NCBI RefSeq assembly: GCF_013402795.1 | Contig: NZ_CP058595.1 | Span: 2,265,848-2,329,847, forward strand | Origin: Costertonia aggregata | GTDB lineage: Bacteria > Bacteroidota > Bacteroidia > Flavobacteriales > Flavobacteriaceae | Direction: 5' to 3' | DNA length: 64,000 nucleotides | In this document: positions 1-64,000 of the stretch, in pieces | Layout: the number at the start of each line of letters is the position of its first letter | Numbering within the stretch: the stretch's first letter is position 1 | Translations under genes and position numbers: made by a program | Notes under the pieces: generated by a model | What the model was told of the DNA's origin: nothing | Database searches by the model: none | Seen by the model: only the letters and a program-made list of their open reading frames with translations

Positions 1-894
1 TGAAAAATGTGAGGTGTGTCCTATTTTGTGAGGCTCCGAAGTAATCATTTCCTTGAAAGTCCCGTTTTTTTGGTTGATGTATAGATAGTCATTCTCAAAA
101 AAATCATTTCCGATATAAATATCCGGATAATTGTCGCCGTTGAGGTCACTTACCCCCAACCCAAGGCCGTAGCCTATTTTACCTTGAAAAATCCCGGTTT
201 TTTTTGATACGTCCACAAATTTTTGGTCAATATTTTCGTACAGTCGATCCCCGGACAAAGAATCTATTTTTTTTCTTTTTGACCCTTTCCCATACGCATT
301 GTTTGGATGTACGGAGTGGTTCATTAGATACATGTCCAAATCGCCGTCCAAGTCGTAATCAAGAAAAGCGGCCTGGGTAGACAGACCCGAAAAATCAAGA
401 CCGTAAGAAGTTGCATCCTCTTTAAAAACAGGTACTCCATCTTTGTTCGGACCAAGATTTATATACAGGAGATTACGACCTTTTAAAGCTCGATAGCCCG
501 AAGCTTTACACACATATATATCCAAAAGGCCATCATTGTTGATATCTGTATAGGTTACCCCAGTGGACCAACTTCCCAAGTTTTTTATATTGGCAATCTC
601 TGTAATGTCTGTAAAGACCAGATTACCTTTATTTAAATACAGTTTGTCCGCACCACTATTTGACGTAAAATATAAATCTACAAGGTTGTCGTTGTTAAAA
701 TCTGCTGCAGCAACACCGGCACCGTTATAGTAGTATAGATAGGTTAGGATATTAAGTTCTGGCGTGCTTTTGAGTGTATTTTTGAAGGTAATATGCGTAA
801 CCGATGAGTTTACCTTTTCAAAAAGCGTTTCATCTTTTTCGCCACAACCGATAAGCATCATCGTCGCTAAAAATAGTACTAAATTCCTGTTCAT
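1..894 (-). CDS. FG-GAP/VCBS-repeat lipoprotein (C-terminus cut off by window edge)
   Basis: The reading frame is open from the ATG at 894 to the window edge (298 codons), so the C-terminus is missing. The N-terminus is a short lipoprotein signal ending in LIGCG. It is followed by repeated calcium-binding-like motifs of the FG-GAP/VCBS type, such as AADFNNDNLVDLYF, DINNDGLLDIYV, DYDLDGDLDMYL and DLNGDNYPDIYI. Such proteins are predicted beta-propellers on the cell surface. In Bacteroidota they often accompany SusC/SusD loci and are annotated as VCBS repeat or CRTAC1/ASPIC-UnbV proteins. A 165-base gap separates it from xylA on the same strand. The substrate or partner cannot be told from sequence. 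Confidence 0.85.
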   Translation of the reverse strand, partial: MNRNLVLFLATMMLIGCGEKDETLFEKVNSSVTHITFKNTLKSTPELNILTYLYYYNGAGVAAADFNNDNLVDLYFTSNSGADKLYLNKGNLVFTDITEIANIKNLGSWSTGVTYTDINNDGLLDIYVCKASGYRALKGRNLLYINLGPNKDGVPVFKEDATSYGLDFSGLSTQAAFLDYDLDGDLDMYLMNHSVHPNNAYGKGSKRKKIDSLSGDRLYENIDQKFVDVSKKTGIFQGKIGYGLGLGVSDLNGDNYPDIYIGNDFFENDYLYINQKNGTFKEMITSEPHKIGHTSHFS

Positions 895-1059
895 ATACCA
901 CCCAAAGTAAAAGGCAATTTAAGCAATCTTACAGGAATGACGAAAGGGCGGGAGTTAATATTTATGCTAAAATGGGCGATTTGAACAGCATAAATAAAAC
1001 AAGCCACATAGTATAGCTAACTTTATACAGGTAGTGAAATTTCCCAGCGGTAATAAAAA

Positions 1060-2385
1060 CTATATATATTGATTTATAATGTTCTCAAATAGTTCCTGTT
1101 TGCCGCTTTGCAGTTCTAGCTCGCCATTTTCCTTTGCGATGTTATACAGGTCGTTGAAATTTAATTTGCCCTTTTCAAAATCTTTCCCTTTTCCTGAATC
1201 AAAGGAGCTATACCTTTGGGCACGTAATGTTTCATAGGCCGATGAGGATATGATTTTATCCGCAGTCAATAAAGCTCTTGCAAAAACATCGGCACCGCCG
1301 ATATGGGCATGAAAAACATCTTCCAAATCCGTAGAGTTTCTTCTTATTTTTGCGTCAAAATTAATACCGCCTCCTTGCAGTCCGCCTGCTTTCAGAAAAA
1401 TCAACATGGCTTCGGTCACTTCCAGGATATTGTTTGGAAACTGGTCTGTATCCCAACCGTTTTGATAATCGCCCCTATTGGCATCTACACTTCCTAGCAT
1501 GCCATGGGCGGCGGCAATCTCCAGTTCATGTTGCATGGTGTGGCTGGCCAAGGTAGCATGGTTGACCTCTATATTCAATTTGAAATCATCCTGTAGCCCA
1601 TATTGGTGTAAAAACCCGATTACCGTGGCGCAATCAAAATCATATTGGTGTTTCATGGGTTCCATGGGTTTGGGTTCAATAAAAAAATTACCTTTGAACC
1701 CTTGGCTTCTTGCATAATCACGGGCCATTCCCAAAAATTGTCCCATATGATCCAATTCACGTTTCATATCGGTATTCAAGAGAGACATGTAACCTTCCCT
1801 GCCTCCCCAGAACACATAATTTTCCCCGTCAAGTTCCATAGTGGCATCAAGCGCAAGTTTTATTTGTCCGCCAGCCCTTGCCAAAACATTAAAGTCCGGA
1901 TTTGTGGAGGCTCCGTTCATGTATCTAGGATGGGAAAAACAGTTGGCCGTACCCCATAATAGTTTAACACCACTTTCTTTCTTTTTCTCTTTTATAAAAT
2001 CAACGATTTTCGCCAATCTTTTCTCGGATTCAGAAAATGAGGACGCTTCTTGTACGAGATCAAAATCATGAAAACAAAAATAGTCGAAACCCATTTTTGT
2101 GATAAACTCAAAAGCGGCATCGGCCTTTGCCTTTGCTGCATCAATAGGGTCCGATGGCTTGTCCCATTCAAAATTTTGGGTACCGGGTCCAAACGGATCG
2201 GCACCTTGACCGCAGAAGGTGTGCCAATAGGCAATGGCAAATTTAAAATGTTCCCGCATGGTTGTACCAGCTACCGTTTGCTCGGGGTTATAGTATTTGA
2301 AGGATAATGGATTGTCGGATTCTTTACCTTCAAATTTTATTTCATCTATTCCCTTAAAGTATTCTGTATTACCTATTAAAGCCAT
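1060..2385 (-). CDS. xylA: xylose isomerase
   Basis: Cytoplasmic enzyme converting D-xylose to D-xylulose. At 441 residues it has the length of class II isomerases, which carry an N-terminal extension. The expected catalytic and metal residues are visible: H106 and D109 in CFHDFD, the WGGREGY motif near 193, E237 in FFIEPKP, E273 and H276 in [12 protein letters not shown], and D301 in SVDANRGD. It starts 3 bases after the xylB stop on the same strand, so the two are surely co-transcribed and form a xylose catabolic pair. No clear intrinsic terminator was seen after it. Confidence 0.97.
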
Positions 2386-2388
2386 TTT

Positions 2389-3870
2389 TTATTTTTTTAA
2401 AAGTTCATCTAATCTGTCCTTCCATCTTGAGTAGGCCGTTTTAAAGCTGTTGCGTTCTTTCAATGGTTTAAATTGCATTATGAAATCGTTATCCATAATC
2501 TGTTTTCCAAAAGTTTCAAAGTCACCCAAGTGTAATTGACAAGCCCTTGCGGCCCCAATAGCTCCCGTGGTATTATAAATTTCAATCTCTTGATTAATGA
2601 GTGTGGATATGGTAGTCGAAAAAATCTCAGACCTAAAAAGATTGTCATTACCAGCACGAATAACCTTTGGTTGTATACCATCGGATTTCATAACATCTAT
2701 ACCGTAAACAAATGAAAAAGCGATACCTTCTAAAGCGGCCCTACATAAATGAGCCTTGGAATGTATGTTTAAATTGATATTCGACATATGCGTACCCAGA
2801 TTTTTGTTATCCAAAACCCTTTCTGCTCCGTTTCCAAATGGGTGTATGAGAACGCCGTCCGAACCAACGGGTGCCGAAGCTGCCAGTTGGTTCATTTCTT
2901 CATATGACGAAACGTCCAAGTTGTTCAAAAGCCAACGATATTGAATACCGGCACCATTGATGCAAAGGAGTTTGCCAATTCGTATCTGTTTTGTATCGTA
3001 GTTGACATGGGCAAAATTGTTGACCCTTGAACTTTCCTTTGCGGAAAGGCTATCGGTTACGGCATACATAACACCCGAGGTGCCACCGGTGGCTGCCACT
3101 TCTCCGGGATTAAAAATATTTAAGGATAAGGCGTTGTTAGGCTGATCACCCGCCCTATATAAAATAGGAGTTCCTTCAGTTAAGCCTGATGCCATGGCAC
3201 CTTCTTTGGAAACTCCCCCTTGGTTTGAAAAAGTAGATACGATATCTGGAATCTTTGATTTGTCCAGTTCATAATGATCCAGCAACCAATCGGCAGTAGT
3301 GTTTTTTGTAAAGTCCCAAAGAATCCCTTCTGAAAGCCCGGATAAGGTAGTGCAAATGTTATCGCTGAACTTATAGGCGATATAATCGCCTGGAAGCATA
3401 AATTTATAAACCGAGTTATAAATATCGGGTTCGTTTTCTTTGACCCACTTTAACTTTGAGGCAGTAAAATTGGCGGGGGAGTTCAATAAATTTTCTGAAC
3501 ACTTTCTGGTTCCAAGCTCTTTGAATGCCTCTTTCCCGATTTTGACCGCTCTACTATCACACCAAATGATGGAATCCCTTAAAGGATTTCCTTTTTGGTC
3601 AACGACTACGAGTCCGTGCATTTGGTAAGAAATGCCAATACCCTTAATAGTTTTTGAATCGATATTGTTTTTTGCAAGCAATAGTTTTGTAGCGTTACAA
3701 ACGTGAACCCACCAATCATTCGGGTTTTGTTCGGCCCAACCGTTTTTTAAGGATATCATTCCCATTTCATTATCGGGTTGGCTAACAACATCCAAGCTTT
3801 TTCCGGTAGCGGTATCTACTAAAGCCACTTTAATCGAGGAACTTCCAATATCATAACCTATGGTGTACAT
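2389..3870 (-). CDS. xylB: xylulokinase (FGGY family)
   Basis: FGGY-family carbohydrate kinase of 493 residues, predicted to phosphorylate D-xylulose to xylulose 5-phosphate. The N-terminal ATPase fold shows GYDIGSSSIKVALVD, and the substrate-side motifs ISYQMHGLVVVD and IIWCDSRA follow. The C-terminal half has the GGTSGVMYAV phosphate-binding region. Its placement directly upstream of xylA supports xylulose as substrate. The upstream region (3871-3973) contains the terminator of susD, so xylBA is probably its own transcription unit. I could not pick a convincing promoter in that gap. Confidence 0.93.
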   Translation of the reverse strand: MYTIGYDIGSSSIKVALVDTATGKSLDVVSQPDNEMGMISLKNGWAEQNPNDWWVHVCNATKLLLAKNNIDSKTIKGIGISYQMHGLVVVDQKGNPLRDSIIWCDSRAVKIGKEAFKELGTRKCSENLLNSPANFTASKLKWVKENEPDIYNSVYKFMLPGDYIAYKFSDNICTTLSGLSEGILWDFTKNTTADWLLDHYELDKSKIPDIVSTFSNQGGVSKEGAMASGLTEGTPILYRAGDQPNNALSLNIFNPGEVAATGGTSGVMYAVTDSLSAKESSRVNNFAHVNYDTKQIRIGKLLCINGAGIQYRWLLNNLDVSSYEEMNQLAASAPVGSDGVLIHPFGNGAERVLDNKNLGTHMSNINLNIHSKAHLCRAALEGIAFSFVYGIDVMKSDGIQPKVIRAGNDNLFRSEIFSTTISTLINQEIEIYNTTGAIGAARACQLHLGDFETFGKQIMDNDFIMQFKPLKERNSFKTAYSRWKDRLDELLKK

Positions 3871-3921
3871 ATCAAGCTTTGATTTTGAAAGATATTATTT
3901 TTTACGGGGAGGGCAAAAAAT

Positions 3922-3948
3922 AAAAAAGCCGTTCATTACGAACGGCCT
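3922..3948 (-). terminator. intrinsic terminator downstream of susD
   Basis: Read on the minus strand, a 7-bp stem (GCCGTTC / GAACGGC, plus-strand arms 3928-3934 and 3940-3946) with a 5-base loop is followed at once by six T residues and more T-rich sequence. It lies 26 bases after the susD stop. It therefore ends the susCD transcript and separates it from xylBA. Confidence 0.88.
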
Positions 3949-3973
3949 TTTAAACACTTAAAAAATTAAAATT

Positions 3974-5539
3974 TTAATACCCTGGGTTTTGTACCAGATT
4001 TGGATTAGAAAGTAGAGCATTTGCAGGAATAGGGAAAAGATTTTTAGAATCATCCCCTACTGCTTCAGGATTTTTAAATTCCCAATCTCTTGTGAACTGT
4101 CCGAAACGAATCATATCGTTTCTTCTGGTCATCTCCTTATATAATTCTCTTCCTCTTTCGTCCAACAAATCCTGTTCGGACACTGATCCCAACGGAGCGG
4201 CATCCCTTAAAACCCTCAATTCATTGACTAAGGCCGTGGCATCGCCACCACTTCTTAATTGAGCTTCCGCTTTCATTAGATGTGCATCGGAATACCTGAA
4301 GATAATCTGATGACTTCTAAAAGAGCCACCATCTGCAGGGTGATATTTAATCGTTCTAATACCCGTTACTTCATTGTTGCCTACCAAGCCAGGAAACTCT
4401 TTTGTAAACACCAAGGGATTACCAGGACGGTCTTTCAAAGGAGTACCATCGCCATCATATTGTTGGCCAATCAAGAACCCATATCCTATACCATAATTAG
4501 TTTCTGGATCTGCGTTGGTAGCGTCTGGCACCCAGCCTCTTCGCTCCTCTTGTCCATCGCCGATATAATTGCTGTTTGGGTCGCCCTCGAACAAATCATA
4601 GAATTCTGCCAATGTGCTAAATCCGTTCCATCCGCCCCCGCCATTGTCAGGAGAATTTATGTTGTAGTGCATACCATTCCATATCCTGTTACCTACACCT
4701 GTAGGAATCCACCATATGGTTTCGCTATCAGCATCCTCCTTAAAAATATCAAAATAACCATCTTGCAAAGCATAGCCATCAGCTGCTATTTCATCTACCA
4801 AAGATATAACTTCGGCCATATCAGAATTATCGGGAGTAGTGCCTCTGTATACATGAGCGTTCAAAAGAACTTTTGCCAACAAAAAATTACCGGCTGCTTG
4901 ACTGGCTCTTTTATTGTCTGCAATTTGATCAGGACCTCTTTCAGGTAAATTGGGTATGGCATCTCTTAAATCTTGGATTACAAAATCTAATGCCTCTGTT
5001 CTTGTCAATACCCTGGGATTTATACTTGGTCCTTCATCAGGAGCCCTAAATGGCACTTGGCCATAAAGATCCATTATCGTCCACATGGCATAAGCTCTCA
5101 GGAATTTGGCATCAGCTAATTCACTGGCCGAAGCACCACTTCGCTCATCAATAATTTCAGAAGCTAGAAAGACAGATGAATTCCAGTCATTCCACGTATC
5201 CAAGACATAAGGGTGAGCTGCATCCCAAGTGTGTTGGTGCAACGTACGCCAAATACCATTATCGCCCCAATCCGTGCCACGGGTGGGAACCAATAATTCA
5301 TCTGTGGTCACCTCGTTCAAAGCATAAACTTTGGTTTGGTCACCAATACGGTTAAAGCCACCATAAACATTGTCCAAGGCGCTTTCTACGTTATCTACAC
5401 CATTAAATATACCGCCCGAAGCCGTAGATTCATCAATAATGGAGTCAGTTCCTTCAATTTCAAGGTCAGTACACGCTGCAACGAGCAATGCCGCTGCAGC
5501 CATACTTAAAAACGATTTGCTTTTTCTTTTATTTATCAT
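3974..5539 (-). CDS. SusD/RagB family outer-membrane nutrient-binding lipoprotein
   Basis: 521-residue lipoprotein with the lipobox LLVAAC (Cys23). After export it would be acylated and sit on the outer surface as the lid of its SusC partner. The body has the features of SusD/RagB proteins: an alpha-helical TPR-like N-terminal half (FLRAYAMWTIMDLYGQVPF around residue 147) and the C-terminal region RGRELYKEMTRRNDMIRFGQ before the end FPIPANALLSNPNLVQNPGY. It begins 11 bases after the susC stop. The ligand is inferred to be a malto- or alpha-gluco-oligosaccharide from the divergent GH65/GH13 genes. No SusE/SusF gene follows; a terminator does. Confidence 0.94.
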   Translation of the reverse strand: MINKRKSKSFLSMAAAALLVAACTDLEIEGTDSIIDESTASGGIFNGVDNVESALDNVYGGFNRIGDQTKVYALNEVTTDELLVPTRGTDWGDNGIWRTLHQHTWDAAHPYVLDTWNDWNSSVFLASEIIDERSGASASELADAKFLRAYAMWTIMDLYGQVPFRAPDEGPSINPRVLTRTEALDFVIQDLRDAIPNLPERGPDQIADNKRASQAAGNFLLAKVLLNAHVYRGTTPDNSDMAEVISLVDEIAADGYALQDGYFDIFKEDADSETIWWIPTGVGNRIWNGMHYNINSPDNGGGGWNGFSTLAEFYDLFEGDPNSNYIGDGQEERRGWVPDATNADPETNYGIGYGFLIGQQYDGDGTPLKDRPGNPLVFTKEFPGLVGNNEVTGIRTIKYHPADGGSFRSHQIIFRYSDAHLMKAEAQLRSGGDATALVNELRVLRDAAPLGSVSEQDLLDERGRELYKEMTRRNDMIRFGQFTRDWEFKNPEAVGDDSKNLFPIPANALLSNPNLVQNPGY

Positions 5540-5550
5540 AATTCAATTTT

Positions 5551-8500
5551 TTAAAAAGTAACATTCAAACCAAAAGTAACAGTAGTTGGTCTAGGATAAG
5601 CAACATAATCAATACCAGCAGTTGGTAAGTTGTTCAATAACCCGGCAGCTGCAGGTGAAGAGCTTATTTCAGGATCTAGTCCGGAGTAATCGGTAATCAA
5701 CCAAAGATTTTGACCTGTTAACGATAATCTCATAGTTTTGAACAAACCTTCACCACTAAGATTCACATTATAGCCTATGGTTGCGTTTTGCAAACGGATA
5801 AAATCACCTTTTTCAAGAAAACGAGTAGAAACAGATGCAGCTGCATTGCCTGCCTCACCACTATTAAGCACGTCTTGTGTGACGTTTCTTGCATTATTAA
5901 TGGCTCCTGCCGTGAAAAGAGCGTTACGGGTGTTATTATACACCGAGAATCCAAATTGTCCTGTAAAGAAGGTGGAAAAATCCCAATTCTTGTAGGATAA
6001 GTTCGTTGAAAAACCACCGGTAACATCTGGTAAGGCATCTTCACCTACAAATACCTGTTGGTCACCAATAGGCTGGCCATTGGCATCAAAACCTTGGAAA
6101 TCTCTTAGGAAATAAGAAAATAGAGGGCGACCGCCTTCTAGTCTTTGGGCAAAAGCTCCTGTGAGCCCTTGTCCAAAAATGGTACCTGCATTCACTTGGC
6201 CATCAAAATCCTCTAAATCATTTTCATTGTAAGCCACATTAAATGAAGCGCTCCAATTTAAATCTTCCGACCGTATAATATCATAGGCCAATGAAAATTC
6301 GACACCTTGGTTCAATAATACCGCATCTAAGTTTTGGAAAAAGAAGGGTTGTGGAGAAGGTTGTGCAGCTTCAATTCTGAATAAAAGATCTGTTGTTTCC
6401 CTTCTATACACATCCAAACTACCGGTTAATCTATCATTCCCAAATCCAAAGTCCACACCAACACCATAAGAAGTGGTTTCTTCCCACTTTAGATCATTAT
6501 TAACAAATGCGACCGGGTTCAACCCTGGTATATTACCTATCTCACCAGCTTGATTGAATGTAGCGTCACCAAATCTTTCCCTTCTAACGAACTGACCAAA
6601 TTCAAGACCATCCTGGTTACCGGTTATACCATAACTTAGCCTTAATTTTAAGGTTGATACGGCATCCCCTACAAAATCCTCTTCTGATAATTTCCAAGCG
6701 AAAGCTCCAGATGGGAATATACCATATCTATTATTAGGTCCAAATCTAGATGAACCATCGGCTCTTACGGTTGCCGTGAAAAGATATTTATTTTGAAGTG
6801 TGTAGTTGACCCTACCAAAAAATGATTGTAATTCGTCCGCATTGTCAAAAGTGTTGCCTATGATACCTCTTACCGATAGGGAACTCGGTATGGCCAATGA
6901 TGTGGCACCGGTATCATCAAAACGATTGATGAAAATTTCTGACTGGTTGGTTCCTAACCCATACTGTTGGTAATCGCCTGAAATTAAATTTTCCACTGTA
7001 TTGGCGCTATCCTCCAAATCGGTACCCATTTGATTTAGGTTCCTTGTACTGAAGCCAAAACCTGCAACATTTCTGCCATTTGTAGCGAATTCTTGGTAAG
7101 AAAACCCAATTAAAGCATCAAGGCTGGAATTTTCAAATTCTTTTTTATAGTTCAATGTAGCTTCTAACAAAGAATTTTCTAAATTAAGGTCATTAACAGC
7201 TCCTCTACCATTTTCTGGGGCACCATTGTTGAACCCGAGTATATCCCCTGATAACATACTCTTTCTTGTAGATTCCGAATTGTCATAACCTACGGTCACT
7301 TTTGCATTTAATTCTGGAGTTATGGCATAATCGGCCGATAAGTTGATGAGGGCCCTATTTGTATTTGTTATACTTTGGTATGAAGCAAGAAAGTTTGCAG
7401 GATTTAAATTACCTCCTTGTGGATTAAAGTTAGGGCTGCTCGGCCATGTAGGGTTGGCAGAATAGGCCGCTCCTAAAACGTCTCCTTGCGAACCTGCATT
7501 ACCACTTAAGGGTGGTTGTTCATCGTTAACCCTGGAAATAGTACCTGTAAGGTTTATGTTGAGCTTATCATCCAAGAATCTATGGTTCCAGTTTACTCTT
7601 CCGGTAATACGCTCTAAGGAAGAATTTTCTATTACCCCAAATTGTTTTCCATAACCAAATGTTGCTCTGATATTGCCTTTACCATAATTCTGTGAATATG
7701 ATAAATTCTGGTTTTGGGATGCAGCAGTTCTTGTGACAACATCTTGCCAGTCAGTATTTGCTCCAAAGTCTTGATCGGAGGCAATACCGCCAAATTGTTC
7801 AACAGCTGATAAGAATTGACCTCTATCCAACAAATCGTACCTCCTTGCTGGTCCGGCAACACTTAACGTTGTATTGAATTCAAATTTAGGACCACTACCT
7901 GCGCCCTTACCATTTTTGGTGGTAATTATGACAACGCCATTAGCACCTCTAGATCCATAAATCGCAGTTGCAGAGGCATCCTTTAATATACTCATACTTG
8001 CGATGTCGGATGGGTTCAAGAAATTCAACGGGTTTTGTGCTCCACTCGTTCCGAAGCCAACATCTTGACCTTCTGCGGAAGCTCCACCTCCAGGAAGTGG
8101 TATTCCATCAACGACAAATAGTGGATTATTGTTTGAACGTATCGAGTTCGCTCCCCTAATTCTAACGTCAATTCCCGCTCCGGGAGCACCACTGGATTGT
8201 GTGATTTGAACACCAGCGGTTTTACCTTGTATAAGTTCTTCTGGTGATGCAATGACACCAGAATTGAAATCCTCGGCATTAACGGATGCAACAGATCCTG
8301 TGGCATCCTTAACGGTAGTTGTACCGTAACCAATGATAACCACCTCGTCCAACGCCTGTGCGTCTTCTTGGAGTGTGGCATTGATCGTGGATTGCCCATT
8401 TACGGCAATCTCCTGGGTCTTGTAACCAATGTAACTGATTACCAAGGTAGCATCACTCCCTATGTTATTAAGGGTGTAATTACCATCAAAATCGGTTTGT

Positions 8501-8652
8501 GTACCATTGGTAGTACCTTTTACCAAAACACTGGCTCCTGGCAATGGACCGTTTGCATCCGAAACGGTTCCGGATACATCTTGCGATTGAGCCCAACCGA
8601 AACATAAAAATGCACCGGCTAGCATCAAGCTTTTTAGTAGCGTAATCTTCAT
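5551..8652 (-). CDS. SusC/RagA family TonB-dependent receptor
   Basis: 1,033-residue outer-membrane transporter. It has a signal peptide (about 1-23, ending AQSQ), a carboxypeptidase-regulatory-like domain (about 24-100), then the segment ALDEVVIIGYGT leading into the plug, with IRGANSIRSNNNPLFVVDG and ASATAIYGSRGANGVVIITT as SusC/RagA signatures. The rest is a 22-strand-type barrel ending in an aromatic residue (VTFGLNVTF). With SusD it imports glycans, powered by TonB. It is divergent from the LacI-pgmB-GH65-GH13 operon, with a LacI-type palindrome in its leader, so alpha-gluco-oligosaccharides are the likely cargo (inference). Confidence 0.95.
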   Translation of the reverse strand: MKITLLKSLMLAGAFLCFGWAQSQDVSGTVSDANGPLPGASVLVKGTTNGTQTDFDGNYTLNNIGSDATLVISYIGYKTQEIAVNGQSTINATLQEDAQALDEVVIIGYGTTTVKDATGSVASVNAEDFNSGVIASPEELIQGKTAGVQITQSSGAPGAGIDVRIRGANSIRSNNNPLFVVDGIPLPGGGASAEGQDVGFGTSGAQNPLNFLNPSDIASMSILKDASATAIYGSRGANGVVIITTKNGKGAGSGPKFEFNTTLSVAGPARRYDLLDRGQFLSAVEQFGGIASDQDFGANTDWQDVVTRTAASQNQNLSYSQNYGKGNIRATFGYGKQFGVIENSSLERITGRVNWNHRFLDDKLNINLTGTISRVNDEQPPLSGNAGSQGDVLGAAYSANPTWPSSPNFNPQGGNLNPANFLASYQSITNTNRALINLSADYAITPELNAKVTVGYDNSESTRKSMLSGDILGFNNGAPENGRGAVNDLNLENSLLEATLNYKKEFENSSLDALIGFSYQEFATNGRNVAGFGFSTRNLNQMGTDLEDSANTVENLISGDYQQYGLGTNQSEIFINRFDDTGATSLAIPSSLSVRGIIGNTFDNADELQSFFGRVNYTLQNKYLFTATVRADGSSRFGPNNRYGIFPSGAFAWKLSEEDFVGDAVSTLKLRLSYGITGNQDGLEFGQFVRRERFGDATFNQAGEIGNIPGLNPVAFVNNDLKWEETTSYGVGVDFGFGNDRLTGSLDVYRRETTDLLFRIEAAQPSPQPFFFQNLDAVLLNQGVEFSLAYDIIRSEDLNWSASFNVAYNENDLEDFDGQVNAGTIFGQGLTGAFAQRLEGGRPLFSYFLRDFQGFDANGQPIGDQQVFVGEDALPDVTGGFSTNLSYKNWDFSTFFTGQFGFSVYNNTRNALFTAGAINNARNVTQDVLNSGEAGNAAASVSTRFLEKGDFIRLQNATIGYNVNLSGEGLFKTMRLSLTGQNLWLITDYSGLDPEISSSPAAAGLLNNLPTAGIDYVAYPRPTTVTFGLNVTF

Positions 8653-8745
8653 AAAGAGTTAATTTTGAGTTTAGTTAATTTTAAATCTAAGGTTAAACAT
8701 ATGTAAAAAAAGTGTTAAATGCTTTTATGGTCTATCTTTAGGGTT

Positions 8746-8763
8746 CACGAAAACGGTTTCGTG
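8746..8763. promoter_or_regulatory. LacI-family operator-like palindrome in the susC leader
   Basis: An 18-base inverted repeat, CACGAAAACGGTTTCGTG, has 8 of 9 pairs matching around a central CG step, the usual architecture of LacI/GalR operators. It lies 94 bases upstream of the susC start and about 265 bases from the divergent LacI gene. The regulator at 9028 is the obvious candidate to bind it. Confidence 0.6.
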
Positions 8764-8862
8764 TTAATAACTTTTAAAAATAGCAGACTCATAATCTTTT
8801 AGGTTTGAAATTATGTAATCTTTAAAAGAGAGGTTGTTTATTGTAAATATAGCAATATTGCA

Positions 8863-8870
8863 CAAATATA
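8863..8870 (-). promoter_or_regulatory. candidate -7 element for susCD
   Basis: On the minus strand the sequence TATATTTG fits the Bacteroidota -7 consensus TAnnTTTG. No good -33 TTG was found at the expected distance. If real, transcription starts near 8857 and gives susC a leader of about 200 bases that includes the palindrome at 8746-8763. The rest of the 375-base gap (8653-9027) is AT-rich, with a tandem AGTTAATTTT (8657-8666 and 8673-8682) just upstream of susC. Confidence 0.4.
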
Positions 8871-9027
8871 ACATTTTTTGAATAATGCATTTGAAATCGG
8901 TTTTTGTTAAAAATTGGCTTTTGGTTATGAAATTTTCGGATTTTGGCCAAAATTAATCTTCTTATGTTTTTTAGATTAAATTTACACGTTGGTATTTAAT
9001 TAAGAATGCATCTAACATAATTAGGAT

Positions 9028-10047
9028 TTGAGACAAAAAATCACATTAAAACATATTGCGCGAGAATTGGATGTCTCTATATCTACAGTTTCCAAGGCCT
9101 TAAAAAATAGTGAAGAGATCAGTAGGGATACTAAAGAGAAAATCCAGGCGTTCGCAAAACTGTACAATTACAAGCCCAATAATATTGCCATAAGCCTCAA
9201 AAATAAGCGCACCAAAAATATCGGCGTGATTATTCCGGAAATCGTACATCATTTTTTTACCACAGTATTCAGGGGTATCGAAAAATATGCCAATAAACAG
9301 GGATACAATGTGGTGGTCTGCATCTCGGACGAGTCATTTGATAAAGAAGTTATCAATATGGAGATGTTGGCCAATGGTAGTATAGACGGTTTCATTATGT
9401 CGCTTTCTGCCGAAACCCAATTAAAGAACGATTACAACCATTTAAAGGAAGTTACAGAACAAGGTATACCCTTGGTTCTTTTTGATCGTGTAACGAACGA
9501 AATACAGTGTGACAAAGTCGTTATAAACGACAGGGAAGGCGCATACCTAGCGGTACAAAAGCTTTTGAAAAGTGGGAGAAGAAAAATAGCCTTGGTTACT
9601 ACAGAGGATTATTTTAGTGTAAGTAGGGAGCGTACTCAAGGATATCTTTCCGCTCTACGTGATAACGGTATAGCGATTGATGGGAATCTGATACTAAAAT
9701 TGCCCTACATGGATGTACAAGAAGAAGATATTGATAGTTTCTTTGATGGCAATGAAGTTGATGCCGTTTTATGCGTGAACGAAATTTTTGCCATTCACTG
9801 CATGCGTTTGGTCCAGAAAAAAGGTTTGCGAATACCAGAGGACATTTCCTTTATCGGTTTCACCGACGGCATTTTGTCAAAGTACGCTACCCCAAGGCTT
9901 ACCTCGGTCGCTCAACACGGTGAGGAAATGGGACAGATTGCGGCGAAAATGTTGATCGAGAAAGTGGAAAGTGAAGAAGAAGTCGAAGTTTATAGGACTG
10001 AAATTATAGAATCTACCCTAATTGAAAGAGAATCTACCATTAATTAA
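9028..10047 (+). CDS. LacI/GalR family transcriptional regulator
   Basis: 339 residues with an N-terminal LacI helix-turn-helix (TLKHIARELDVSISTVSKAL) and a periplasmic-binding-protein-like sensor domain (about 60-330; GVIIPEIVHHFFTTVFRGIE, DGFIMSL, VLFDRV, ISFIGFTDG). The start is the TTG at 9028: the in-frame codon at 9022 is a stop and family members begin just here. It leads an operon with pgmB, GH65 and GH13 and is divergent from susCD, the arrangement of Bacteroidota maltose regulators. It probably senses maltose or a related sugar and controls both arms. Confidence 0.92.
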   Translation: MRQKITLKHIARELDVSISTVSKALKNSEEISRDTKEKIQAFAKLYNYKPNNIAISLKNKRTKNIGVIIPEIVHHFFTTVFRGIEKYANKQGYNVVVCISDESFDKEVINMEMLANGSIDGFIMSLSAETQLKNDYNHLKEVTEQGIPLVLFDRVTNEIQCDKVVINDREGAYLAVQKLLKSGRRKIALVTTEDYFSVSRERTQGYLSALRDNGIAIDGNLILKLPYMDVQEEDIDSFFDGNEVDAVLCVNEIFAIHCMRLVQKKGLRIPEDISFIGFTDGILSKYATPRLTSVAQHGEEMGQIAAKMLIEKVESEEEVEVYRTEIIESTLIERESTIN

Positions 10048-10065
10048 CCACCCAATTAAAATTTG

Positions 10066-10740
10066 ATGAATACAAGCGGATTTATATTCGACCTGGATGG
10101 AGTTATAGTCGACACGGCCAAATACCATTATTTGGCATGGAAAAAACTGGCCAATGAGCTTGGTTTTGAATTTACCCATGAACAGAACGAACTTTTTAAG
10201 GGAGTAAGCAGAAAAAAATGTTTGGAAATCCTTTTGGACATAGGAGGCATAAATGCGACCCAAGAACAGTTTGATGTATGGATGGTCGAGAAAAATGAAG
10301 ATTATTTGCGATATATCGAAGAAATGGATGCATCTGAAATTCTTCCGGATGTTCCCAAGGTACTTCAGTTTTTAAAAGAGCATAATGTCCCCGTTGCGTT
10401 GGGTTCGGCCAGTAAGAATGCTCGCCCCATTTTGGAGAAAGTGGGTCTTCTGCATTATTTTGATAGTATTGTTGATGGCAATAATGTAACCAAGGCGAAA
10501 CCGGACCCCGAAGTTTTTTTATTGGCTGCGGAAAAATTGAATGTACTTCCTAAAAATTGTATCGTTTTTGAAGATGCCGTAGCGGGTATCCAAGCTGCCA
10601 ATATCGCAAACATGGTCAGTATTGGTATCGGTGACGAAAATGTGCTTTCCGAAGCGGATTTTAATTTTAATGATTTTACGGAAATCAATTTGGGGTTTAT
10701 CCAAGAACTGGCAAAATTAAATGGGGAGGATGTTGAATAA
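10066..10740 (+). CDS. pgmB: beta-phosphoglucomutase (HAD superfamily)
   Basis: HAD-family mutase of about 224 residues converting beta-glucose 1-phosphate to glucose 6-phosphate in the cytoplasm. The nucleophile and acid/base aspartates are in FDLDGVIVD (D9, D11). Further HAD motifs are LGSASKN, KPDPEVFL and FEDAVAGIQAA. I prefer the ATG at 10066; a TTG directly before it (10063) would add one residue. It sits 18 bases after the LacI gene and just before a GH65 phosphorylase that releases beta-glucose 1-phosphate, so the two enzymes form one short pathway. Confidence 0.93.
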   Translation: MNTSGFIFDLDGVIVDTAKYHYLAWKKLANELGFEFTHEQNELFKGVSRKKCLEILLDIGGINATQEQFDVWMVEKNEDYLRYIEEMDASEILPDVPKVLQFLKEHNVPVALGSASKNARPILEKVGLLHYFDSIVDGNNVTKAKPDPEVFLLAAEKLNVLPKNCIVFEDAVAGIQAANIANMVSIGIGDENVLSEADFNFNDFTEINLGFIQELAKLNGEDVE

Positions 10741-10820
10741 ATGATCAATTATTGTGTGATTAGATTGATTTACCATATCACAACTTACATGCGACATTCC
10801 AAAAAATAACAACATAATAC

Positions 10821-13130
10821 ATGAATCAAGATTATATAAAACCGAATGAATGGTCCATCATTGAAGAAGGGTTTGATGCTGAAAGGGTGAAATCCTCCGA
10901 AAGCCTTTTTAGTATTGGAAACGGCGCCATGGGGCAACGCGCTAATTTTGAGGAGAAATATACCGGTAAAACCTTTCAGGGAAGTTATATCGCAGGGGTT
11001 TATTATCCGGACAAAACCCGTGTAGGATGGTGGAAAAACGGATACCCCGAATACTTTGCCAAAGTTCTGAACGCTCCAAATTGGATAGGCATCAATGTGA
11101 TGATAAACAATGAGCAGCTAGATCTGCATACGTGTAAAAAAGTCGAAGATTTTCGTCGTGAGCTCAATATGAAAGAAGGTTGGTATAAGCGTAGTTTTGT
11201 GGCCACGCTCGCCAACGATTGTAAAGTAGATGTCAAAATCAAACGTTTTTTAAGCTTGGATTTGGACGAGGTCGGAGCGATAAAATATCAAGTGACTCCA
11301 TTGGAATCTGATGTTGAAGTGGTGTTCATGCCTTATTTGGATAGTGGCATTACCAATGAAGACAGCAATTGGGACGATACTTTTTGGAACACCACAAAGA
11401 TAAGGTTGGAAGAAAACCAGGCCTTTATCGAAGCCCATACCATGAAGACAAATTTTGCCACCTGTACCTTTATGCAATCTTCGGTTTGGATCAATGGCAA
11501 GAACGTCGATAAAAAGGGCCCATCAAAAAAACAAAGCGAATCTTTCGCAGGTCATATTTTTATCAATAAAGTTGAAAAGGGCACCACAATAGAGCTCCAT
11601 AAATTTGGAGGCTATACGGTCTCTATGAACCATAAGCCGTCCCATTTGGTGTCGGCTGCTAAAAAAGTTTTGGAACAAGCTACCGATATAGGCTTCGACA
11701 AACTTTTGGAAAAACAAAAACTTGCATGGGCCGCTATTTGGAAAATGAGCGACATTACCATTCAAGGTGACGTAAAAGCGCAACAAGGTATTCGTTTCAA
11801 TATTTTTCAATTGAACCAAACCTATTTGGGTAAGGATTCTAGGTTAAATATAGGGCCCAAAGGGTTTACGGGAGAAAAGTATGGTGGCAGTACCTATTGG
11901 GATACCGAGGCCTATTGTATTCCATTTTATATGGCGACAAAAAACCAAAAAGTAGCGAGGAGTTTATTGGAGTATCGGTACAATCATCTAGAAAAGGCCA
12001 TAGAGAATGCCCAAAAACTAGGATTTTCCCATGGTGCGGCATTATACCCCATGGTAACCATGAACGGGGAAGAGTGTCACAACGAATGGGAAATCACATT
12101 TGAGGAAATTCACCGTAACGGGGCCATTGCTTTTGCAATCTACAACTACTATCGTTTTACGGGTGATTATACCTACATTCCGGAAATGGGCCTAGAAGTG
12201 TTGATCGGTATAGCCAGGTTTTGGCATCAACGGGCCAATTTTTCCGAGGATAAGGCCAAATATGTAATCCTAGGGGTCACGGGACCCAATGAATATGAAA
12301 ACAATGTCAATAACAATTGGTACACCAATTATTTGGCAAAATGGTGCATCAATTATACCATTGAGCAGTTGCAAAAAGTTAAAGAAGGGTATCCTGAGGA
12401 TTTTGACCGTGTTATCGGCCTGACCAAGCTGACCGATACTGAAACTGCCAAATGGAAAAAAGTCGCGGACAACATGTATTTTCCTTTTTCCGAAAAATAC
12501 GGTGTATATCTTCAACAAGACGGTTTTTTAGATAAAGAACTCATTACCGTGGAACATTTGGATAAAGCTGAACGACCCATCAACCAAAAATGGAGTTGGG
12601 ACAGGATTTTGCGGTCGCCCTACATAAAACAGGCAGATATTCTTCAGGGGTTTTATCTGTTCGAAGATCATTTTGGTGAAGAGCAATTGGAAAAACATTT
12701 TGATTTTTATGAACCCTTTACGGTTCACGAGTCTTCACTGTCACCATGCGTACATAGTATTCAAGCCGCAAAATTGGATAGGATGGAACAGGCTTATCAA
12801 TTCTATTTGCGTACATCACGTTTAGATCTTGACGATTATAACAAAGAAGTTGAGGAAGGGCTGCATATTACATCAATGGCAGGAACCTGGATGAGCGTTG
12901 TTGAAGGTTTTGGCGGAATGCGTGTCATAGATGATAAGCTTTCCTTTACGCCAAGGATTCCAAAACAATGGGAAGGCTATTCGTTCAAAGTGAATTTCAG
13001 GGGAAGAATCCTAAACGTGAAAATCACAAATACGACGACGGACTTTGAGCTGCAGGGCAATGAAGAAATGTCCATTAGGGTAAACGGGGAACGTGTTGCG
13101 CTACAACCCGGAAAAGTCACTACCGTATAA
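10821..13130 (+). CDS. GH65 maltose phosphorylase
   Basis: 769-residue inverting phosphorylase that splits maltose with phosphate into glucose and beta-glucose 1-phosphate. The order of parts matches GH65: N-terminal beta-sandwich (about 1-270), linker, (alpha/alpha)6 barrel (about 320-690) and a small C-terminal beta domain. The general acid is E491 in GPNEYENNVNNN. The specificity loop reads NGEECHNEWEITFEEIHRNG; its His420-Asn-Glu matches the His-Asn-Glu of maltose phosphorylases, as opposed to trehalose or kojibiose enzymes. Its neighbours pgmB and GH13 support this. No signal peptide, so it is cytoplasmic. Confidence 0.92.
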   Translation: MNQDYIKPNEWSIIEEGFDAERVKSSESLFSIGNGAMGQRANFEEKYTGKTFQGSYIAGVYYPDKTRVGWWKNGYPEYFAKVLNAPNWIGINVMINNEQLDLHTCKKVEDFRRELNMKEGWYKRSFVATLANDCKVDVKIKRFLSLDLDEVGAIKYQVTPLESDVEVVFMPYLDSGITNEDSNWDDTFWNTTKIRLEENQAFIEAHTMKTNFATCTFMQSSVWINGKNVDKKGPSKKQSESFAGHIFINKVEKGTTIELHKFGGYTVSMNHKPSHLVSAAKKVLEQATDIGFDKLLEKQKLAWAAIWKMSDITIQGDVKAQQGIRFNIFQLNQTYLGKDSRLNIGPKGFTGEKYGGSTYWDTEAYCIPFYMATKNQKVARSLLEYRYNHLEKAIENAQKLGFSHGAALYPMVTMNGEECHNEWEITFEEIHRNGAIAFAIYNYYRFTGDYTYIPEMGLEVLIGIARFWHQRANFSEDKAKYVILGVTGPNEYENNVNNNWYTNYLAKWCINYTIEQLQKVKEGYPEDFDRVIGLTKLTDTETAKWKKVADNMYFPFSEKYGVYLQQDGFLDKELITVEHLDKAERPINQKWSWDRILRSPYIKQADILQGFYLFEDHFGEEQLEKHFDFYEPFTVHESSLSPCVHSIQAAKLDRMEQAYQFYLRTSRLDLDDYNKEVEEGLHITSMAGTWMSVVEGFGGMRVIDDKLSFTPRIPKQWEGYSFKVNFRGRILNVKITNTTTDFELQGNEEMSIRVNGERVALQPGKVTTV

Positions 13131-15007
13131 TGTGTAATTTTTTAAAATGTATCTGTACAATCTTCCTGTTGGGTCTTTTAGCATGCAAAACGGACGATAA
13201 ATCAATAAAAGTGAATGAAACGATAGAGTTCAAAGAAAAAAAACAGGTTGTATATCAAGTTTTTACCCGACTTTTTGGGAATATGAACACCACCAACAAG
13301 CCATGGGGTACAATTGAAGAAAATGGTGTTGGTAAATTCAATGATTTCACGAACAAGGCCCTAACCGAAATCAAGGATCTTGGGGTTACCTACATATGGT
13401 ATACCGGTGTGCCTCATCATGATGTGATTACGGATTATTCGCAATACGGAATTTCGCAGGACGACCCCGATATCGTAAAGGGCAGGGCAGGTTCGCCATA
13501 TGCGGTCAAGGATTACTACAATGTAAATCCCGATTTGGCAGAAAACCCTTCTGAGCGTTTACAAGAGTTCAAGGCACTTGTTGAACGTACCCACAATGCA
13601 GGACTGAAACTTTTGATAGATATTGTGCCCAATCATGTTGCCCGTAATTATGAGGGCAAATCTACACCTAAAGGGTTTGAGCCTTTTGGGGCTTCGGACG
13701 ATACCACGAAAGAGTATAGTCGAGATAATGACTTTTACTATATTCCCGATGCTAGCTTTAATGTGCCCCAATGGCAAGACGGCTATTTGCCTTTGGGAGG
13801 GGAGTATCATGAAATGGCCGATGGTAGATTTACAGAGGTGCCCGCCAAATGGACCGGAAATGGCTCTAGATTGGCACAACCCAACATGAACGATTGGTAT
13901 GAGACCGTAAAAATAAATTATGGTGTGCGCCCGGATGGCTCTTATGATTTTGATAGGCTTCCCGATAATTTTGATAATGAGGATTATGAAGAACATTATC
14001 AATTTTGGTCTGGGAAAAATGTGCCGAATTCTTGGGTAAAGTTCAAAGATATAGCATTGTTTTGGTTAGAGATGGGAGTTGACGGTTTTCGATTTGATAT
14101 GGCAGAAATGGTGCCTGTTGAATTTTGGAGCTATATGAATTCGCACATCAAAATGAAAAGCCCCAATGCTTTTTTACTTGCCGAAGTATATAATCCATAT
14201 TTGTATAGAGACTACATCCATAAAGGAAAAATGGACTATCTATACGATAAGGTTGAAATGTACGACTCCTTAAAACATATCATGCAAGGTCACGGTTGGA
14301 CGGATCATATCCCGGTTGTTAAAAATGGCACAAAAGACATCGAGCATCATTTGCTTCATTTTCTGGAAAACCATGACGAGCAACGTATTGCAAGCCCTGC
14401 TTTTGTAGGTGATGCCCAAAAAGGAAAGCCTGCCATGGTGGTCTCGGCTACGATGACCACGTCACCGACTATGATTTATTTTGGACAGGAAGTAGGGGAG
14501 CCCGGAGCCGAGGATGCCGGATTTGGAAAACCTACCAGGACTTCGATTTTTGATTATATAGGTGTGCCACATCATCAAAGATGGGTGAACAACAAACAAT
14601 TTGATGGTGGCCAACTATCAAAAGAAGAGGGTGAACTACGGGATTTTTATAAACGGTTGCTGAACTTTACCATCAAAAGCGATGCTTTGATGGGCGAATA
14701 TCAAGATATTCATTACTTTAATAAGGAAAATTCGGATAATTATAACCACAGGGTATTTTCTTATGTGCGCTCGTCAGAAAATGAAAAATTGATAATCGTG
14801 TCAAATTTTGATGCAGGGGTCGTACACCAATTTCAACTAAAAATCCCTCATGAGGTTATTGAAAAATGGAATCTTGACAATCAAGAATATAAAATTACCG
14901 ATGTTTTGTATGGCAGTGAGAATATAATGAAAGTCGAAAACGGTGTTGGAGAAATAGGCGTTCAATTAAAATCGTTGGAATCTTATATTTTTAAAATAGT
15001 TGATTAA
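13130..15007 (+). CDS. GH13 alpha-amylase family lipoprotein
   Basis: 625 residues, starting in the TAATG overlap with the GH65 stop. A lipoprotein signal ends in LLGLLAC (Cys19), so the enzyme is membrane-anchored in the periplasm or on the surface. The GH13 catalytic triad is present: nucleophile D323 in DGFRFDMAEM, acid/base E352 in FLLAEVYNP and D416 in FLENHDEQRI. The first conserved region is DIVPNHVARNY. It probably trims starch oligosaccharides to maltose or glucose for the phosphorylase. Exact specificity (alpha-amylase, neopullulanase or glucosidase) is open. Confidence 0.93.
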   Translation: MCNFLKCICTIFLLGLLACKTDDKSIKVNETIEFKEKKQVVYQVFTRLFGNMNTTNKPWGTIEENGVGKFNDFTNKALTEIKDLGVTYIWYTGVPHHDVITDYSQYGISQDDPDIVKGRAGSPYAVKDYYNVNPDLAENPSERLQEFKALVERTHNAGLKLLIDIVPNHVARNYEGKSTPKGFEPFGASDDTTKEYSRDNDFYYIPDASFNVPQWQDGYLPLGGEYHEMADGRFTEVPAKWTGNGSRLAQPNMNDWYETVKINYGVRPDGSYDFDRLPDNFDNEDYEEHYQFWSGKNVPNSWVKFKDIALFWLEMGVDGFRFDMAEMVPVEFWSYMNSHIKMKSPNAFLLAEVYNPYLYRDYIHKGKMDYLYDKVEMYDSLKHIMQGHGWTDHIPVVKNGTKDIEHHLLHFLENHDEQRIASPAFVGDAQKGKPAMVVSATMTTSPTMIYFGQEVGEPGAEDAGFGKPTRTSIFDYIGVPHHQRWVNNKQFDGGQLSKEEGELRDFYKRLLNFTIKSDALMGEYQDIHYFNKENSDNYNHRVFSYVRSSENEKLIIVSNFDAGVVHQFQLKIPHEVIEKWNLDNQEYKITDVLYGSENIMKVENGVGEIGVQLKSLESYIFKIVD

Positions 15008-15011
15008 AATA

Positions 15012-15052
15012 GCCCCTTGAAAAATTTTCGTGCACGCAAATCTTCAAGGGGC
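15012..15052. terminator. long stem-loop between convergent genes
   Basis: A perfect 10-bp stem, GCCCCTTGAA / TTCAAGGGGC (15012-15021 and 15043-15052), encloses a loop that itself contains CGTG-CACG dyad symmetry. It sits directly after the GH13 stop and before the 3' end of the convergent membrane-protein gene. It is terminator-like for both, although no strong T-run follows on the plus strand. Confidence 0.65.
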
Positions 15053-15058
15053 CCGCAT

Positions 15059-15475
15059 CTATTTGACCTTATCGTAAATCAAACCTACCAATGCTCCCAT
15101 AATGGCATAAAAAATAACGTATACACCACCATTTGCTATGGTTCCCGTCATATCCAAAAAATTGGAAGTTGCGTAGTTAATGATGCCATTTCCAAAGCCA
15201 ACAAAGATGCCTATCCAAATACCATAGCCCAAACCATCTGAAATACCATAAGAACTGGCGCCCCATTTTTTGAATACTGTTGAAAATGCAAATGCCTGCA
15301 CCAGACAGCCTAAGGCCAAAAAAGCAAAATCAGGCATTTCTTTGTCCATTCCGGTAGCGGAACCCAAATGGTCGTTCATAAAATCAACGGTTAAAATACC
15401 CCATAAAAGATAACCTCCCATAAGGGACCAGATAGCCGCTACAATCGTAGAAATTAGATTTGTTTTTGTAAACAT
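15059..15475 (-). CDS. small membrane protein of unknown function
   Basis: 138 residues when started at the ATG at 15475, which places a hydrophobic helix at once (NLISTIVAAIWSLMGGYLLWGIL). An upstream in-frame ATG at 15550 would add a poorly conserved-looking stretch. About four membrane segments are visible (near 6-28, 48-66, 80-98 and 110-132), and the last reads GGVYVIFYAIMGALVGLIYD. It resembles small DUF1761-like integral membrane proteins only loosely. The gene is alone between convergent and divergent neighbours. No function is proposed. Confidence 0.8.
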   Translation of the reverse strand: MFTKTNLISTIVAAIWSLMGGYLLWGILTVDFMNDHLGSATGMDKEMPDFAFLALGCLVQAFAFSTVFKKWGASSYGISDGLGYGIWIGIFVGFGNGIINYATSNFLDMTGTIANGGVYVIFYAIMGALVGLIYDKVK

Positions 15476-15675
15476 AATGTTTGTTTTTATTGGTTGTTGT
15501 ATGCTAAATGTAAATAAAAAGAGGGTAGGGTAACGAATTTTAACATTCATATCTATCTGATATTATGGTAATTAAATATTTTTCTGACATTGTTTGATGT
15601 ATTTGACAATCATTTATATTCGTGGTTGTAGAAGCAGTTGTATCTTTATTGAATTACTTTTTTAATGTGATTATT

Positions 15676-16419
15676 ATGCGTTTTATTGGAACTATTTTTT
15701 TTACATTTCTCATGGTAAGCTGTAATGATATGAATAAACCTTTAGTGATAGGTCACAGAGGTGCCATGGGCCACGAGACCGAAAACTCCTTGGCATCGGT
15801 ACAAAAAGCATTGGATTTGGGAGTGGATATGATCGAGATCGATGTCTTCAAAATCGACAGTGGGGAGATCATGGTTTTTCATGATGCCAAAGTGGATAGG
15901 TTGACCAATGGCGGGGGAAACATTGAGGAATACAATTTTTTTGACCTTTCCCAGCTTCAATTGGATGGTGGCCATAAAATACCCACATTACAGGACGTTC
16001 TAAAATTGATAGATAATAAGGTTGTCTTGAATATCGAGCTGAAAGGGGCCAACACAGCCGAAACGGTAAACCATATCATAAACTATTACATAAAAGAAAA
16101 AGACTGGTCTTTGAACAATTTTTTGATATCCAGTTTTAATTGGGACGAGTTAAAACAGATGCGAAGCTTAAACAAAGCGGTACCTATAGCCGTTCTTACC
16201 GAAGAAGAACCGGTCGATGCCATTGCCATTGCCAAAGAGTTGAATGCCGAGGCTATAAATCCAAACTTTAAAAACCTAAATCGTGACAATACCATCAAAA
16301 TAAAGGAAGTTGGCCTTAAAATATACCCTTGGACGGTCAACGAACCACAAGATATTTTAAAGATGAAGCGTTTAGGGGTAAATGGCATTATAACCAATTA
16401 TCCGGAACGCATAAAGTAA
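15676..16419 (+). CDS. glycerophosphodiester phosphodiesterase lipoprotein
   Basis: 247 residues from the ATG at 15676; a GTG at 15622 would place 18 residues before the signal peptide and is rejected. The lipobox is LMVSC (Cys16), so it is an envelope lipoprotein. The GDPD fold starts with the catalytic motif VIGHRGAMGHETENSL, followed by metal ligands in MIEIDVFK and a catalytic VFHDAKVDRLTNG. It ends with NIELKG, SFNWDELK and YPWTVNEPQ, as in the family. It would hydrolyse glycerophosphodiesters to glycerol 3-phosphate and an alcohol. It overlaps the next gene by one base (TAATG). Confidence 0.92.
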   Translation: MRFIGTIFFTFLMVSCNDMNKPLVIGHRGAMGHETENSLASVQKALDLGVDMIEIDVFKIDSGEIMVFHDAKVDRLTNGGGNIEEYNFFDLSQLQLDGGHKIPTLQDVLKLIDNKVVLNIELKGANTAETVNHIINYYIKEKDWSLNNFLISSFNWDELKQMRSLNKAVPIAVLTEEEPVDAIAIAKELNAEAINPNFKNLNRDNTIKIKEVGLKIYPWTVNEPQDILKMKRLGVNGIITNYPERIK

Positions 16420-17687
16420 TGTGGGACGTAATCGTTATAGGTGGCGGTGCTGCCGGGTTTTATACGGCCATACACATTGCCGAAGCTAGACCAGATCTCA
16501 AAATAGCTATTTTGGAAAGGGGCAAGGAGGTCTTGGGCAAGGTAAAAGTATCGGGAGGTGGTCGTTGTAATGTTACCCATGCCGAGTTTGACCCTAACGA
16601 ATTGGTTAAGAACTACCCAAGGGGCGAGAAAGAGCTTTTAGGCCCCTTTCATTCGTATGCCAGTGGCGATACGGTCGCTTTCTTCGAGAAAAAAGGCATT
16701 CCGCTAAAAATAGAGGAGGATGGGCGTATGTTTCCGGTTTCCAACTCTTCCCAAACAATAATAGATTGTTTTTTGAACGAAACGGAACGCTTGGGCGTTC
16801 AAATCCTTAGGCACAGCACGGTGACCCAAATAGAAAAGCTAAAAGATAATTCTTGGCGGGTAACCTCGATCAAGGGTGAATACCTTGCAAAAAAAATAGT
16901 GATCGCTACGGGCAGCAATCCTAAAATTTGGAAATTGATAAAAAAACTGGGTCATACCTTAGAACCGGCAGTGCCTTCTTTGTTTACTTTTAATATAAAG
17001 GATAAACGCATAAACGGTATTCCAGGGTTGAGTACGAATGCGACCGTAGATGTTTTGGAGCGACAGCTATTTAATCCAAAAATCACGATAAAGCTCAAAA
17101 GCCAAAAAGAGAAACCACCTGTTTTGACTTCCGAAGGGCCTTTGTTGATAACCCATTGGGGCATGAGCGGTCCGGCGATACTCAAATTATCGGCATGGGG
17201 GGCGAAAACATTGCATGAGATGGCATATAAATTTAAGATAAGGGTGAATTGGTTACCCGATTACAATTCTGGAGCCGTACTTTCGTTTTTGATGGAAATC
17301 AAAGCGGTCGAGGCAAAAAAGACCATACTACGTACAAAAGCCTTTGATATACCAAGAAGGTTATGGACAAATTTGGTGCGTGCGTCCCATATACCCAAAG
17401 ATTTAAAATGGGCAGATTGCGCCAAGGTTCAATTGGAAAATTTGGCAGGACAGTTAACGGCATGTGAATTTCAAGTAGACGGTAAAAGCACCTTCAAGGA
17501 AGAATTTGTAACGGCAGGTGGCGTTAATTTGAAAGAAATCAATTTTAAGACCTTTGAAAGTAAAAAGCATGAAGGCCTGTATTTTGCCGGCGAAGTGATC
17601 AATATAGATGCGATAACGGGTGGCTTTAACTTTCAAAATGCATGGACGGGTGGTTACATGGTGGCAAAAGCCATAACAAAAACATAA
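16419..17687 (+). CDS. HI0933-like (YhiN/BaiN family) flavoprotein
   Basis: 422 residues when started at the ATG at 16419, which overlaps the GDPD stop. A longer frame upstream lies wholly inside the GDPD gene. The FAD-binding motif is at the very N-terminus (VIVIGGGAAGFYTAIHIA), followed by the family signature KVKVSGGGRCNVTH. A central inserted domain and a C-terminal FAD loop (FAGEVINIDAITGGFNFQNA) complete the HI0933/BaiN pattern. These are NAD(P)/FAD-dependent oxidoreductases; most have no proven physiological substrate. The next gene follows within 3 bases. Confidence 0.93.
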   Translation: MWDVIVIGGGAAGFYTAIHIAEARPDLKIAILERGKEVLGKVKVSGGGRCNVTHAEFDPNELVKNYPRGEKELLGPFHSYASGDTVAFFEKKGIPLKIEEDGRMFPVSNSSQTIIDCFLNETERLGVQILRHSTVTQIEKLKDNSWRVTSIKGEYLAKKIVIATGSNPKIWKLIKKLGHTLEPAVPSLFTFNIKDKRINGIPGLSTNATVDVLERQLFNPKITIKLKSQKEKPPVLTSEGPLLITHWGMSGPAILKLSAWGAKTLHEMAYKFKIRVNWLPDYNSGAVLSFLMEIKAVEAKKTILRTKAFDIPRRLWTNLVRASHIPKDLKWADCAKVQLENLAGQLTACEFQVDGKSTFKEEFVTAGGVNLKEINFKTFESKKHEGLYFAGEVINIDAITGGFNFQNAWTGGYMVAKAITKT

Positions 17688-17689
17688 TC

Positions 17690-18232
17690 ATGCAGACCTA
17701 CATCGCCCTATTGCGGGGAATAAACGTAAGTGGCCAAAAAAAGGTCATGATGACCGATTTGCTTGAGCTAATGCAAAAATCTGGTTTTAAAGCGGTTCAA
17801 ACATATATTCAAAGCGGGAATATTATTTTTAAGAGTGATGGGAACGATACTGGCCAAATTCAAACCCAAATATCAAAAAACATAGCGAAAAAATTTGGTT
17901 TTCAAGTTCCGGTATTGGTCATCGCCATGTTGGACTTCAAAGAAATCGTTGCTAAAAACCCTTTTGACCATCCTAATGACCTCAAAGCGAACTCAATTTA
18001 TTTTGTATTGCTGAAAAATGTGCCAAACCAAGATTTGATGAAGAGCTTAAATCAAGAATCTTACCCTAACGAGGAATTTAGAATTACCCCAAAGAGTATC
18101 TATTTAAAGTGCAAAAAGGGATATGGAAATTCAAAATGCGACAATAATTTCTTTGAACGAAAATTAAAAGTGCAAGCTACTACAAGAAATTATAGGACAA
18201 TGATGAAGTTGATGCAATTATCGCAAAAATGA
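17690..18232 (+). CDS. DUF1697 family protein
   Basis: 180 residues from the ATG at 17690 (MQTYIALLRGINVSGQKKV), 2 bases after the flavoprotein stop. The N-terminus is the hallmark of DUF1697: a short strand, then LRGINVGG-like sequence, then LMQKSGFKAVQTYIQSGNIIF. No catalytic function is established for the family. Placement suggests co-transcription with the GDPD and flavoprotein genes. A longer start inside the flavoprotein gene was rejected. Confidence 0.9.
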   Translation: MQTYIALLRGINVSGQKKVMMTDLLELMQKSGFKAVQTYIQSGNIIFKSDGNDTGQIQTQISKNIAKKFGFQVPVLVIAMLDFKEIVAKNPFDHPNDLKANSIYFVLLKNVPNQDLMKSLNQESYPNEEFRITPKSIYLKCKKGYGNSKCDNNFFERKLKVQATTRNYRTMMKLMQLSQK

Positions 18233-18242
18233 TTTTTGACAA

Positions 18243-18716
18243 TCAGTTCAACTCCCAGATCTTGTAATTCAACACCGTTGCAAAAAGCACCCAAAACAAA
18301 TAAGGCAACAGTAAATAAGCGGCAAGCCTATCGATTACCCTAAACCAGCGAATGGTCAATAAAATCAATAGCAATAAGACCAAAATGATGAAAAGTGCCC
18401 ATAGGGGATTCCTTAAGCCAAAGAAGGCAATGCTCCAAGTGGCATTGAACAGTAATTGCAACCCAAAAAAGTACAATGCGGTCTTTACCCATTTGTGGTA
18501 AAAACCTTTGGCCCATACCAAACCGGCAGAAACCCCCATCAAAATATACAATACGGTCCAAACGGGGGCAAAAAGCCAATTTGGGGGGTTAAAACTTGGT
18601 TTTTTTAATGTAAGGAACCAGGTATCGACTGAAGTTTGGGTCACAATACTGGATAAAAACCCGATAATGAGGCAAACGATAACCGATATCGCAATGTAAA
18701 TAATCTTCTTTTTCAA
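18243..18716 (-). CDS. tspO: TspO/MBR family tryptophan-rich membrane protein
   Basis: 157 residues with five predicted membrane helices and the TspO pattern: WFLTLKKPSFNPPNWLFAPVWTVLY, LQLLFNATWSIAFFGL and the C-terminal PYLFWVLFATVLNYKIWELN (quoted in parts). TspO proteins bind porphyrins or related ligands and act as membrane sensors or transporters. The gene stands alone, convergent with DUF1697 (10 bases apart) and divergent from mvaD. Confidence 0.93.
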   Translation of the reverse strand: MKKKIIYIAISVIVCLIIGFLSSIVTQTSVDTWFLTLKKPSFNPPNWLFAPVWTVLYILMGVSAGLVWAKGFYHKWVKTALYFFGLQLLFNATWSIAFFGLRNPLWALFIILVLLLLILLTIRWFRVIDRLAAYLLLPYLFWVLFATVLNYKIWELN

Positions 18717-18787
18717 TTGTATTGGCGTGTTTAGCCCTAAAATAACAATTAATTTAATTGTCCGCTACTCCAAAACCGCTTAAAAAC

Positions 18788-18795
18788 TATCTTTG
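18788..18795 (+). promoter_or_regulatory. candidate -7 element for mvaD
   Basis: TATCTTTG matches the Bacteroidota -7 consensus TAnnTTTG and lies 18 bases before the mvaD ATG. The nearest upstream TTG (18758-18760) is 27 bases away, longer than the usual 17-23. Confidence 0.45.
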
Positions 18796-18813
18796 TGAAA
18801 ATTCGATTTTTAA

Positions 18814-19899
18814 ATGACCGAAAAAGATTTTATCCCTTCTCCTTACCATATTACAGTCGCAGGTGGGAAAGTCACCTATAAATCTCCCAGTAATATCGCA
18901 TTGGTAAAATATTGGGGAAAAAAGGAGAATCAAATACCGGCAAATCCATCCATAAGTTTCACATTGGATGCCTGTGCCACCACAACAACGATAAGTTTTA
19001 TAAAATTATCCTCGGTTGCCAATGAATTTCAGTTCGATTTATATTTTGAAGGAAAACCTAAGGAAGATTTCAACCCCAAGATCAGGACTTTCTTTAAAAG
19101 AATAGTGCCCTACATGCCATTTTTAACGGCGTATCATTTTACAATAGAAACGTCCAATTCCTTTCCGCATAGCAGTGGCATTGCCTCATCTGCCAGCGGA
19201 ATGTCGGCTTTGGCACTCTGTCTTATGGAAATAGAAAAACAATTGAACCCGAAAATCGAAACAGATTACTATTATAAAAAAGCATCTTTTTTGGCACGTT
19301 TGGGTTCAGGCAGTGCCAGTAGAAGTATTGAGGGTGACATAGTACAGTGGGGCGAGCATGAAAAAACAAAAGGCAGTTCCGACTTGTACGGCATAAAATA
19401 CCCGTATCATGTACATGACATTTTTAAGAAATACCATGATACCATTTTATTGGTTGACAAGGGTGAAAAACAAGTCAGCAGTACCGTTGGCCACAATTTA
19501 ATGCATGGGCACCCTTTTGCGGGGCAAAGGTTTGCCCAAGCCCATGAAAACCTTACAAAACTACAATCGGTTTTGGCCAACGGTGATTTGGATGCATTTA
19601 TTAAAATAGTGGAAAGCGAAGCTTTGACCTTGCATGCCATGATGATGACCAGCCAACCCTATTTTATTTTAATGAAACCCCAAACGTTGGAAATCATCAA
19701 TAGAATATGGGCGTTTCGGAAAAAATCGGGAACGCATGTTTGTTTTACCTTGGATGCTGGGGCTAACGTTCATGTGCTCTATCCGGAAATCGAAAAAGAT
19801 GAGGTGCATCAATTTATTAAAAATGAGTTGGTCACCTATTGTCAAAATGGGCAATATATTCATGACCGAATCGGTTTTGGAGCAAAGAAAATGATTTGA
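18814..19899 (+). CDS. mvaD: diphosphomevalonate decarboxylase
   Basis: 361-residue GHMP-superfamily enzyme that converts mevalonate diphosphate with ATP to isopentenyl diphosphate, CO2, ADP and phosphate. The family signature SNIALVKYWGKKENQIPANP is near residue 28. The nucleotide-binding loop FPHSSGIASSASGMSALAL follows at about 121, and the third motif SGTHVCFTLDAGANVHVL is near the C-terminus. It begins a plus-strand group with a mevalonate-kinase-like gene and a prenyltransferase, which supports use of the mevalonate pathway in this organism. Confidence 0.95.
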   Translation: MTEKDFIPSPYHITVAGGKVTYKSPSNIALVKYWGKKENQIPANPSISFTLDACATTTTISFIKLSSVANEFQFDLYFEGKPKEDFNPKIRTFFKRIVPYMPFLTAYHFTIETSNSFPHSSGIASSASGMSALALCLMEIEKQLNPKIETDYYYKKASFLARLGSGSASRSIEGDIVQWGEHEKTKGSSDLYGIKYPYHVHDIFKKYHDTILLVDKGEKQVSSTVGHNLMHGHPFAGQRFAQAHENLTKLQSVLANGDLDAFIKIVESEALTLHAMMMTSQPYFILMKPQTLEIINRIWAFRKKSGTHVCFTLDAGANVHVLYPEIEKDEVHQFIKNELVTYCQNGQYIHDRIGFGAKKMI

Positions 19900-19988
19900 G
19901 TGCATATATTTTCCGTATCTGTTTAACGTTTTGATTAAAAGGATTAAACTTTTAATATATAGTTATGTATATTTAGTAAAGTATATTT

Positions 19989-19996
19989 TAATTTTG
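19989..19996 (+). promoter_or_regulatory. candidate -7 element for the GHMP kinase
   Basis: TAATTTTG fits TAnnTTTG and lies 25 bases before the kinase ATG. No TTG was found at the usual -33 distance. A weak AT-rich inverted repeat (GTTTAA 19921-19926, TTAAAC 19944-19949) precedes it and could end the mvaD transcript. Confidence 0.35.
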
Positions 19997-20021
19997 CATT
20001 GGTTTAAAAAATAACACGTAA

Positions 20022-20960
20022 ATGAAAGGACCTTTATTCTACTCTAAAATCCTCCTCTTTGGGGAATATGGAATCATAAAAGATTCCAAGGGACTTTCTA
20101 TTCCTTATAATTTTTTTAAAGGTGCATTGAAAACTGGGCAAAACTTATCGGAAAGTGCCCAAAAATCCAATAAAAGTTTAAAGGGTTTTGTAGAATACCT
20201 GAAGAACCTTTCCAAGGAAGAGCCAAATTTGGTTTCTTTTGATTTGGAGGCATTGCATCAAGATGTTGCACAGGGAATGTATTTTGACAGTTCTATTCCC
20301 CAAGGCTATGGCGTAGGGAGTAGTGGTGCCTTGGTTGCCGCTATCTATGATAAATATGCCGAGGATAAAATCACGGTATTGGAAAATCTTACCCGTGAAA
20401 AACTTTTGACCCTAAAAGGTATTTTTGGTAAGATGGAATCCTTTTTTCACGGCAAATCTTCTGGGTTAGATCCATTGAACAGTTATTTGAGCCTACCTAT
20501 TTTGATTAACTCGCATGATAATATAGAATCTACCAGTATCCCTTCCCAAAATTCGAAGGGCAAGGGCGCGGTATTTTTGTTGGACAGTGGCTCAACGGGA
20601 GAAACCGCACCAATGGTGCAGATTTTCATGGAACAGATGAAGAATGAGGGTTTCCGTAAAATGCTTAAAAATCAATTTATAAAACATACCGATGCTTGTG
20701 TCGAAGATTTCGTGAACGGTAATGTAAAATCCCTATTTGGCAATCTCAAGCAACTTTCCCATGTGGTCTTAGACAATTTTAAGCCCATGATTCCCGCTAA
20801 ATTCCATCAACTTTGGAAACAAGGTATCGATACCAATGACTATTATTTAAAACTTTGTGGCTCAGGTGGTGGTGGTTATATTCTTGGTTTCACCGAGGAT
20901 ATAGACAAAGCACGAACTGCGCTAAAGGACTACAATTTAGAAGTGGTGTACAACTTCTAA
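20022..20960 (+). CDS. mevalonate kinase-like GHMP kinase
   Basis: 312 residues. The N-terminus SKILLFGEYGIIKDSKGLSI and the ATP-binding loop IPQGYGVGSSGALVAAIYD identify a GHMP kinase, and the C-terminal KLCGSGGGGYILGFTED is the third GHMP motif. A long insertion replaces the usual first half of the substrate site. The neighbouring decarboxylase makes mevalonate kinase, or possibly phosphomevalonate kinase, the natural reading. Ten bases separate it from the prenyltransferase gene. Confidence 0.87.
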   Translation: MKGPLFYSKILLFGEYGIIKDSKGLSIPYNFFKGALKTGQNLSESAQKSNKSLKGFVEYLKNLSKEEPNLVSFDLEALHQDVAQGMYFDSSIPQGYGVGSSGALVAAIYDKYAEDKITVLENLTREKLLTLKGIFGKMESFFHGKSSGLDPLNSYLSLPILINSHDNIESTSIPSQNSKGKGAVFLLDSGSTGETAPMVQIFMEQMKNEGFRKMLKNQFIKHTDACVEDFVNGNVKSLFGNLKQLSHVVLDNFKPMIPAKFHQLWKQGIDTNDYYLKLCGSGGGGYILGFTEDIDKARTALKDYNLEVVYNF

Positions 20961-20970
20961 AAATCCAAAA

Positions 20971-21876
20971 ATGCTTTCTAGAAAAAATAAACTCTTGCTT
21001 TTAAAGGTATTGAGTCTGTTTTCTGTTGTTCGGGGCTATAATGTTTTCATGATTGCATTGGCGCAGTATTTGGCATCTATATATATTCTCGCGCCGGCCC
21101 TACCCCTACGAAAGGTCATTTTTGACATCAACCTCTTTATCATCGTGGTGGCATCAACATTGGTCATAGCCGCAGGGTATATTATCAATAATTTTTACGA
21201 TGCCGAGAAAGATCTTATAAACAAACCCAGAAAAAGTATGTTGGATCGCTTAGTAAGTCAGCGCTTTAAACTCACCACCTATTTCGTGCTTAATTTTTTG
21301 GCGGTCTTTGCGGCAAGCTATGTCTCATTTAGGGCGGTTTTTTTCTTTTCGGCCTACATATTCGGTATATGGTTCTATTCACATAAATTAAAACGATTGC
21401 CCTTTATGGGTAATTTTGTTTCGGCCACATTGGCCATAACGCCTTTTTTTGCAGTATTCGTCTACTACAAAAACTTTGAGACGGTCATATTCGTTCACGC
21501 TTTATTTTTGTTTTTATTGATATTGGCCCGTGAGATGATAAAGGATCTCGAGAATATTTCCGGGGACATGGCACAGAACTACAAAACCATTCCCATTATA
21601 TATGGTGTTTTCGTTTCAAAGCTATGCATAGCCTTATTGATTTTATTGACACTTATCCCATCTTTGCTATTGATCTTAAAGTTTGATGTTGGCCTTATGT
21701 ACCATTACTTTACGGGATGTATTATTTTATTGATGCTCTTTTTGTTATTATTGGCCAAATCATCGACTAAAAAGCATTACGTATGGTTGCATAACATTCT
21801 TAAATTAATAATCGTTGTCGGCGTTTTCAGTATTTTACTGATCAACGTTGACTTGGTTTTAAATCGAATTTTATAA
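20971..21876 (+). CDS. UbiA family prenyltransferase (geranylgeranylglycerol-phosphate geranylgeranyltransferase-like)
   Basis: 301 residues, 8-9 membrane helices. The two Asp-rich motifs of UbiA enzymes are visible: NNFYDAEKDLINKPRK (about 71-86) and REMIKDLENISGD (about 189-201), which bind Mg2+ and the prenyl diphosphate. Homologues in flavobacteria are commonly labelled geranylgeranylglycerol-phosphate geranylgeranyltransferase after archaeal enzymes, but the acceptor in bacteria is not settled. Location behind the mevalonate genes fits an isoprenoid substrate. Its stop overlaps the nitrilase start by one base (TAATG). Confidence 0.88.
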   Translation: MLSRKNKLLLLKVLSLFSVVRGYNVFMIALAQYLASIYILAPALPLRKVIFDINLFIIVVASTLVIAAGYIINNFYDAEKDLINKPRKSMLDRLVSQRFKLTTYFVLNFLAVFAASYVSFRAVFFFSAYIFGIWFYSHKLKRLPFMGNFVSATLAITPFFAVFVYYKNFETVIFVHALFLFLLILAREMIKDLENISGDMAQNYKTIPIIYGVFVSKLCIALLILLTLIPSLLLILKFDVGLMYHYFTGCIILLMLFLLLLAKSSTKKHYVWLHNILKLIIVVGVFSILLINVDLVLNRIL

Positions 21877-22826
21877 TGGATAATCTTTTGAAAGTAGCAT
21901 TGGCGCAAATATCGCCCGTTTGGTTGAATAAAAAAGCAACTTTACAAAAAATAGAAACAACTGTTCAAGAGGCTGGTAAGGAGAATGCAGAACTCATAGT
22001 TTTTGGGGAAGCTCTGCTGCCGGGATATCCGTTTTGGTTGTCGCTGACCGATGGTGCCAAATGGGATTTGAATATCAATAAGGAAATACACGCACACTAT
22101 GTTCGCAATGCTGTTCAAATCGAAGCTGGGGAATTAGATGCCGTATGCCAATTGGCAAAGGAAAACAATATCGCCATGTATCTGGGGATTATGGAGCGAG
22201 CAAAAGATAGGGGCGGCCATAGTATTTATGCTTCTTTGGTATATATTGACCAAGTTGGGGAAATAAAATCCGTACATCGAAAATTACAGCCTACCTATGA
22301 CGAACGGTTGACCTGGGCACCGGGAGACGGCAACGGTCTACAAGTACATCCCCTAAAACAGTTCACGGTCGGTGGACTCAATTGCTGGGAAAATTGGATG
22401 CCCTTGCCAAGGGCAGCACTATACGGTCAAGGCGAGAATTTACATGTTGCCGTATGGCCCGGTAGCGACCATAACACGAAAGATATTACCCGGTTTATCT
22501 CCAGGGAATCCCGCAGTTTTGTGATTTCTGTTTCCTCTTTGATGAAAAAATCGGATTTTCCGAAAGACACGCCCCATCTAGATGCCGTTTTAAAAGAATC
22601 GCCAGAGGTCTTGGCAAACGGTGGTTCTTGCATTGCTGGTCCAAATGGCGAATGGATTGTAGCGCCCGTACTTTATAAAGAAGGTTTAATTTATGAAACT
22701 TTGGATTTTGACCGGGTATATGAAGAACGACAGAATTTTGATGCCGTTGGGCACTATTCACGCCCAGATGTGACAAAACTATATGTGAATAGGGAAAGAC
22801 AATCAACGGTCGAGTTTAAGGAGTGA
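21876..22826 (+). CDS. carbon-nitrogen hydrolase, nitrilase branch
   Basis: 316 residues with the full catalytic triad of the nitrilase superfamily: E45 in VFGEALLPGYP, K136 in VHRKLQPTYDER and C170 in GLNCWENWMPL. The CWEN motif after the cysteine and the preceding GDGNGL are typical of true nitrilases (branch 1), which hydrolyse R-CN to the acid, as opposed to amidases. It would be cytoplasmic and form spiral oligomers. It is translationally coupled to the UbiA gene. The natural nitrile is unknown. Confidence 0.88.
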   Translation: MDNLLKVALAQISPVWLNKKATLQKIETTVQEAGKENAELIVFGEALLPGYPFWLSLTDGAKWDLNINKEIHAHYVRNAVQIEAGELDAVCQLAKENNIAMYLGIMERAKDRGGHSIYASLVYIDQVGEIKSVHRKLQPTYDERLTWAPGDGNGLQVHPLKQFTVGGLNCWENWMPLPRAALYGQGENLHVAVWPGSDHNTKDITRFISRESRSFVISVSSLMKKSDFPKDTPHLDAVLKESPEVLANGGSCIAGPNGEWIVAPVLYKEGLIYETLDFDRVYEERQNFDAVGHYSRPDVTKLYVNRERQSTVEFKE

Positions 22827-22866
22827 TTTAGTTTCACTTTCCTGCAGGTGCAGGAATCCATTTTCC

Positions 22867-22874
22867 TACCTTTG
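22867..22874 (+). promoter_or_regulatory. candidate -7 element for the pseudouridine synthase
   Basis: TACCTTTG matches TAnnTTTG exactly and lies 14 bases before the ATG at 22889, so the mRNA leader would be very short. No good -33 TTG was found. Confidence 0.45.
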
Positions 22875-22888
22875 CAAAAAATTAAGAT

Positions 22889-23731
22889 ATGGGTAGGTCA
22901 GATTCAGGAAACGGTAATAAAAAGTCTGGAAGACAGGGCGGTAATTTTAGGAAGAAAAGTTACGCCAGAGGCAATGCGCCCATTAAAAAAAACACAGAGC
23001 CCCAAAAACCTTCCGACCCTAATGTCATACGCCTAAATAGGTATGTTGCCAATTCGGGTGTGTGTTCCCGAAGAGAAGCTGATATTTATATTGCGGCCGG
23101 TAACGTTACCGTAAACGGTAAACCGATAACCGAAATGGGCTATAAAGTAAAACTTACCGATGACGTTCGTTTTGATGGTCGCAGGTTGAACCCTGTAAAA
23201 AAGGAGTACGTTGTATTGAACAAACCTAAAGATTTTGTCACCACTACCAGGGACGAACGAGGCAGAAGAACCGTTATGGGCCTTATCTCCAACGCTTCCA
23301 AATCCGAACTGGTACCCGTAGACAAATTGGATAAGGATACCACGGGTCTACTCTTGTTTACCAATGATGGCGAACTCTCCCAGCGTTTGAAGAGCCCTAA
23401 AAACGGACTAAGGAAAATATATCATATTGAGTTGAGCAAGCCCTTGCGTAGCGCAGACTTAAAAAAAATACAGGAAGGTATAGCGGTAGATGAAAAAGTA
23501 GTGCGTGTACAAGAAATAAGCTTTGTGGACAATGCCCCAAAAAATCAAGTGGGTATGGAGATTTTCAGTTCTAGAAACAATATCGTAAAACGAATTTTTG
23601 AAGAACTGGAATATGAAATCGTAAAACTGGATCGTGTTATTTATGCTGGCCTTACCAAAAAAGATTTGCCCCGTGGCCATTGGCGGTATTTGACCGAGCA
23701 GGAGGTCATTAATCTAGGTATGATAAAATAA
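22889..23731 (+). CDS. RsuA/RluB family pseudouridine synthase
   Basis: 280 residues. A basic, Gly/Lys/Asn-rich tail (about 1-45) precedes an S4 RNA-binding domain (IRLNRYVANSGVCSRREAD, about 47-110) and the pseudouridine synthase domain. The catalytic Asp is in VDKLDKDTTGLLLFTNDGEL. It would isomerise a uridine in 23S or 16S rRNA. The extended basic N-terminus is common in Bacteroidota members. It is convergent with the PorP/SprF gene. Confidence 0.94.
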   Translation: MGRSDSGNGNKKSGRQGGNFRKKSYARGNAPIKKNTEPQKPSDPNVIRLNRYVANSGVCSRREADIYIAAGNVTVNGKPITEMGYKVKLTDDVRFDGRRLNPVKKEYVVLNKPKDFVTTTRDERGRRTVMGLISNASKSELVPVDKLDKDTTGLLLFTNDGELSQRLKSPKNGLRKIYHIELSKPLRSADLKKIQEGIAVDEKVVRVQEISFVDNAPKNQVGMEIFSSRNNIVKRIFEELEYEIVKLDRVIYAGLTKKDLPRGHWRYLTEQEVINLGMIK

Positions 23732-23786
23732 TATAATATAATTTACTTTTTAGGAATACCAATGAACTTGAAAATTCAGATGTTCT

Positions 23787-24719
23787 CTAATCCAAGGCAT
23801 ACCCATCACCGAATTTATAGCTGAGCACCAAACCATGTATATTTCCTAAAGGACTATCTTTTAAGGCGAGGTTGTATTGATATATAAAACGAAGGTTGTT
23901 GAACAAATATATGCCCGCCAAAAGGTTTACCGAAGAGCTGGTACGGTATCCCGTTCCCAGTTCAAACTTGTTCCTGAAACTAAAGGATAGATTTATATCG
24001 GCCTGCAAAGGTGCGCCGTTCTCATACTTAAGTAGCAGGTTCGGCTTGATCATGATATCTTGAAAACGATTGTTGAAAAACCGATAACCAAAATAACCAT
24101 AGATAGGATTCCTCAGGTTAAGATCTTGTTCCGATGCCAACCTGTCCCCCAATACGTTCGGGGCCGATACACCAACATAAAACCGCGAATGGTTGAACAG
24201 AAAGCCAAGGCCTACGGTGGGTATGGTGGCACTTATATTTTCACTGAATCGTGGATCATCGGTTATACCAAGGTCGAGCAAATTATCTTGATACAGTTGT
24301 ACACCGGCAGTAATCCCAAAGGAAAGTACTCCAGGGCTATATATTTGCCAGTACGGTCTGTCGTCCTTAAAATCAAAAAATATTTTATAGGAATATGCCC
24401 CGAACACGCTAGTAGATTTTGTTACACCTATTTCATCGGATATTATACCTGCGCCAACACCTACTTTACCTCTGTTCAAAGGGCTGTTAAAACTAAATGC
24501 GAAACTCTTTGGGCTACCCTCTACGGTATTCAAGAACCCAGAATTGCTCAAAGTAGCCTCGGTATTCGGCATCAACCCGGCATAAGCTGAATTAATGATA
24601 AACGGATTGTAATTATATTCCGAGAACGCAGGGGTTTGTTGTGCCATGACCATACTGCCGTTCAAAAGGCACATAATGGCCAAGGCAACCAATGCCTTGG
24701 GACTGTTTTTTAAAATCAT
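23787..24719 (-). CDS. PorP/SprF family type IX secretion membrane protein
   Basis: 310 residues with a signal peptide (about 1-26, ending MAQQ). The mature start TPAFSEYNYNPFIINSAYAGL is diagnostic of the PorP/SprF family, an outer-membrane barrel that works with T9SS type B substrates. The sequence is beta-rich with alternating aromatic residues and ends LVLSYKFGDGYALD. It begins 4 bases after the stop of the giant surface protein, so the two are co-transcribed. The likely job is to carry or hold that protein on the cell surface, as SprF does for SprB (family knowledge plus inference). Confidence 0.93.
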   Translation of the reverse strand: MILKNSPKALVALAIMCLLNGSMVMAQQTPAFSEYNYNPFIINSAYAGLMPNTEATLSNSGFLNTVEGSPKSFAFSFNSPLNRGKVGVGAGIISDEIGVTKSTSVFGAYSYKIFFDFKDDRPYWQIYSPGVLSFGITAGVQLYQDNLLDLGITDDPRFSENISATIPTVGLGFLFNHSRFYVGVSAPNVLGDRLASEQDLNLRNPIYGYFGYRFFNNRFQDIMIKPNLLLKYENGAPLQADINLSFSFRNKFELGTGYRTSSSVNLLAGIYLFNNLRFIYQYNLALKDSPLGNIHGLVLSYKFGDGYALD

Positions 24720-24723
24720 AGTA

Positions 24724-27700
24724 TTAACGCTTTATTACCAAAAACCCTTCTGTTTTCCTAAGAATGGTCTCGCCTTCGATTTGAATGTTAAAAAAGTATG
24801 TCCCTTCCGGTAGCCTACCTGCACCCATTTTGGTTTTGAGATTGGCATCTCCTTGAAAGACTTGTGAATCGTTATCATAATTTTCAATACTGAAAACCGC
24901 ATCGCCCCATCTGTTATAGATAGTAACAACATTTTCAGGGTAGTATTGAATATTTTCTATATGCCAATATTCATTGATGCCATCGCCATCGGGAGAAAAA
25001 CCGTATTTGGTTTCGTCTTCGGGGATTATTGTTGTAAACGATTGTTCAACGCACTGCTGTGCATCACCGACGCTGTTATATGGGGTCACCGTAACATAGA
25101 TCAATGTGTCAAAAGGAAATTCCCCACCATGTATGTAGCTGGTCTCAAGCCCCATGTCCCTATTGTCAAGAATATCTGTTCCTAAGGGGGTTGTTCCTAT
25201 CGATAGGCGATAACCATCGGTCTTTTCAACTTCTTCCCAGCTTATGCTCGTATCTAGTGCTACCTCGGTTTCCCCATTTACGGGGTTTGACAAAATAGTG
25301 CATTCCGGTGCGATGATTTCTGTCTCAAAACTTTCAAAAGTACATCCAACCGCATCTCCGGAAGTGTTGTAAGGTATTACGGTTACATAAATCATCGTTT
25401 CCGAAGGTAAGCTCTCAGCAAATACGTAATTCGTTAAGGATGCAACATCTTCGTTGTCTACGATATCGGTTCCGTTAGGTGTGGTACCTACCGATAATCT
25501 ATACCCATCTGCGTGTGATGAGGCATTCCATGAAATGTCGGTAGCTACATTTATTTGGGTCGCGTTATTCAACGGGGCCAATAAGGTTGTGCATGTAGGT
25601 AAAGGTCTAATCGTAAAACTTTCCGAAGTACATCCAATAGCATCACCAACTTCGTTATATGGGGTTATGGTTACGGTAACAACTTCGCCTTCATCAAAAT
25701 TACTGGGGAAGTTGTATGAGGTATTGGTAGTATCAAAATCGGTTATGTTATTCAATGTCGTATTACTTGCGGATACGGTGATTTTATAGCCATCGGCATC
25801 GGTTATACCATTCCAACTAATACTATTTGTAGTCGCAATCACGTCTCCGTTCAAAGGTGCTATCAAGTTGGTACAGGAAGGAACCGCTTTTATAGTGAAA
25901 CTTTCTGAGCTACATCCAAAAGCATTTCCTGCATCGTTGTAAGGTACTATGCTAACCGTTACGGTCTCACCTTGTTCAAAATCATTTGAAAAATTGTAAG
26001 AAGTTCCTATAGTGACATCTACATCGGTCATAGTATTGACCGTGCTGTTACTGGCCGTTACGGTCAACCTGTAGCCATTTGCGCCAGTAATCTGAGTCCA
26101 TTCAATATCACTGTCCACAGCGATATCGGTAGAACCATTTAGTGGCAAGGTTAAGCTTGTACAGTCAGGCACGGATTCAATGGTAAAGCTTTCGGTATTA
26201 CAACCTATTGCGTCTCCCACTTCATTGTAAGGTACTATAGTTACCGATACAGTTTCACCTTGTCTAAAATCGGTAGGGAAATCGTAAGTGTTTCCAGTAG
26301 TGATATCAAGGTTTGATACGTTGTTGGCCGAACTGTCACTGCCCAAAACCGTTATTCTATAACCGGTTGCGTCGGGAATGGGTGTCCATGCCAAATCGGT
26401 GTCCAAGGCTATATTGGTACTGGCGTTCGTCGGTAATGTCAAGCTGGTACAAGTTGGTACCGGTTTTATGGTAAAACGCTCTGAGATACATCCTATAGCT
26501 TCGCCCACTGCGTTATAGGGCACTATGGTTACTTGTACGGTTTCGCCCTGTTCAAAATTATTGGAAAAATCATAGCTATTCCCACTTGTAATGTCAAGGT
26601 TGGTAAGATTATTTGCAGTGCTGCTACTTGCCAGTACGCTTAGCCTGTAACCTGTTGCATTAGCACTTGGAACCCATTCGATATTTGTATCCACGGCTAC
26701 ATCTACAGATCCATCTGCAGGAGTCGCCAATGCGGTACATAAGGGCAGTGGAGGTGGTATTGTGGTAAAACTTTCCGAAGTACAGGCTGTTGCATCACCC
26801 ATGTCGTTATAAGGCGTAATAGTTACCGTAATCGTTTCTCCCCTATTAAAATCATCGGGAAAGGTATAGTCTGTGGCTGTTGTTACATCAACGTCGGTTA
26901 GGTTGTTCGCTGCCACACTGCTACCTGAAACGGTTAACCTATAACCGTCGGCATTGGTACTGGGAGCCCATTCTATTGTCGTATTGACCGGAACATCCGT
27001 AGCTCCGTTTATAGGCGATACCAATGTGGTACATTCTGGTGGGCCGTCGGTCATGAAGGTTTGTTCGGTACATCCTGTAGAATCACCGTTTACGTTGTAA
27101 GCCGTGATATTTACAAATATCATAGTGCCTTCGGGAAGATCATCGGTTAAATCATAAGTGGTTATATCGCCTATATCCCCCGTAAATATTTCCGTACCGC
27201 CGCTTGTGGTACCTACGGTTAAACGATAACCATCTGCCGAACTAGAACCGTTCCAACTTAAATTGGTATCCAAAGGGACGGCCGTTGCATTATCGGCAGG
27301 TGTAGCCAATAAAACACAGGATGGGGGACTAGTCGAATTTCCAGTAGTAAAAGTCTCTTCTACACACCCTGTAGCGTCCCCTTCGTCATTATAAGGTATA
27401 ATAGTCACGTAGTGTAACCTATCTTCTTGAAGGTCATTGGTAATGTCATAAGTTGTATTAGGGCCTACATCAATATTATTGGCCACTTCTATACCACCTG
27501 ACGTCGTACCCACTACAACTAAATACCCAGTAGCGTTAGGCACGGCCGTCCAGCTCAAATTGGTATCTATAGGCACATCGGTTTCGTTATTTGCCGGGCT
27601 TATCAAACCAGAACAAACAGGAGGAACTGGAATAAGTTCGGTAGTAAAGCTTTCCTCTCTACATCCTGTAGCATCCCCTTCATCATTATAGGGAATAATT

Positions 27701-30700
27701 GTTACAAAAATAGCTGTGTCTTCAGGGAGGTCTACACCAAATTCATAGGTGGTATTATTACCCACATCTTCGTCATCTACAAGCTCGTTTCCTCCTGCGG
27801 TCGTTCCTACGGTTATTCTATATCCGTCAGCATTTGAAATCGGGTCCCAACTTAAATCCGTAGTAACCGCAACATCGTCGTCATCGTTGGTGGGAGACAA
27901 TAAATTGGTGCAATTTGGTATTGTGGCCGGATTACTTGAAATCGTAAAACTCTCCTCGGTACATGGCCCTACTGCATCGCCTTCGTCATTGAAGGGAATC
28001 AATGTCACATAAACTATGTCACCTGTGTCGAAATCAGATGTAAATTCATATGAAGTTTCATTATTGATAGTTTCGTTATCCACTATGTCATTTCCACCGG
28101 GACTGGTTCCTACCGTCAAACGATACCCTCTTGCATACAAAGCTGGTTCCCAGGTAATGTTGGTATTTACCGGTATATCGGTATCGCCATTCAAGGGTGA
28201 TGTCAATATAGTACATTCTGGAATGGGACAATCTCTTATATCCCCATCAAAAGTCCAACCAAAATTATCGATCATTGATTGTCTTTCTTCTTCTGCATCG
28301 CAATAGGGCAAACCAGTAGCCCCCAATGTAATACCATTGGTCAAGGTTTGTTCTGACCAGGCAATCAAGGTATTGTCATAGTTTTCTCTCGTCAAGGCAG
28401 TGTTACCGAGCATGGCATTCATGTTCGATACACCGCTTACATCCCAATCCCCGAAATATTGGTTTAAAGAAGTGGCGTTAAAAAAAGCTGCGGCCATAGT
28501 CACATCTCCCAAATTCCATAAGTCCATAGGCTGATTATAAGCTATGGCCTCATTGAACATACGATCCATGTTAGTAACATTTGCTACTCGCCAGTTATTG
28601 ATATCTTGATTAAAACTTACAGCATCTTTAAACATTTCTCTCATGGTCGTAACCGCTCTAACATTCCAAGCCCCTATTTCTCCGTTAAATGCCGTCGCTC
28701 CATCAAACATATCTTCCATAGTGGTTACAGAGGCTACGTTCCAAGAATTAAGAGACTGGTTAAAAGTTGTAGCGTCTTCAAACATACTTTTCATAGTTGT
28801 CACAAAAGACGTGTTCCAAGAGTCGATGGGTCGATTGAATGCGGTAGCACCTCTAAACATTTCTTCCATATTAAGCGCTTCACCGGTATTCCAGCTCTGA
28901 AGAGGCTGGTCAAATACAAGTGCTTCTCTGAACATACCTGCCATATTTGTTACAGAGGCAACGTTCCAAGTATTTATATCTCTATTAAATATGGCTGCTC
29001 CATCAAACATAAATGGCATAAGTGTTACTGATGACACCTCCCAAGAATCAAGTGGCTGGTCAAATACAAGCGCACCACTGAACATAGATGACATATTGGC
29101 TACTGCACTTACATCCCAGCTGTCTAAAGGTTGATTAAAAGTTTCAGCACTATCGAACATAGAAGACATATTTACCACAGAGTTTACATCCCAAAGGTGC
29201 ATAGGTTGGTTATAGGCCAAAGCCCTTCTGAACATTCTAAACATGTTAAGCACATTGGTCACCTCCCAACCATTGATATTTTGATTAAATACAGTGGCAG
29301 ACTGAAACATACTGGACATGTTTGTGACCGTCGTAACGTTCCATTGGTCCATTGGTTGATTATACGAAGACGCACCTGAGAACATAGATGCCATACTAGT
29401 TACTTTGTCTACATCCCAATCGTTTAAGTTTTGATTAAATGCTGCTGCCGAGTTGAACATGCTACTCATATTGATTACCTCATCCACGTCCCACTGGTCT
29501 AGTGGCTGGTCAAAAGAACTGGCAGATGAGAACATATTGGTCATGTTGGTTACATTGTCCACATCCCAATCATTCAAAGGTTGATTAAAGGAAGATGCCG
29601 CATTGAACATATAGCTCATATCGGTCACATTTAGTACGTCCCATGCATTTAGGGGTTGGTCAAATGAAGTAGCGGCATAGAACATACTATACATGTTTTC
29701 AACGTTACCGACATTCCACGTTCCGATGGGTTGGTTAAAAGCTGAAGCGGAATTGAACATCTGTGCCATAGAAGTTACATTAGATACGTTCCATGAATCC
29801 ATAGGTTGATTGTAGATTGATGCCTGATAGAACATATTGCTCATATTTTCAACATTACTAACGTCCCAATTGTTAATGTTTCCATTGGAATTGTAGGTGC
29901 GGCGAAACATACTTTGCATAGTCGTTACTTGAGACAAGTCTGGAACATCCGCTGCATTATATACCATGTTTTCGCAGAAATAAAAGGTATTTCTCATACT
30001 CTTCCATACGTAGGTACCCCACTGATCTACGGATAAAAGCTTTAAGTTGTCGCGACCGGATGAACCATAATAATGAGCAGGATAGTCTCCAATTATAGAT
30101 ACTGTATATATACCTGGAGAAGGATAAGTATGGGTGATTTCATTGGTTACATTATTGTCAAATTGGTCGTCTCCCCAGTCTACAGAATAATTATAGTCAT
30201 TTCTATAATTCGTATTATGTTCTAATCTAAGTTGGTTTATTCCTGATGAGTTTCTATCCAAATTTCTTGTGTCTATTGTAAATTTGAATGCATCGGGACT
30301 ATTGACCCATGATGGGACTACGGTAAATGTTTCCGCAGTACATCCCGTTGCACGGCCATCAGTATCATTATAGGGCACAACTGTTACAGATACTTCATCA
30401 CCGGATTGTAATAGATCATTACCGACACCGTCTTCTAGGTCTAAACCTGTCGTACTTCCGCCAGCGACTTGTATATCATTAAACGGGGTAGACGTTGAAC
30501 CTCCTCGTGTAATTACTACTGTAACATAATAGCCCGTGGCACCGGGAGTCTGTGCCCACGTTAAGTTAGCACTTGCAGGTACATTCGTATCTCCATCAAT
30601 GGGTGATATTAAATTGGTACAGAGTACAAACGAACAATTCACAATATCACCGGTAATGTTCCAGCTAGAGTCGTCTATAAGGTCCTGCCTTTCATCCAGT

Positions 30701-32394
30701 GCATCGCAATAGTTAAGACTTGTTGCGCCTAGATTAACATTGTCTCTAACCGTTTGCCCAGCCCAGCCGATTAGGGTATTGTCGTAGTTTGACTGTGATA
30801 AACCCGAATTGGAAAGCATATTGGCCATACTCGTCACACCGCTTATGTTCCAAGAGCCTAAATCAAGGTTAAAGGCAGTGGCATTTTGGAACATGCCCGC
30901 CATGTTCGTGGCCGAATCAGTTATCCAATTACTGATATCCTGATTAAATAGCGTAGCGTTTTGAAATATGTTGCTGAAGTTTGCAACTTGGCTTACATCC
31001 CAACTATCTAGCGGCTGATTAAATTGTCTGGCACCGCTGAACATGCCGGACATATTGGTTATTGCAGTGGGTGTCCAAGTATTTATAGGTTGATTGAATG
31101 CTTGGGCGTCTCTGAACATGTTGCTCATGTTTTCTACCTTGTCTACATTCCAACCCGTAATATCTTGATTGAACACTGTAGCCTTTTCGAACATACCGCT
31201 CATGTTGGCGACTTCATCAACGACCCAAAGATTTAGAGGTTGGTCAAAGGCCGGACAATCTCTAAACATATTGCCCATATCTTCTACTTTACTTACATCC
31301 CAATCATTAAGCGGTTGATTAAATATCATTGCCACAAAAAAACCATCGAACATACCGTTCATGTTGATGACATTGCTTACATCCCAATCATTAAGTGGTT
31401 GATTAAAACTTGTGGCCCTATGGAACATTTGGGACATATCGGTTACGGCGTTAACCGTCCAATTGTTAATGTTTTGATTGAATCGACTGTATTGGGAGAA
31501 CATGCCGGACATATTGGTCACATTGGCAACACTCCAATTGTCCAAGGGTAAATTGTATGCGCTGCCCTCGAACATATTTGACATATCAGTTACATTATCT
31601 ACACGCCAGTTGTTCAGTGGTTGATTAAAGTTGCTAGTGTATCGAAACGTGCTACTCATATTTTGCACGTTCAGCGTATTCCAATTACTTATATTTTGAT
31701 TAAAGCTACCTGCGCTACTGAACATGCCGCTCATATCGACAACATTATCAACTCTCCAATTGTCTAACGGCTCATTGAAAAGCCTAGCACCTAAAAAGGT
31801 TTCTGACATATTGGTAACGGCGTTGGTTGTCCATGAATCGAGTGGTCTGTTGAAAATAACCGCATCCGCAAAAAGTCCTGACATGTTTTCGATACTATTA
31901 ACGTCCCAATTATTCACGATACCATTAAACGATGTACAGCCTCTGAACATACTTTCCAGTGTTGTCACATTGGACAGGTCTGGTGAATCTATGGCATCAA
32001 AATTCAGATTTGTACAACCGTAGAATGCATTTTCCATGGTTTGCCACTGAATGGTGCCCCATTGTAGAATTTCCTCGATTTTTAATTTATCATTGGCTTC
32101 CTCATCATTGAAATAGATAGCAGGAAAATCCCCACTTATTGAGATGGTATACGTACCAGGACCGGACAGGTAGGTATGTGTGATATTACCGGTGACTCCT
32201 GTGTCCGAGGTTCCGTCACCCCAGTCGACATCGTAGTTGTATGTTGTAAAGGCCGGGTTTGTAGGGATGGTTACCTGATTTGTTGCAGATGAGCCTGTTT
32301 CAACATTAACGGTATTCCAAATAGCCGTAAAATCCTGACCATAGTTGATAACGGTACACAAAAATGCAAGCGATAAAAATAACTTTTTAAGCAT
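24724..32394 (-). CDS. giant BspA/DUF285-repeat surface protein with T9SS type B sorting domain
   Basis: 2,556 residues. Order of parts: signal peptide (about 1-20), a PKD-like domain (about 40-95, YDVDWGDGTSD), a first array of about 15 BspA-type 25-residue repeats (about 141-545), a fibronectin-like domain (about 585-695), a second PKD-like domain (about 720-790, YSVDWGDDQFD), a second array of about 20 repeats (about 811-1361), eleven tandem fibronectin-III-like domains (about 1383-2461), and the gliding-motility-associated C-terminal domain (KYGFSPDGDGINEYWHIENI onward). The repeat consensus is NMSSMFxxAxxFNQPLxxWD. Such proteins are exported by T9SS and act as adhesins or in gliding. It pairs with the PorP/SprF gene downstream. 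Confidence 0.93.
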   Translation of the reverse strand: MLKKLFLSLAFLCTVINYGQDFTAIWNTVNVETGSSATNQVTIPTNPAFTTYNYDVDWGDGTSDTGVTGNITHTYLSGPGTYTISISGDFPAIYFNDEEANDKLKIEEILQWGTIQWQTMENAFYGCTNLNFDAIDSPDLSNVTTLESMFRGCTSFNGIVNNWDVNSIENMSGLFADAVIFNRPLDSWTTNAVTNMSETFLGARLFNEPLDNWRVDNVVDMSGMFSSAGSFNQNISNWNTLNVQNMSSTFRYTSNFNQPLNNWRVDNVTDMSNMFEGSAYNLPLDNWSVANVTNMSGMFSQYSRFNQNINNWTVNAVTDMSQMFHRATSFNQPLNDWDVSNVINMNGMFDGFFVAMIFNQPLNDWDVSKVEDMGNMFRDCPAFDQPLNLWVVDEVANMSGMFEKATVFNQDITGWNVDKVENMSNMFRDAQAFNQPINTWTPTAITNMSGMFSGARQFNQPLDSWDVSQVANFSNIFQNATLFNQDISNWITDSATNMAGMFQNATAFNLDLGSWNISGVTSMANMLSNSGLSQSNYDNTLIGWAGQTVRDNVNLGATSLNYCDALDERQDLIDDSSWNITGDIVNCSFVLCTNLISPIDGDTNVPASANLTWAQTPGATGYYVTVVITRGGSTSTPFNDIQVAGGSTTGLDLEDGVGNDLLQSGDEVSVTVVPYNDTDGRATGCTAETFTVVPSWVNSPDAFKFTIDTRNLDRNSSGINQLRLEHNTNYRNDYNYSVDWGDDQFDNNVTNEITHTYPSPGIYTVSIIGDYPAHYYGSSGRDNLKLLSVDQWGTYVWKSMRNTFYFCENMVYNAADVPDLSQVTTMQSMFRRTYNSNGNINNWDVSNVENMSNMFYQASIYNQPMDSWNVSNVTSMAQMFNSASAFNQPIGTWNVGNVENMYSMFYAATSFDQPLNAWDVLNVTDMSYMFNAASSFNQPLNDWDVDNVTNMTNMFSSASSFDQPLDQWDVDEVINMSSMFNSAAAFNQNLNDWDVDKVTSMASMFSGASSYNQPMDQWNVTTVTNMSSMFQSATVFNQNINGWEVTNVLNMFRMFRRALAYNQPMHLWDVNSVVNMSSMFDSAETFNQPLDSWDVSAVANMSSMFSGALVFDQPLDSWEVSSVTLMPFMFDGAAIFNRDINTWNVASVTNMAGMFREALVFDQPLQSWNTGEALNMEEMFRGATAFNRPIDSWNTSFVTTMKSMFEDATTFNQSLNSWNVASVTTMEDMFDGATAFNGEIGAWNVRAVTTMREMFKDAVSFNQDINNWRVANVTNMDRMFNEAIAYNQPMDLWNLGDVTMAAAFFNATSLNQYFGDWDVSGVSNMNAMLGNTALTRENYDNTLIAWSEQTLTNGITLGATGLPYCDAEEERQSMIDNFGWTFDGDIRDCPIPECTILTSPLNGDTDIPVNTNITWEPALYARGYRLTVGTSPGGNDIVDNETINNETSYEFTSDFDTGDIVYVTLIPFNDEGDAVGPCTEESFTISSNPATIPNCTNLLSPTNDDDDVAVTTDLSWDPISNADGYRITVGTTAGGNELVDDEDVGNNTTYEFGVDLPEDTAIFVTIIPYNDEGDATGCREESFTTELIPVPPVCSGLISPANNETDVPIDTNLSWTAVPNATGYLVVVGTTSGGIEVANNIDVGPNTTYDITNDLQEDRLHYVTIIPYNDEGDATGCVEETFTTGNSTSPPSCVLLATPADNATAVPLDTNLSWNGSSSADGYRLTVGTTSGGTEIFTGDIGDITTYDLTDDLPEGTMIFVNITAYNVNGDSTGCTEQTFMTDGPPECTTLVSPINGATDVPVNTTIEWAPSTNADGYRLTVSGSSVAANNLTDVDVTTATDYTFPDDFNRGETITVTITPYNDMGDATACTSESFTTIPPPLPLCTALATPADGSVDVAVDTNIEWVPSANATGYRLSVLASSSTANNLTNLDITSGNSYDFSNNFEQGETVQVTIVPYNAVGEAIGCISERFTIKPVPTCTSLTLPTNASTNIALDTDLAWTPIPDATGYRITVLGSDSSANNVSNLDITTGNTYDFPTDFRQGETVSVTIVPYNEVGDAIGCNTESFTIESVPDCTSLTLPLNGSTDIAVDSDIEWTQITGANGYRLTVTASNSTVNTMTDVDVTIGTSYNFSNDFEQGETVTVSIVPYNDAGNAFGCSSESFTIKAVPSCTNLIAPLNGDVIATTNSISWNGITDADGYKITVSASNTTLNNITDFDTTNTSYNFPSNFDEGEVVTVTITPYNEVGDAIGCTSESFTIRPLPTCTTLLAPLNNATQINVATDISWNASSHADGYRLSVGTTPNGTDIVDNEDVASLTNYVFAESLPSETMIYVTVIPYNTSGDAVGCTFESFETEIIAPECTILSNPVNGETEVALDTSISWEEVEKTDGYRLSIGTTPLGTDILDNRDMGLETSYIHGGEFPFDTLIYVTVTPYNSVGDAQQCVEQSFTTIIPEDETKYGFSPDGDGINEYWHIENIQYYPENVVTIYNRWGDAVFSIENYDNDSQVFQGDANLKTKMGAGRLPEGTYFFNIQIEGETILRKTEGFLVIKR
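25030..28240 (-). repeat. eleven tandem fibronectin-III-like domain repeats (within the giant protein)
   Basis: Each unit is about 95 residues (roughly 285 bases). It opens with Pro-x-Cys-x-x-Leu, continues with TDVPVDTNLSW and ADGYRLTVGTTSGG-like segments, then VTIIPYNDEGDATGC and ESFTT. Units differ enough for stable recognition but share long similar stretches at the DNA level. They form a rigid stalk between the repeat arrays and the sorting domain. Confidence 0.85.
28390..29955 (-). repeat. second BspA/DUF285 array, about 20 repeats of 75 bases
   Basis: Near-perfect 25-residue periodicity with the core MFxxAxxFNQPLDxWDVSxVT. The array ends in a capping unit (NTALTRENYDNTLIAWSEQT) that closely resembles the cap of the first array, which suggests duplication of a whole array-plus-cap module. 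Confidence 0.88.
30780..31970 (-). repeat. first BspA/DUF285 array, about 15 repeats of 75 bases
   Basis: The same 25-residue unit as the second array, with one unit longer by three residues (GMFDGFFVAMIFNQPL, near 31340). It closes with the cap SGLSQSNYDNTLIGWAGQT. One unit (EGSAYNLPLDNW) is one residue short. Confidence 0.87.
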
Positions 32395-32602
32395 AATCGT
32401 TTTGGTTGATATCTCCCAAGAGATGTGTTATTTTAAGTGTCGATAAAGCCAAATTCCAGAGGTAAAAATCGTTCTAGAACATGTTATCGGCAACACTGAA
32501 TCCCGTGATATACAAATAAGGGTATGCAATGATGCTAGACGTTAACGGTCTAAACCATTCGCAAATTGTGTGAAACGTACCAACCGAAGGAGTGGAGCCT
32601 TT

Positions 32603-32624
32603 TTTTAGGTGATATCCCCTAAAA
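32603..32624. terminator. stem-loop just after the TPR-AraC gene
   Basis: Perfect 7-bp arms TTTTAGG / CCTAAAA (32603-32609 and 32618-32624) with an 8-base loop, 5 bases past the stop codon of the minus-strand regulator gene. No T-run follows on the minus strand, so termination is only likely. The rest of the 235-base gap before the giant gene holds a weak dyad (TAGAC/GTCTA, 32536-32552) and no clear -7 element. Confidence 0.4.
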
Positions 32625-32629
32625 TAAGA

Positions 32630-34231
32630 TTATTGAGTAAGATTTTTCCTATATTCTGAAGGGGTCTTGCCCGTGTGGTTCTTAAAAATTCTGTTGAAAG
32701 AAGTCTTGCTTTTAAAACCGGAATCAAAAGCGATAGCTAAAAGTTTGGAATCTTTATGACTTTTAGATCGCATTAATTTTTGTGCTTCAAGCACTTTGTA
32801 CGAATTAATAAAGTTATAGAAGTTTTGGTCAAATCCGGAATTTAGCACTTCAGATAAATGATAGCTGCTCATTCCTAATTGCGAAGCAAGCTCGGATTGT
32901 GAAAGTTCACTGTTCAGGTATGGTTTGTTCGCTTTGGTAAATTGTATCAAACACTCTTTATATTCCTCAAGAAGATCTTTGGTCAGAGATGAATTTTTAT
33001 AGGAAGAAGTGGTTTCGGGATTTAATGATCGGTACTCACTTTTCTTAGTGTTGTTATTTTCAAGCACATTGTTTTTGCCCAAGCCGATAAATTGATGTTG
33101 AATTTTCTCTTGCGTCCTACGGATTCTTCTTTGGTACAAATAGAAAAGTAAACACGTTACAAAAAGTATGGCCGTTAAAACGAGCGACCTAACGATCCAT
33201 GTATTGTTGTTGTTTTTTAAACGGGATATGATATTGTTTTTATCGGTCAGGTCCTTTTCAAGGTCTAGCCTTACCGCTCTATCTTTTACTTTTAATGTAT
33301 TGTTTTTTAGCGAAAGATATGTTCTTTCCGCTTCCGATGCTTTTTCTACCTCATTCTGTAATAGGTATGCTTCGCCGAGAAATTTTTGGCAGAACAGCTC
33401 TATTTCCGGAAGTTTTTTATCAATGGCGATTGCATTAGCTTCTTCCAATTGGGCAACTGCTAGGGCAATATTGTTCAACTTTATGTTAGCGGCTCCTATA
33501 TGGAGTAATGCGGATGCCTTTTCGGAAATATTTTCCCTTGTATATTCTAGTTCCAGGGCTTTGTTACCGGTACTTACGGCTTCTTGATAATTTTTTTGGT
33601 AGTATTTGATTTCGCTGATATTGTTTAGTGCGGTAGCGATTATGCGTTCGTTCTTAATTTCCTCGCCTAATTCTTTAGAGCGCATCAAATATTCTAAAGC
33701 CTTGTCCATATTACCAAGCCCATCATAACTATTGGAAAGTCCGTTAAGGGCTGCCGCCTCTATTTTTGGGTTTTTCTCATGTTTTTCCAAAAGCTCCAAT
33801 ACATTTTCCAGGGTTTGTATGGCCTTGGGGTGTGCCTCAATATCTACATAGATGTTTCCCAAGTTTACCAGAATGATAATTTTTGTTCTGTAATCTTCTG
33901 GAATGGCCTTGGTAAGTTCAAGTGCTTCTCTATATAAGGTCAAGGATTTGTCTTGTTTGCCACGGTTTTTATAATATACCGCTTGATTTACCCTTCCCAA
34001 TATTTGAAATTTGACCAGTCCGTTTTCTTTTGCTAGCGCATATAAAGAATCACTATAGGCTTTGTGTTCGTCATATTCCCCGTTATGATATACGTTTGTT
34101 AATTTTTGTACATAGTATGTTGCTTGTTTTTCTGCAACGGAATCTGTTTTGGGTATTGACTTTTCAAGTTCTTGTGAAGTTGACTTAAAATTGGCGAAGA
34201 CCAATAGAACAAAAACAATGCAATACTTCAT
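32630..34231 (-). CDS. TPR-repeat membrane-anchored AraC-type regulator
   Basis: 533 residues from the ATG at 34231; an in-frame ATG 14 codons upstream would precede the signal sequence and is rejected. Order: signal peptide (about 1-19, KSTSQ), TPR-like repeats (about 30-320; ALEYLMRSKELGEEIKNERI, AVSTGNKALELEY), a membrane helix (about 358-378, WIVRSLVLTAILFVTCLLFY), then a cytoplasmic AraC HTH at the C-terminus (LSQSELASQLGMSSYHLSEV and SGFKSKTSFNRIFKNHTGKTPSEYRK, quoted in parts). This is a one-protein signalling design common in Bacteroidota. Being next to the giant surface gene, it may regulate it (inference). Confidence 0.92.
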   Translation of the reverse strand: MKYCIVFVLLVFANFKSTSQELEKSIPKTDSVAEKQATYYVQKLTNVYHNGEYDEHKAYSDSLYALAKENGLVKFQILGRVNQAVYYKNRGKQDKSLTLYREALELTKAIPEDYRTKIIILVNLGNIYVDIEAHPKAIQTLENVLELLEKHEKNPKIEAAALNGLSNSYDGLGNMDKALEYLMRSKELGEEIKNERIIATALNNISEIKYYQKNYQEAVSTGNKALELEYTRENISEKASALLHIGAANIKLNNIALAVAQLEEANAIAIDKKLPEIELFCQKFLGEAYLLQNEVEKASEAERTYLSLKNNTLKVKDRAVRLDLEKDLTDKNNIISRLKNNNNTWIVRSLVLTAILFVTCLLFYLYQRRIRRTQEKIQHQFIGLGKNNVLENNNTKKSEYRSLNPETTSSYKNSSLTKDLLEEYKECLIQFTKANKPYLNSELSQSELASQLGMSSYHLSEVLNSGFDQNFYNFINSYKVLEAQKLMRSKSHKDSKLLAIAFDSGFKSKTSFNRIFKNHTGKTPSEYRKNLTQ

Positions 34232-34280
34232 AAGGGGAATGTTTAGTGCATAACTAAAATAGACAAAAGACAAAATACTG

Positions 34281-34288
34281 CAAACTTA
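34281..34288 (-). promoter_or_regulatory. candidate -7 element for the TPR-AraC gene
   Basis: TAAGTTTG on the minus strand fits TAnnTTTG and lies 49 bases before the chosen start. Possible -33 TTG triplets lie 14 or 25 bases upstream, neither at the ideal distance. Confidence 0.35.
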
Positions 34289-34495
34289 AAAGCATCAAGT
34301 AGCAAATATTGTACAAACCACATTTTAAATTATCACTGTTTTCAGGGAATTTATGGCTGTTTTTTCGAAAAAAGTAAAGAATCGGTCCGTTTTGTGGTCC
34401 AAATACTTTAAGTGTACCTGTAAACACTTACTTTTAGTCAAAATACTCTGAATATAGCCATTAAAGCGAACATTCCGATTTTGTAACTTTATTAT

Positions 34496-35079
34496 ATGAA
34501 AAAATTAAGTGTGCTATTACTGTTTTCCACCCTGTATTTTGCCGCTTTGACCTACTATTGTTCTATTACGCCGATGTTGGGGAAAATCGTCTCAGCAATT
34601 TTATTCCCTTGATTTTGTTTGGTGTTCTATTCATTTGTATCCTTACAAGTTTTTTTATCAGCCTCATGCCTCGAAAAATTGGGATTTCAAACAAAAAATG
34701 GCTTGTAGGTCTCATAGCGGCATTGCCAATTGTAGGGTTTTTATCCTTCTCTTGTGCCTTTGCCTATTTTGCCTATGACTACCAAAATGAATGGGAAATT
34801 CAGGTAGAGTCCGATAACTTGGTATTAACGGATGTTGACTTGGAAGAACGGCGATCGGGAGATTTTAGTTAAAAGTTAAGTGCAACAAAAATTTGGAAGC
34901 TAACATCAACGTTTGAAGAAAGTAAACGATTGGTGCAACACTTTTTGCCTAAACGTAAAGATGCAGCCGACTTGATGTATCTTCTACAAACCGAAAAAAC
35001 CAAGTATGGTTTGGATGCTTATGGTTTCGGGAACATGTTACAGTGCAGCTGCCATGGTAGAAAATACGAACACGACTAA
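34496..35079 (+). pseudogene. decayed gene for a small membrane protein (frameshift plus in-frame stop)
   Basis: An ATG at 34496 begins MKKLSVLLLFSTLYFAALTYY, a clear signal or membrane helix, but this frame soon closes. From about 34555 the coding-like sequence continues in another frame (YYADVGENRLSNFIPLILFG, with two membrane helices) to a TAA at 34870-34872. The same frame then stays open and looks coding (KLSATKIWKLTSTFEESKRL, through KRKDAADLMYLLQTEKTKYG) to a TAA at 35077-35079. So one gene of about 190 codons appears to carry one frameshift and one premature stop. The family is not recognised. A sequencing error could explain one lesion but hardly both. Confidence 0.6.
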
Positions 35080-35161
35080 TTTTGAAGACAACCATCTAAG
35101 GTTTAATATCTTAAATTTTATTGATTATATAATTTCTAATTTGTAATCAACGATTTATATA

Positions 35162-36214
35162 CTATTTATTGATTACTATTACGCCATCGTTATTGATGAC
35201 ATAATTAACACGATCAATTGCATTTGTGTTGCTGCCAGACTTTTTTTCAATTGCTATGTTTGGGCCGTTAAATGTACAGACTTGTAAAGCTCCTTTAGAG
35301 CGGTGGGCCGATGCAATCATTAAATGGTCAATATATTTTCCATTATCATCATAATTTATCAATACGCTTTCGATAGTGTTTTCTTTAATCTGGATTGTGA
35401 GGATAATAGAAACAAAGTTTTGCGAAAGGTTTAACCTATGGTCATTGCCAACAACATAGTCGAATGTGTTCTGATGTATATCCGTATACACTTTTTCTAA
35501 CTGTAAAAGCGAATACTCTTCCGGAAGAATCTGATAAGAGGGCTCCGCATAATATTTCATGCCTGCTTCGTACCTTTCTTTTTCAAAAGTCGTATTCTCA
35601 AAATCACTATTTCCCATATATATCGTGGTGTTCCAAATTCCGGACAACAATTCGTTAAAAGCCTCATTTGTGGTGGTCAAGGGCCAAGTGTAATCACTTT
35701 TGGTATTGTTTTCAATCAAAATTTTGTAAGGGATGGGTTGCTTTTGCCAAGGGGTCAGCGGATAAACCAGATAATTATCGTAATCTTTTATTTCAAAGGG
35801 TTTTTGCGCGTTCCATTCATATTGAAAAGGGACGGTTTTCTCCAATGCTTCCACATAAATATCACCAAAAACATAATTAGTGGTAAAACCGCTAACACCG
35901 TTTGTAAAAGCTTTTGCTTGGGTAATTCTTAGGCTAGTGCCTGTAGGGATTTTATAAGGCGTACCAAGCTCAGTAGGGAATTCATTTTTAAGTTTAATTA
36001 GGTACGATGCTTCTTTGATCGGGTCATCATAATTTTTGACAATGTAACAAAGGTGTTTTGTTTTTACGGTGGTATTTACAATTTCTGCATAAGGAAACTG
36101 TTTCGAAATATCTTTTTTTTTAGTTTTAAGTGTAAAATACAGGGCTAAAATAAAGAGTAGTAACAGAACGCCAAGAACTATTAAAATTTTAAAAAGAAGG
36201 CTCTTCAGCGTCAT
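35162..36214 (-). CDS. membrane-anchored protein of unknown function
   Basis: 350 residues. One N-terminal membrane helix (about 8-28, ILIVLGVLLLLFILALYFTL) is followed by a lysine-rich stop-transfer stretch and a long soluble domain of mixed strands, for example TNYVFGDIYVEALEKTVPFQ and YEAGMKYYAEPSYQILPEEY. I recognise no family and no catalytic motif. It is not tightly linked to neighbours: the broken gene is convergent on one side and a lipoprotein gene lies upstream. A 7-bp inverted repeat (35121-35127 with 35144-35150) follows its stop. Confidence 0.72.
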   Translation of the reverse strand: MTLKSLLFKILIVLGVLLLLFILALYFTLKTKKKDISKQFPYAEIVNTTVKTKHLCYIVKNYDDPIKEASYLIKLKNEFPTELGTPYKIPTGTSLRITQAKAFTNGVSGFTTNYVFGDIYVEALEKTVPFQYEWNAQKPFEIKDYDNYLVYPLTPWQKQPIPYKILIENNTKSDYTWPLTTTNEAFNELLSGIWNTTIYMGNSDFENTTFEKERYEAGMKYYAEPSYQILPEEYSLLQLEKVYTDIHQNTFDYVVGNDHRLNLSQNFVSIILTIQIKENTIESVLINYDDNGKYIDHLMIASAHRSKGALQVCTFNGPNIAIEKKSGSNTNAIDRVNYVINNDGVIVINK

Positions 36215-36297
36215 TGGATTTTTTTTGCATTTTCTTAAACTAACGCAGATGAGTGCAAGTTATTCTATTTCCCACTAGCCTAGATTGGCTTTGTTGC

Positions 36298-36828
36298 CTA
36301 ATATGTTTGTGCCTTGATACCATTTTTTTTAGCATAGGACATGGCGATGTCCATCAATTCTTGGTGAAGTGCATCTAATTCTGGGATATTTTTTTCGTCA
36401 AAACGTAGTAGTGTTTCATTGATTTTATCGGTATCCACTCCTTCATCTATCATTTTTGCTATCTCTAAATAATCGGTCTCATATTTGTTTTTCACAAAAT
36501 TAAACTCCTTTAGGGATGCCTCGATGAGAGCTTTTGTATCGTCAGTGATCTTAAGTGCCTCAATTTTTTTGATATCCTTTTCAATGTCTACAAGCAAATA
36601 GCCAGTAACGTTTTCTTGCAAACTTTCAGTTTTAATTAAGTTTTCATTGTTAATCGTGTAAAGCATTCCGCCATTTCTCTGAGCAATCATGTTCTTGAAT
36701 TTTCTATTGCCAAAATCCCTGAACTTATTGGTGTTAAGGGTTGTTCGGTCAAAATAGTTTTCGGCCGTGTCAAAAGAACATGATTGAAACAACATTGAAA
36801 TAATAAGAAATATCGATAGTTTTTTCAT
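36298..36828 (-). CDS. small lipoprotein of unknown function
   Basis: 176 residues from the ATG at 36828, which gives a proper lipoprotein signal (KKLSIFLIISMLFQSC, Cys17). A longer frame to 36951 would run into argH and bury the signal, so it is rejected. The mature part is Lys/Glu/Asp/Asn-rich and predicted mainly helical (LVDIEKDIKKIEALKITDD; EIAKMIDEGVDTDKINETLL). No family recognised. It sits 80 bases downstream of argH on the same strand and may be an unrelated gene. Confidence 0.75.
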   Translation of the reverse strand: MKKLSIFLIISMLFQSCSFDTAENYFDRTTLNTNKFRDFGNRKFKNMIAQRNGGMLYTINNENLIKTESLQENVTGYLLVDIEKDIKKIEALKITDDTKALIEASLKEFNFVKNKYETDYLEIAKMIDEGVDTDKINETLLRFDEKNIPELDALHQELMDIAMSYAKKNGIKAQTY

Positions 36829-36908
36829 GATTTTATATGTATTTGAGTTGACGTTGTAAAAATCAGCATATCTAAAATACGAATACTCCCGGTTTCCCGT
36901 GAAATTTT

Positions 36909-38189
36909 TTAAGATAGCTTGCTCATCTTCTCTCGAATCTCTTTCAAACACAAATTGTCCAAACTACCTTCATGGGTGTGTTTGATTTTTCGTTTGGGGG
37001 TGAAGTTGCCTGCCTGAATTTCCTGCCCCATTTGTTTGTAGGCATCACGAAAAGGCATACCGTTCTGAACGAGTTCGTTCAGAGTGTCCACACTGAATAA
37101 ATAGTCATATTTGGGGTCTTCAATGATGTTTTCGTTGACACGGATTTCTTTTAGACTAAAGGTCAAAATCTCCAAACAAGCTTTCATATCTTGAATCGCA
37201 GGCACGATGATTTCCTTGACCAATTGCAAATCACGATGATAGCCACTGGGAAGGTTATTGATCACCAAAGTCAATTGATTGGGAATGGATTGCAGTTTGT
37301 TGCATTTGCCCCTGACCAATTCAAAAACATCGGGGTTTTTCTTATGCGGCATGATACTGGAACCTGTAGTCAATTCATCGGGAAAGGATATGAAATCGAA
37401 ATTCTGGCTCATATACAAACAGATATCCATGGCCATTTTTGATATTGTAGCGGCGATATTGGCCATTCCGAAAGCCGTAGCTTTTTCGACTTTGCCTCGA
37501 CTCATTTGCGCGGCAACCACGTTGTATTTCATAGTCTCGAAACCCATATCTTGAGTAGTGAACCTTCTGTCGATGGGGAAGGAACTTCCATAACCCGCCG
37601 CACTGCCCAATGGGTTTTGGTCCGCGATTCTGTAAGCGGCTTCAATGAAATACAAGTCATCGATCAAACTTTCAGCATAAGCTGAAAACCATAATCCGAA
37701 AGAAGATGGCATTGCGATTTGTAAATGGGTATAGCCTGGTAATAAGACTCTTTTATGCTTATCCGCCAAGTTCAATAATAAATCAAAAAGGGTTTTGGTC
37801 TGAGTTTTAATCTCGGAGAGCTCATCTTTTAAATACAAATGCATGGCGACCAAAACTTGGTCGTTTCGAGAGCGCGCCGTATGGATTTTTTTACCTGTAT
37901 CGCCCAGGGCCACGGTCAATTGAAATTCTATTTTGGAGTGCATATCTTCAAAATTATCTTCAATTGTAAAAGAACCCTCTTCGATTTTTGTGGCGATTTT
38001 ATCTAATTCCGTAACTAGGTCATTTGTCTCTTTTTTCGACAATAACCCAATTTTGCCCAACATTTTGGCATGGGCTTTGGATGCGATCACATCATATTTT
38101 GCCAGGTGTAAATCAAGTTCACGGTCATTACCTACGGTGAAATGGTCTATTTTTTTATCGGTACTAAAGCCTTTGTCCCAAAGTTTCAT
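36909..38189 (-). CDS. argH: argininosuccinate lyase
   Basis: 426 residues. Last enzyme of arginine synthesis: argininosuccinate to arginine and fumarate. The fumarase/lyase superfamily signature TTGSSIMPHKKNPDVFELVRG is at about residue 270, with the catalytic serine in the SS pair. Other expected segments are HTARSRNDQV, LPGYTHLQIAMP and NPLGSAAGYG. It is the final gene of the arginine operon and is separated from argE by 75 bases containing a stem-loop. Confidence 0.96.
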   Translation of the reverse strand: MKLWDKGFSTDKKIDHFTVGNDRELDLHLAKYDVIASKAHAKMLGKIGLLSKKETNDLVTELDKIATKIEEGSFTIEDNFEDMHSKIEFQLTVALGDTGKKIHTARSRNDQVLVAMHLYLKDELSEIKTQTKTLFDLLLNLADKHKRVLLPGYTHLQIAMPSSFGLWFSAYAESLIDDLYFIEAAYRIADQNPLGSAAGYGSSFPIDRRFTTQDMGFETMKYNVVAAQMSRGKVEKATAFGMANIAATISKMAMDICLYMSQNFDFISFPDELTTGSSIMPHKKNPDVFELVRGKCNKLQSIPNQLTLVINNLPSGYHRDLQLVKEIIVPAIQDMKACLEILTFSLKEIRVNENIIEDPKYDYLFSVDTLNELVQNGMPFRDAYKQMGQEIQAGNFTPKRKIKHTHEGSLDNLCLKEIREKMSKLS

Positions 38190-38219
38190 TTATTTAGATG
38201 TTAGATTATAGATAGTAAG

Positions 38220-38256
38220 ACGTAAGACTGATTGGTAGAAATCTAAAATCTTACGT
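38220..38256. other. stem-loop between argE and argH
   Basis: Perfect 8-bp arms ACGTAAGA / TCTTACGT (38220-38227 and 38249-38256) with a 21-base loop in the 75-base gap. It could adjust readthrough or mRNA stability within the operon; no T-run makes it a strong terminator. Confidence 0.5.
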
Positions 38257-38264
38257 TCTACATC

Positions 38265-39335
38265 TCATGTCTTTTTTAAGAATCCTTCCAATATTTTAAT
38301 ATACAAATCAATGCCTTCCTCGATTTCATGCACGTAAATATACTCATCTGCGGAGTGGGAACGCGTACTATCTCCGGGACCCAATTTTAGCGATTGACAG
38401 GTCAATGCGGCTTGGTCGGAAAGGGTAGGTGAGCCGTAGGTTTGTCGTCCCAAAGCGATTCCTGATTGTACTAAAGCGTGATTTTTATCTATTTTGGAGG
38501 AGTTCAATTTCAACCCACGTTCTTGTAACTCACAGGGTGCTTCGGCCTTTAATAAATCCGCAATTTCCTGATTGGTATACGCATCGTTTACACGAACATC
38601 GATCACCAGTTCCACTTGTGCGGGGACCACATTGTGTTGACTGCCCGCATTGATTTGGGTCACGGTCATTTTTACATCTCCAAGCGCTTCGGATGTCTTT
38701 TCAAATTTATAATTCTTGAACCACTCCAATACTTCGATCGTATTATAAATGGAGTTATCATTGTTTGGATGTGCCGCATGGGACGGAGTTCCTTTGACTA
38801 CTGCGTCAAAGACAATCAGTCCCTTTTCAGCAATGGCCAGATCCATTAAGGTGGGTTCACCAACTATCGCCACATCGATTTCGGGAAGGTGGGGAAGCAA
38901 TCCTCTTAAACTATTCTCACCAGCACTTTCTTCTTCCACGGAAGCGACCATCAAAATATTGTGGTTGAGGTTTTCCTGCTCGAAAAAATGAGAGAACGTA
39001 GCTAGTAGGGAAACCAAACATCCGCCCGCATCATTGCTGCCCAATCCGTATAATTTACCATCTTCGATATGTGGATGAAACGGGTCTTTGGTATAGGCCT
39101 TATTCGGTTTTACCGTGTCGTGGTGGGAGTTTAATAGCAGAGTCGGTTTGCTGTCATCCCAGAATTTGTTCTTTGCAAAAACGTTGTTATGAATCCGTTC
39201 AAAAGAAATATCAAATTCTTTGAACCATTCTTGAATGGCATCGGCGGTTTTATCTTCTTCGGATGAAAAGGATTGTATTGAAATCAATTGTTTCAATAAA
39301 TCCAAGGCTTTCTCTGTCAATTTTTCCTGCATCAT
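38265..39335 (-). CDS. M20 family deacylase, probable N-acyl-citrulline/ornithine deacylase (ArgE-like)
   Basis: 356-residue zinc metallohydrolase. Metal and catalytic residues are visible in LLNSHHDTVKPN (His), GLGSNDAGGCLVSLL (Asp), ASVEEESAGENSL (the Glu pair), VGEPT and the C-terminal His in STRSHSADEYI. In organisms with ArgF' the deacylation follows carbamoylation, so the substrate should be N-acetyl- or N-succinyl-citrulline rather than ornithine (pathway knowledge). It lies one base after argB and before argH in the operon. Confidence 0.92.
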   Translation of the reverse strand: MMQEKLTEKALDLLKQLISIQSFSSEEDKTADAIQEWFKEFDISFERIHNNVFAKNKFWDDSKPTLLLNSHHDTVKPNKAYTKDPFHPHIEDGKLYGLGSNDAGGCLVSLLATFSHFFEQENLNHNILMVASVEEESAGENSLRGLLPHLPEIDVAIVGEPTLMDLAIAEKGLIVFDAVVKGTPSHAAHPNNDNSIYNTIEVLEWFKNYKFEKTSEALGDVKMTVTQINAGSQHNVVPAQVELVIDVRVNDAYTNQEIADLLKAEAPCELQERGLKLNSSKIDKNHALVQSGIALGRQTYGSPTLSDQAALTCQSLKLGPGDSTRSHSADEYIYVHEIEEGIDLYIKILEGFLKKT

Positions 39336-39336
39336 T

Positions 39337-40155
39337 TTATAAGGTGATAGTGGTAAAAAGTTCGTTTTTTGAATCCAACATGGAATGATGGCCGATACAT
39401 ACCTTTTCTACGCCTCTTTCAACAGCATAAAAGCAATTATCGATTTTCGGAATCATGCCATCTGCGATTACCCCGTCGTTTAGAAGTATCGTGTATTTCC
39501 TATTATCAATTTGCCTGATAACGGAATTTTCGTCATTGATGTCCTTTAAGACACCCTTTTTTTCAAAGCAATAATAAAGTGTTGTTTCGTATAGGCTACT
39601 CATATGAATGGCTACCTCGGCTGCAATAGTGTCCGCATTTGTATTTAAAAGTTGACCATTTCCATCATGGGTCATGGCACAGAAGACTGGAATGAAATCT
39701 GCTTCCAACAGTTTTGAAATCGTTTGACTATTCACGCCATCAACATCGCCCGCAAATCCATAATCGATTTCTTTTACTGGCCGTTTATGTGCTTGAATGG
39801 TATCTCCATCGGCTCCGCTTAATCCAATCGCATTACAGTTATTAGTTTGTAATTGGGCTACAATATTTTTGTTGGTCAATCCGGCATATACCATGGTGAT
39901 TATTTTCAGCGTTTCCGCATCGGTTATTCGTCGTCCTTCGACCATTTTTGACTCGATACCGAGTCTGGTTGCGAGTTGGGTAGCCAATTTTCCGCCACCA
40001 TGGACTAAAATTTTGTTCCCGTCAAGCTTTACAAAAAGGCTTAAGAACTTGGTGAGTTCCTGTTTATTTTCGATGACGTTTCCACCGATTTTTATTATGG
40101 ATAAGCCCCTCCCGGCCTCCCCCAAGGGGAGGTGTTTATCACGTGATTTTTTCAT
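39337..40155 (-). CDS. argB: acetylglutamate kinase with a REP-derived N-terminal extension
   Basis: 272 residues. ATP-dependent kinase making N-acyl-glutamyl 5-phosphate. The amino-acid-kinase fold starts at about residue 19 with LSIIKIGGNVIE, followed by VHGGGKLATQLATRLGI, EGRRITD and GLSGADGDTIQAHK. The first 18 residues (KKSRDKHLPLGEAGRG region) are not expected; they are encoded by a GC-rich REP-like element (40104-40134). The start overlaps the argF' stop as ATGA. No other start precedes the kinase fold within the element except a TTG codon. Confidence 0.94.
   Translation of the reverse strand: MKKSRDKHLPLGEAGRGLSIIKIGGNVIENKQELTKFLSLFVKLDGNKILVHGGGKLATQLATRLGIESKMVEGRRITDAETLKIITMVYAGLTNKNIVAQLQTNNCNAIGLSGADGDTIQAHKRPVKEIDYGFAGDVDGVNSQTISKLLEADFIPVFCAMTHDGNGQLLNTNADTIAAEVAIHMSSLYETTLYYCFEKKGVLKDINDENSVIRQIDNRKYTILLNDGVIADGMIPKIDNCFYAVERGVEKVCIGHHSMLDSKNELFTTITL
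40104..40134 (-). repeat. REP-like GC-rich palindromic element (copy a)
   Basis: Contains the perfect hairpin CCTCCCC-CAA-GGGGAGG (40116-40132) with a GGGAGGGGCT tail when read on the minus strand. It lies inside the 5' end of argB. It is the inverted partner of copy b, 37 bases away. Confidence 0.7.
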
Positions 40156-41123
40156 AAGGCATCATTTTTAATTCCCCTTTTGGGGGTTAGGGAGCTCAGT
40201 ATCTTTTTCAAAACTACCTGTGCTGCATACGTTCGATTATTCGCTTGCTCGATAACCAAAGATTGCTCTCCATCTAGAACTGCGTCTTCGACTACCACAT
40301 TTCTTCGAACGGGCAGACAGTGCATGAACTTTGCATTTCCCAATTTTTCCAAGGTCATCATCCAATCTAAATCTTGACTTATAACTTTTCCGTAATCCGA
40401 ATAGCTACTCCAGTTTTTCACATAAACGAAATCTGCATTTTCCATTGCCTTTTCTTGGTCATATTCAATCACGGTATCCTTAGTAATTTCAGGATTCAAT
40501 TCATAGCCTTTGGGATGCGTTATAACAAAATCCGCATTTTGCAACTGCATCATTTCCACAAAAGAATTGGCAACGGCATGCGGCAAGGCCTTGGGGTGTG
40601 GTGCCCAAGAAAGTACGACTTTTGGTCTTGGTTTGGTATGCTGTTCATCAATGGTAATGGCATCTGCCAGTGCTTGCAGCGGATGGGCAACAGAACTTTC
40701 CATATTCACGACGGGAATAGAAGCATAGTTTTTAAACCCATTCAAAACGATTTCTGCCTCGTCTTTTTCTTTATCGGTCAAAGACGCAAAAGCACGAATG
40801 GCAACGATATCACAAAACTGCGAAACCACTTTTGCTGCTTCTTTGATGTGTTCCGATTTCCCTTGGTTCATGACGGCCCCATCTTCAAATTCTAACTGCC
40901 AACCTTCACTACCGAAATTCATTACCATAACGTCCATGCCTAAATTCAAGGCAGCTTTCTGGGTGCTGAGACGTGTTCGTAGACTGTTATTGAAAAATAG
41001 TAAACAAATCGTTTTTCCTTCACCCAAGTTTTTATGAGCCATTGGATTCGCTTTTAACGTTCTTGCTTCCGACACCCAATCGGAAAGGGAGTCAATGTCT
41101 TTTATGGATAAATAGTGTTTCAT
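40152..41123 (-). CDS. N-acetyl/N-succinylornithine carbamoyltransferase (ArgF')
   Basis: 323 residues. Carbamoyltransferase of the ArgF' type: the carbamoyl-phosphate loop reads FFNNSLRTRLSTQKAALNLG (S-L-R-T-R), not the S-T-R-T-R of ordinary ornithine carbamoyltransferase. The family HCLPVRRN and WAPHPKALPHAVANSF motifs are present. Residue 90 is Ser in NQGKSEHIKEA, at the position that separates acetyl- (Glu) from succinyl- (Pro) ornithine enzymes. The last 12 or so residues (LTPKRGIKNDAL) come from a REP-like element. The ATGA overlap with argB couples translation. Confidence 0.93.
   Translation of the reverse strand: MKHYLSIKDIDSLSDWVSEARTLKANPMAHKNLGEGKTICLLFFNNSLRTRLSTQKAALNLGMDVMVMNFGSEGWQLEFEDGAVMNQGKSEHIKEAAKVVSQFCDIVAIRAFASLTDKEKDEAEIVLNGFKNYASIPVVNMESSVAHPLQALADAITIDEQHTKPRPKVVLSWAPHPKALPHAVANSFVEMMQLQNADFVITHPKGYELNPEITKDTVIEYDQEKAMENADFVYVKNWSSYSDYGKVISQDLDWMMTLEKLGNAKFMHCLPVRRNVVVEDAVLDGEQSLVIEQANNRTYAAQVVLKKILSSLTPKRGIKNDAL
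40172..40196 (+). repeat. REP-like GC-rich palindromic element (copy b)
   Basis: TTCCCCTTTTGGGGG core hairpin (CCCC-TTTT-GGGG, 40174-40185) with a TTAGGGAGCT tail. It lies inside the 3' end of argF' and encodes most of its C-terminal extension. Opposite orientation to copy a. Confidence 0.65.
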
Positions 41124-41130
41124 GGTTTTG

Positions 41131-42261
41131 TTATTCGCTGAGTGCTAGTTCTAATTTTTCAAAGAAAACATCTAAATCTTCTTTCGTAATATTTAAGGCT
41201 GGTAAAATCCGCAATACGTATTTGTCTTTTGCCCCACCCGTGAATAGATGTTGGTCGTAAATCAGTTTTTTGCGGAGTTCGGCTACTTCGAAATCGAATT
41301 CAAGTCCCAACATCAATCCTCTTCCTTTAGTTCGTTTTACCAATGGGATTGCTGCTGCTTTTTCATTAAAATATTTACCTAGCTTTTTAGCGTTGTCAAT
41401 CAGGTTTTCTTTTTCCATGATTTCTAGAACTGCCATCGTAGCGGCACAAGCGAGGTGGTTTCCACCGAAAGTAGTGCCCAATAATCCGTATGAAGCTTTG
41501 ATGCTTTCATGAATCAAAATTCCTCCGACCGGAAAGCCGTTGCCCATTCCTTTTGCTATGGAAATAATGTCAGGTTGGATTCCGTGGTGCTGAAATCCAA
41601 AGAACTTACCACTTCTTCCAAATCCGGATTGAACTTCGTCCGCTATCAATACCACTTCGTTTTCTTTACAGAGTCGTGCGATTTCTTGATAGAATGCGGT
41701 GGATGGTTCATCCAATCCTCCAACGCCTTGAATCGCTTCAATGATGACTCCGCAAACATCTCCTTTTTCGATTTCTGTTTTGAAGGCAGAAGTATCATTT
41801 AAGGGAAGAATAGTAACCTTTTGTTGTTTATTGAGCGGAGCATTTATCTTCTCATTATCCGTAGCTGCTACTGCGGCAGAAGTTCGTCCATGGAAACCAT
41901 TTTTGAAAGCGATCAACCGACTTTTACCTGTATGAAAAGAGGCCATTTTCAAAGCGTTCTCATTGGCCTCGGCACCCGAATTGCATAAGAACAAATTGTA
42001 ATCCTCACAATCTGAAAGTTGTCCCAATTTAGTTGCCAATTCTTTTTGCAGGGGATTTTGAACCGCATTGCTATAGAAGCCAATTTTATCCAATTGGTCT
42101 TTCAATCGTTTCACATAATGTGGATGGGAATGCCCTATGGAAATCACCGCATGACCCCCGTAAAAATCAAGATATTCTTGTCCCTTGTCATCTATAACAA
42201 CGATTCCTTTTGCGGAAACAGGAGTCACATCATAAAGTGGATATACATCGAAAAGGTTCAT
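41131..42261 (-). CDS. argD: acetylornithine aminotransferase-type PLP enzyme
   Basis: 376-residue class III aminotransferase, converting N-acyl-glutamate semialdehyde to N-acyl-ornithine with glutamate. The PLP lysine is in IISIAKGMGNGFPVGG, preceded by VVLIADEVQSGFGRSGK. The N-terminal YDVTPVSAKGIVVIDDKG and GHSHPHYVKRL motifs match ArgD. It sits 7 bases upstream of argF' and 82 bases downstream of proC in the operon. Confidence 0.94.
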   Translation of the reverse strand: MNLFDVYPLYDVTPVSAKGIVVIDDKGQEYLDFYGGHAVISIGHSHPHYVKRLKDQLDKIGFYSNAVQNPLQKELATKLGQLSDCEDYNLFLCNSGAEANENALKMASFHTGKSRLIAFKNGFHGRTSAAVAATDNEKINAPLNKQQKVTILPLNDTSAFKTEIEKGDVCGVIIEAIQGVGGLDEPSTAFYQEIARLCKENEVVLIADEVQSGFGRSGKFFGFQHHGIQPDIISIAKGMGNGFPVGGILIHESIKASYGLLGTTFGGNHLACAATMAVLEIMEKENLIDNAKKLGKYFNEKAAAIPLVKRTKGRGLMLGLEFDFEVAELRKKLIYDQHLFTGGAKDKYVLRILPALNITKEDLDVFFEKLELALSE

Positions 42262-42343
42262 AATTTATAAGTTCAAGTGTCAAGTTCAAATCCGGAGTTT
42301 TGTTGTGCTATTGTACTTTTTTTCGTACTTCTGACTTCGCATT

Positions 42344-43138
42344 TTATTTTGTTTTAAACTCCGTTATTTTATCAAAAGAGGCTACGATTCCGCGAATCAA
42401 TGAGGAACTTAGTCCCTGATGTTCCATTTCATTCAAGCCTTTAATTGTGCAACCCATTGGGGTGGTAACCCTGTCAATTTCTTCTTCGGGATGATTGCCT
42501 GATTCAATCAACAAACTTGCTGCTCCATTGCAGGTATGCATGGCCAATTCTTGCGCTTCTTTGGCATCAAACCCCAATTGGATCGCACCTTGTGTTGTGG
42601 CACGAATAAGGCGCATCCAAAAGGCGATGCCGCTTGCACAGATAACGGTAGCTGCTTGCATTTTCTCTTCCGGAATTTCCAAGGAATGCCCCATTCTATT
42701 AAAAATCGCTTTTGCCAAATCAATACGCTTCTTGCCCATTTCATTGGCACAAACACAGGTCATTGATTTCCCAACGGAAATTGCCGTATTCGGCATACTT
42801 CTTATGACATAGTTATCCGTTCCGATGATACTTTCAATCTTTGAAATGCTGAATCCCGTGATGGTCGAAATGACCACATGTTTTTCGGTTAGCAAGTCTT
42901 TGATGTCTTTTAAGATTTGTGAAAAATGACCAGGTTGTACTGCAAAAATCAAGATGTCGGAATTTTGAACTGCCTCTCGATTGTCTGAAGTGACCGTTAC
43001 GTTTCCGTAGCTTTCAAACGCTTTGATGGATTCTACATTCCTTTTGGTCATGTACATACTCGTGGCTCCGTTGCTGTGCAATACACCTTTTGCGATGGAC
43101 AATCCTAAGTTTCCTGTTCCTATGATGGCTATTTTCAT
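42344..43138 (-). CDS. proC: pyrroline-5-carboxylate reductase
   Basis: 264 residues. NAD(P)H-dependent reductase making proline from pyrroline 5-carboxylate. N-terminal Rossmann motif IAIIGTGNLGLSIAKGVL, central IRSMPNTAISVGKSM and the C-terminal family segment ASSLLIESGNHPEEEIDRVT-TPMGCT. Its place between argC and argD suggests that proline and arginine synthesis are co-regulated here, both starting from glutamate. The gap to argC is filled by two REP-like elements. Confidence 0.95.
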   Translation of the reverse strand: MKIAIIGTGNLGLSIAKGVLHSNGATSMYMTKRNVESIKAFESYGNVTVTSDNREAVQNSDILIFAVQPGHFSQILKDIKDLLTEKHVVISTITGFSISKIESIIGTDNYVIRSMPNTAISVGKSMTCVCANEMGKKRIDLAKAIFNRMGHSLEIPEEKMQAATVICASGIAFWMRLIRATTQGAIQLGFDAKEAQELAMHTCNGAASLLIESGNHPEEEIDRVTTPMGCTIKGLNEMEHQGLSSSLIRGIVASFDKITEFKTK

Positions 43139-43142
43139 AATA

Positions 43143-43165
43143 AGCCCCTAGCCCCCGAAGGGAGA
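43143..43165 (-). repeat. REP-like GC-rich element (copy c)
   Basis: Read on the minus strand: CTCCCTTCGGGGGCTAGGGG, matching the element family (CTCCCCTT..GGGG..G.GGGGCT). It lies 4 bases before the proC start codon and faces copy d, 55 bases away. Confidence 0.6.
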
Positions 43166-43220
43166 ATATAATGGGGTGGTTTTAAAGTTTAACTTTTATT
43201 TTCACTTTTTTTCATAAGTT

Positions 43221-43250
43221 CTCCCCTTTTGGGGAGCTAGAGGGGGCCTA
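43221..43250 (+). repeat. REP-like GC-rich element (copy d)
   Basis: Perfect hairpin CTCCCC-TTTT-GGGGAG (43221-43236) followed by CTAGAGGGGGCC. The element runs right up to, and its last bases form, the argC stop codon (minus-strand TAG at 43250-43248). Confidence 0.68.
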
Positions 43251-44222
43251 ATACACCCCCGCTTTCAATTGTAATCCTTCGCTTTCTTCAAACCCAAACA
43301 TTAAGTTCATATTCTGAACTGCTTGGCCCGATGCTCCTTTTAAGAGATTATCTATGGCTGATGTGATCAACAAAGTGTCCTCATGCCTGTGCAAATGAAT
43401 ATGACATTGATTTGTATTCACTACTTGTTTTAAATGGATGGGTTCTGATGCCATTTGCGTGAATTCTGCATCGGTATAAAAATCCTTAAATAGCTTTATG
43501 GCTTCTTCCAAATCTCCCTTGAATTTGGTGTATGCCGTTGCCAAAATACCTCTAGTGAAATTACCTCTATTGGGAAGGAAAAACACCTCGCCAACATTGG
43601 GTTGTAATGAATTCAAACTTTCATTGATTTCCCCTAAATGCTGATGGGTAAAAGGTTTGTACCAACTCACATTGCTATTTCGCCAGCTGAAATGTGTGGT
43701 GCCGGATGGACTAACACCTGCCCCGGTGCTTCCGGTCACAGCATTCACATGTATGTCCTTATCCAGTAATCCCGCTTTGGCCAATGGGAGTAAACCTAAC
43801 TGAATGGCAGTCGCAAAGCAACCCGGATTTGCGATATAATTGGCTTTCTTGATTTTTGATTTGTTGAGCTCGGGCAATCCGTAGATAAAGTTCTTCCCGT
43901 TTAAAGTGGCATCTTTTTGTAATCTAAAATCATTACTCAAATCAATGATTTTGGTTGTTTCCGAAAATTGATGTTCACCTAAAAATTTAGTTGAATTACC
44001 GTGCCCTAAGCAAAGAAAAACCACATCTACATCGGAGTTTACATCTCCTGTAAAGTTCAAATCCGTAGTACCTAACAAATCAGCATGTACCGAAGAAACT
44101 GCTTTTCCTGCACGTGTTGTACTGTAGACAAAATCGATTTCAACTTCCGAATGATGCAAAAGAATTCGGATCAATTCGCCTCCCGTATATCCTGAACCAC
44201 CTATTATTCCTGCTTTAATCAT
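43248..44222 (-). CDS. argC: N-acetyl-gamma-glutamyl-phosphate reductase
   Basis: 324 residues. NADPH-dependent reduction of N-acyl-glutamyl phosphate to the semialdehyde. The Rossmann start is IIGGSGYTGGELIRILLHHS, and the catalytic Cys is in YIANPGCFATAIQLG. FLPNRGNFTRGI and the acyl-chain region complete the fold. It overlaps argG by 8 bases, so translation is coupled. Its stop codon lies at the edge of REP-like copy d. Confidence 0.95.
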   Translation of the reverse strand: MIKAGIIGGSGYTGGELIRILLHHSEVEIDFVYSTTRAGKAVSSVHADLLGTTDLNFTGDVNSDVDVVFLCLGHGNSTKFLGEHQFSETTKIIDLSNDFRLQKDATLNGKNFIYGLPELNKSKIKKANYIANPGCFATAIQLGLLPLAKAGLLDKDIHVNAVTGSTGAGVSPSGTTHFSWRNSNVSWYKPFTHQHLGEINESLNSLQPNVGEVFFLPNRGNFTRGILATAYTKFKGDLEEAIKLFKDFYTDAEFTQMASEPIHLKQVVNTNQCHIHLHRHEDTLLITSAIDNLLKGASGQAVQNMNLMFGFEESEGLQLKAGVY

Positions 44223-45399
44223 TGTTTACATGATTATAAATTCTTCCTGAATTCGAAAGTATTTTGATGAAGCCTTTCGCTTCATCGGCTGTCCACCCTT
44301 TGTTCATTTCGCCATAGCTTCCAAAGGAGGCATTCATCAAATCATGTTTTGAGGAAATTCCATTCAATCTAAATTGAAATGGGTATAAACCCACGAAAAC
44401 ATCACCTGAAACGGTTTTTTGCGTGTCGGTCAAAAATGCCTCTATGTTTCGCATTACGGGGTCTAGATAGTTGCCTTCGTGCAATAACATTCCGTAGAAA
44501 TTACCTTGTTGCTCTTTCTGAAATTGTTGCCATTTCGATAGCGTATGTTTTTCCAACAAATGGTGCGCTTTGATAATGATGAGTGCCGCTGCAGCTTCAA
44601 AACCGACCCGGCCTTTGATGCCGATTATCGTATCACCTACATGAATATCTCTTCCGATGGCATATTTGGATGCCATGACCTCAAGTTTTTCAATATTTGC
44701 GACCGGATTGTCTTTTTGACCATCAATGGCAACCAATTCTCCTTTTTCAAAAGTCAGTTTTACTTCAGATGGTTCTTTTGTTTGCAATTGACTTGGATAA
44801 GCAGCATCGGGCAATGGTTTGTCAGAAGTCAGTGTTTCATCACCACCTACGGAAGTTCCCCAAAGACCTTTGTTGATAGAGTATTTAGCTTTTTCCCAGG
44901 GATAATCAACTCCGTTCTGTTTGAGATATTCTATTTCTTCTTCCCGTGCCAATTTGTTATCTCGTATAGGAGTAATGATTTCAATTTCAGGAGCGATAAT
45001 CTGAAAAATCATATCAAACCGTACTTGGTCATTACCGGCTCCCGTGCTTCCGTGAGCGATATATTTGGCACCGACCTTTTTCGCATAGTTTACGATTTCT
45101 ATCGCTTGTACAATTCGCTCTGCACTGACGGATAACGGATACGTATTGTTCTTCAAGACATTTCCAAAGATGAGATATTTGACTACTTTTTCATAGAAGG
45201 TCTGAACCGCATCAATTGAAGTGTAGGAAGTTGCTCCCAGTTGCAGCGCTTTTTCTTCAATGGATTTAATTTCCTCTGATGAAAACCCCCCAGTGTTCAC
45301 GCTTACGGCATGTACTTCGTATCCCTTTTCTTTACTTAGGTATTTGGCGCAGTAACTGGTGTCTAATCCGCCGCTGTATGCTAAAACTAATTTGCTCAT
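44215..45399 (-). CDS. argG: argininosuccinate synthase
   Basis: 394 residues. ATP-dependent condensation of citrulline and aspartate. The N-terminal PP-loop LVLAYSGGLDTSYCAKYL is at residue 3. Other signatures are YIAHGSTGAGNDQVRFD and EITPIRDNKLAREEE, and the conserved YSINKGLWGTSVGG. First of the classical arg genes in the operon, 29 bases after the GNAT gene. Confidence 0.96.
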   Translation of the reverse strand: MSKLVLAYSGGLDTSYCAKYLSKEKGYEVHAVSVNTGGFSSEEIKSIEEKALQLGATSYTSIDAVQTFYEKVVKYLIFGNVLKNNTYPLSVSAERIVQAIEIVNYAKKVGAKYIAHGSTGAGNDQVRFDMIFQIIAPEIEIITPIRDNKLAREEEIEYLKQNGVDYPWEKAKYSINKGLWGTSVGGDETLTSDKPLPDAAYPSQLQTKEPSEVKLTFEKGELVAIDGQKDNPVANIEKLEVMASKYAIGRDIHVGDTIIGIKGRVGFEAAAALIIIKAHHLLEKHTLSKWQQFQKEQQGNFYGMLLHEGNYLDPVMRNIEAFLTDTQKTVSGDVFVGLYPFQFRLNGISSKHDLMNASFGSYGEMNKGWTADEAKGFIKILSNSGRIYNHVNND

Positions 45400-45428
45400 T
45401 TTCTTATAAATCTAAACTGTCAGTGGTG

Positions 45429-46040
45429 TTATTTTGTTTTTTTCTTAAGGAATAAACTCTCTTTTATACTTTTCAATCTTTTAAATGCTTTACCATTCAC
45501 TTTCTTGTTCTTTGATTTGGTAGCTGGGTCGTATAACATACCTGTACACAGACACATTTTTTGCTCCGTTCTTGTTAGCACATCAAAATTTTTGCAGGTT
45601 TGGCAGCCTTTCCAGAATTCTGGATCATCGGTCAGTTCAGAGAAGGTCACGGGTTTATAGCCCAATTCATAGTTGATTTTCATAACGGGCAGTCCTGTGG
45701 TAATCCCGAATATTTTTGCATCGGGAAACTTTTTCTTTGACAACTCGAAAATCTTCTGTTTGATACTTTTTGCAAGTCCTTTTCCCCGAAAATCAGGATG
45801 CACGATTAGTCCCGAATTGGCAACATACTTCTCATGGCCCCAAATTTCAATATAACAAAAACCGGCAAACGTATCGCCATCCAAAGCGATAACGGCGTTG
45901 CCATTTTCCAATTTCTTCCGAATGTATTCCGGGGTACGCTTGGCAATTCCCGTACCGCGCACTTTGGCTGAATCGGCAATGGTATCGCAAATAATCTGTG
46001 CGTATTTGAAATGTGATGTGTTAGCAACAACAATGTTCAT
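45429..46040 (-). CDS. GNAT family N-acyltransferase at head of arg operon
   Basis: 203 residues. The acetyl-CoA site is visible in LIVHPDFRGKGLAKSIKQKI (the RGKGLA loop), with an N-terminal strand-helix of GNAT type. The C-terminal part has a Cys cluster (GCQTCKNFD, then KMCLCTGMLYDP) that could bind metal. No ArgA or ArgJ is seen elsewhere in the operon, so this protein is the natural candidate for the first step, acylation of glutamate (inference). An alternative is an unrelated protein acetyltransferase. It follows the Arg-rich leader ORF by 88 bases. Confidence 0.88.
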   Translation of the reverse strand: MNIVVANTSHFKYAQIICDTIADSAKVRGTGIAKRTPEYIRKKLENGNAVIALDGDTFAGFCYIEIWGHEKYVANSGLIVHPDFRGKGLAKSIKQKIFELSKKKFPDAKIFGITTGLPVMKINYELGYKPVTFSELTDDPEFWKGCQTCKNFDVLTRTEQKMCLCTGMLYDPATKSKNKKVNGKAFKRLKSIKESLFLKKKTK

Positions 46041-46088
46041 TGCTATGATTTTTTAATGGATAAAAAATAAAATGTGATTTTCTGATGC

Positions 46089-46110
46089 GGAACTGGACTC
46101 ACCTAGTTCC
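46089..46110 (-). promoter_or_regulatory. hairpin between the arginine leader ORF and the operon
   Basis: Arms GGAACT / AGTTCC (46089-46094 and 46105-46110), with a further GG/CC pairing inside. On the minus-strand RNA it lies 18 bases after the leader stop and about 22 bases before a U-rich stretch (46057-46067). The T-run is too distant for a textbook terminator, so its role in attenuation is uncertain. Confidence 0.4.
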
Positions 46111-46111
46111 A
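46095..46111 (-). repeat. direct repeat, copy nearer the operon
   Basis: GGACTCACCTAGTTCCA (plus strand) differs at two positions from the copy at 46239-46255. The copies flank the Arg-rich leader ORF. This copy also forms one side of the hairpin at 46089-46110. Confidence 0.55.
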
Positions 46112-46128
46112 TGAAATGTATAGTACCC

Positions 46129-46212
46129 TTACGGGCGACGGCGACGGGGCGCGAACGTACGTACGGGAGCAGTGATGCTCGTAGGAGTGAAAATGTTGAT
46201 TTGTGCGTTCAT
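46129..46212 (-). CDS. arginine-rich leader peptide of the arg operon (putative attenuator)
   Basis: A 27-residue ORF on the minus strand, starting at the ATG at 46212 and ending TAA at 46129. It contains five Arg codons, four of them consecutive and just before the end: the tail is APRRRRP-stop (CGT CGC CGT CGC). It lies about 10 bases after the predicted transcription start and 88 bases before the GNAT start, the place of a translation-attenuation leader. Ribosome stalling at the Arg run when arginyl-tRNA is scarce would be the sensor. The local sequence is strikingly GC-rich compared with its AT-rich flanks. Confidence 0.72.
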   Translation of the reverse strand: MNAQINIFTPTSITAPVRTFAPRRRRP

Positions 46213-46227
46213 TACATTGTAAATGTA

Positions 46228-46256
46228 CAAATTATATTGAACTCACCTAATTCCAA
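46228..46256 (-). promoter_or_regulatory. predicted promoter of the arginine operon
   Basis: On the minus strand, TTG (46256-46254), a 17-base spacer and TATAATTTG (46236-46228) resemble the Bacteroidota promoter TTG-N17-23-TAnnTTTG, with one extra base in the -7 element. Transcription would start near 46222, about 10 bases before the leader ATG. A short dyad, ACATTTACAATGT, follows directly. Confidence 0.6.
46239..46255 (-). repeat. direct repeat, copy in the promoter spacer
   Basis: GAACTCACCTAATTCCA (plus strand), 15 of 17 positions identical to the copy at 46095-46111. It fills the spacer between the predicted -33 and -7 elements, so a DNA-binding regulator or an RNA-level pairing could be involved. 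Confidence 0.55.
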
Positions 46257-46276
46257 TAAAAATTTTTACAAAAATT

Positions 46277-47620
46277 TCAAGTTTTGTTACGATATGCAAC
46301 CAATTCGTAAATCAAGAAGATAAAAACCGCAATATACTCAATCGCCAACAACCATAGGTTTTCCTTGAAGTCCGCCGATGAATAGGCGTAATAACTTAAA
46401 ACAATGGCCGCCGACCAAATGAACGCATACCTAAATTTCGTAAATGCGGTCAATACCACAAGGAAAATAACATACCACGGATGCACGGTCGCGGACATAA
46501 AATAATACAAAGTCAACACCCATAGCATAGAGGTAATGAGCACTGATAGTTTTTCATTTTTTCTTAGAAAGGTGAAAAGCAGAACTGCGATAATGGTCAC
46601 AATAGGAGTGATTTTCCCATAGGTTTTGATCAATTCCCATGGTTTGGCATCGAATTGAAGGGCGATTTGCTTGATACCGTTATATAAACCTGCGTTAAAC
46701 TCGAAGTTGGAAAACCAGAGTCCTATTGTTTTGGAATAATTGGTAATGAATTCAGATGAATAAAAAGGCGCAAAGAGCAGAAGGGAAGTCGTTCCGATAA
46801 TCAGATAAAATACAACCGCTTTTTTGAAGTTGAAATGCTTCAAGAAAAGGGGGAGAAATAAAAGAGGAACGAGTTTCATCGAAATCGAACAAGCATAAAC
46901 CACTGCCGCCCATTGCCATTTATTAACGGATAATAGATATAGCGCCCAAACAAAAAAGAACAGCATCACACCTTCAAAATGCAGGTTTCCGGTAAGTTCA
47001 ATAATGACCAACGGATTTAAAAAATACCAAAAAATAAGGTGTGGTGAGCGGTTAAGTTTTTTTAAGAGCTTTCTTCCCAAATAGAAAATACCAACGTCTG
47101 CCAAAATAATGGTACCCCGCAAGACCATAACAGAGCCTAAGATGCTTTTACCACCTAACAATGCGGCCATACCAAAAATGAGTTGGTTCAAAGGCGGATA
47201 ATTACTAAAGTTTTTGGTACTTAAACGGGTCATGCCCGCATATAGTTCCTGAGCATTGGCAACCGCTAGATTCGATTGTTCTATCAGAACATCGGGGACG
47301 CTCAAATACGGATTTACTAGATGGCTTACCAATTCGCCATCCCAGATAAAACGATAAAAATCTTGTGATAGGTTGGGTTCCGCAACAATAAACAATACCC
47401 TAAACGCAATGCCTATGGCGAGCAAAAACCTAAAATTCCATTTTTCGAACTGTACCAGTTTAAAGCATAAAACAAATAATGCTGCAAACAAAGCTAGGAG
47501 CTTTATAAAATCGGTTCGTTCCAGATGGTAGGCAAAGGTGTAATAGAAAATTGAACTCAATAATGCCAATACTATCGAAACTTTATGCAGTTTCAGATAT
47601 GTCACAATTGTATTGGGCAT
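46277..47620 (-). CDS. multi-pass membrane glycosyltransferase (GT87/DUF2029-like)
   Basis: 447 residues with about 10-11 membrane helices. The N-terminal loop NLSQDFYRFIWDGELVSHLV carries the Asp and the surrounding pattern seen in polyprenol-phosphate-mannose-dependent transferases. Additional loop features are TRLSTKNFSNYPPLNQLIFG and STKLVPLLFLPLF-like SMKLVPLLFLP. These enzymes add sugars outside the cytoplasmic membrane. Acceptor unknown. It is 37 bases downstream of the sulfatase on the same strand. Confidence 0.8.
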   Translation of the reverse strand: MPNTIVTYLKLHKVSIVLALLSSIFYYTFAYHLERTDFIKLLALFAALFVLCFKLVQFEKWNFRFLLAIGIAFRVLFIVAEPNLSQDFYRFIWDGELVSHLVNPYLSVPDVLIEQSNLAVANAQELYAGMTRLSTKNFSNYPPLNQLIFGMAALLGGKSILGSVMVLRGTIILADVGIFYLGRKLLKKLNRSPHLIFWYFLNPLVIIELTGNLHFEGVMLFFFVWALYLLSVNKWQWAAVVYACSISMKLVPLLFLPLFLKHFNFKKAVVFYLIIGTTSLLLFAPFYSSEFITNYSKTIGLWFSNFEFNAGLYNGIKQIALQFDAKPWELIKTYGKITPIVTIIAVLLFTFLRKNEKLSVLITSMLWVLTLYYFMSATVHPWYVIFLVVLTAFTKFRYAFIWSAAIVLSYYAYSSADFKENLWLLAIEYIAVFIFLIYELVAYRNKT

Positions 47621-47657
47621 TTTGCTCAGGTTGTTTGTTATGACTAATGTAAGGGAT

Positions 47658-49085
47658 TTATTCCTCTATTTGTCCAACGGGTCGAGTTCCTTTTCCTTCA
47701 ATACCGATTAAGGCATCGCCAAGTTCGGTTCGCATAGTATTGGCCAAATATTTTATGGTCTGTACAACTTCGGGATTTTCATTTGCTACATTTTTGGTTT
47801 CACTAAGGTCCTTTGATAAGTCATATAATGTTATTTCGGTAATCGAATCTTGTTCATAGGCTACCGGAATACCATCTTTGCCTCCTTCTCGACCGTTTAA
47901 GGTCCTGTAGGTATGGGGGAAGTACATTTTCCATTTATCATATCGTACTCCGTGCAACTCGTTTACATGATAGTAAAAGTAATAGGCCTCTTGAGGACTT
48001 TTCGTGGACTTTCCCGTCCAAATATCCCATACACTTTTTCCGTCGATTACATTTTTTGGAAGTTTGGCATGGGTGATTTCTGCGAGAGTAGGCAGAATAT
48101 CAATGTTCATCATGGGAGTTTCGATAGTTCTGCCCGGTTCGATTCTTTTTGGATAATAGATGATACAAGGTTCCCTTTGTCCGCCTTCCAAGGCAGTGCC
48201 TTTTCCTTCCCTTAGCGGAAGTGCGCTACCGGCATGTTCCCCATAATTGAGCCAAGGGCCATTGTCCGATGTGAAAATCACGAGCGTATCTTCTGCTAGG
48301 TCCAATTTTTTCAAAGTGCTCATTATTTGACCTACAGACCAGTCTATTTCCATAATCACATCCCCGTACAGACCCCGTTCGGATTTTCCCTTGAATTTAT
48401 CCGAAACGTACAAGGGTACATGGGGTTGGGGATGTGCCACGTACAAAAAAAATGGATTTCCCTTATTTTTTGTAATGAACTCTACACTTTTCTCTGTAAT
48501 TTGTGTGGTCAACAAAGATTGGTTGGTCAACGTGTCGACAATCATTTCATTCTCGTACAAGGGCAGTGGGCCAAAATTGAAAATTGGACCTTGCTGCGGA
48601 TGTAAGGGCCACATGTCATTGGAATAAGGTATGCCGAAATATTCATCAAACCCATGGTTATTGGGCATAAAATCGGGGTGGTCGCCTAGATGCCATTTCC
48701 CATAAATTGCGGTACGGTACCCTTTTTCTTTTAACATTTTTGCAATGGTGGTTTCGGTTGTATTCAGTCCTTTTTTACTATTGGGCATAAAAGCGCCATG
48801 TATACCCAAACGATTGGGGTAACATCCTGTTAAAAGTCCGGCACGGGAGGCAGAACACACGGCCTGTGCTGCATAAAAATTGGTAAGCTTAATGCCATCT
48901 TTTGCCATTTGGTCCAAATGAGGGGTTTTAATGTTGGGGGAACCAAAAACACCAACATCTTGATAGCCTTGGTCATCTGTAAAAACAATGATGACGTTCG
49001 GCTGTTTGTTTTTAGCGGGAAGTTCATTCTTGCAAGAAAGAAAAACCAATGAAAGTATGGCTAAAAGAAGCAATTTTTTTTTCAT
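47658..49085 (-). CDS. sulfatase lipoprotein (formylglycine type)
   Basis: 475 residues. Lipobox VFLSC (Cys18). Metal-binding Asp pair in VFTDDQGYQD (37-38). The residue to be converted to formylglycine is C77 in QAVCSASRAGLLTG (C-x-A-x-R). Downstream motifs include GYRTAIYGKWHLGDHPDFMP (His/Lys of the active site) and IFTSDNGPWLNYGEHAG. It would remove sulfate from a sulfated glycan at the envelope. No maturase or polysaccharide locus is nearby, so the substrate is unclear. The membrane transferase follows within 40 bases. Confidence 0.94.
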   Translation of the reverse strand: MKKKLLLLAILSLVFLSCKNELPAKNKQPNVIIVFTDDQGYQDVGVFGSPNIKTPHLDQMAKDGIKLTNFYAAQAVCSASRAGLLTGCYPNRLGIHGAFMPNSKKGLNTTETTIAKMLKEKGYRTAIYGKWHLGDHPDFMPNNHGFDEYFGIPYSNDMWPLHPQQGPIFNFGPLPLYENEMIVDTLTNQSLLTTQITEKSVEFITKNKGNPFFLYVAHPQPHVPLYVSDKFKGKSERGLYGDVIMEIDWSVGQIMSTLKKLDLAEDTLVIFTSDNGPWLNYGEHAGSALPLREGKGTALEGGQREPCIIYYPKRIEPGRTIETPMMNIDILPTLAEITHAKLPKNVIDGKSVWDIWTGKSTKSPQEAYYFYYHVNELHGVRYDKWKMYFPHTYRTLNGREGGKDGIPVAYEQDSITEITLYDLSKDLSETKNVANENPEVVQTIKYLANTMRTELGDALIGIEGKGTRPVGQIEE

Positions 49086-49314
49086 GTATTTTTGATTTTA
49101 TCGCCTTGGGTTGGTTTGTATATGTTTGTTAACCGTAAGATAAGGGAAATCAACAAAAAATTTACAAGGGATTTTTACTATGTAGTACTGTTTGGTGAAT
49201 GTGCGGGGATTTATTCATAAGCGATTTATAAATCAATCCAAGTTAAGCTTCAAATACGGTCGTTGATGATATGACCATGGAAATTCCTGACAAAAATAAT
49301 AGTTACGCCAAAAC

Positions 49315-49344
49315 AAAAACGGATAGCAGATGCTACCCGTTTTA
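49315..49344 (-). terminator. intrinsic terminator downstream of the GT2 gene
   Basis: On the minus strand, AAAACGG and CCGTTTT arms with an inner TAGC/GCTA stem (plus-strand 49315-49344) are followed by TTTTTGTTTT. It lies 20 bases after the stop of the gene at 49365. The rest of the 279-base gap (49086-49364) shows no clear promoter for the sulfatase. Confidence 0.82.
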
Positions 49345-49364
49345 TAATTTAATTTTTTAAATCT

Positions 49365-50849
49365 TTATGCCCTTGCGGTAAGGGATTTGAAGAATACAAA
49401 ACCAAAGCCCAAGAACAACATAAAGTGAAAGGGGAAAAGCCCAAAGTCGTTTAACGGTATGGCACTGTACATTCCAAATAGAAAATAGACCATAAGCGCA
49501 AATTCCAAAATCATGTTCGGGGATAGCTTTTTGGCTAAATATTTATTGCCTTTCCAGCTTTCGGTAAGACTATTGATATTAAATTTTGGCGTTCGTACAA
49601 ACTCACTGCGTTTGCCCATGTGGCCTTCCAAAACTGCAATGGAGTTGTGTAATGAAAATCCTAAGGCGACCGAGAAAAAAGTAAAGAAAATACGTATATA
49701 ATCCACAAAGCTATTGAAGCCACTTCCTTGTATGCTTTTATAGGTAAACCAATAGCATACGAAAAGGATAATGGTACTTAAAATAAAGAAACTGGTAGCT
49801 TCAAAAACCCAACCTAAATGACCGTACATATTCTTAATGTACAACATCGGTATACTTAACAATGCAACGATAAATACACATAAGAACATTGAGCTGTTCA
49901 ATAAGTGCATCACACCATGGAATTTGGTCTTGAAAGATATGTTTTTAGCGGTTATTACGCTCCAAACTGTTTTCCTAAAGTTTTCGGCCCCGCCTTTGTT
50001 CCAACGAAACTGTTGAGAACGAGCGGCACTTATGACTACAGGTAATTCTGCAGGAGTTTCAACATCTTCCAAATATTTGAACTTCCAATTTTTTAGTTGA
50101 GCACGATAGCTTAGATCCAAGTCTTCGGTCAAGGTATCGCCTTCCCAGTTACCGGCGTCCAAGATACATTCCTTGCGCCAGATACCTGCAGTACCGTTAA
50201 AATTGATAAAATGTCCTTTGGAATTTCGGCCTACCTGTTCCAAGGTAAAATGAGCATCCAAGGCAAAGGCCTGTATTTTGGTCAATGTGGAATAATCCCT
50301 GTTGATATGTCCCCAACGGGTCTGTACCACACCAATTTCCGGGTCTTTAAAATAAATTACGGTCTTTTTCAACCAATCACTATCAGGCAGGAAATCAGCG
50401 TCGAAAATAGCAACAAAATCGCCTTTGGCAACCTCCAACCCTTCTTTTAATGCCCCTGCTTTGAAACCTTGACGGTTTTCACGGCGAATGTGTTGAATAT
50501 CAAGTCCTGTATTTTGTAGGTCTTCTACCCATTTGGCAGTGTCGATTACAGATTCATCGGTTGAGTCGTCCAAAACCTGAATTTCCAATTTGCTTTTTGG
50601 ATATTCTATCTTGGCTATGTTTTCCAATAAACGTTCCATCACATACTCTTCGTTATACACCGGAAGTTGAATGGTAACATATGGTACTTCTTTGGCATCT
50701 AAAAGATTAAACTTAGGTGCACTTTGGTTACGCCTCTTATTACCTAGGTAGTTTACCAAAAGGTTCAACTGTGCAAGACTGTAGAAAAATATCAGTAACA
50801 GTGCAATGCTATAAATTGCGATGATGATGTATGCGATCGTTAGTGCCAT
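49365..50849 (-). CDS. processive-type GT2 glycosyltransferase (cellulose-synthase-like)
   Basis: 494 residues. One N-terminal helix (about 5-28), a cytoplasmic GT-A domain, and four C-terminal helices. The GT-A motifs are VTIQLPVYNEEYVMERLLEN, VLDDSTDES, IFDADFLPDSDWL (D-x-D), DLDLSYRAQLKNW (the TED-like base) and QQFRWNKGG (Q-x-x-R-W), all typical of processive GT2 enzymes. It probably makes or extends a beta-linked polysaccharide or glycolipid. It is 1 base after the second GT2 gene. Confidence 0.92.
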   Translation of the reverse strand: MALTIAYIIIAIYSIALLLIFFYSLAQLNLLVNYLGNKRRNQSAPKFNLLDAKEVPYVTIQLPVYNEEYVMERLLENIAKIEYPKSKLEIQVLDDSTDESVIDTAKWVEDLQNTGLDIQHIRRENRQGFKAGALKEGLEVAKGDFVAIFDADFLPDSDWLKKTVIYFKDPEIGVVQTRWGHINRDYSTLTKIQAFALDAHFTLEQVGRNSKGHFINFNGTAGIWRKECILDAGNWEGDTLTEDLDLSYRAQLKNWKFKYLEDVETPAELPVVISAARSQQFRWNKGGAENFRKTVWSVITAKNISFKTKFHGVMHLLNSSMFLCVFIVALLSIPMLYIKNMYGHLGWVFEATSFFILSTIILFVCYWFTYKSIQGSGFNSFVDYIRIFFTFFSVALGFSLHNSIAVLEGHMGKRSEFVRTPKFNINSLTESWKGNKYLAKKLSPNMILEFALMVYFLFGMYSAIPLNDFGLFPFHFMLFLGFGFVFFKSLTARA

Positions 50850-50850
50850 T

Positions 50851-51549
50851 TTACTTAAAACTGTATTTAAAAATCCAACCTAATATTTTTACGCCTGCAA
50901 ATATACTACCTTTTACCGTACCCGACACCTTTGAAACGCCAATTCGTTTCTTGTAACGCACTGGTACTTCGGTATATGCCAGCTTCTTTTTTAAGGCTTT
51001 TAGCTGCATTTCCACTGTCCACCCGTAAGTCTTATCCTCCATTTCCAGTGTTAACAACTTGTTATATTTTATTGCTCTAAACGGTCCTAAGTCGGTAAAT
51101 GTTGCCCTAAAGAGTAATTTCATCAAAAAAGTAGCCAACCAATTGCCAAAAATTTGTTGTGGGGTCATGCTTCCATCCTCACGTAATCTTTTTACCCGGG
51201 CGCCAACAACAAAATCATAACCATGGTTTAAAATAGGTGCGACCACCTTGTTCAATTCTTCTGGATAATCAGAGTAATCCCCATCGATAAATACGATAAT
51301 GTCCGGCGTTTTGGACTGTTGTGCGACGTAATCCATACCCTTTAGGCAGGCATGGCCATATCCTTTTTTACGCTCGGTAAGTACAGTAGCACCAGCTGCT
51401 TGGGCATTTTTCACTGTATTGTCAGAAGAGTTGTTGTTGACTACGATGATTTCTGAAACCGATTTTGGGATATCCTTGATGACCTCTGCAATGGAATCTG
51501 CCTCGTTAAAGGCGGGAATGATGACTTTAATATGAGGAGAATCTTGCAT
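50851..51549 (-). CDS. GT2 glycosyltransferase (dolichol-phosphate mannosyltransferase-like)
   Basis: 232 residues without membrane helices until a short C-terminal hydrophobic segment. Motifs: KVIIPAFNEADSIAEVIKDI, EIIVVNNNSSDNT, DIIVFIDGDYSDYPEEL (D-G-D) and the C-terminal GWTVEMQLKALKKKL with YKKRIGVSKVSG. These match polyprenyl-phosphate sugar synthases. It overlaps the YwqK-like gene by one base and runs into the processive GT2 gene, forming a three-gene set. Confidence 0.9.
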   Translation of the reverse strand: MQDSPHIKVIIPAFNEADSIAEVIKDIPKSVSEIIVVNNNSSDNTVKNAQAAGATVLTERKKGYGHACLKGMDYVAQQSKTPDIIVFIDGDYSDYPEELNKVVAPILNHGYDFVVGARVKRLREDGSMTPQQIFGNWLATFLMKLLFRATFTDLGPFRAIKYNKLLTLEMEDKTYGWTVEMQLKALKKKLAYTEVPVRYKKRIGVSKVSGTVKGSIFAGVKILGWIFKYSFK

Positions 51550-52034
51550 TATTTTAAGTCGGATAATTTATTTTCACGTTTAAAACTTGCAAAGCTATAC
51601 CATTCCTTGATTTTTTTTCCATTTTTATATTTTTGGGCAGATGTAAGTTTAGCGTTCCTATATTTTAGGCAGTAGCCATTTTTTTTGCCGTTGTTCAATT
51701 GGCACTTGTGGTTTATTTTTCCGTTTGTGTCATAGAACAGCCACCAGTTTGCCATGCCACCGTTCTTATAATGCCCCTCTTGCTTTATTTGTCCTTTTGT
51801 ATCGTAAAAGTACCAATATGAAGTTCGCTTATTATTGGTGTAGTGCCCTTTCTCTGATATTTTACCGTTAGAATGATAAAATTTCCAATACCCCGATTTT
51901 TGGTTGTTTTTTAGCCAACCTTCGAGTTTTAGTATACCGGTTCGATAATATTCTTTGTGATACGTCTTTTTTACTTCGGCAGCATTGCCAAAAAGAAAAA
52001 GGATGAAGAATACAAATAAAGGTTTTAGAAACAC
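51549..52034 (-). CDS. YwqK/MORN-repeat exported protein
   Basis: 161 residues with an N-terminal signal (FLKPLFVFFILFLFGNA). The body is tandem MORN-like units of the type G-x-W-K-F-Y-x-x-N-G-K: SGYWKFYHSNGKISEKGHYT, SYWYFYDTKGQIKQEGHYKN, NWWLFYDTNGKI. The family is annotated as YwqK-type antitoxin-like, though that function is not supported by a toxin here. Probably periplasmic or surface. Confidence 0.85.
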   Translation of the reverse strand: MFLKPLFVFFILFLFGNAAEVKKTYHKEYYRTGILKLEGWLKNNQKSGYWKFYHSNGKISEKGHYTNNKRTSYWYFYDTKGQIKQEGHYKNGGMANWWLFYDTNGKINHKCQLNNGKKNGYCLKYRNAKLTSAQKYKNGKKIKEWYSFASFKRENKLSDLK

Positions 52035-52106
52035 GGTAAGAATCGATTTTCAAATTTGTCGGCAACGCATATGAATACTGACAATCTTAATTCTGAAATT
52101 GTAGTT

Positions 52107-53690
52107 TTATTTATCGTTGACCAAGTCCATTAAATCAACATCGTTGCCCAATAAAACTTCGGTCGGGTTAATTCTACCTTTTTGAGGTCCGTTTTCCAAC
52201 TTAAGAACCCCTCGGGGACATACAGCGGAACATATGCCACAACCTACACAGCTAGAACGTACAATGTTTTCACCTTTTTGGGCATAGGCACGTACATCAA
52301 TGCCCATTTCACAGTAAGTAGAACAATTGCCACAGGAAATGCACTGCCCACCATTGGTCGTAATCCTAAACTTCGAGAACAAACGCTGCTGAAATCCCAA
52401 AATAGCGGCCATAGGGCAGCCAAAACGACACCAGACCCTGTTGCCAAAAATAGGGTAAAAACCTGTGCCGATCACCCCGGAAAAGATACTGCCTATCAAA
52501 AAGCTGTATGTTTTGCGCAGCGATTCGGATTTGAATAAAAAGATATTGCCCTCCCCACTAAAAACATGCATCCCAATAAGTACAATGATTATCGTAAAGT
52601 ATCCTATGGCGCCGTATTTTGCATCTTTTTGAAGCTCTTGCCTCTTAAAAATCATTACCCAAGCAAATACAAGTGTTAAAATGGATGCTACACCAATAAG
52701 AAAAGTGCTTTTGGTCAACCAGTATTTACTACTATCGTTACCCAAATACGAATAAATTACCGCTGTGGTCATAAGGGTTACAAAAACTACGACACTGTGA
52801 ACGACCCACCTTTCAACGTTCCAAGCGAATTTTGATTTATCGCTTAATTGACGAAAAGAATCTCCAGCGGTTTCCGCCAAGGCACCACAACCACATACCC
52901 ATGAGCAGTACCATCTTTTCCCATATTTATAGGTCAAAATAGGGGAGATAACGAATATGGAAAGTATACCAAAAATCAACATGGCCAATCCTATATTGCC
53001 ATTTTCAATAAAACCGTTTATGCGATAACGCTCAAAATTGTAATAGTTCAAAGGCCACATGTTTTTTAGGTCATAGTACGGTAAATCCCCATTTAACCTG
53101 GCCATGATCTCGGGAATGATAAAAGCGAAAGCCGTTTGAAAGAACATGACGCTTACCGTGCGGATTTTTTCATACCGGTTGTGCCGATATTTCCACATAA
53201 ATTTTATGCCGAACGCCAATATCGCTACCGTATATAATGTGCCGTATACGAACCATTGGCTGGCAGGGTTGCCGCTCAATAGCTTACTAAGCGGGTCAAA
53301 TAATGCTATGACTCCGGTATTTTCGCCATCTTTCACCAACCCTAGATATTGGGGATAAAAATAAAGTACTACGTAAAATCCTGTGAGTGCAATACCGGCA
53401 ATCCATGCCAGTACCCCTCTGCTCGAGATAGATTTGAACCATACCCCATCATTTTTTATACCTTTTTCCTTGTGGGCGTAAGCTGCCTTTGAAAACCAAA
53501 CTACACCTGCAAAAATGGCTATAAGCGCAATGCTGAGCCACAAACCGCTATTCTCAAAATCTAAGTTGAACAAATTCAATACCAATATTCCCAATCCCGA
53601 CATACCTATCAAAGTGGCTAGTTTTTGACCAGTATTCAATGCTTTTGGGGGTTGCCCTGTAAGTGACATACTTTTATCCATTGTGTTCAT
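52107..53690 (-). CDS. membrane 4Fe-4S protein (NapH/CcoG-like)
   Basis: 527 residues. At least 8 membrane helices (for example 26-45, 50-68, 95-115, 330-350) are followed by two Cys-rich 4Fe-4S motifs: CISCGNCSTYCEMGI and CVGCGICSAVCPRGV. Further conserved Cys are in WVCGCGALAE and RFGCPMAAI, as in NapH/NosR/FixG-type membrane ferredoxins. It should pass electrons across or into the membrane. The adjacent FAD oxidoreductase is 27 bases upstream, suggesting a two-protein electron path. Confidence 0.9.
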   Translation of the reverse strand: MNTMDKSMSLTGQPPKALNTGQKLATLIGMSGLGILVLNLFNLDFENSGLWLSIALIAIFAGVVWFSKAAYAHKEKGIKNDGVWFKSISSRGVLAWIAGIALTGFYVVLYFYPQYLGLVKDGENTGVIALFDPLSKLLSGNPASQWFVYGTLYTVAILAFGIKFMWKYRHNRYEKIRTVSVMFFQTAFAFIIPEIMARLNGDLPYYDLKNMWPLNYYNFERYRINGFIENGNIGLAMLIFGILSIFVISPILTYKYGKRWYCSWVCGCGALAETAGDSFRQLSDKSKFAWNVERWVVHSVVVFVTLMTTAVIYSYLGNDSSKYWLTKSTFLIGVASILTLVFAWVMIFKRQELQKDAKYGAIGYFTIIIVLIGMHVFSGEGNIFLFKSESLRKTYSFLIGSIFSGVIGTGFYPIFGNRVWCRFGCPMAAILGFQQRLFSKFRITTNGGQCISCGNCSTYCEMGIDVRAYAQKGENIVRSSCVGCGICSAVCPRGVLKLENGPQKGRINPTEVLLGNDVDLMDLVNDK

Positions 53691-53717
53691 AATTACTATG
53701 ATATTTAGGTGTTGTGA

Positions 53718-55064
53718 TTAGATTTTTTCAAATATGCGTTTCCAATTTCTCTTTTTGACCCTCAACGATGTGCCAAGTTCAGCATTGTATTTCTGTATGA
53801 TTTCCTGTTCGTACTGTGCGTAGAACTCTGGATCAAAATTGGCATCTTTCAAATGTTCCATGACATAATCGATTTCTCTTTCTTCGGTCAGCCAACGGTC
53901 AAAAATCTCGTGCCGCATTCGAACGCCGAAGGTGTTTATGCCCAAAAATTGTTCGGTATCCTTATTGAAAGCTATTGTGATACATATTTTTTCCGTCGCG
54001 TGTCGCCAGTGAAAATGTTGTTCATATTCTTTCATGCCGCGTTCACCGAAGACCCAACCATAGGTTTGGTATTCCACATCTAAAAATTTGGCAGAATTGA
54101 ACCAGTGCCCGGGATTATATTCCGTGGGATTACCGCACAAGGTTTGGGCCAAGGTCTCGCCCATCATTCTGCCCGTGTACCAAACTGCTTCAATTGGTCT
54201 CCTGTTACCGATAGCTTCATGTTGTTCGGCACAATCCCCTATCGCATAGACGTCCTTTATATTGGTTTCCAACATTCTATTCACTTTAACCCCACGGCCT
54301 AAGGCTATTCCAGAATCCTTGAGAAAATCTACATTGGGGGAAACCCCTGCGGTGAGGCCCACAACATTACATTCAACAGTATCTCCCTTATCGGTCAGTA
54401 CAGCCTTGGCACGACCGTTTTCGTCGGCGATGATCTCAACCAGATTGGTGTCCAATCGTAGATCAATATGGTGTTCTTGAATATGCTCATTGATCATTTG
54501 CGATTCGCCACTAGGCAATACACCGTTCCAAAAACTTTTTTCCCTCACTAAAAAAGTAACCGGGATATCGCGACTGCGGAGCATTTCGGCCATTTCAATC
54601 CCGATTAACCCGCCGCCAACGATTACCGCTCTTTTGCAAATGTTTTTGTTGGGTGCGTTTTTTTCAAGTGAATCCAGATCCTGTTTGGAATAGAGTCCTT
54701 GCACACCGTCCAAATCTTGACCTGGCCATCCGAATTTGTTCGGTTTTGATCCCGTTGCCAAAATGAGCTTATCGTAACTGACGGAATTCCCGTCGGCCAA
54801 AACCAGTTTTTTGTTTTGAGGGTCGACTTTACTGACATACCCTTTCACTAGATTTAATCTGTTCTTTTTCCAAAACCAATTTTCATAGGGTTGGGTATGC
54901 TCAAATTTCATATGCCCCATATATACGTACATTAAAGCGGTACGGGAGAAGAAATAATCGGTCTCGGCAGAGATTAGGGTAATTTTTTTATCGGAAAGTT
55001 TTCGGACATGCCTTGCAGCGGTCACGCCAGCAATTCCGTTACCGATAATAACAATATGTTCCAT
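53718..55064 (-). CDS. NAD(P)/FAD-dependent oxidoreductase
   Basis: 448 residues. Two dinucleotide-binding motifs: FAD at VIIGNGIAGVTAARHVRKL (about 4-22) and NAD(P) at AVIVGGGLIGIEMAEML (about 145-161), plus the second FAD motif DVYAIGDCAEQ. The pattern matches the NADH:rubredoxin/nitrite-reductase-type class, with an extended C-terminal part (about 330-448) containing WFNSAKFLDVEYQTYGWVFG. It probably feeds or takes electrons from the membrane Fe-S protein encoded just downstream. Partner not proven. Confidence 0.9.
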   Translation of the reverse strand: MEHIVIIGNGIAGVTAARHVRKLSDKKITLISAETDYFFSRTALMYVYMGHMKFEHTQPYENWFWKKNRLNLVKGYVSKVDPQNKKLVLADGNSVSYDKLILATGSKPNKFGWPGQDLDGVQGLYSKQDLDSLEKNAPNKNICKRAVIVGGGLIGIEMAEMLRSRDIPVTFLVREKSFWNGVLPSGESQMINEHIQEHHIDLRLDTNLVEIIADENGRAKAVLTDKGDTVECNVVGLTAGVSPNVDFLKDSGIALGRGVKVNRMLETNIKDVYAIGDCAEQHEAIGNRRPIEAVWYTGRMMGETLAQTLCGNPTEYNPGHWFNSAKFLDVEYQTYGWVFGERGMKEYEQHFHWRHATEKICITIAFNKDTEQFLGINTFGVRMRHEIFDRWLTEEREIDYVMEHLKDANFDPEFYAQYEQEIIQKYNAELGTSLRVKKRNWKRIFEKI

Positions 55065-55299
55065 ATGGTTTAGGTTGTTATGCTATTAGGTCGCCCTTAA
55101 ATGTAAGAACTTAATTTGACGATTTAATTTAGAAAGATTTTAAATACAGGTACATCATGTAAGGTCTTAATAGGTTGTCGTACTTGTAAGTTTCTGATTT
55201 TTAAAATCTTAAATAAATCATAAAAGATTATATTTTTTTGTAGGGTTATGAAATTACTTTCGACCTATGCGAGAGTTAAACAAATAAAACCATTTACCT

Positions 55300-56022
55300 A
55301 TGAACCATATAATCACATTAGTATCTGTGCTGTTTCTTTCTTTCACGAGCTACTTACATTCGCAAGAGACTACTACATTCTTTTCAGAGGCAGATACTTT
55401 TTTAAATACTCACGTAAAGAACGGTAGAGTGGATTATAAAGCCATACAAAGTAATCCCAAAGCATTGAATGAATTGTTGGATATGGCAAGGAATATTAAC
55501 GTACCCAAGGATAATGCATCGGAATACCAAGCCTTTTGGATAAACGGTTATAACCTTTTGGTCATAAAGAACATCGTAGAAAATTATCCGTTAAAATCAC
55601 CTTTGGATGTAGCCGGATTCTTCGACAAGACCAAGCAAGACATAGGAGGCAAGCAAATAACCTTGAACGACATCGAGAATAAACTGTTGCGCGGAAACTT
55701 CCCTTCGGAGGCTCGTTTTCATTTTGTACTCGTTTGTGCTGGCCTTGGTTGTCCACCAATTATCAATACGGCATATAAGCCATCAACTTTAGAGGCACAA
55801 TTGCAAAAACAAACCCAGTTGGCATTGAACAATCCATCATTTATACAAGTCAATAAGAATAAGGTGAAGATTTCCCAAATATTCGAGTGGTACAAAGGGG
55901 ATTTCACGCAAGGCGGAAAAAGTTTGGTCGATTATATCAATCAATTCAGAACAGAGCCCTTACCCGAGAACGCAAAGGTGTCCCACTATCCCTATGATTG
56001 GACCTTGAACCAAGTCAAATAA
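55300..56022 (+). CDS. DUF547 family exported protein
   Basis: 240 residues with a signal peptide (about 1-21). DUF547 hallmarks: YQAFWINGYNLLVIKNIVEN, KQITLNDIENKLLRG, RFHFVLVCAGLGCPPI and PYDWTLN at the end. The Cys in CAGLGC and the His suggest a papain-like or transglutaminase-like site. The role is unknown. It starts a plus-strand series after a 235-base gap that holds an AATCTT/AAGATT inverted repeat but no exact TAnnTTTG. Confidence 0.88.
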   Translation: MNHIITLVSVLFLSFTSYLHSQETTTFFSEADTFLNTHVKNGRVDYKAIQSNPKALNELLDMARNINVPKDNASEYQAFWINGYNLLVIKNIVENYPLKSPLDVAGFFDKTKQDIGGKQITLNDIENKLLRGNFPSEARFHFVLVCAGLGCPPIINTAYKPSTLEAQLQKQTQLALNNPSFIQVNKNKVKISQIFEWYKGDFTQGGKSLVDYINQFRTEPLPENAKVSHYPYDWTLNQVK

Positions 56023-56152
56023 AACACCAAAAAAAGGAAAACGGACAATAATACGGACTCATTTCATTTGCCTATTGAAAATAGATTCGCAATCTGAAAA
56101 ACAGATGGGCAACATACAACTACGTCATAAAAACAACTAAATAAACAATAAC

Positions 56153-57073
56153 ATGAAATCAAAACGAAAATATGCAATACTACTGGGCTTGTTTTTCATC
56201 ACTTTGGCCAGCTTTGCCCAAGACGATGAAACCAATGATAATGAGATGAAAGATGAAGAAATCGTACAGGATGAGCCAAAACAAAGTAATATTCAACAAT
56301 ATACCCCTTCCAAACTGATTGGTAAAGGTCAGGTAGATTTGAAATGGTTCAATAACCTGTACACGCAAACAAAAAGTACTTTTTCCGATGGTGAGGAGCC
56401 CAGAGAAACTTTTTTCACCTCCACTTTTGAATTTTACACAGGTGTTGGCAATAACAAAAGGGTGAACTTGGGGCTTATTGCCAGGGTACGTTCTAATGTG
56501 ATTGCCGATAGGGGCGCTTTGGACGTTTTTAGTTTTGATGGTGAAGAAGGTACGGCAAGGTCTGGTTTGACCGCCATTGCACCATCAATTAAGTTCGTAC
56601 CCTTTGCAGCGGTCAGTAATTTTAGTATTCAGAGTTCCATTTTTATTCCTTTGATTGACAATGAAAGCGAAAATGGCGTCTTCTTGGAGCAAAATGGTTT
56701 TGTATGGCAAAATAGGCTGTTCTATGATTATACGTTTCCGGGAGACAAATGGCAATTGTTCTCGGAATTTACCACAGAACTCAATTTGGGCGACAAGGAA
56801 GAAAGTTTTGCCAATAACAGCTTGAACCTTAACCCCGGACTGTTTTTGAGTTATTTTCCCAGTTCCAAATTCACTGTTTTGGTTTTGGCGCAACACTCGC
56901 AGCGTTTGGATTTGGGAAATGATTTCGCACAGGATTTTACGGCCTTGGGCGGCGGTGCCAAATACCAGTTGACCGATGCATTGAATATAGAGGCTTTGTA
57001 TACCAATTTTGTGCGTGGCAACAATACGGGTTTGGGCGAGACTTTTAACATAGGATTACGGGCTATTTTTTAA
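56153..57073 (+). CDS. outer-membrane beta-barrel protein of unknown function
   Basis: 306 residues. Signal peptide (about 1-22, SFAQ), a very acidic stretch (DDETNDNEMKDEEIVQDEPK, about 24-43), then strong alternating aromatic/beta pattern to the C-terminal aromatic residue (FNIGLRAIF), as in Bacteroidota outer-membrane porins. GQVDLKWFNNLYTQTKSTFS and NIEALYTNFVRGNNTGLGET are examples. No substrate can be proposed. It follows DUF547 by 130 bases and precedes the glycosidase. Confidence 0.78.
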   Translation: MKSKRKYAILLGLFFITLASFAQDDETNDNEMKDEEIVQDEPKQSNIQQYTPSKLIGKGQVDLKWFNNLYTQTKSTFSDGEEPRETFFTSTFEFYTGVGNNKRVNLGLIARVRSNVIADRGALDVFSFDGEEGTARSGLTAIAPSIKFVPFAAVSNFSIQSSIFIPLIDNESENGVFLEQNGFVWQNRLFYDYTFPGDKWQLFSEFTTELNLGDKEESFANNSLNLNPGLFLSYFPSSKFTVLVLAQHSQRLDLGNDFAQDFTALGGGAKYQLTDALNIEALYTNFVRGNNTGLGETFNIGLRAIF

Positions 57074-57119
57074 GGATTATTTTCAAATAGATTACTTTTG
57101 GGCCCTTAAACAGTAATGA

Positions 57120-58124
57120 ATGAGGGCTTTAGGTTTTAGTTTGATTTGTTTTTTACAGTTTTCCTGCACAAGTCAGGTACACGAAAAAATAAATGGCGTC
57201 AGTTTTGTGGCTGCTCCCGAGAAGGTGGTGCAAAAACAGATAAACGAGGTGTTAAAGGTACATGCCAACCATGCCGCCATTATGCCCTTTGGTTTTATAC
57301 GGGAAATAAATTCGCCCGAAATCATTTTTGATACCGAAAGGCAGTGGTATGGGGAAACCCGCAAGGGAGCCAAGCAGTACATACAAATGTTACAGCAAAA
57401 TGGTATAAAGGTAATGTTGAAGCCCCAAATATGGATATGGAGGGGGGAGTTTACAGGGACTTTGAAAATGGATTCCGAGGAAGATTGGAAAACACTTGAA
57501 AACGCTTATGACAAATTTATTTTAAACTATGCCGATTTGGCCCAACAAACGAATGTAGCCATTTTGTGTATCGGTACAGAATTGGAGCAGTTTGTAAAGG
57601 CTAGGCCTAACTATTGGAAAAGATTGATTTCAAAAATCCGTAAAATATATAAGGGGAAATTGACTTATGCCGCCAATTGGGACGAATACTCGAGAACCAC
57701 TTTTTGGGACGATCTGGATTATATAGGAATTGACGCCTATTTTCCATTATCCGAATCAAAGACACCTACGGTAGAAGAGTTGAAAACGGGATGGCAACCA
57801 TGGAAAACAAAAATAAGGTCTTTGTCCAAAGCGAAAAACAAACCTGTCATTTTTACTGAATTTGGTTATCGCAGTATGGATTATACGGCCAAAAAACCAT
57901 GGTTGGTAGATCGCAATGAAGAAAAAGTAAACTTAAAAGCACAGGCAAATGCCCAAAAGGCCATTCTTTCAGAATTTTGGGAAGAAGATTGGTTTGCCGG
58001 TGGCTATGTGTGGAAATGGTTCATAGCCCACGAAAAATCAGGCGGTGCCGAGGACAACAGATTTACGCCGCAGAATAAACCTGCGCAGCAAATACTATCG
58101 GGTTTTTACAAACAAAATAAATGA
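57120..58124 (+). CDS. GH113-like beta-mannanase-type lipoprotein
   Basis: 334 residues. Lipobox LQFSC (Cys16), so envelope-anchored. The TIM-barrel core resembles GH113: VMLKPQIWIW, acid/base E154 in LCIGTELEQF, YIGIDAYFPL, nucleophile E247 in VIFTEFGYRS, and WFAGGYVWKWF near the end. GH113 members act on beta-1,4-mannan or related glycans. Mannan as substrate here is inference. The stop overlaps the next lipoprotein start (ATGA). Confidence 0.85.
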   Translation: MRALGFSLICFLQFSCTSQVHEKINGVSFVAAPEKVVQKQINEVLKVHANHAAIMPFGFIREINSPEIIFDTERQWYGETRKGAKQYIQMLQQNGIKVMLKPQIWIWRGEFTGTLKMDSEEDWKTLENAYDKFILNYADLAQQTNVAILCIGTELEQFVKARPNYWKRLISKIRKIYKGKLTYAANWDEYSRTTFWDDLDYIGIDAYFPLSESKTPTVEELKTGWQPWKTKIRSLSKAKNKPVIFTEFGYRSMDYTAKKPWLVDRNEEKVNLKAQANAQKAILSEFWEEDWFAGGYVWKWFIAHEKSGGAEDNRFTPQNKPAQQILSGFYKQNK

Positions 58125-58849
58125 TGTCTAAATTTGCAGGCTTCTTGGCATTATACCTTTTATTTGGTTGTTCTACGGATAAACTCAACGATATAAGCGT
58201 ATCTGAAAGTTCCCTAGCCAATAAAGAAGTAGTTCTGGACAACGTAATCGCATGTGCGGCCAGTAATGAAAATGACGATTTGGTCAGTGTTTTTTTATAC
58301 CCAAGACCTGGTGCTACCAATATTAGGTATTATGAGACTACCGATACCCGATTGGATAAAAACGATTTTGATAACTATACTTTGGTAGATTTTCCCTTGG
58401 TCGACGTTTTCAACGGTTATCTAAAAAAGTTTGAAGTACCCGCAAATAAAGAGAAGTGGGCCATAGTATCTTTTGATGAGGCCGGTTTGACTCATGTATC
58501 TAACCCCATTCGCTTAAAACAGGAAACAAAACCTACGGAGTATTTGCCCCAAAATGTATCGATAAATGCATCGTCCAACATGCCTATTTTTTCTTGGACA
58601 GATGGCACCTATGACGATACGGTCATCTATTTTCAAGTGGTATCCGATCAACTGGGCAATCTCATTTCGGGTACATACACCATCGAAAAAAACTTTCAGT
58701 TCTATAAATTGGACAATGTGGTCTTGAACATTACAAAAAGTACACCCGAGAACTTAAATCGGAATCAACCTTATAAGTTTACGATGTTGGCGGTAAGTGA
58801 GGATAATTGGGTAAATCTCTTTACCGAAGTAGATTTTACCATTGAGTAG
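58121..58849 (+). CDS. lipoprotein of unknown function
   Basis: 242 residues. Lipobox YLLFGC (Cys17). The mature part is beta-rich, with fibronectin-like character (NMPIFSWTDGTYDDTVIYFQ, PYKFTMLAVSEDNWVNLFTE). No family recognised. It overlaps the GH113 stop by 4 bases, so it is co-translated and may be a binding or accessory partner of that enzyme. Two ATGs lie in tandem; the first is used. Confidence 0.8.
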   Translation: MMSKFAGFLALYLLFGCSTDKLNDISVSESSLANKEVVLDNVIACAASNENDDLVSVFLYPRPGATNIRYYETTDTRLDKNDFDNYTLVDFPLVDVFNGYLKKFEVPANKEKWAIVSFDEAGLTHVSNPIRLKQETKPTEYLPQNVSINASSNMPIFSWTDGTYDDTVIYFQVVSDQLGNLISGTYTIEKNFQFYKLDNVVLNITKSTPENLNRNQPYKFTMLAVSEDNWVNLFTEVDFTIE

Positions 58850-58890
58850 GCAAGGTACGGTACCGTGATAGTTTTGTCACAACTAAAGTT

Positions 58891-58898
58891 TATTTTTG
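58891..58898 (+). promoter_or_regulatory. candidate -7 element for the Omp85-like gene
   Basis: TATTTTTG matches TAnnTTTG and lies 14 bases before the ATG at 58913. A TTTG (58873-58876) 14 bases upstream could be the -33 element, slightly close. Confidence 0.4.
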
Positions 58899-58912
58899 CC
58901 ATTTTACGACCC

Positions 58913-60178
58913 ATGCCCGCAAAACCCATTTTAGCGCTCTTATTTCTTTCAGTTTTTTTCTTTGGAAATTCTCAAGAGCGCACAGTGGTAAACCTAAAGG
59001 TTCAAGGTGCGGAAAGGACTAAGCCTGCCTTTATAAAAAAATTGGTGAAACTCAAAGAAGGCATTGCACTGGACTCCCTTGTTATGGATGAGGATATGAT
59101 TCTCCTCAAGCGATTGCCCTCTATCTCACACGCCTATTACCAAGTGTTTTCATCCAATGACGGGCAACATAACGTATTTTATAATATCGAGGAAAATTTT
59201 ACCCTCATACCGTTTGCCAATCTTTTTACTTCATCCAACGATGATTTTGCGTTTAGGGTGGGCTTACAGGAATTTAACCTTTTGGGAAGAAATATTACTT
59301 TAGGAGGTTTTTATCAGTATGATGTATTCAATTCTTTTGGGATTAGCTTGCGGGCACCGTATTTGTTTAATGATAAGATAGGCTTGGCAATCAACTACAA
59401 TAGTTTTTCTACGCTAGAACCGGTTTTTTTCGATAACGCTACTGCCGATTATAAATACAACAACGCTGGTCTGGAAGTATTGGGGCTGTACGAATTCAAT
59501 TTTAGAAATAGGATTGAAGTCGGCGGCAGCCTTTTTACAGAGGACTATGAATATATTTCGGGGGCAACAAGTGATGGCGTTCCGTTGGAATTAAAGGTAG
59601 ATAAGCATTTGTTCAAGCTAATCTATAATTATGACGATGTAAATTATTTTTATCAATACCTATACGGTTTCAAGAGCTCTTTGAATTTACAGTACGTAGG
59701 TAGTTCGGACGTAAGTCTTCCAGAATTCTGGATAGGTTTTAATGATTTTTCCTATTACCGCAGAATAGGAAAAAAAGGAAACTGGGCCAGTAGACTCCGT
59801 TTGGGATTGGCCAGTAATGTAGACTCGCCTTTTGCGCCTTTTACGGTAGATAACAATCTAAACATACGTGGCGTAGGGAACACTATTGATAGGGGTACGG
59901 GCGCCATTGTCTTTAACACCGAGTATCGTCATACTTTAGTTGACAAAGATTGGTTTGTGTTACAGAGCAATGTTTTCGTTGACGGTGGTTCTTGGCGAAA
60001 TCCCGGTGGTGATTTCAGTGATTTTGGTGATACTCAGAATATACGTGTATATCCGGGAGTGGGTTTGCGGTTTATTCACAAACGTATTTTCAACGCAATT
60101 TTTAGGATAGATTATGGGTACGGTATCACAAAAGATGCCGATAGGGGCGTTGTTTTTGGTATAGGACAATATTTTTGA
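58913..60178 (+). CDS. Omp85/BamA-like outer-membrane protein with one POTRA-like segment
   Basis: 421 residues from the ATG at 58913; a GTG start 48 bases upstream would overlap the promoter and precede the signal, so it is rejected. Signal peptide (about 1-20, GNSQ). One POTRA-like region (about 25-95, KVQGAERTKPAFIKKLVKLK) and then a barrel ending GVVFGIGQYF, with the terminal aromatic of Omp85 proteins. Omp85 proteins normally have 2-5 POTRA domains. The role could be insertion of outer-membrane proteins or lipids, or export; unknown. Confidence 0.82.
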   Translation: MPAKPILALLFLSVFFFGNSQERTVVNLKVQGAERTKPAFIKKLVKLKEGIALDSLVMDEDMILLKRLPSISHAYYQVFSSNDGQHNVFYNIEENFTLIPFANLFTSSNDDFAFRVGLQEFNLLGRNITLGGFYQYDVFNSFGISLRAPYLFNDKIGLAINYNSFSTLEPVFFDNATADYKYNNAGLEVLGLYEFNFRNRIEVGGSLFTEDYEYISGATSDGVPLELKVDKHLFKLIYNYDDVNYFYQYLYGFKSSLNLQYVGSSDVSLPEFWIGFNDFSYYRRIGKKGNWASRLRLGLASNVDSPFAPFTVDNNLNIRGVGNTIDRGTGAIVFNTEYRHTLVDKDWFVLQSNVFVDGGSWRNPGGDFSDFGDTQNIRVYPGVGLRFIHKRIFNAIFRIDYGYGITKDADRGVVFGIGQYF

Positions 60179-60228
60179 AACCTGTGTGCACTGCGAAACA
60201 ATGATTTTTCAATTTTGTTTAGTTCGTA

Positions 60229-60236
60229 TACCTTTG
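60229..60236 (+). promoter_or_regulatory. candidate -7 element for the amidase
   Basis: TACCTTTG matches TAnnTTTG and lies 27 bases before the ATG at 60264. The nearest TTTG (60214-60217) is only 11 bases upstream, so the -33 part is weak. Confidence 0.4.
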
Positions 60237-60263
60237 TGGCACGGGTAATGCTATGGTAAAGTG

Positions 60264-61319
60264 ATGAATTTCAGGATTTCTATTTTTCTATTCGGTTTTT
60301 TTCTTTTTCAAGCACCGCTTATGGCACAAGATTCGGTAAAAACGGTTCTTGCCGAAAAAGGTGATGGTATTCTTTCCTTGTTGCGAAAGCAAGGGGTAGA
60401 TCCTTATGATGTTTACGATGACTTTGTAATATTGAATCTGGAAAATCTTCGTGATAGTATTCACTTATATGAAGGACGTACATACAAAATCCCAAATATA
60501 ATTTTGGATACGGTCGCAGTGGTAGATTCCATTCAAAAACAATCCTCTGAAATAAAGGAGATAAAAGGAAAAGACTACACTATTTTTGGCGAGGTACATA
60601 AAACGGTATTGTCAAAAAGCGAGCAGCTCAAAGGTGCCGTTTATTATTTGGTCTCTGGACATGGAGGTCCCGACCCAGGAGCTATGGCCAAATATGCAGG
60701 AACTTCTATCGCCGAAGACGAATATGCCTACGATATAACCCTAAGACTTGCGAAGGAACTGCTCTCCCACGGTGCAGAGGTGTATATAATTATTCAAGAT
60801 CCCGATGACGGTATTCGCGAGGACCGTATTTTAAAAATTGACCATGATGAGGTGGCCCTTGGCGATAAAAAAATACCTTTAAATCAACTGGCTCGGTTAA
60901 AGCAACGTGTGGATATTATCAACGATCTGCACAGAAAAAACAGGGGTAGATACCAACGCCTTATCGTTACACATGTAGATAGCAGAAGTAAAGGGCAGAA
61001 TATTGACGTGTTTTTTTATCATCATGAAAAGAGTAAAAACGGTAAAAAACTAGCGGAGAGCATTCATAAGACCTTTCAAAAAAAGTACAAAAAATACCAG
61101 CCCAACCGTACCTATTCGGGAACGTTCGAAGATAGAACTTCCCTGTATCTAGTGAAAAAAACGCATCCTGCAATGACGTTTATCGAGATTGGGAATATCC
61201 GAAATAAAAAAGACCAAAGAAGAATTTTGGAGCCCGACAATCGCCAAGCACTTGCCAAATGGATCAGTGAAGGGGTTATTTTGGATTTTGAGGGTGGTGA
61301 GATAGGTCCAATTCGTTAA
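60264..61319 (+). CDS. N-acetylmuramoyl-L-alanine amidase (Amidase_3-type)
   Basis: 351 residues from the ATG at 60264 (a GTG three bases earlier would add one residue). Signal peptide (about 1-22, PLMAQ). An LysM-like or linker segment (about 25-110) precedes the zinc amidase domain: YYLVSGHGGPDPGAMAKYAG (His), AEDEYAYDITLRLAKEL (Glu), RLIVTHVDSRSKGQNIDVFF (His) and TFIEIGNIRNKKDQRRIL (catalytic Glu). It would cleave the stem peptide from muramic acid in peptidoglycan. The region before the catalytic domain is longer than in the minimal family. Confidence 0.88.
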   Translation: MNFRISIFLFGFFLFQAPLMAQDSVKTVLAEKGDGILSLLRKQGVDPYDVYDDFVILNLENLRDSIHLYEGRTYKIPNIILDTVAVVDSIQKQSSEIKEIKGKDYTIFGEVHKTVLSKSEQLKGAVYYLVSGHGGPDPGAMAKYAGTSIAEDEYAYDITLRLAKELLSHGAEVYIIIQDPDDGIREDRILKIDHDEVALGDKKIPLNQLARLKQRVDIINDLHRKNRGRYQRLIVTHVDSRSKGQNIDVFFYHHEKSKNGKKLAESIHKTFQKKYKKYQPNRTYSGTFEDRTSLYLVKKTHPAMTFIEIGNIRNKKDQRRILEPDNRQALAKWISEGVILDFEGGEIGPIR

Positions 61320-61358
61320 GGTTTTGTATTTGATGAAAATTTGACCTGCAATATTATA

Positions 61359-61703
61359 TCATCGTTTGGGTTTGGGAACATTACCGATAATTTCGCTATT
61401 ATTTTTGATTAAATCTGCAACTATATTGGCTTGTTCCTCAAAATAATCAAAATCCTCGGGTAGTAGCAGCCAAGTTTTTATGCCGTAGCTTTTTATACTC
61501 CTAAGCCCTTTGACTTGATGATTCAGTTTTTGATGATGCTTCTTTTTGGAAGCTATCCAAATACCGTTATCTTGATGCATGTGTTCTTTTTGGCAAAGGG
61601 CAAAAACTATTTTTTCTCGAATATAATAAGCATCTACACCAAACATTTTCTTATGCCTAAGGGGTAATGGGTACAACATCTCCAAAAAGAATTCATAAGG
61701 CAT
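61359..61703 (-). CDS. small protein, TfoX-N/YjbR-like
   Basis: 114 residues, basic. The segment RHKKMFGVDAYYIREKIVFA resembles the core of TfoX N-terminal domains (KKMFGG...), and LLLPEDFDYFEEQANIVADL is helical at the C-terminus. The match is weak. Function unknown. It directly follows the TIGR04283-type glycosyltransferase stop (no gap), so probably co-transcribed. Confidence 0.7.
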   Translation of the reverse strand: MPYEFFLEMLYPLPLRHKKMFGVDAYYIREKIVFALCQKEHMHQDNGIWIASKKKHHQKLNHQVKGLRSIKSYGIKTWLLLPEDFDYFEEQANIVADLIKNNSEIIGNVPKPKR

Positions 61704-62411
61704 CTATAAGGCTATTTTTCTTTTGTAATAATCGTATAGTTGTTCCGGCCCCGCCCCTAGATAGTTTTTGAGATGAATCACACCAAAATGGTATTGAAGT
61801 TTTATCTCTCCTTTTTCTTCGTAACGCCTTGCGGAAGTTTTTACATGCCGTGGCAATATGGTAAAAGAAGATAATTTGTACAATCTGCTTATATATTCAT
61901 TGTCCTCGTAAACCTTATAATCTTCATTAAAACCCCCTGACTTTTCAAATAGGTTTTTGGTGATAAACAGCGATTGGTCACCGCCTCTGCAAAGAATATG
62001 GTTTATGCGGGTAAACCAGGCAAAAAAGTTTAAGAACCGGCTGTCACTGTCAAACTTCATCTGAAAACAGCCGACCGTATTGTCTTTTTTTATGGCATTT
62101 AGTATGTTTTCGTCAAAACGATAGGGTGGGGATGTATCGGCATGTAAAAAATATAAAATGTTCCCTTGGGCATATTTGGCCCCCATGTTCAATTGTTTGG
62201 CCCTGCCTACTGGGGAATGTATTACCGAAGCACCAGCTTCTAGGGCAACATTTACCGTGTTATCTGTACTACCACCATCAACAACGATAATTTCCTGTAT
62301 GTTTTTGGGCGAACTCCGTTCTTTGAGAATATCTATTATTTTTCCCATACATTCGGCTTCGTTCAAAACAGGAACAACAATACTTATTTTTGATGTGTCT
62401 TGCCTTGTCAA
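61704..62411 (-). CDS. TIGR04283-type glycosyltransferase (arsenosugar biosynthesis family)
   Basis: 235-residue GT2 enzyme: SIVVPVLNEAECMGKIIDIL, EIIVVDGGSTDNTVNVALEA, LYFLHADTSPP (D-x-D equivalent), then the family segment RFLNFFAWFTRINHILCRGG with a GDQSLFI motif and YEDNEYISRLYKL. The last feature set distinguishes the TIGR04283 family, linked by co-occurrence to radical-SAM arsenosugar clusters. It lies 5 bases downstream of a purine nucleoside phosphorylase. The acceptor is unproven. Confidence 0.87.
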   Translation of the reverse strand: MTRQDTSKISIVVPVLNEAECMGKIIDILKERSSPKNIQEIIVVDGGSTDNTVNVALEAGASVIHSPVGRAKQLNMGAKYAQGNILYFLHADTSPPYRFDENILNAIKKDNTVGCFQMKFDSDSRFLNFFAWFTRINHILCRGGDQSLFITKNLFEKSGGFNEDYKVYEDNEYISRLYKLSSFTILPRHVKTSARRYEEKGEIKLQYHFGVIHLKNYLGAGPEQLYDYYKRKIAL

Positions 62412-62416
62412 AATCT

Positions 62417-63232
62417 TTACAGTGATTTTATCAGTTCCCTAAAAAGCCTCACCATTTTAGGTTCGATTTTACCCGCGATTTCTATAATTTCCTGAATATT
62501 TACGGGTTTTAGATTATCTGGATCACACTCATCGGTAAGTACCGATACGGCCACAATGGGTAAACGTAGGTGATTGGCGACAATAACTTCGGGAACGGTA
62601 CTCATGCCCACGGCATCCGCACCAATAATTTTCAGCATTCTATATTCGGCCTTGGTTTCCAATTGGGGCCCTACCACAGATGCATATACTCCTTTTTGCA
62701 AGGTAATTTTTTCCTTTTCGGCTATTTTTACCAATATGTCTCGCATAGTTGTATCATAGGGTTCGGCCATATCGGTAAATCGGTCCCCGAAATTACCAAC
62801 TCCCTTAAAGGCCAATGGTGATCCGCCCTGAAGATTTATATGATCCTCGATAAGCATGATATCCCCTTTTTTGAAATTAAGGTTGATGGCTCCGGCAGCA
62901 TTGGAAATGAACAATTTTTTTATGCCCAATTGATGCATTACACGAATGGGGTAGGTAATATCCAAAAAATCATAACCTTCGTACAAATGAAAACGGCCCT
63001 GCATCACAACGGTCTTTTTTCCCTCCAAGCTACCGTAGATCAATTTACCGGTATGAAACTCTACTGTGGCCAGAGGAAAGAACGGTATGTGATTATAGTG
63101 CGCCTCTATGGGGTCTTCAATTTCTTCGGCCAATTTTCCCAGACCTGTACCCAGTACAATACCTATTTCAGGGGCTTCAAAACCTTTTCCCTGTAAATAA
63201 GCGGTAGATTCATCAAGTTGTTTTTGTGTCAT
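62417..63232 (-). CDS. purine nucleoside phosphorylase
   Basis: 271-residue trimeric-type PNP splitting purine nucleosides with phosphate. Motifs: GIVLGTGLGKLAEEIEDPIE, VMQGRFHLYEGYD, KLFISNAAGAINLNFKKGD, and the purine pocket region GMSTVPEVIVANHLRLPIVA with the DECDPDNL Asn/Asp loop. In arsenosugar clusters a phosphorylase of this kind could release adenine from an arsenic-bearing nucleoside (inference). Its start overlaps the upstream gene by 20 bases. Confidence 0.93.
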   Translation of the reverse strand: MTQKQLDESTAYLQGKGFEAPEIGIVLGTGLGKLAEEIEDPIEAHYNHIPFFPLATVEFHTGKLIYGSLEGKKTVVMQGRFHLYEGYDFLDITYPIRVMHQLGIKKLFISNAAGAINLNFKKGDIMLIEDHINLQGGSPLAFKGVGNFGDRFTDMAEPYDTTMRDILVKIAEKEKITLQKGVYASVVGPQLETKAEYRMLKIIGADAVGMSTVPEVIVANHLRLPIVAVSVLTDECDPDNLKPVNIQEIIEIAGKIEPKMVRLFRELIKSL

Positions 63233-63905
63233 TTTTTATATGTTTTAAAAAGGGTAAAAAGGCTTCAACGTCTTTTATGTCCTCATAAAGATCAACATCA
63301 TTTCTTTCTTCCAAAATATGGTATGTTTCGTTTTTTAAATCGTTTAGGGTGGCTTCCAGAACAGATGCTGTGCCCCAGTCTTTACCCTTAAAAAGTTCTG
63401 CCTTAAAAATCTTCATTCCCAAAAGATAATATCCGCCGTCCTCGGCAGCGCCTAGAACAAAGTCATTTTCAGTTAACTGTTGAAAGGCATTTTCAAAATC
63501 GTTTTGTGACAGATCAAACATGTCGCTACCGATAATCATAATCTTTTCGTAACCAGCTGCAAACCCCTCTTGGAAAGCATGGGCCATTCGTGTTCCTAAG
63601 GTATCTCCTTTTTGCAGTTTTTTGTCAAAGACTGTATTGTCCCAAATATCATTATCCCAAATCTCTTCGGAATACCAAACTTGTTTTGCGCAGTCGAGCT
63701 TTTGCGTTATGGTAACAGTGTGTTCCAATAAAAATTTATAAATGTCCAATGCTGTTTCGTCCCCTACCGTAGCGGCCAAACGGGTCTTGCATTTGCCCTG
63801 TTCTGGATTTCGTGTAAAAATAAGGAGTAGGTTTTTCGATGTGATATTTCGGTAATTTATGATAGCCTGCGCGTTCTTTGATGGTTGTGATGATAATATG
63901 CCCAA
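63213..63905 (-). CDS. TIGR04282/DUF2064-type transferase (arsenosugar biosynthesis family)
   Basis: 230 residues. The GT-A-like nucleotide-sugar-type motif NPEQGKCKTRLAATVGDETA is near residue 33, followed by MIIGSDMFDLSQ, GAAEDGGYYLLGMK and the C-terminal NDVDLYEDIKDVE. This is the DUF2064/TIGR04282 pattern, also called rSAM/selenodomain-associated transferase 1. A radical-SAM partner is not visible in the window and may lie beyond 64,000. Overlaps the PNP gene by 20 bases, so the set is one operon. Confidence 0.87.
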   Translation of the reverse strand: MGILSSQPSKNAQAIINYRNITSKNLLLIFTRNPEQGKCKTRLAATVGDETALDIYKFLLEHTVTITQKLDCAKQVWYSEEIWDNDIWDNTVFDKKLQKGDTLGTRMAHAFQEGFAAGYEKIMIIGSDMFDLSQNDFENAFQQLTENDFVLGAAEDGGYYLLGMKIFKAELFKGKDWGTASVLEATLNDLKNETYHILEERNDVDLYEDIKDVEAFLPFLKHIKNDTKTT

Positions 63906-63952
63906 TGGTATTGATTTATGTAGTTTTACAAGTGTAAAGTTGGCTCGGTAAA

Positions 63953-64000
63953 TTATTTCGTTTTTTCTTCTAAATTACCGATATACTTTCTTACCCTTAG
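63953..64000 (-). CDS. C-terminal end of an unidentified protein (cut by window edge)
   Basis: On the minus strand the last 15 codons before a TAA at 63955-63953 read LRVRKYIGNLEEKTK. The stop is 48 bases upstream of the TIGR04282-type gene, consistent with an operon continuing beyond the window. Too short to identify. Confidence 0.45.
   Translation of the reverse strand, partial: LRVRKYIGNLEEKTK

Follow-up and report, generated by a model that had tools for sequence, protein, structure and literature searches.

Two predicted LRR-like repeat arrays on a type B T9SS stalk: a flavobacterial surface-protein locus with near-constant unit number and, in relatives, mosaic alleles and replaced heads

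Tandem 25-residue repeats in which W, V, V, M, MF and FN positions are conserved have been described under the name PARCEL (DUF285/PF03382, TIGR02167), which the original account proposes to be a palindromic coding element in Mycoplasma and other organisms; its arrays consist of tandem, unique units, many of them occur in membrane-targeted or surface proteins, and flavobacteria are already listed among its hosts (PMC2996958). A different set of relevant systems is that of SprB/SprF and the type B CTD–PorP/SprF pairs, in which a very large cargo adjoins a PorP/SprF gene and PorP-like proteins are reported to serve type B tails (PMC9143113, PMC12618676). BspA and the internalins resemble the protein described here in its predicted LRR-like fold, and the mosaic surface-antigen loci of pathogens, such as opa and spa, are similar in that alleles are exchanged between lineages at a surface-protein locus.

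The locus that we analyze lies in a window of 64,000 nucleotides from Costertonia aggregata (NZ_CP058595.1, positions 2,265,848 to 2,329,847), between genes which we take to be argH and rluB. It differs from PARCEL in having two arrays of near-fixed length, a syntenic position, a type B T9SS tail and a PorP partner, and whereas the PARCEL repeats were predicted in 2010 to form amphipathic helices, the window arrays are predicted to be LRR-like (PMC2996958). Unlike in SprB/SprF, the head would be a two-array LRR-like solenoid, and the likeness is not meant to suggest a part in gliding. The repeat is also a sequence family separate from those of BspA and the internalins, although an alternative head found at the locus resembles internalin J below the cut-off. 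In contrast to opa and spa, the exchange at this locus concerns environmental marine flavobacteria, runs across genera and extends to replacement of the entire head. Among the matches listed from the open-licence literature, there is no publication on an argH–porP–rluB surface-protein locus.

The gene is a single open reading frame on the minus strand, as the earlier note on this DNA had it (Table 1). Its product matches DUF285 in Pfam with 1015.9 bits (cut-off 25) and TIGR02167 in NCBIfam with 120.2 bits (cut-off 30), and both NCBIfam matches, TIGR02167 and NF045896, are labelled PARCEL repeat. The original estimate of about 15 and 20 units holds exactly for the 25-residue units that begin with W, and rises to 17 and 21 if the degenerate ends are included; all units are unique, with no two identical in either array. 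Pfam also detects two PKD_4 stretches and a weak fn3 signal under its cut-off, and a profile built from the protein itself recovers the fn3-like domains, so that the fibronectin-like and PKD-like domains linking the arrays and the stalk of 11 domains are all borne out. The type B sorting domain is likewise upheld by CHU_C (68.8 bits against 27) and TIGR04131 (41.6 against 35), both above curated cut-offs, as is the PorP/SprF partner on the same strand by TIGR03519 (192.6 against 90.55) and PF11751 (157 against 22.3). A putative N-terminal signal peptide, as expected of a T9SS type B cargo, looks typical by eye.

Table 1. Features of the surface-protein locus (positions within the window)
Feature	Position	Strand	Basis
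T9SS type B surface protein gene, 2,556 aa	24724..32394	-	ORF list and profile matches
Signal peptide, residues 1-19	32338..32394	-	judged by eye
PKD-like domain 1 and N-terminal cap, residues 20-111	32062..32337	-	Pfam and model
Array 1, 17 DUF285/TIGR02167 25-residue units, residues 112-539	30778..32061	-	profiles and unit count
C-terminal helical cap 1	30628..30777	-	model and cap comparison
fn3-like domain joining the arrays	30325..30627	-	own profile; Pfam fn3 below cut-off
PKD-like domain 2 and N-terminal cap	29944..30324	-	Pfam and model
Array 2, 21 units, residues 818-1341	28372..29943	-	profiles, unit count and model
C-terminal helical cap 2	28222..28371	-	model and cap comparison
Stalk, 11 fn3-like domains	25012..28221	-	profile built from own protein
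Type B T9SS C-terminal sorting domain (CHU_C/TIGR04131)	24727..25011	-	Pfam and NCBIfam
PorP/SprF-family outer-membrane partner, 4 bases downstream of the surface gene	23787..24719	-	Pfam and NCBIfam
Upstream gene of TPR-AraC type, a possible regulator	32630..34273	-	Pfam and locus comparison
argH-like gene, conserved upstream landmark	36909..38189	-	locus comparison
rluB-like pseudouridine synthase gene, conserved downstream landmark	22889..23731	+	locus comparison

A PKD domain precedes each array and an fn3-like domain succeeds it. The internal duplication proposed earlier as array, cap and fn3-like domain is genuine, and it is found in all two-array relatives, but the N-terminal PKD domain, which had been omitted, belongs to the duplicated module as well (the two copies are 47% identical in amino acids in the window protein). 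The two C-terminal caps, which had been called near-identical, have only 30 of 58 residues (52%) in common and are 59% identical in DNA. Across 24 proteins the caps within one protein are on average 50% alike, against 67% and 82% for orthologous caps; together with the occurrence of the module in all two-array relatives, this indicates that the duplication is old.

AlphaFold2 models of the segment from PKD1 through array 1 and fn3 to PKD2 (mean pLDDT 89.4) and of that from PKD2 through array 2 and its cap to fn3 (86.6) both display a helical cap and, in each turn of 25 residues, one or two short strands. With the array-2 model, VIA-align finds mainly LRR proteins (best Z 20.1, rmsd 5.6, 468 residues), including a Leptospira LRR protein at Z 18.8 (rmsd 4.5, 376 residues). 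Foldseek alone gave no match in the PDB for the array-1 model at E ≤ 0.001, and a sequence search for solved structures of relatives returned none that was convincing, the best (E 0.83) being unrelated. The array fold is predicted to be LRR-like. At E ≤ 0.1 Pfam reports no LRR family in the window protein, LRR_5 (PF13306) included, which we take to be the profile of BspA proper. In public records these repeats bear the label ‘BspA family leucine-rich repeat surface protein’, and the earlier designation as BspA-type follows this usage; it agrees with the public name and the predicted fold, though not with the Pfam matches. A fold search with an array model also gave strong matches to predicted protein structures of Aeromonas phage D3, Aureococcus anophagefferens virus and Megaviridae—the repeat family is used by viruses as well.

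In many relatives the surface gene sits between the argH-like and rluB-like genes, and in all 29 complete type B genes a PorP gene lies directly downstream, at a distance of 1–73 bp that is mostly 4. Two relatives (L091 and L092) carry the same two-array head on another stalk with HYR domains and end in a type A tail (TIGR04183, cut-off 23: L092 lies above it with 36.3 and L091 just below with 19.8). No PorP match was found near either within the fetched 20 kb, which fits the role published for PorP in connection with type B tails (PMC9143113, PMC12618676). The window genome itself has nine PorP/SprF genes, a gene for SprA, and 13 type B tails, of which 12 exceed the cut-off. Across 19 loci PorP co-varies with the CTD with a Spearman coefficient of 0.82, against 0.22 for array 1, and across 29 loci the values are 0.55 for the CTD, 0.70 for the distal stalk and 0.43 for array 1; this co-variation is confounded with physical linkage, could be plain linkage and is no proof of pairing.

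The histories of the arrays conflict with that of their neighbors. A tree of four flanking genes from 19 loci unites the four Zobellia species with a support of 99.9, a grouping rejected by AU tests in array 1 (p 5.9e-7), array 2 (p 2e-60) and PorP (p 3e-5). Both arrays also reject four further flank clades (eight of eight AU tests, p 0.026 to 3e-63), and in PorP two of these hold and two are rejected. One of the four is the clade that the window forms with M. algarum and another locus (L046) in the flank tree; its p values are 4e-4 in array 1 and 3.5e-7 in array 2, and PorP rejects it weakly (p 0.019).

In relatives, these conflicts are accompanied by abrupt changes of divergence within the gene. 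Between Z. barbeyronii and Z. uliginosa, array 1 has a dS of 1.0 (71% amino acid identity), against 0.026 in the PKD domain before it and 0.13 in the region after it. M. caenipelagi and M. vaceletii have a dS of at least 1.5 in the compared flanks and PorP, but dS drops to 0.03–0.3 over a large part of array 1 and in the last part of array 2, with a longest exact run of 145 nt in the gene against at most 39 nt in the compared neighbors. The flanks of Z. russellii and Maribacter 2-618 are saturated, yet the two have low-dS stalk windows in common, and their longest exact run measures 170 nt in the gene and no more than 29 nt in the compared neighbors. Over 181 pairs with saturated flanks (flank median dS of at least 1, two Zobellia sister pairs being left out), dS falls below 0.3 in 47 of 7155 windows in the gene against 2 of 3840 in the flanks, and the low-dS windows are confined to 16 of the pairs. 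Among the six pairs checked for exact runs, Z. barbeyronii and M. zhoushanensis have none of 40 nt, so their kinship in array 1 is old. Segment exchange is thus clear in relatives; for the window gene, in which no recent transfer is seen, the support is tree conflict on long branches. The control for mosaicism consists of the flanking genes only, so that the excess is one over the neighbors and not over the genome at large.

Whole heads have also been replaced at this fixed locus in relatives. A Maribacter MAG (L050) has argH, the surface gene, porP, rluB, ubiA and mvaK in the same order, with an LRR head in place of the two arrays, an 11-domain stalk and a type B tail; its stalk and tail are 61% identical to those of M. 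caenipelagi over 1,172 columns and its signal peptide resembles that of the same species. This head resembles internalin J (NCBIfam, 70.7 bits, below cut-off), and Pfam gave no LRR family for it at E ≤ 0.01. A PorP-based search of two genera matched 8 of 8 genomes in the first and 20 of 36 in the second, which contains the MAG (the other 16 gave no match at 1e-70); 27 of the 28 matched loci were examined, the last being a fragment. The eight loci of the first genus comprise six two-array heads, one of them cut at the 5' end, and two LRR heads. The second has 12 complete two-array heads, two truncated contigs with array units, one array-type gene with a broken frame, three LRR heads (two 99% alike, the third in the MAG) and one head that is beta-helix-like by eye. 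The last (L113, genome G229) is N-terminal, followed by three fn3-like domains and DUF285 modules of 9 and 4 units, at the same locus and with the same PorP as the two-array genes.

LRR heads whose stalk, CTD and PorP are of the two-array kind therefore occupy 5 of the 27 loci, in both genera. Between the genera these heads are 50–56% identical with saturated dS, implying either old head types or exchange in the distant past. In the second genus, the tail and PorP of the LRR-head genes resemble those of their own genus (CTD 84–93%). The picture is less clear in the first, where the CTD identity of 64–68% is no higher than across genera and argues against a plain replacement of the head in a gene that is native in its other parts. 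Natural chimaeras of this kind could reveal which parts of a type B protein its PorP/SprF partner reads.

From these data we consider it probable that the gene encodes a T9SS type B protein with a PorP-held stalk and an LRR-like binding head, diversified by exchange of segments or of the whole head while its unit count is kept near-constant. The protein would be exported via Sec and the T9SS, and the neighboring PorP/SprF protein would anchor it at the outer membrane, with the two predicted LRR-like solenoid arrays forming a head carried by a long stalk of fn3-like domains. Most likely this head binds an extracellular target, which may be a glycan (algal or not), a different cell or some surface. 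Diversification would proceed by homologous exchange of head segments or whole heads between species at a fixed chromosomal locus, with the unit count staying near-constant, presumably because it sets the geometry of the head, and stalk length being freer. Of this, the anatomy, the near-constant count, the synteny, the PorP pairing and, in relatives, the mosaic alleles and head replacement are shown; we infer that the protein is exported and anchored, that it binds a ligand and that diversity is selected. One qualification of the exchange reading is that the arrays do shift by one or two units, array 2 having 20 units beside an array 1 of 17 in five loci. In Z. galactanivorans, T9SS and SprF-family genes are reported to be induced on macroalgae (PMC9296495). 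The names of several host species point to algae.

A bolder proposal, which we regard as tentative and rather doubtful, is that argH–porP–rluB is a trans-genus polymorphic recognition locus at which heads and segments are swapped on a native T9SS stalk-and-anchor, so that specificity spreads horizontally. If so, the exchangeable heads would be of the two-array DUF285, LRR and beta-helix-like types, the anchor would remain native, and the spreading specificity could concern an algal host, a partner cell or evasion of phages. Variation in the number of repeats is the usual assumption for genes of repeat proteins; at this locus, the count is nearly locked over genera, while head sequence recombines and whole heads swap on a conserved anchor, making the argH–rluB locus a concrete test case for how environmental bacteria gain new surface specificities.

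The head could instead be a non-essential spacer that tolerates recombination and replacement without selection for binding variety, an explanation to which we give a minor share of the probability. Consistent with it, no region in five close pairs reaches a dN/dS of 0.6, apart from a CTD remnant of four codons that borders an assembly gap in the Algibacter pair, and no pervasive positive selection is hence seen; positive selection was rejected, since this dismissed remnant is the only region with dN/dS >1. The unit positions that vary most between orthologs (10, 11, 14, 15, 17 and 18) also look solvent-facing, as tolerance would have it. Yet at these variable positions, units 10–18 of array 2 have an ortholog identity of 0.46–0.60, well above the non-orthologous level of 0.22 for all units pooled, which with the conserved unit count implies constraint, and the excess of shared low-dS windows far exceeds that in the flanking genes. 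On the preferred reading of a diversified binding head, the variable positions of array 2 units 10–18 form a candidate binding face.

The earlier note had proposed that recombination among near-identical 75-base repeats expands and shrinks the arrays and so varies the adhesive surface, a reading that we find very improbable. The units are not near-identical in the window: their mean DNA identity is 0.46 in array 1, 0.51 in array 2 and 0.48 between arrays, with a best pair of 0.71, adjacent units are 0.32–0.63 identical, the longest exact repeat within the gene is 21 nt, and the window yields no array with Tandem Repeats Finder. One relative, Flavivirga aquimarina, has a unit pair at 92% DNA identity, which favors resizing, as do the differences of one or two units between lineages. 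Against this, the best unit pair reaches 0.9 in 1 of 36 orthologs, and all 45 complete two-array relatives have 16–18 units in array 1 and 20–23 in array 2: 17/21 in 29, 17/20 in five, 18/20 in four, 16/22 in three, and 17/22 and 16/23 in two each. An invariant repeat number was to have counted against resizing, and what we find is close to it, the remaining loci lying within one or two units per array of 17+21. Repeat expansion is rejected as the main source of variation, given the low unit identity, the lack of Tandem Repeats Finder arrays and the nearly fixed counts between species and genera. The earlier observations are thus partly confirmed and their interpretation is partly supported.

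These 45 are a non-redundant set of 36 that includes the window (17/21 in 24, 18/20 in four, 16/22 in three, 17/22 and 16/23 in two each, 17/20 in one) and nine added from two genera; sampling is one genome per species, and the comparisons are between species and genera. Left out of the counts were contig-truncated genes (L034, L053/L085/L012, L055, L104, L109, L112), duplicates of other rows (L095, L096, L099, L101, L103, L105, L108, L116, L120), a distant relative with 12+20 units (L100), a broken frame in a draft genome (L121), single-array, small or other proteins (L059, L061–L063, L086–L088, L090), the beta-helix-like head with its 9+4 units (L113) and the LRR heads (L050/L117, L102, L106, L123, L124); L064–L068 were left out of all analysis. 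The order of units is conserved too: over 20 relatives and 38 units, the unit at the same position is best or tied-best in 385 of 760 comparisons (chance 1/38), with a mean identity of about 0.58 against 0.39 at other positions. Per-unit alignments gave no consistent position for the extra or missing units of Flavivirga. The unit total is 38 in 31 of the 36 despite splits of 16/22, 17/21 and 18/20, with few independent changes, and there is possibly a constraint on this total.

By parsimony on a tree of the 36 (total length 13.7 changes per site, built partly from the arrays themselves), array 1 changed its count twice and array 2 seven times; for the 29 members of the set whose type B stalk is complete, the changes are 2, 6 and, in the stalk, 14. 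The stalk has 7–14 domains across relatives, and equal-length segments of at least 90% DNA identity occur in the stalks of 6 of 36 (L084, L033, L036, L037, L043, L044), against array units in 1 of 36. Hence, the stalk rather than the arrays is the more length-variable part. One of these six, Algibacter amylolyticus (L043), has an assembly gap inside the protein, and the contigs or N runs of several relatives break within the stalk; with the pairs of at least 90% identity, this suggests that stalk length may be recombining and hard to assemble.

That the arrays were imported and moved as palindromic DNA units of a PARCEL-type mobile coding element is the least credible reading: the 25-residue family is the same and its wider occurrence is patchy, including plasmids, phages and giant viruses, but in many relatives the locus is syntenic from the argH-like to the rluB-like gene, the units keep their order and number, and inverted repeats (arms of at least 7) are not in excess in the window arrays, with 4 in each against 4.6 and 4.5 in synonymous shuffles, in a test that differs from the motif method of the original PARCEL work. 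Of four relatives run alongside the window, Aquimarina algicola has a nominal inverted-repeat excess in array 1 (reached by 10 of 300 shuffles).

A 430-residue ORF with six units (L086, G000:C1:1315546-1316319), with no sorting domain seen at its C-terminus, is the only other DUF285 gene found in the window genome. Homologs of the TPR-AraC-type regulator lie upstream in 8 of the 36 two-array loci, the window included, and one is also found beside a shorter DUF285 protein (L088).

Follow-up and report, generated by a model that had tools for sequence, protein, structure and literature searches.

The window, i.e. the whole stretch of 64,000 nucleotides analysed here, contains a complete arginine biosynthesis operon on its minus strand, which starts with a gene for a GNAT-family acetyltransferase and continues with genes that we take, from pathway knowledge on top of their Pfam matches, to be those listed in table 1. 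The operon is preceded by a leader ORF of 27 codons, which starts with the ATG at 46212, ends with the TAA at 46131-46129 and has the product MNAQINIFTPTSITAPVRTFAPRRRRP. Its 3' end reads CGT CGC CGT CGC CCG TAA, i.e. four arginine codons, proline and stop, and an additional arginine codon (CGT, in VRT) is found ten codons ahead of the stop. With 88 bases between this stop and the ATG of the GNAT gene (46040), the arrangement of short ORF, arginine run and operon is confirmed just as an earlier note on this DNA had described it. The number of runs of four CGN codons expected by chance in the window is 0.22, and such a run was seen in 19 of 100 shuffles (19%); since the run alone is thus not significant in the window, the case for a leader has to rest on conservation. 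The GNAT start codon itself is spanned by a hairpin, TAGCAAT...GTTGCTA (46045-46016, minus strand), which is similar in close relatives and is in part dictated by conserved protein sequence.

Table 1. Features at the leader and in the arginine operon (positions in the window).
Feature	Position	Strand	Basis
Likely promoter	46220..46256	-	Sequence; TAnnTTT[GA] in relatives; start site itself putative
Leader ORF	46129..46212	-	Sequence; counterpart ORFs in relatives; synonymous-biased substitution in C-terminal half
Four Arg codons, CGT CGC CGT CGC	46135..46146	-	Sequence; Arg retained with differing codons in relatives
Hairpin P1	46125..46136	-	RNAalifold and pair counts, 75 sequences
Hairpin P2	46089..46110	-	Compensatory changes at 6/8 pairs; motif in 101/110 loci
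Whole P1-P2 element	46087..46148	-	Covariance model R1, 71.9 bits (sequence was in training set)
GNAT-family acetyltransferase, arg operon gene 1	45429..46040	-	Pfam PF00583/PF13508
argG, argC, proC, argD, argF-like carbamoyltransferase, argB, argE-like M20 peptidase, argH	36909..45399	-	Pfam

The likely promoter, on the same strand, consists of a TTG (46256-46254) and a TAnnTTT-type -7 element, TACATTTA (46227-46220), which ends 7 bases ahead of the leader ATG; TATAATTTG (46236-46228) is an alternative -7 element. TAnnTTT[GA] is likewise found 4-10 nt ahead of the ATG in 37 of 44 related leaders. Given this position just ahead of the ATG, translation of the leader probably begins close to the very 5' end of its RNA. 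The promoter spacer is overlapped by a sequence, GGAATTAGGTGAGTTCAA (46254-46237, minus strand), that matches the 5' half of the hairpin P2 (see below) at 16 of 18 bases and is scored weakly, with 8.6 bits, by the covariance model for the P1-P2 element.

For comparison, GNAT orthologues were located in 60 and then in 301 genomes, as well as in 80 named genome contigs which include Maribacter, Zobellia, Pricia, Muricauda/Allomuricauda, Gelidibacter, Algibacter and Tenacibaculum. GNAT is entirely missing from many genomes of the family (as surveyed in the 301 genomes). In nearly all of 110 Flavobacteriaceae loci, a leader ORF ending in arginine codons is present ahead of GNAT, usually with RRP directly before the stop. 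These leaders come in two layouts. The first, which includes the window, has a single ORF of about 25-45 codons that ends with (R)RRRP and has its stop about 83-112 nt ahead of GNAT. In the second, an extra Arg-rich ORF (of the type MKNLKNKIRCSVPGLPARNYRRCF) near -300 is situated inside a long A-U-rich helix with a T-run at its end, and the second ORF again ends with RRP and stop; where this second ORF has no ATG, a TTG or GTG in the same frame usually lies 84 nt, or close to that, ahead of the RR codons, and we suggest this codon as its putative start. Upstream Arg-rich ORFs of this kind, about 300 nt ahead of GNAT, were seen at four loci and others and apparently represent tandem leaders.

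Beyond the family, at least three arginines occur among the last ten residues of leaders at 45 of 75 ArgR-negative loci of the class, as compared to a background of 7.6% of shuffles and 11 of 80 reverse strands, with one ArgR-positive locus also satisfying this loose definition. The earlier note had expected its reading to fail if related genomes lacked the ORF or its arginine run; the leader turned out to be conserved in the family and can still be recognised throughout the class, except for one genus (g148), in which five genomes have GNAT but neither ArgR nor P1-P2 and three of them show a promoter-proximal leader with two arginine codons only. In one further genome of the order (G040), no leader was seen. 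That the ORF could have arisen by chance in a 5' untranslated region, which the non-significant arginine run in the window alone would not reject, is refuted by this conservation across family and class, and its probability is virtually negligible.

In the peptide, conservation is mainly confined to the C-terminal half. In 52 aligned leaders, for the selection of which the last two Arg columns and the Pro had served, we determined the synonymous share among single-base codon differences, with species pairs that are not independent of each other. This share is 0.91-0.98 in the columns of the Arg run and also high at other positions of the C-terminal half (P 0.88, V 0.74, R 0.62, P 0.72, F 0.99, P 0.82), with 0.11-0.34 expected for the C-terminal columns, and most columns of the N-terminal half are near expectation. 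In other families of the class, the arginine codons of the leaders include AGG, AGA and CGA, and the motif FxPxRR is encoded there with AGG AGG, CGA CGA or CGY. As the codon thus varies between CGN and AGR while the residue stays, it is the amino acid that is conserved and not the DNA. Residues other than those of the Arg run, namely PVR[PS]F and a P ahead of the run, are conserved as well. These non-Arg residues are superfluous for pure codon-starvation sensing and argue against it.

Could the peptide itself then arrest the ribosome? Nascent PVRxFxP(x)RRRP might stall it, perhaps with arginine as the ligand, such that high arginine would shut the operon down. Such a mechanism would account for the constraint at the amino-acid level outside of the Arg run, and its motifs recur far above shuffles, with FxPxRR at 26 of 110 family and 9 of 80 class loci (0.3% of shuffles) and PVR[PS]xF at 19 of 110 and 4 of 80 loci (0.03% of shuffles), PVRPxF also being found in other families. 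Arrest peptides are position-strict, however, whereas here the distance of FxP from the Arg run shifts by one residue and the stop comes several codons further on in other families. The species pairs behind the constraint figures are, moreover, not independent, and caution is warranted because plain His leaders of the clade also retain some flanking non-His residues (N 0.85, Q 0.81). We therefore consider an arrest peptide possible but rather unlikely.

At the RNA level, RNAalifold, run unguided on 75 non-redundant sequences, returned two hairpins, P1 and P2. In P1, the last Arg/Pro codons (GCCC) pair with GGGT past the stop, and the loop, GTAA, contains the stop codon; in the family, these codons face GGGTG 3' of the stop, with the outermost of the five pairs being unpaired in 23 of 75 sequences, among them the window (4/5 pairs). 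P2 has the sequence GGAACT-A-GG-TGAGT-CC-AGTTCC with the loop motif GG-UGNGU-CC, and GGTGNG(T/C)CC occurs at most 170 nt from GNAT at the loci counted in table 1. Overall, 93% of cells are paired (85.8% in shuffles, at most 63% when slid), and 58 cells show double changes, as compared to 15.8 in shuffles; these pairing statistics are inflated by related sequences, but the changes in P2 are nonetheless many and varied, and columns used for picking the P1 and P2 patterns were not counted as evidence. Covariation among these sequences thus strongly supports P2, whereas it is limited for P1, where compensation was seen at one pair only (CG to AU, in three loci).

The two hairpins keep a nearly constant spacing of 27-32 nt (s.d. 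1.1), whereas the distance from P2 to GNAT ranges from 56 to 113 (s.d. 11). The P1-P2 element is the sole match to covariance model R1 in its own genome at E up to 1. At E < 1e-5, R1 detected the element in 72 of 121 genomes, with one such match per genome. In 71 of these 72, the GNAT operon is present, and in the remaining one (G108) the element is located ahead of argG. Since in G108 the first gene differs and is followed by argG, the element belongs to the operon and not to the GNAT start; GNAT's place between leader and argG is taken there by a 194-aa protein without a Pfam match (1661-2245 of that locus). Four low-scoring R1 matches in relatives have no arg-operon gene nearby, and a weak match at the first bases of the window is antisense within a long ORF. 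In a search of window positions 35000-50000 against Rfam, no family matched the leader at E up to 1.

These distances also bear on how the element could act. That stalling hides or exposes the GNAT start, an option raised in the earlier note, is less likely, because the P1-P2 spacing is fixed and the distance to this start is not, and because the element also precedes argG where the first gene differs. In a related scenario of translational coupling or re-initiation, the leader would merely supply ribosomes to GNAT, as might be suggested by the short gap between them and by the start-codon hairpin of close relatives; leader genes have been proposed to raise downstream translation (PMC4833913). 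As this would leave the Arg run unexplained, and with the distance to GNAT being variable and the first gene replaceable, we regard it as very improbable. According to another idea, the regulator proper is P1-P2, which would bind a protein or ligand, with the ORF merely positioning a ribosome. Conservation is highest for the P2 loop and the P1-P2 spacing, and a P1-like hairpin is retained in some variants that have lost the Pro and the stop position. Yet arginine identity is conserved via synonymous codons, and many other families have Arg leaders but no recognisable P1-P2, which makes this possibility unlikely, too.

Two other roles for P2 were considered. A DNA operator is less plausible, given that changes in one arm are matched in the other whereas the loop is fixed. 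A mimic of the tRNA-Arg anticodon, which the UACGN loops of other families had brought to mind, was abandoned, as UGAGU, the commonest loop in the family, is incompatible with it. At eight loci of other families, hairpins with UACGN or UAUGN loops lie between leader and GNAT. Overall, P2-like UAYGN hairpins were found in other families at 14 of 80 loci, as compared to 7% in shuffles, which is only suggestive of their being P2 counterparts.

No terminator-like site was found between the leader and GNAT at this locus, which bears out the earlier statement that the ORF is not followed by a canonical terminator. The his leaders of the same genomes provide the contrast, as arg and his leaders were compared by the same kind of terminator test. 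The his operon of the same genome has a His leader, MKNTNTHHHFYTCSQAR, with a strong intrinsic terminator, and His leaders are present in 30 of 30 genomes (own genome and 29 relatives), in 27 of which they are accompanied by a hairpin plus T-run; after arg leaders, by contrast, this combination occurs at just 4 of 47 related loci. Classical terminator attenuation is thus not supported for arg, whereas it is very probably used at other loci of these cells. The consensus folds gave with confidence only P1, P2 and the start-codon hairpin, and no helix competing with P1 was found. In base composition, the stretch 3' of P2 contains 6% G and 18% C, which would be compatible with Rho loading.

The well-known regulator of arginine synthesis is ArgR. 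Its domain Arg_repressor_C (PF02863) is absent from all of 30 genomes searched (own genome and 29 relatives), with control genomes including Bacteroides being positive. In a sample of the phylum, 72 of 198 genomes have the domain and, among the matches listed, all are outside the order to which the window belongs. In the class set, ArgR was found in 6 of 80 genomes, and in five of these it is encoded directly ahead of GNAT, i.e. in the position where others carry the leader. As the leader and hairpins precede the operon in most relatives and ArgR is missing there, they probably serve these bacteria for sensing arginine.

Overall, the comparison of these genomes indicates that the locus is very likely an arginine leader-peptide regulator, and we assign a probability of about 0.8 to the full explanation, in which the arg operon of these bacteria, which have no ArgR, is regulated by an arginine-controlled leader with the ORF as its sensor. 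The attenuator-like reading in the earlier note is partly supported in that the link of the Arg leader to the arg operon is conserved; the P1-P2 element, the absence of ArgR, the two-ORF variant and the conserved non-Arg residues had not been part of it. A ribosome would begin translation close to the transcript's 5' end and, with charged Arg-tRNA being scarce, stall in the terminal Arg codons. Since P1 contains these codons, stalling at them or at the stop must by geometry keep P1 open, and it is this state of P1 that we suppose to be read out. With plentiful arginine, the ribosome would reach the stop in the P1 loop and depart, and P1 would close beside P2. The closed P1-P2 might then reduce read-through into the operon with no need of an intrinsic terminator, where Rho-dependent termination or polymerase pausing in the untranslated stretch 3' of P2 seems our best guess for the route. 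A more far-reaching version, i.e. an ancient class-wide sensor that stands in for ArgR and combines arginine-induced arrest at PVRxFxP..RRR with a new structured RNA, P1-P2, read by the transcription machinery in the absence of an intrinsic terminator, appears doubtful.

The layout is familiar from attenuators of the his and trp type, including the genome's own His leader, where a short ORF near the promoter likewise carries a run of codons for the product of the biosynthetic operon that follows; the arg leader, however, has the conserved P1-P2 element instead of an intrinsic terminator. The fungal arginine attenuator peptide is also short, with conserved C-terminal residues and the regulated gene downstream, and its ligand-induced arrest has been demonstrated. 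The same features characterize TnaC (PMC8429421), a short peptide with conserved C-terminal residues ahead of a regulated gene, for which arrest induced by tryptophan has been demonstrated, whereas in the arg leader such an arrest is no more than possible. Consecutive Arg codons sense arginine in the Salmonella speF leader orf34, with Rho-dependent termination being involved (PMC6386406), but orf34 controls ornithine decarboxylase rather than arginine synthesis, and we saw no sequence relation. In Staphylococcus aureus, the leader peptide rbfL detects arginine limitation through pausing at Arg codons (PMC13009471); it differs in using rare AGG/AGA codons, in the paused ribosome blocking a downstream ribosome site and in having a biofilm factor as its target. 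For Flavobacterium psychrophilum, a member of the same family, leader-peptide attenuation has been reported as likely ahead of amino-acid operons, with no arginine case named in the respective passage (PMC9723704). In the open-access papers searched, we found no case of an arginine biosynthesis operon under leader-peptide control, which is weak evidence of novelty.

If our interpretation is true, much of this bacterial class senses arginine by the ribosome and an undescribed RNA element instead of a repressor. Moreover, a terminator-less arg leader beside a textbook His attenuator in one genome represents a clean natural comparison, which could reveal another way of coupling ribosome stalling to operon expression.
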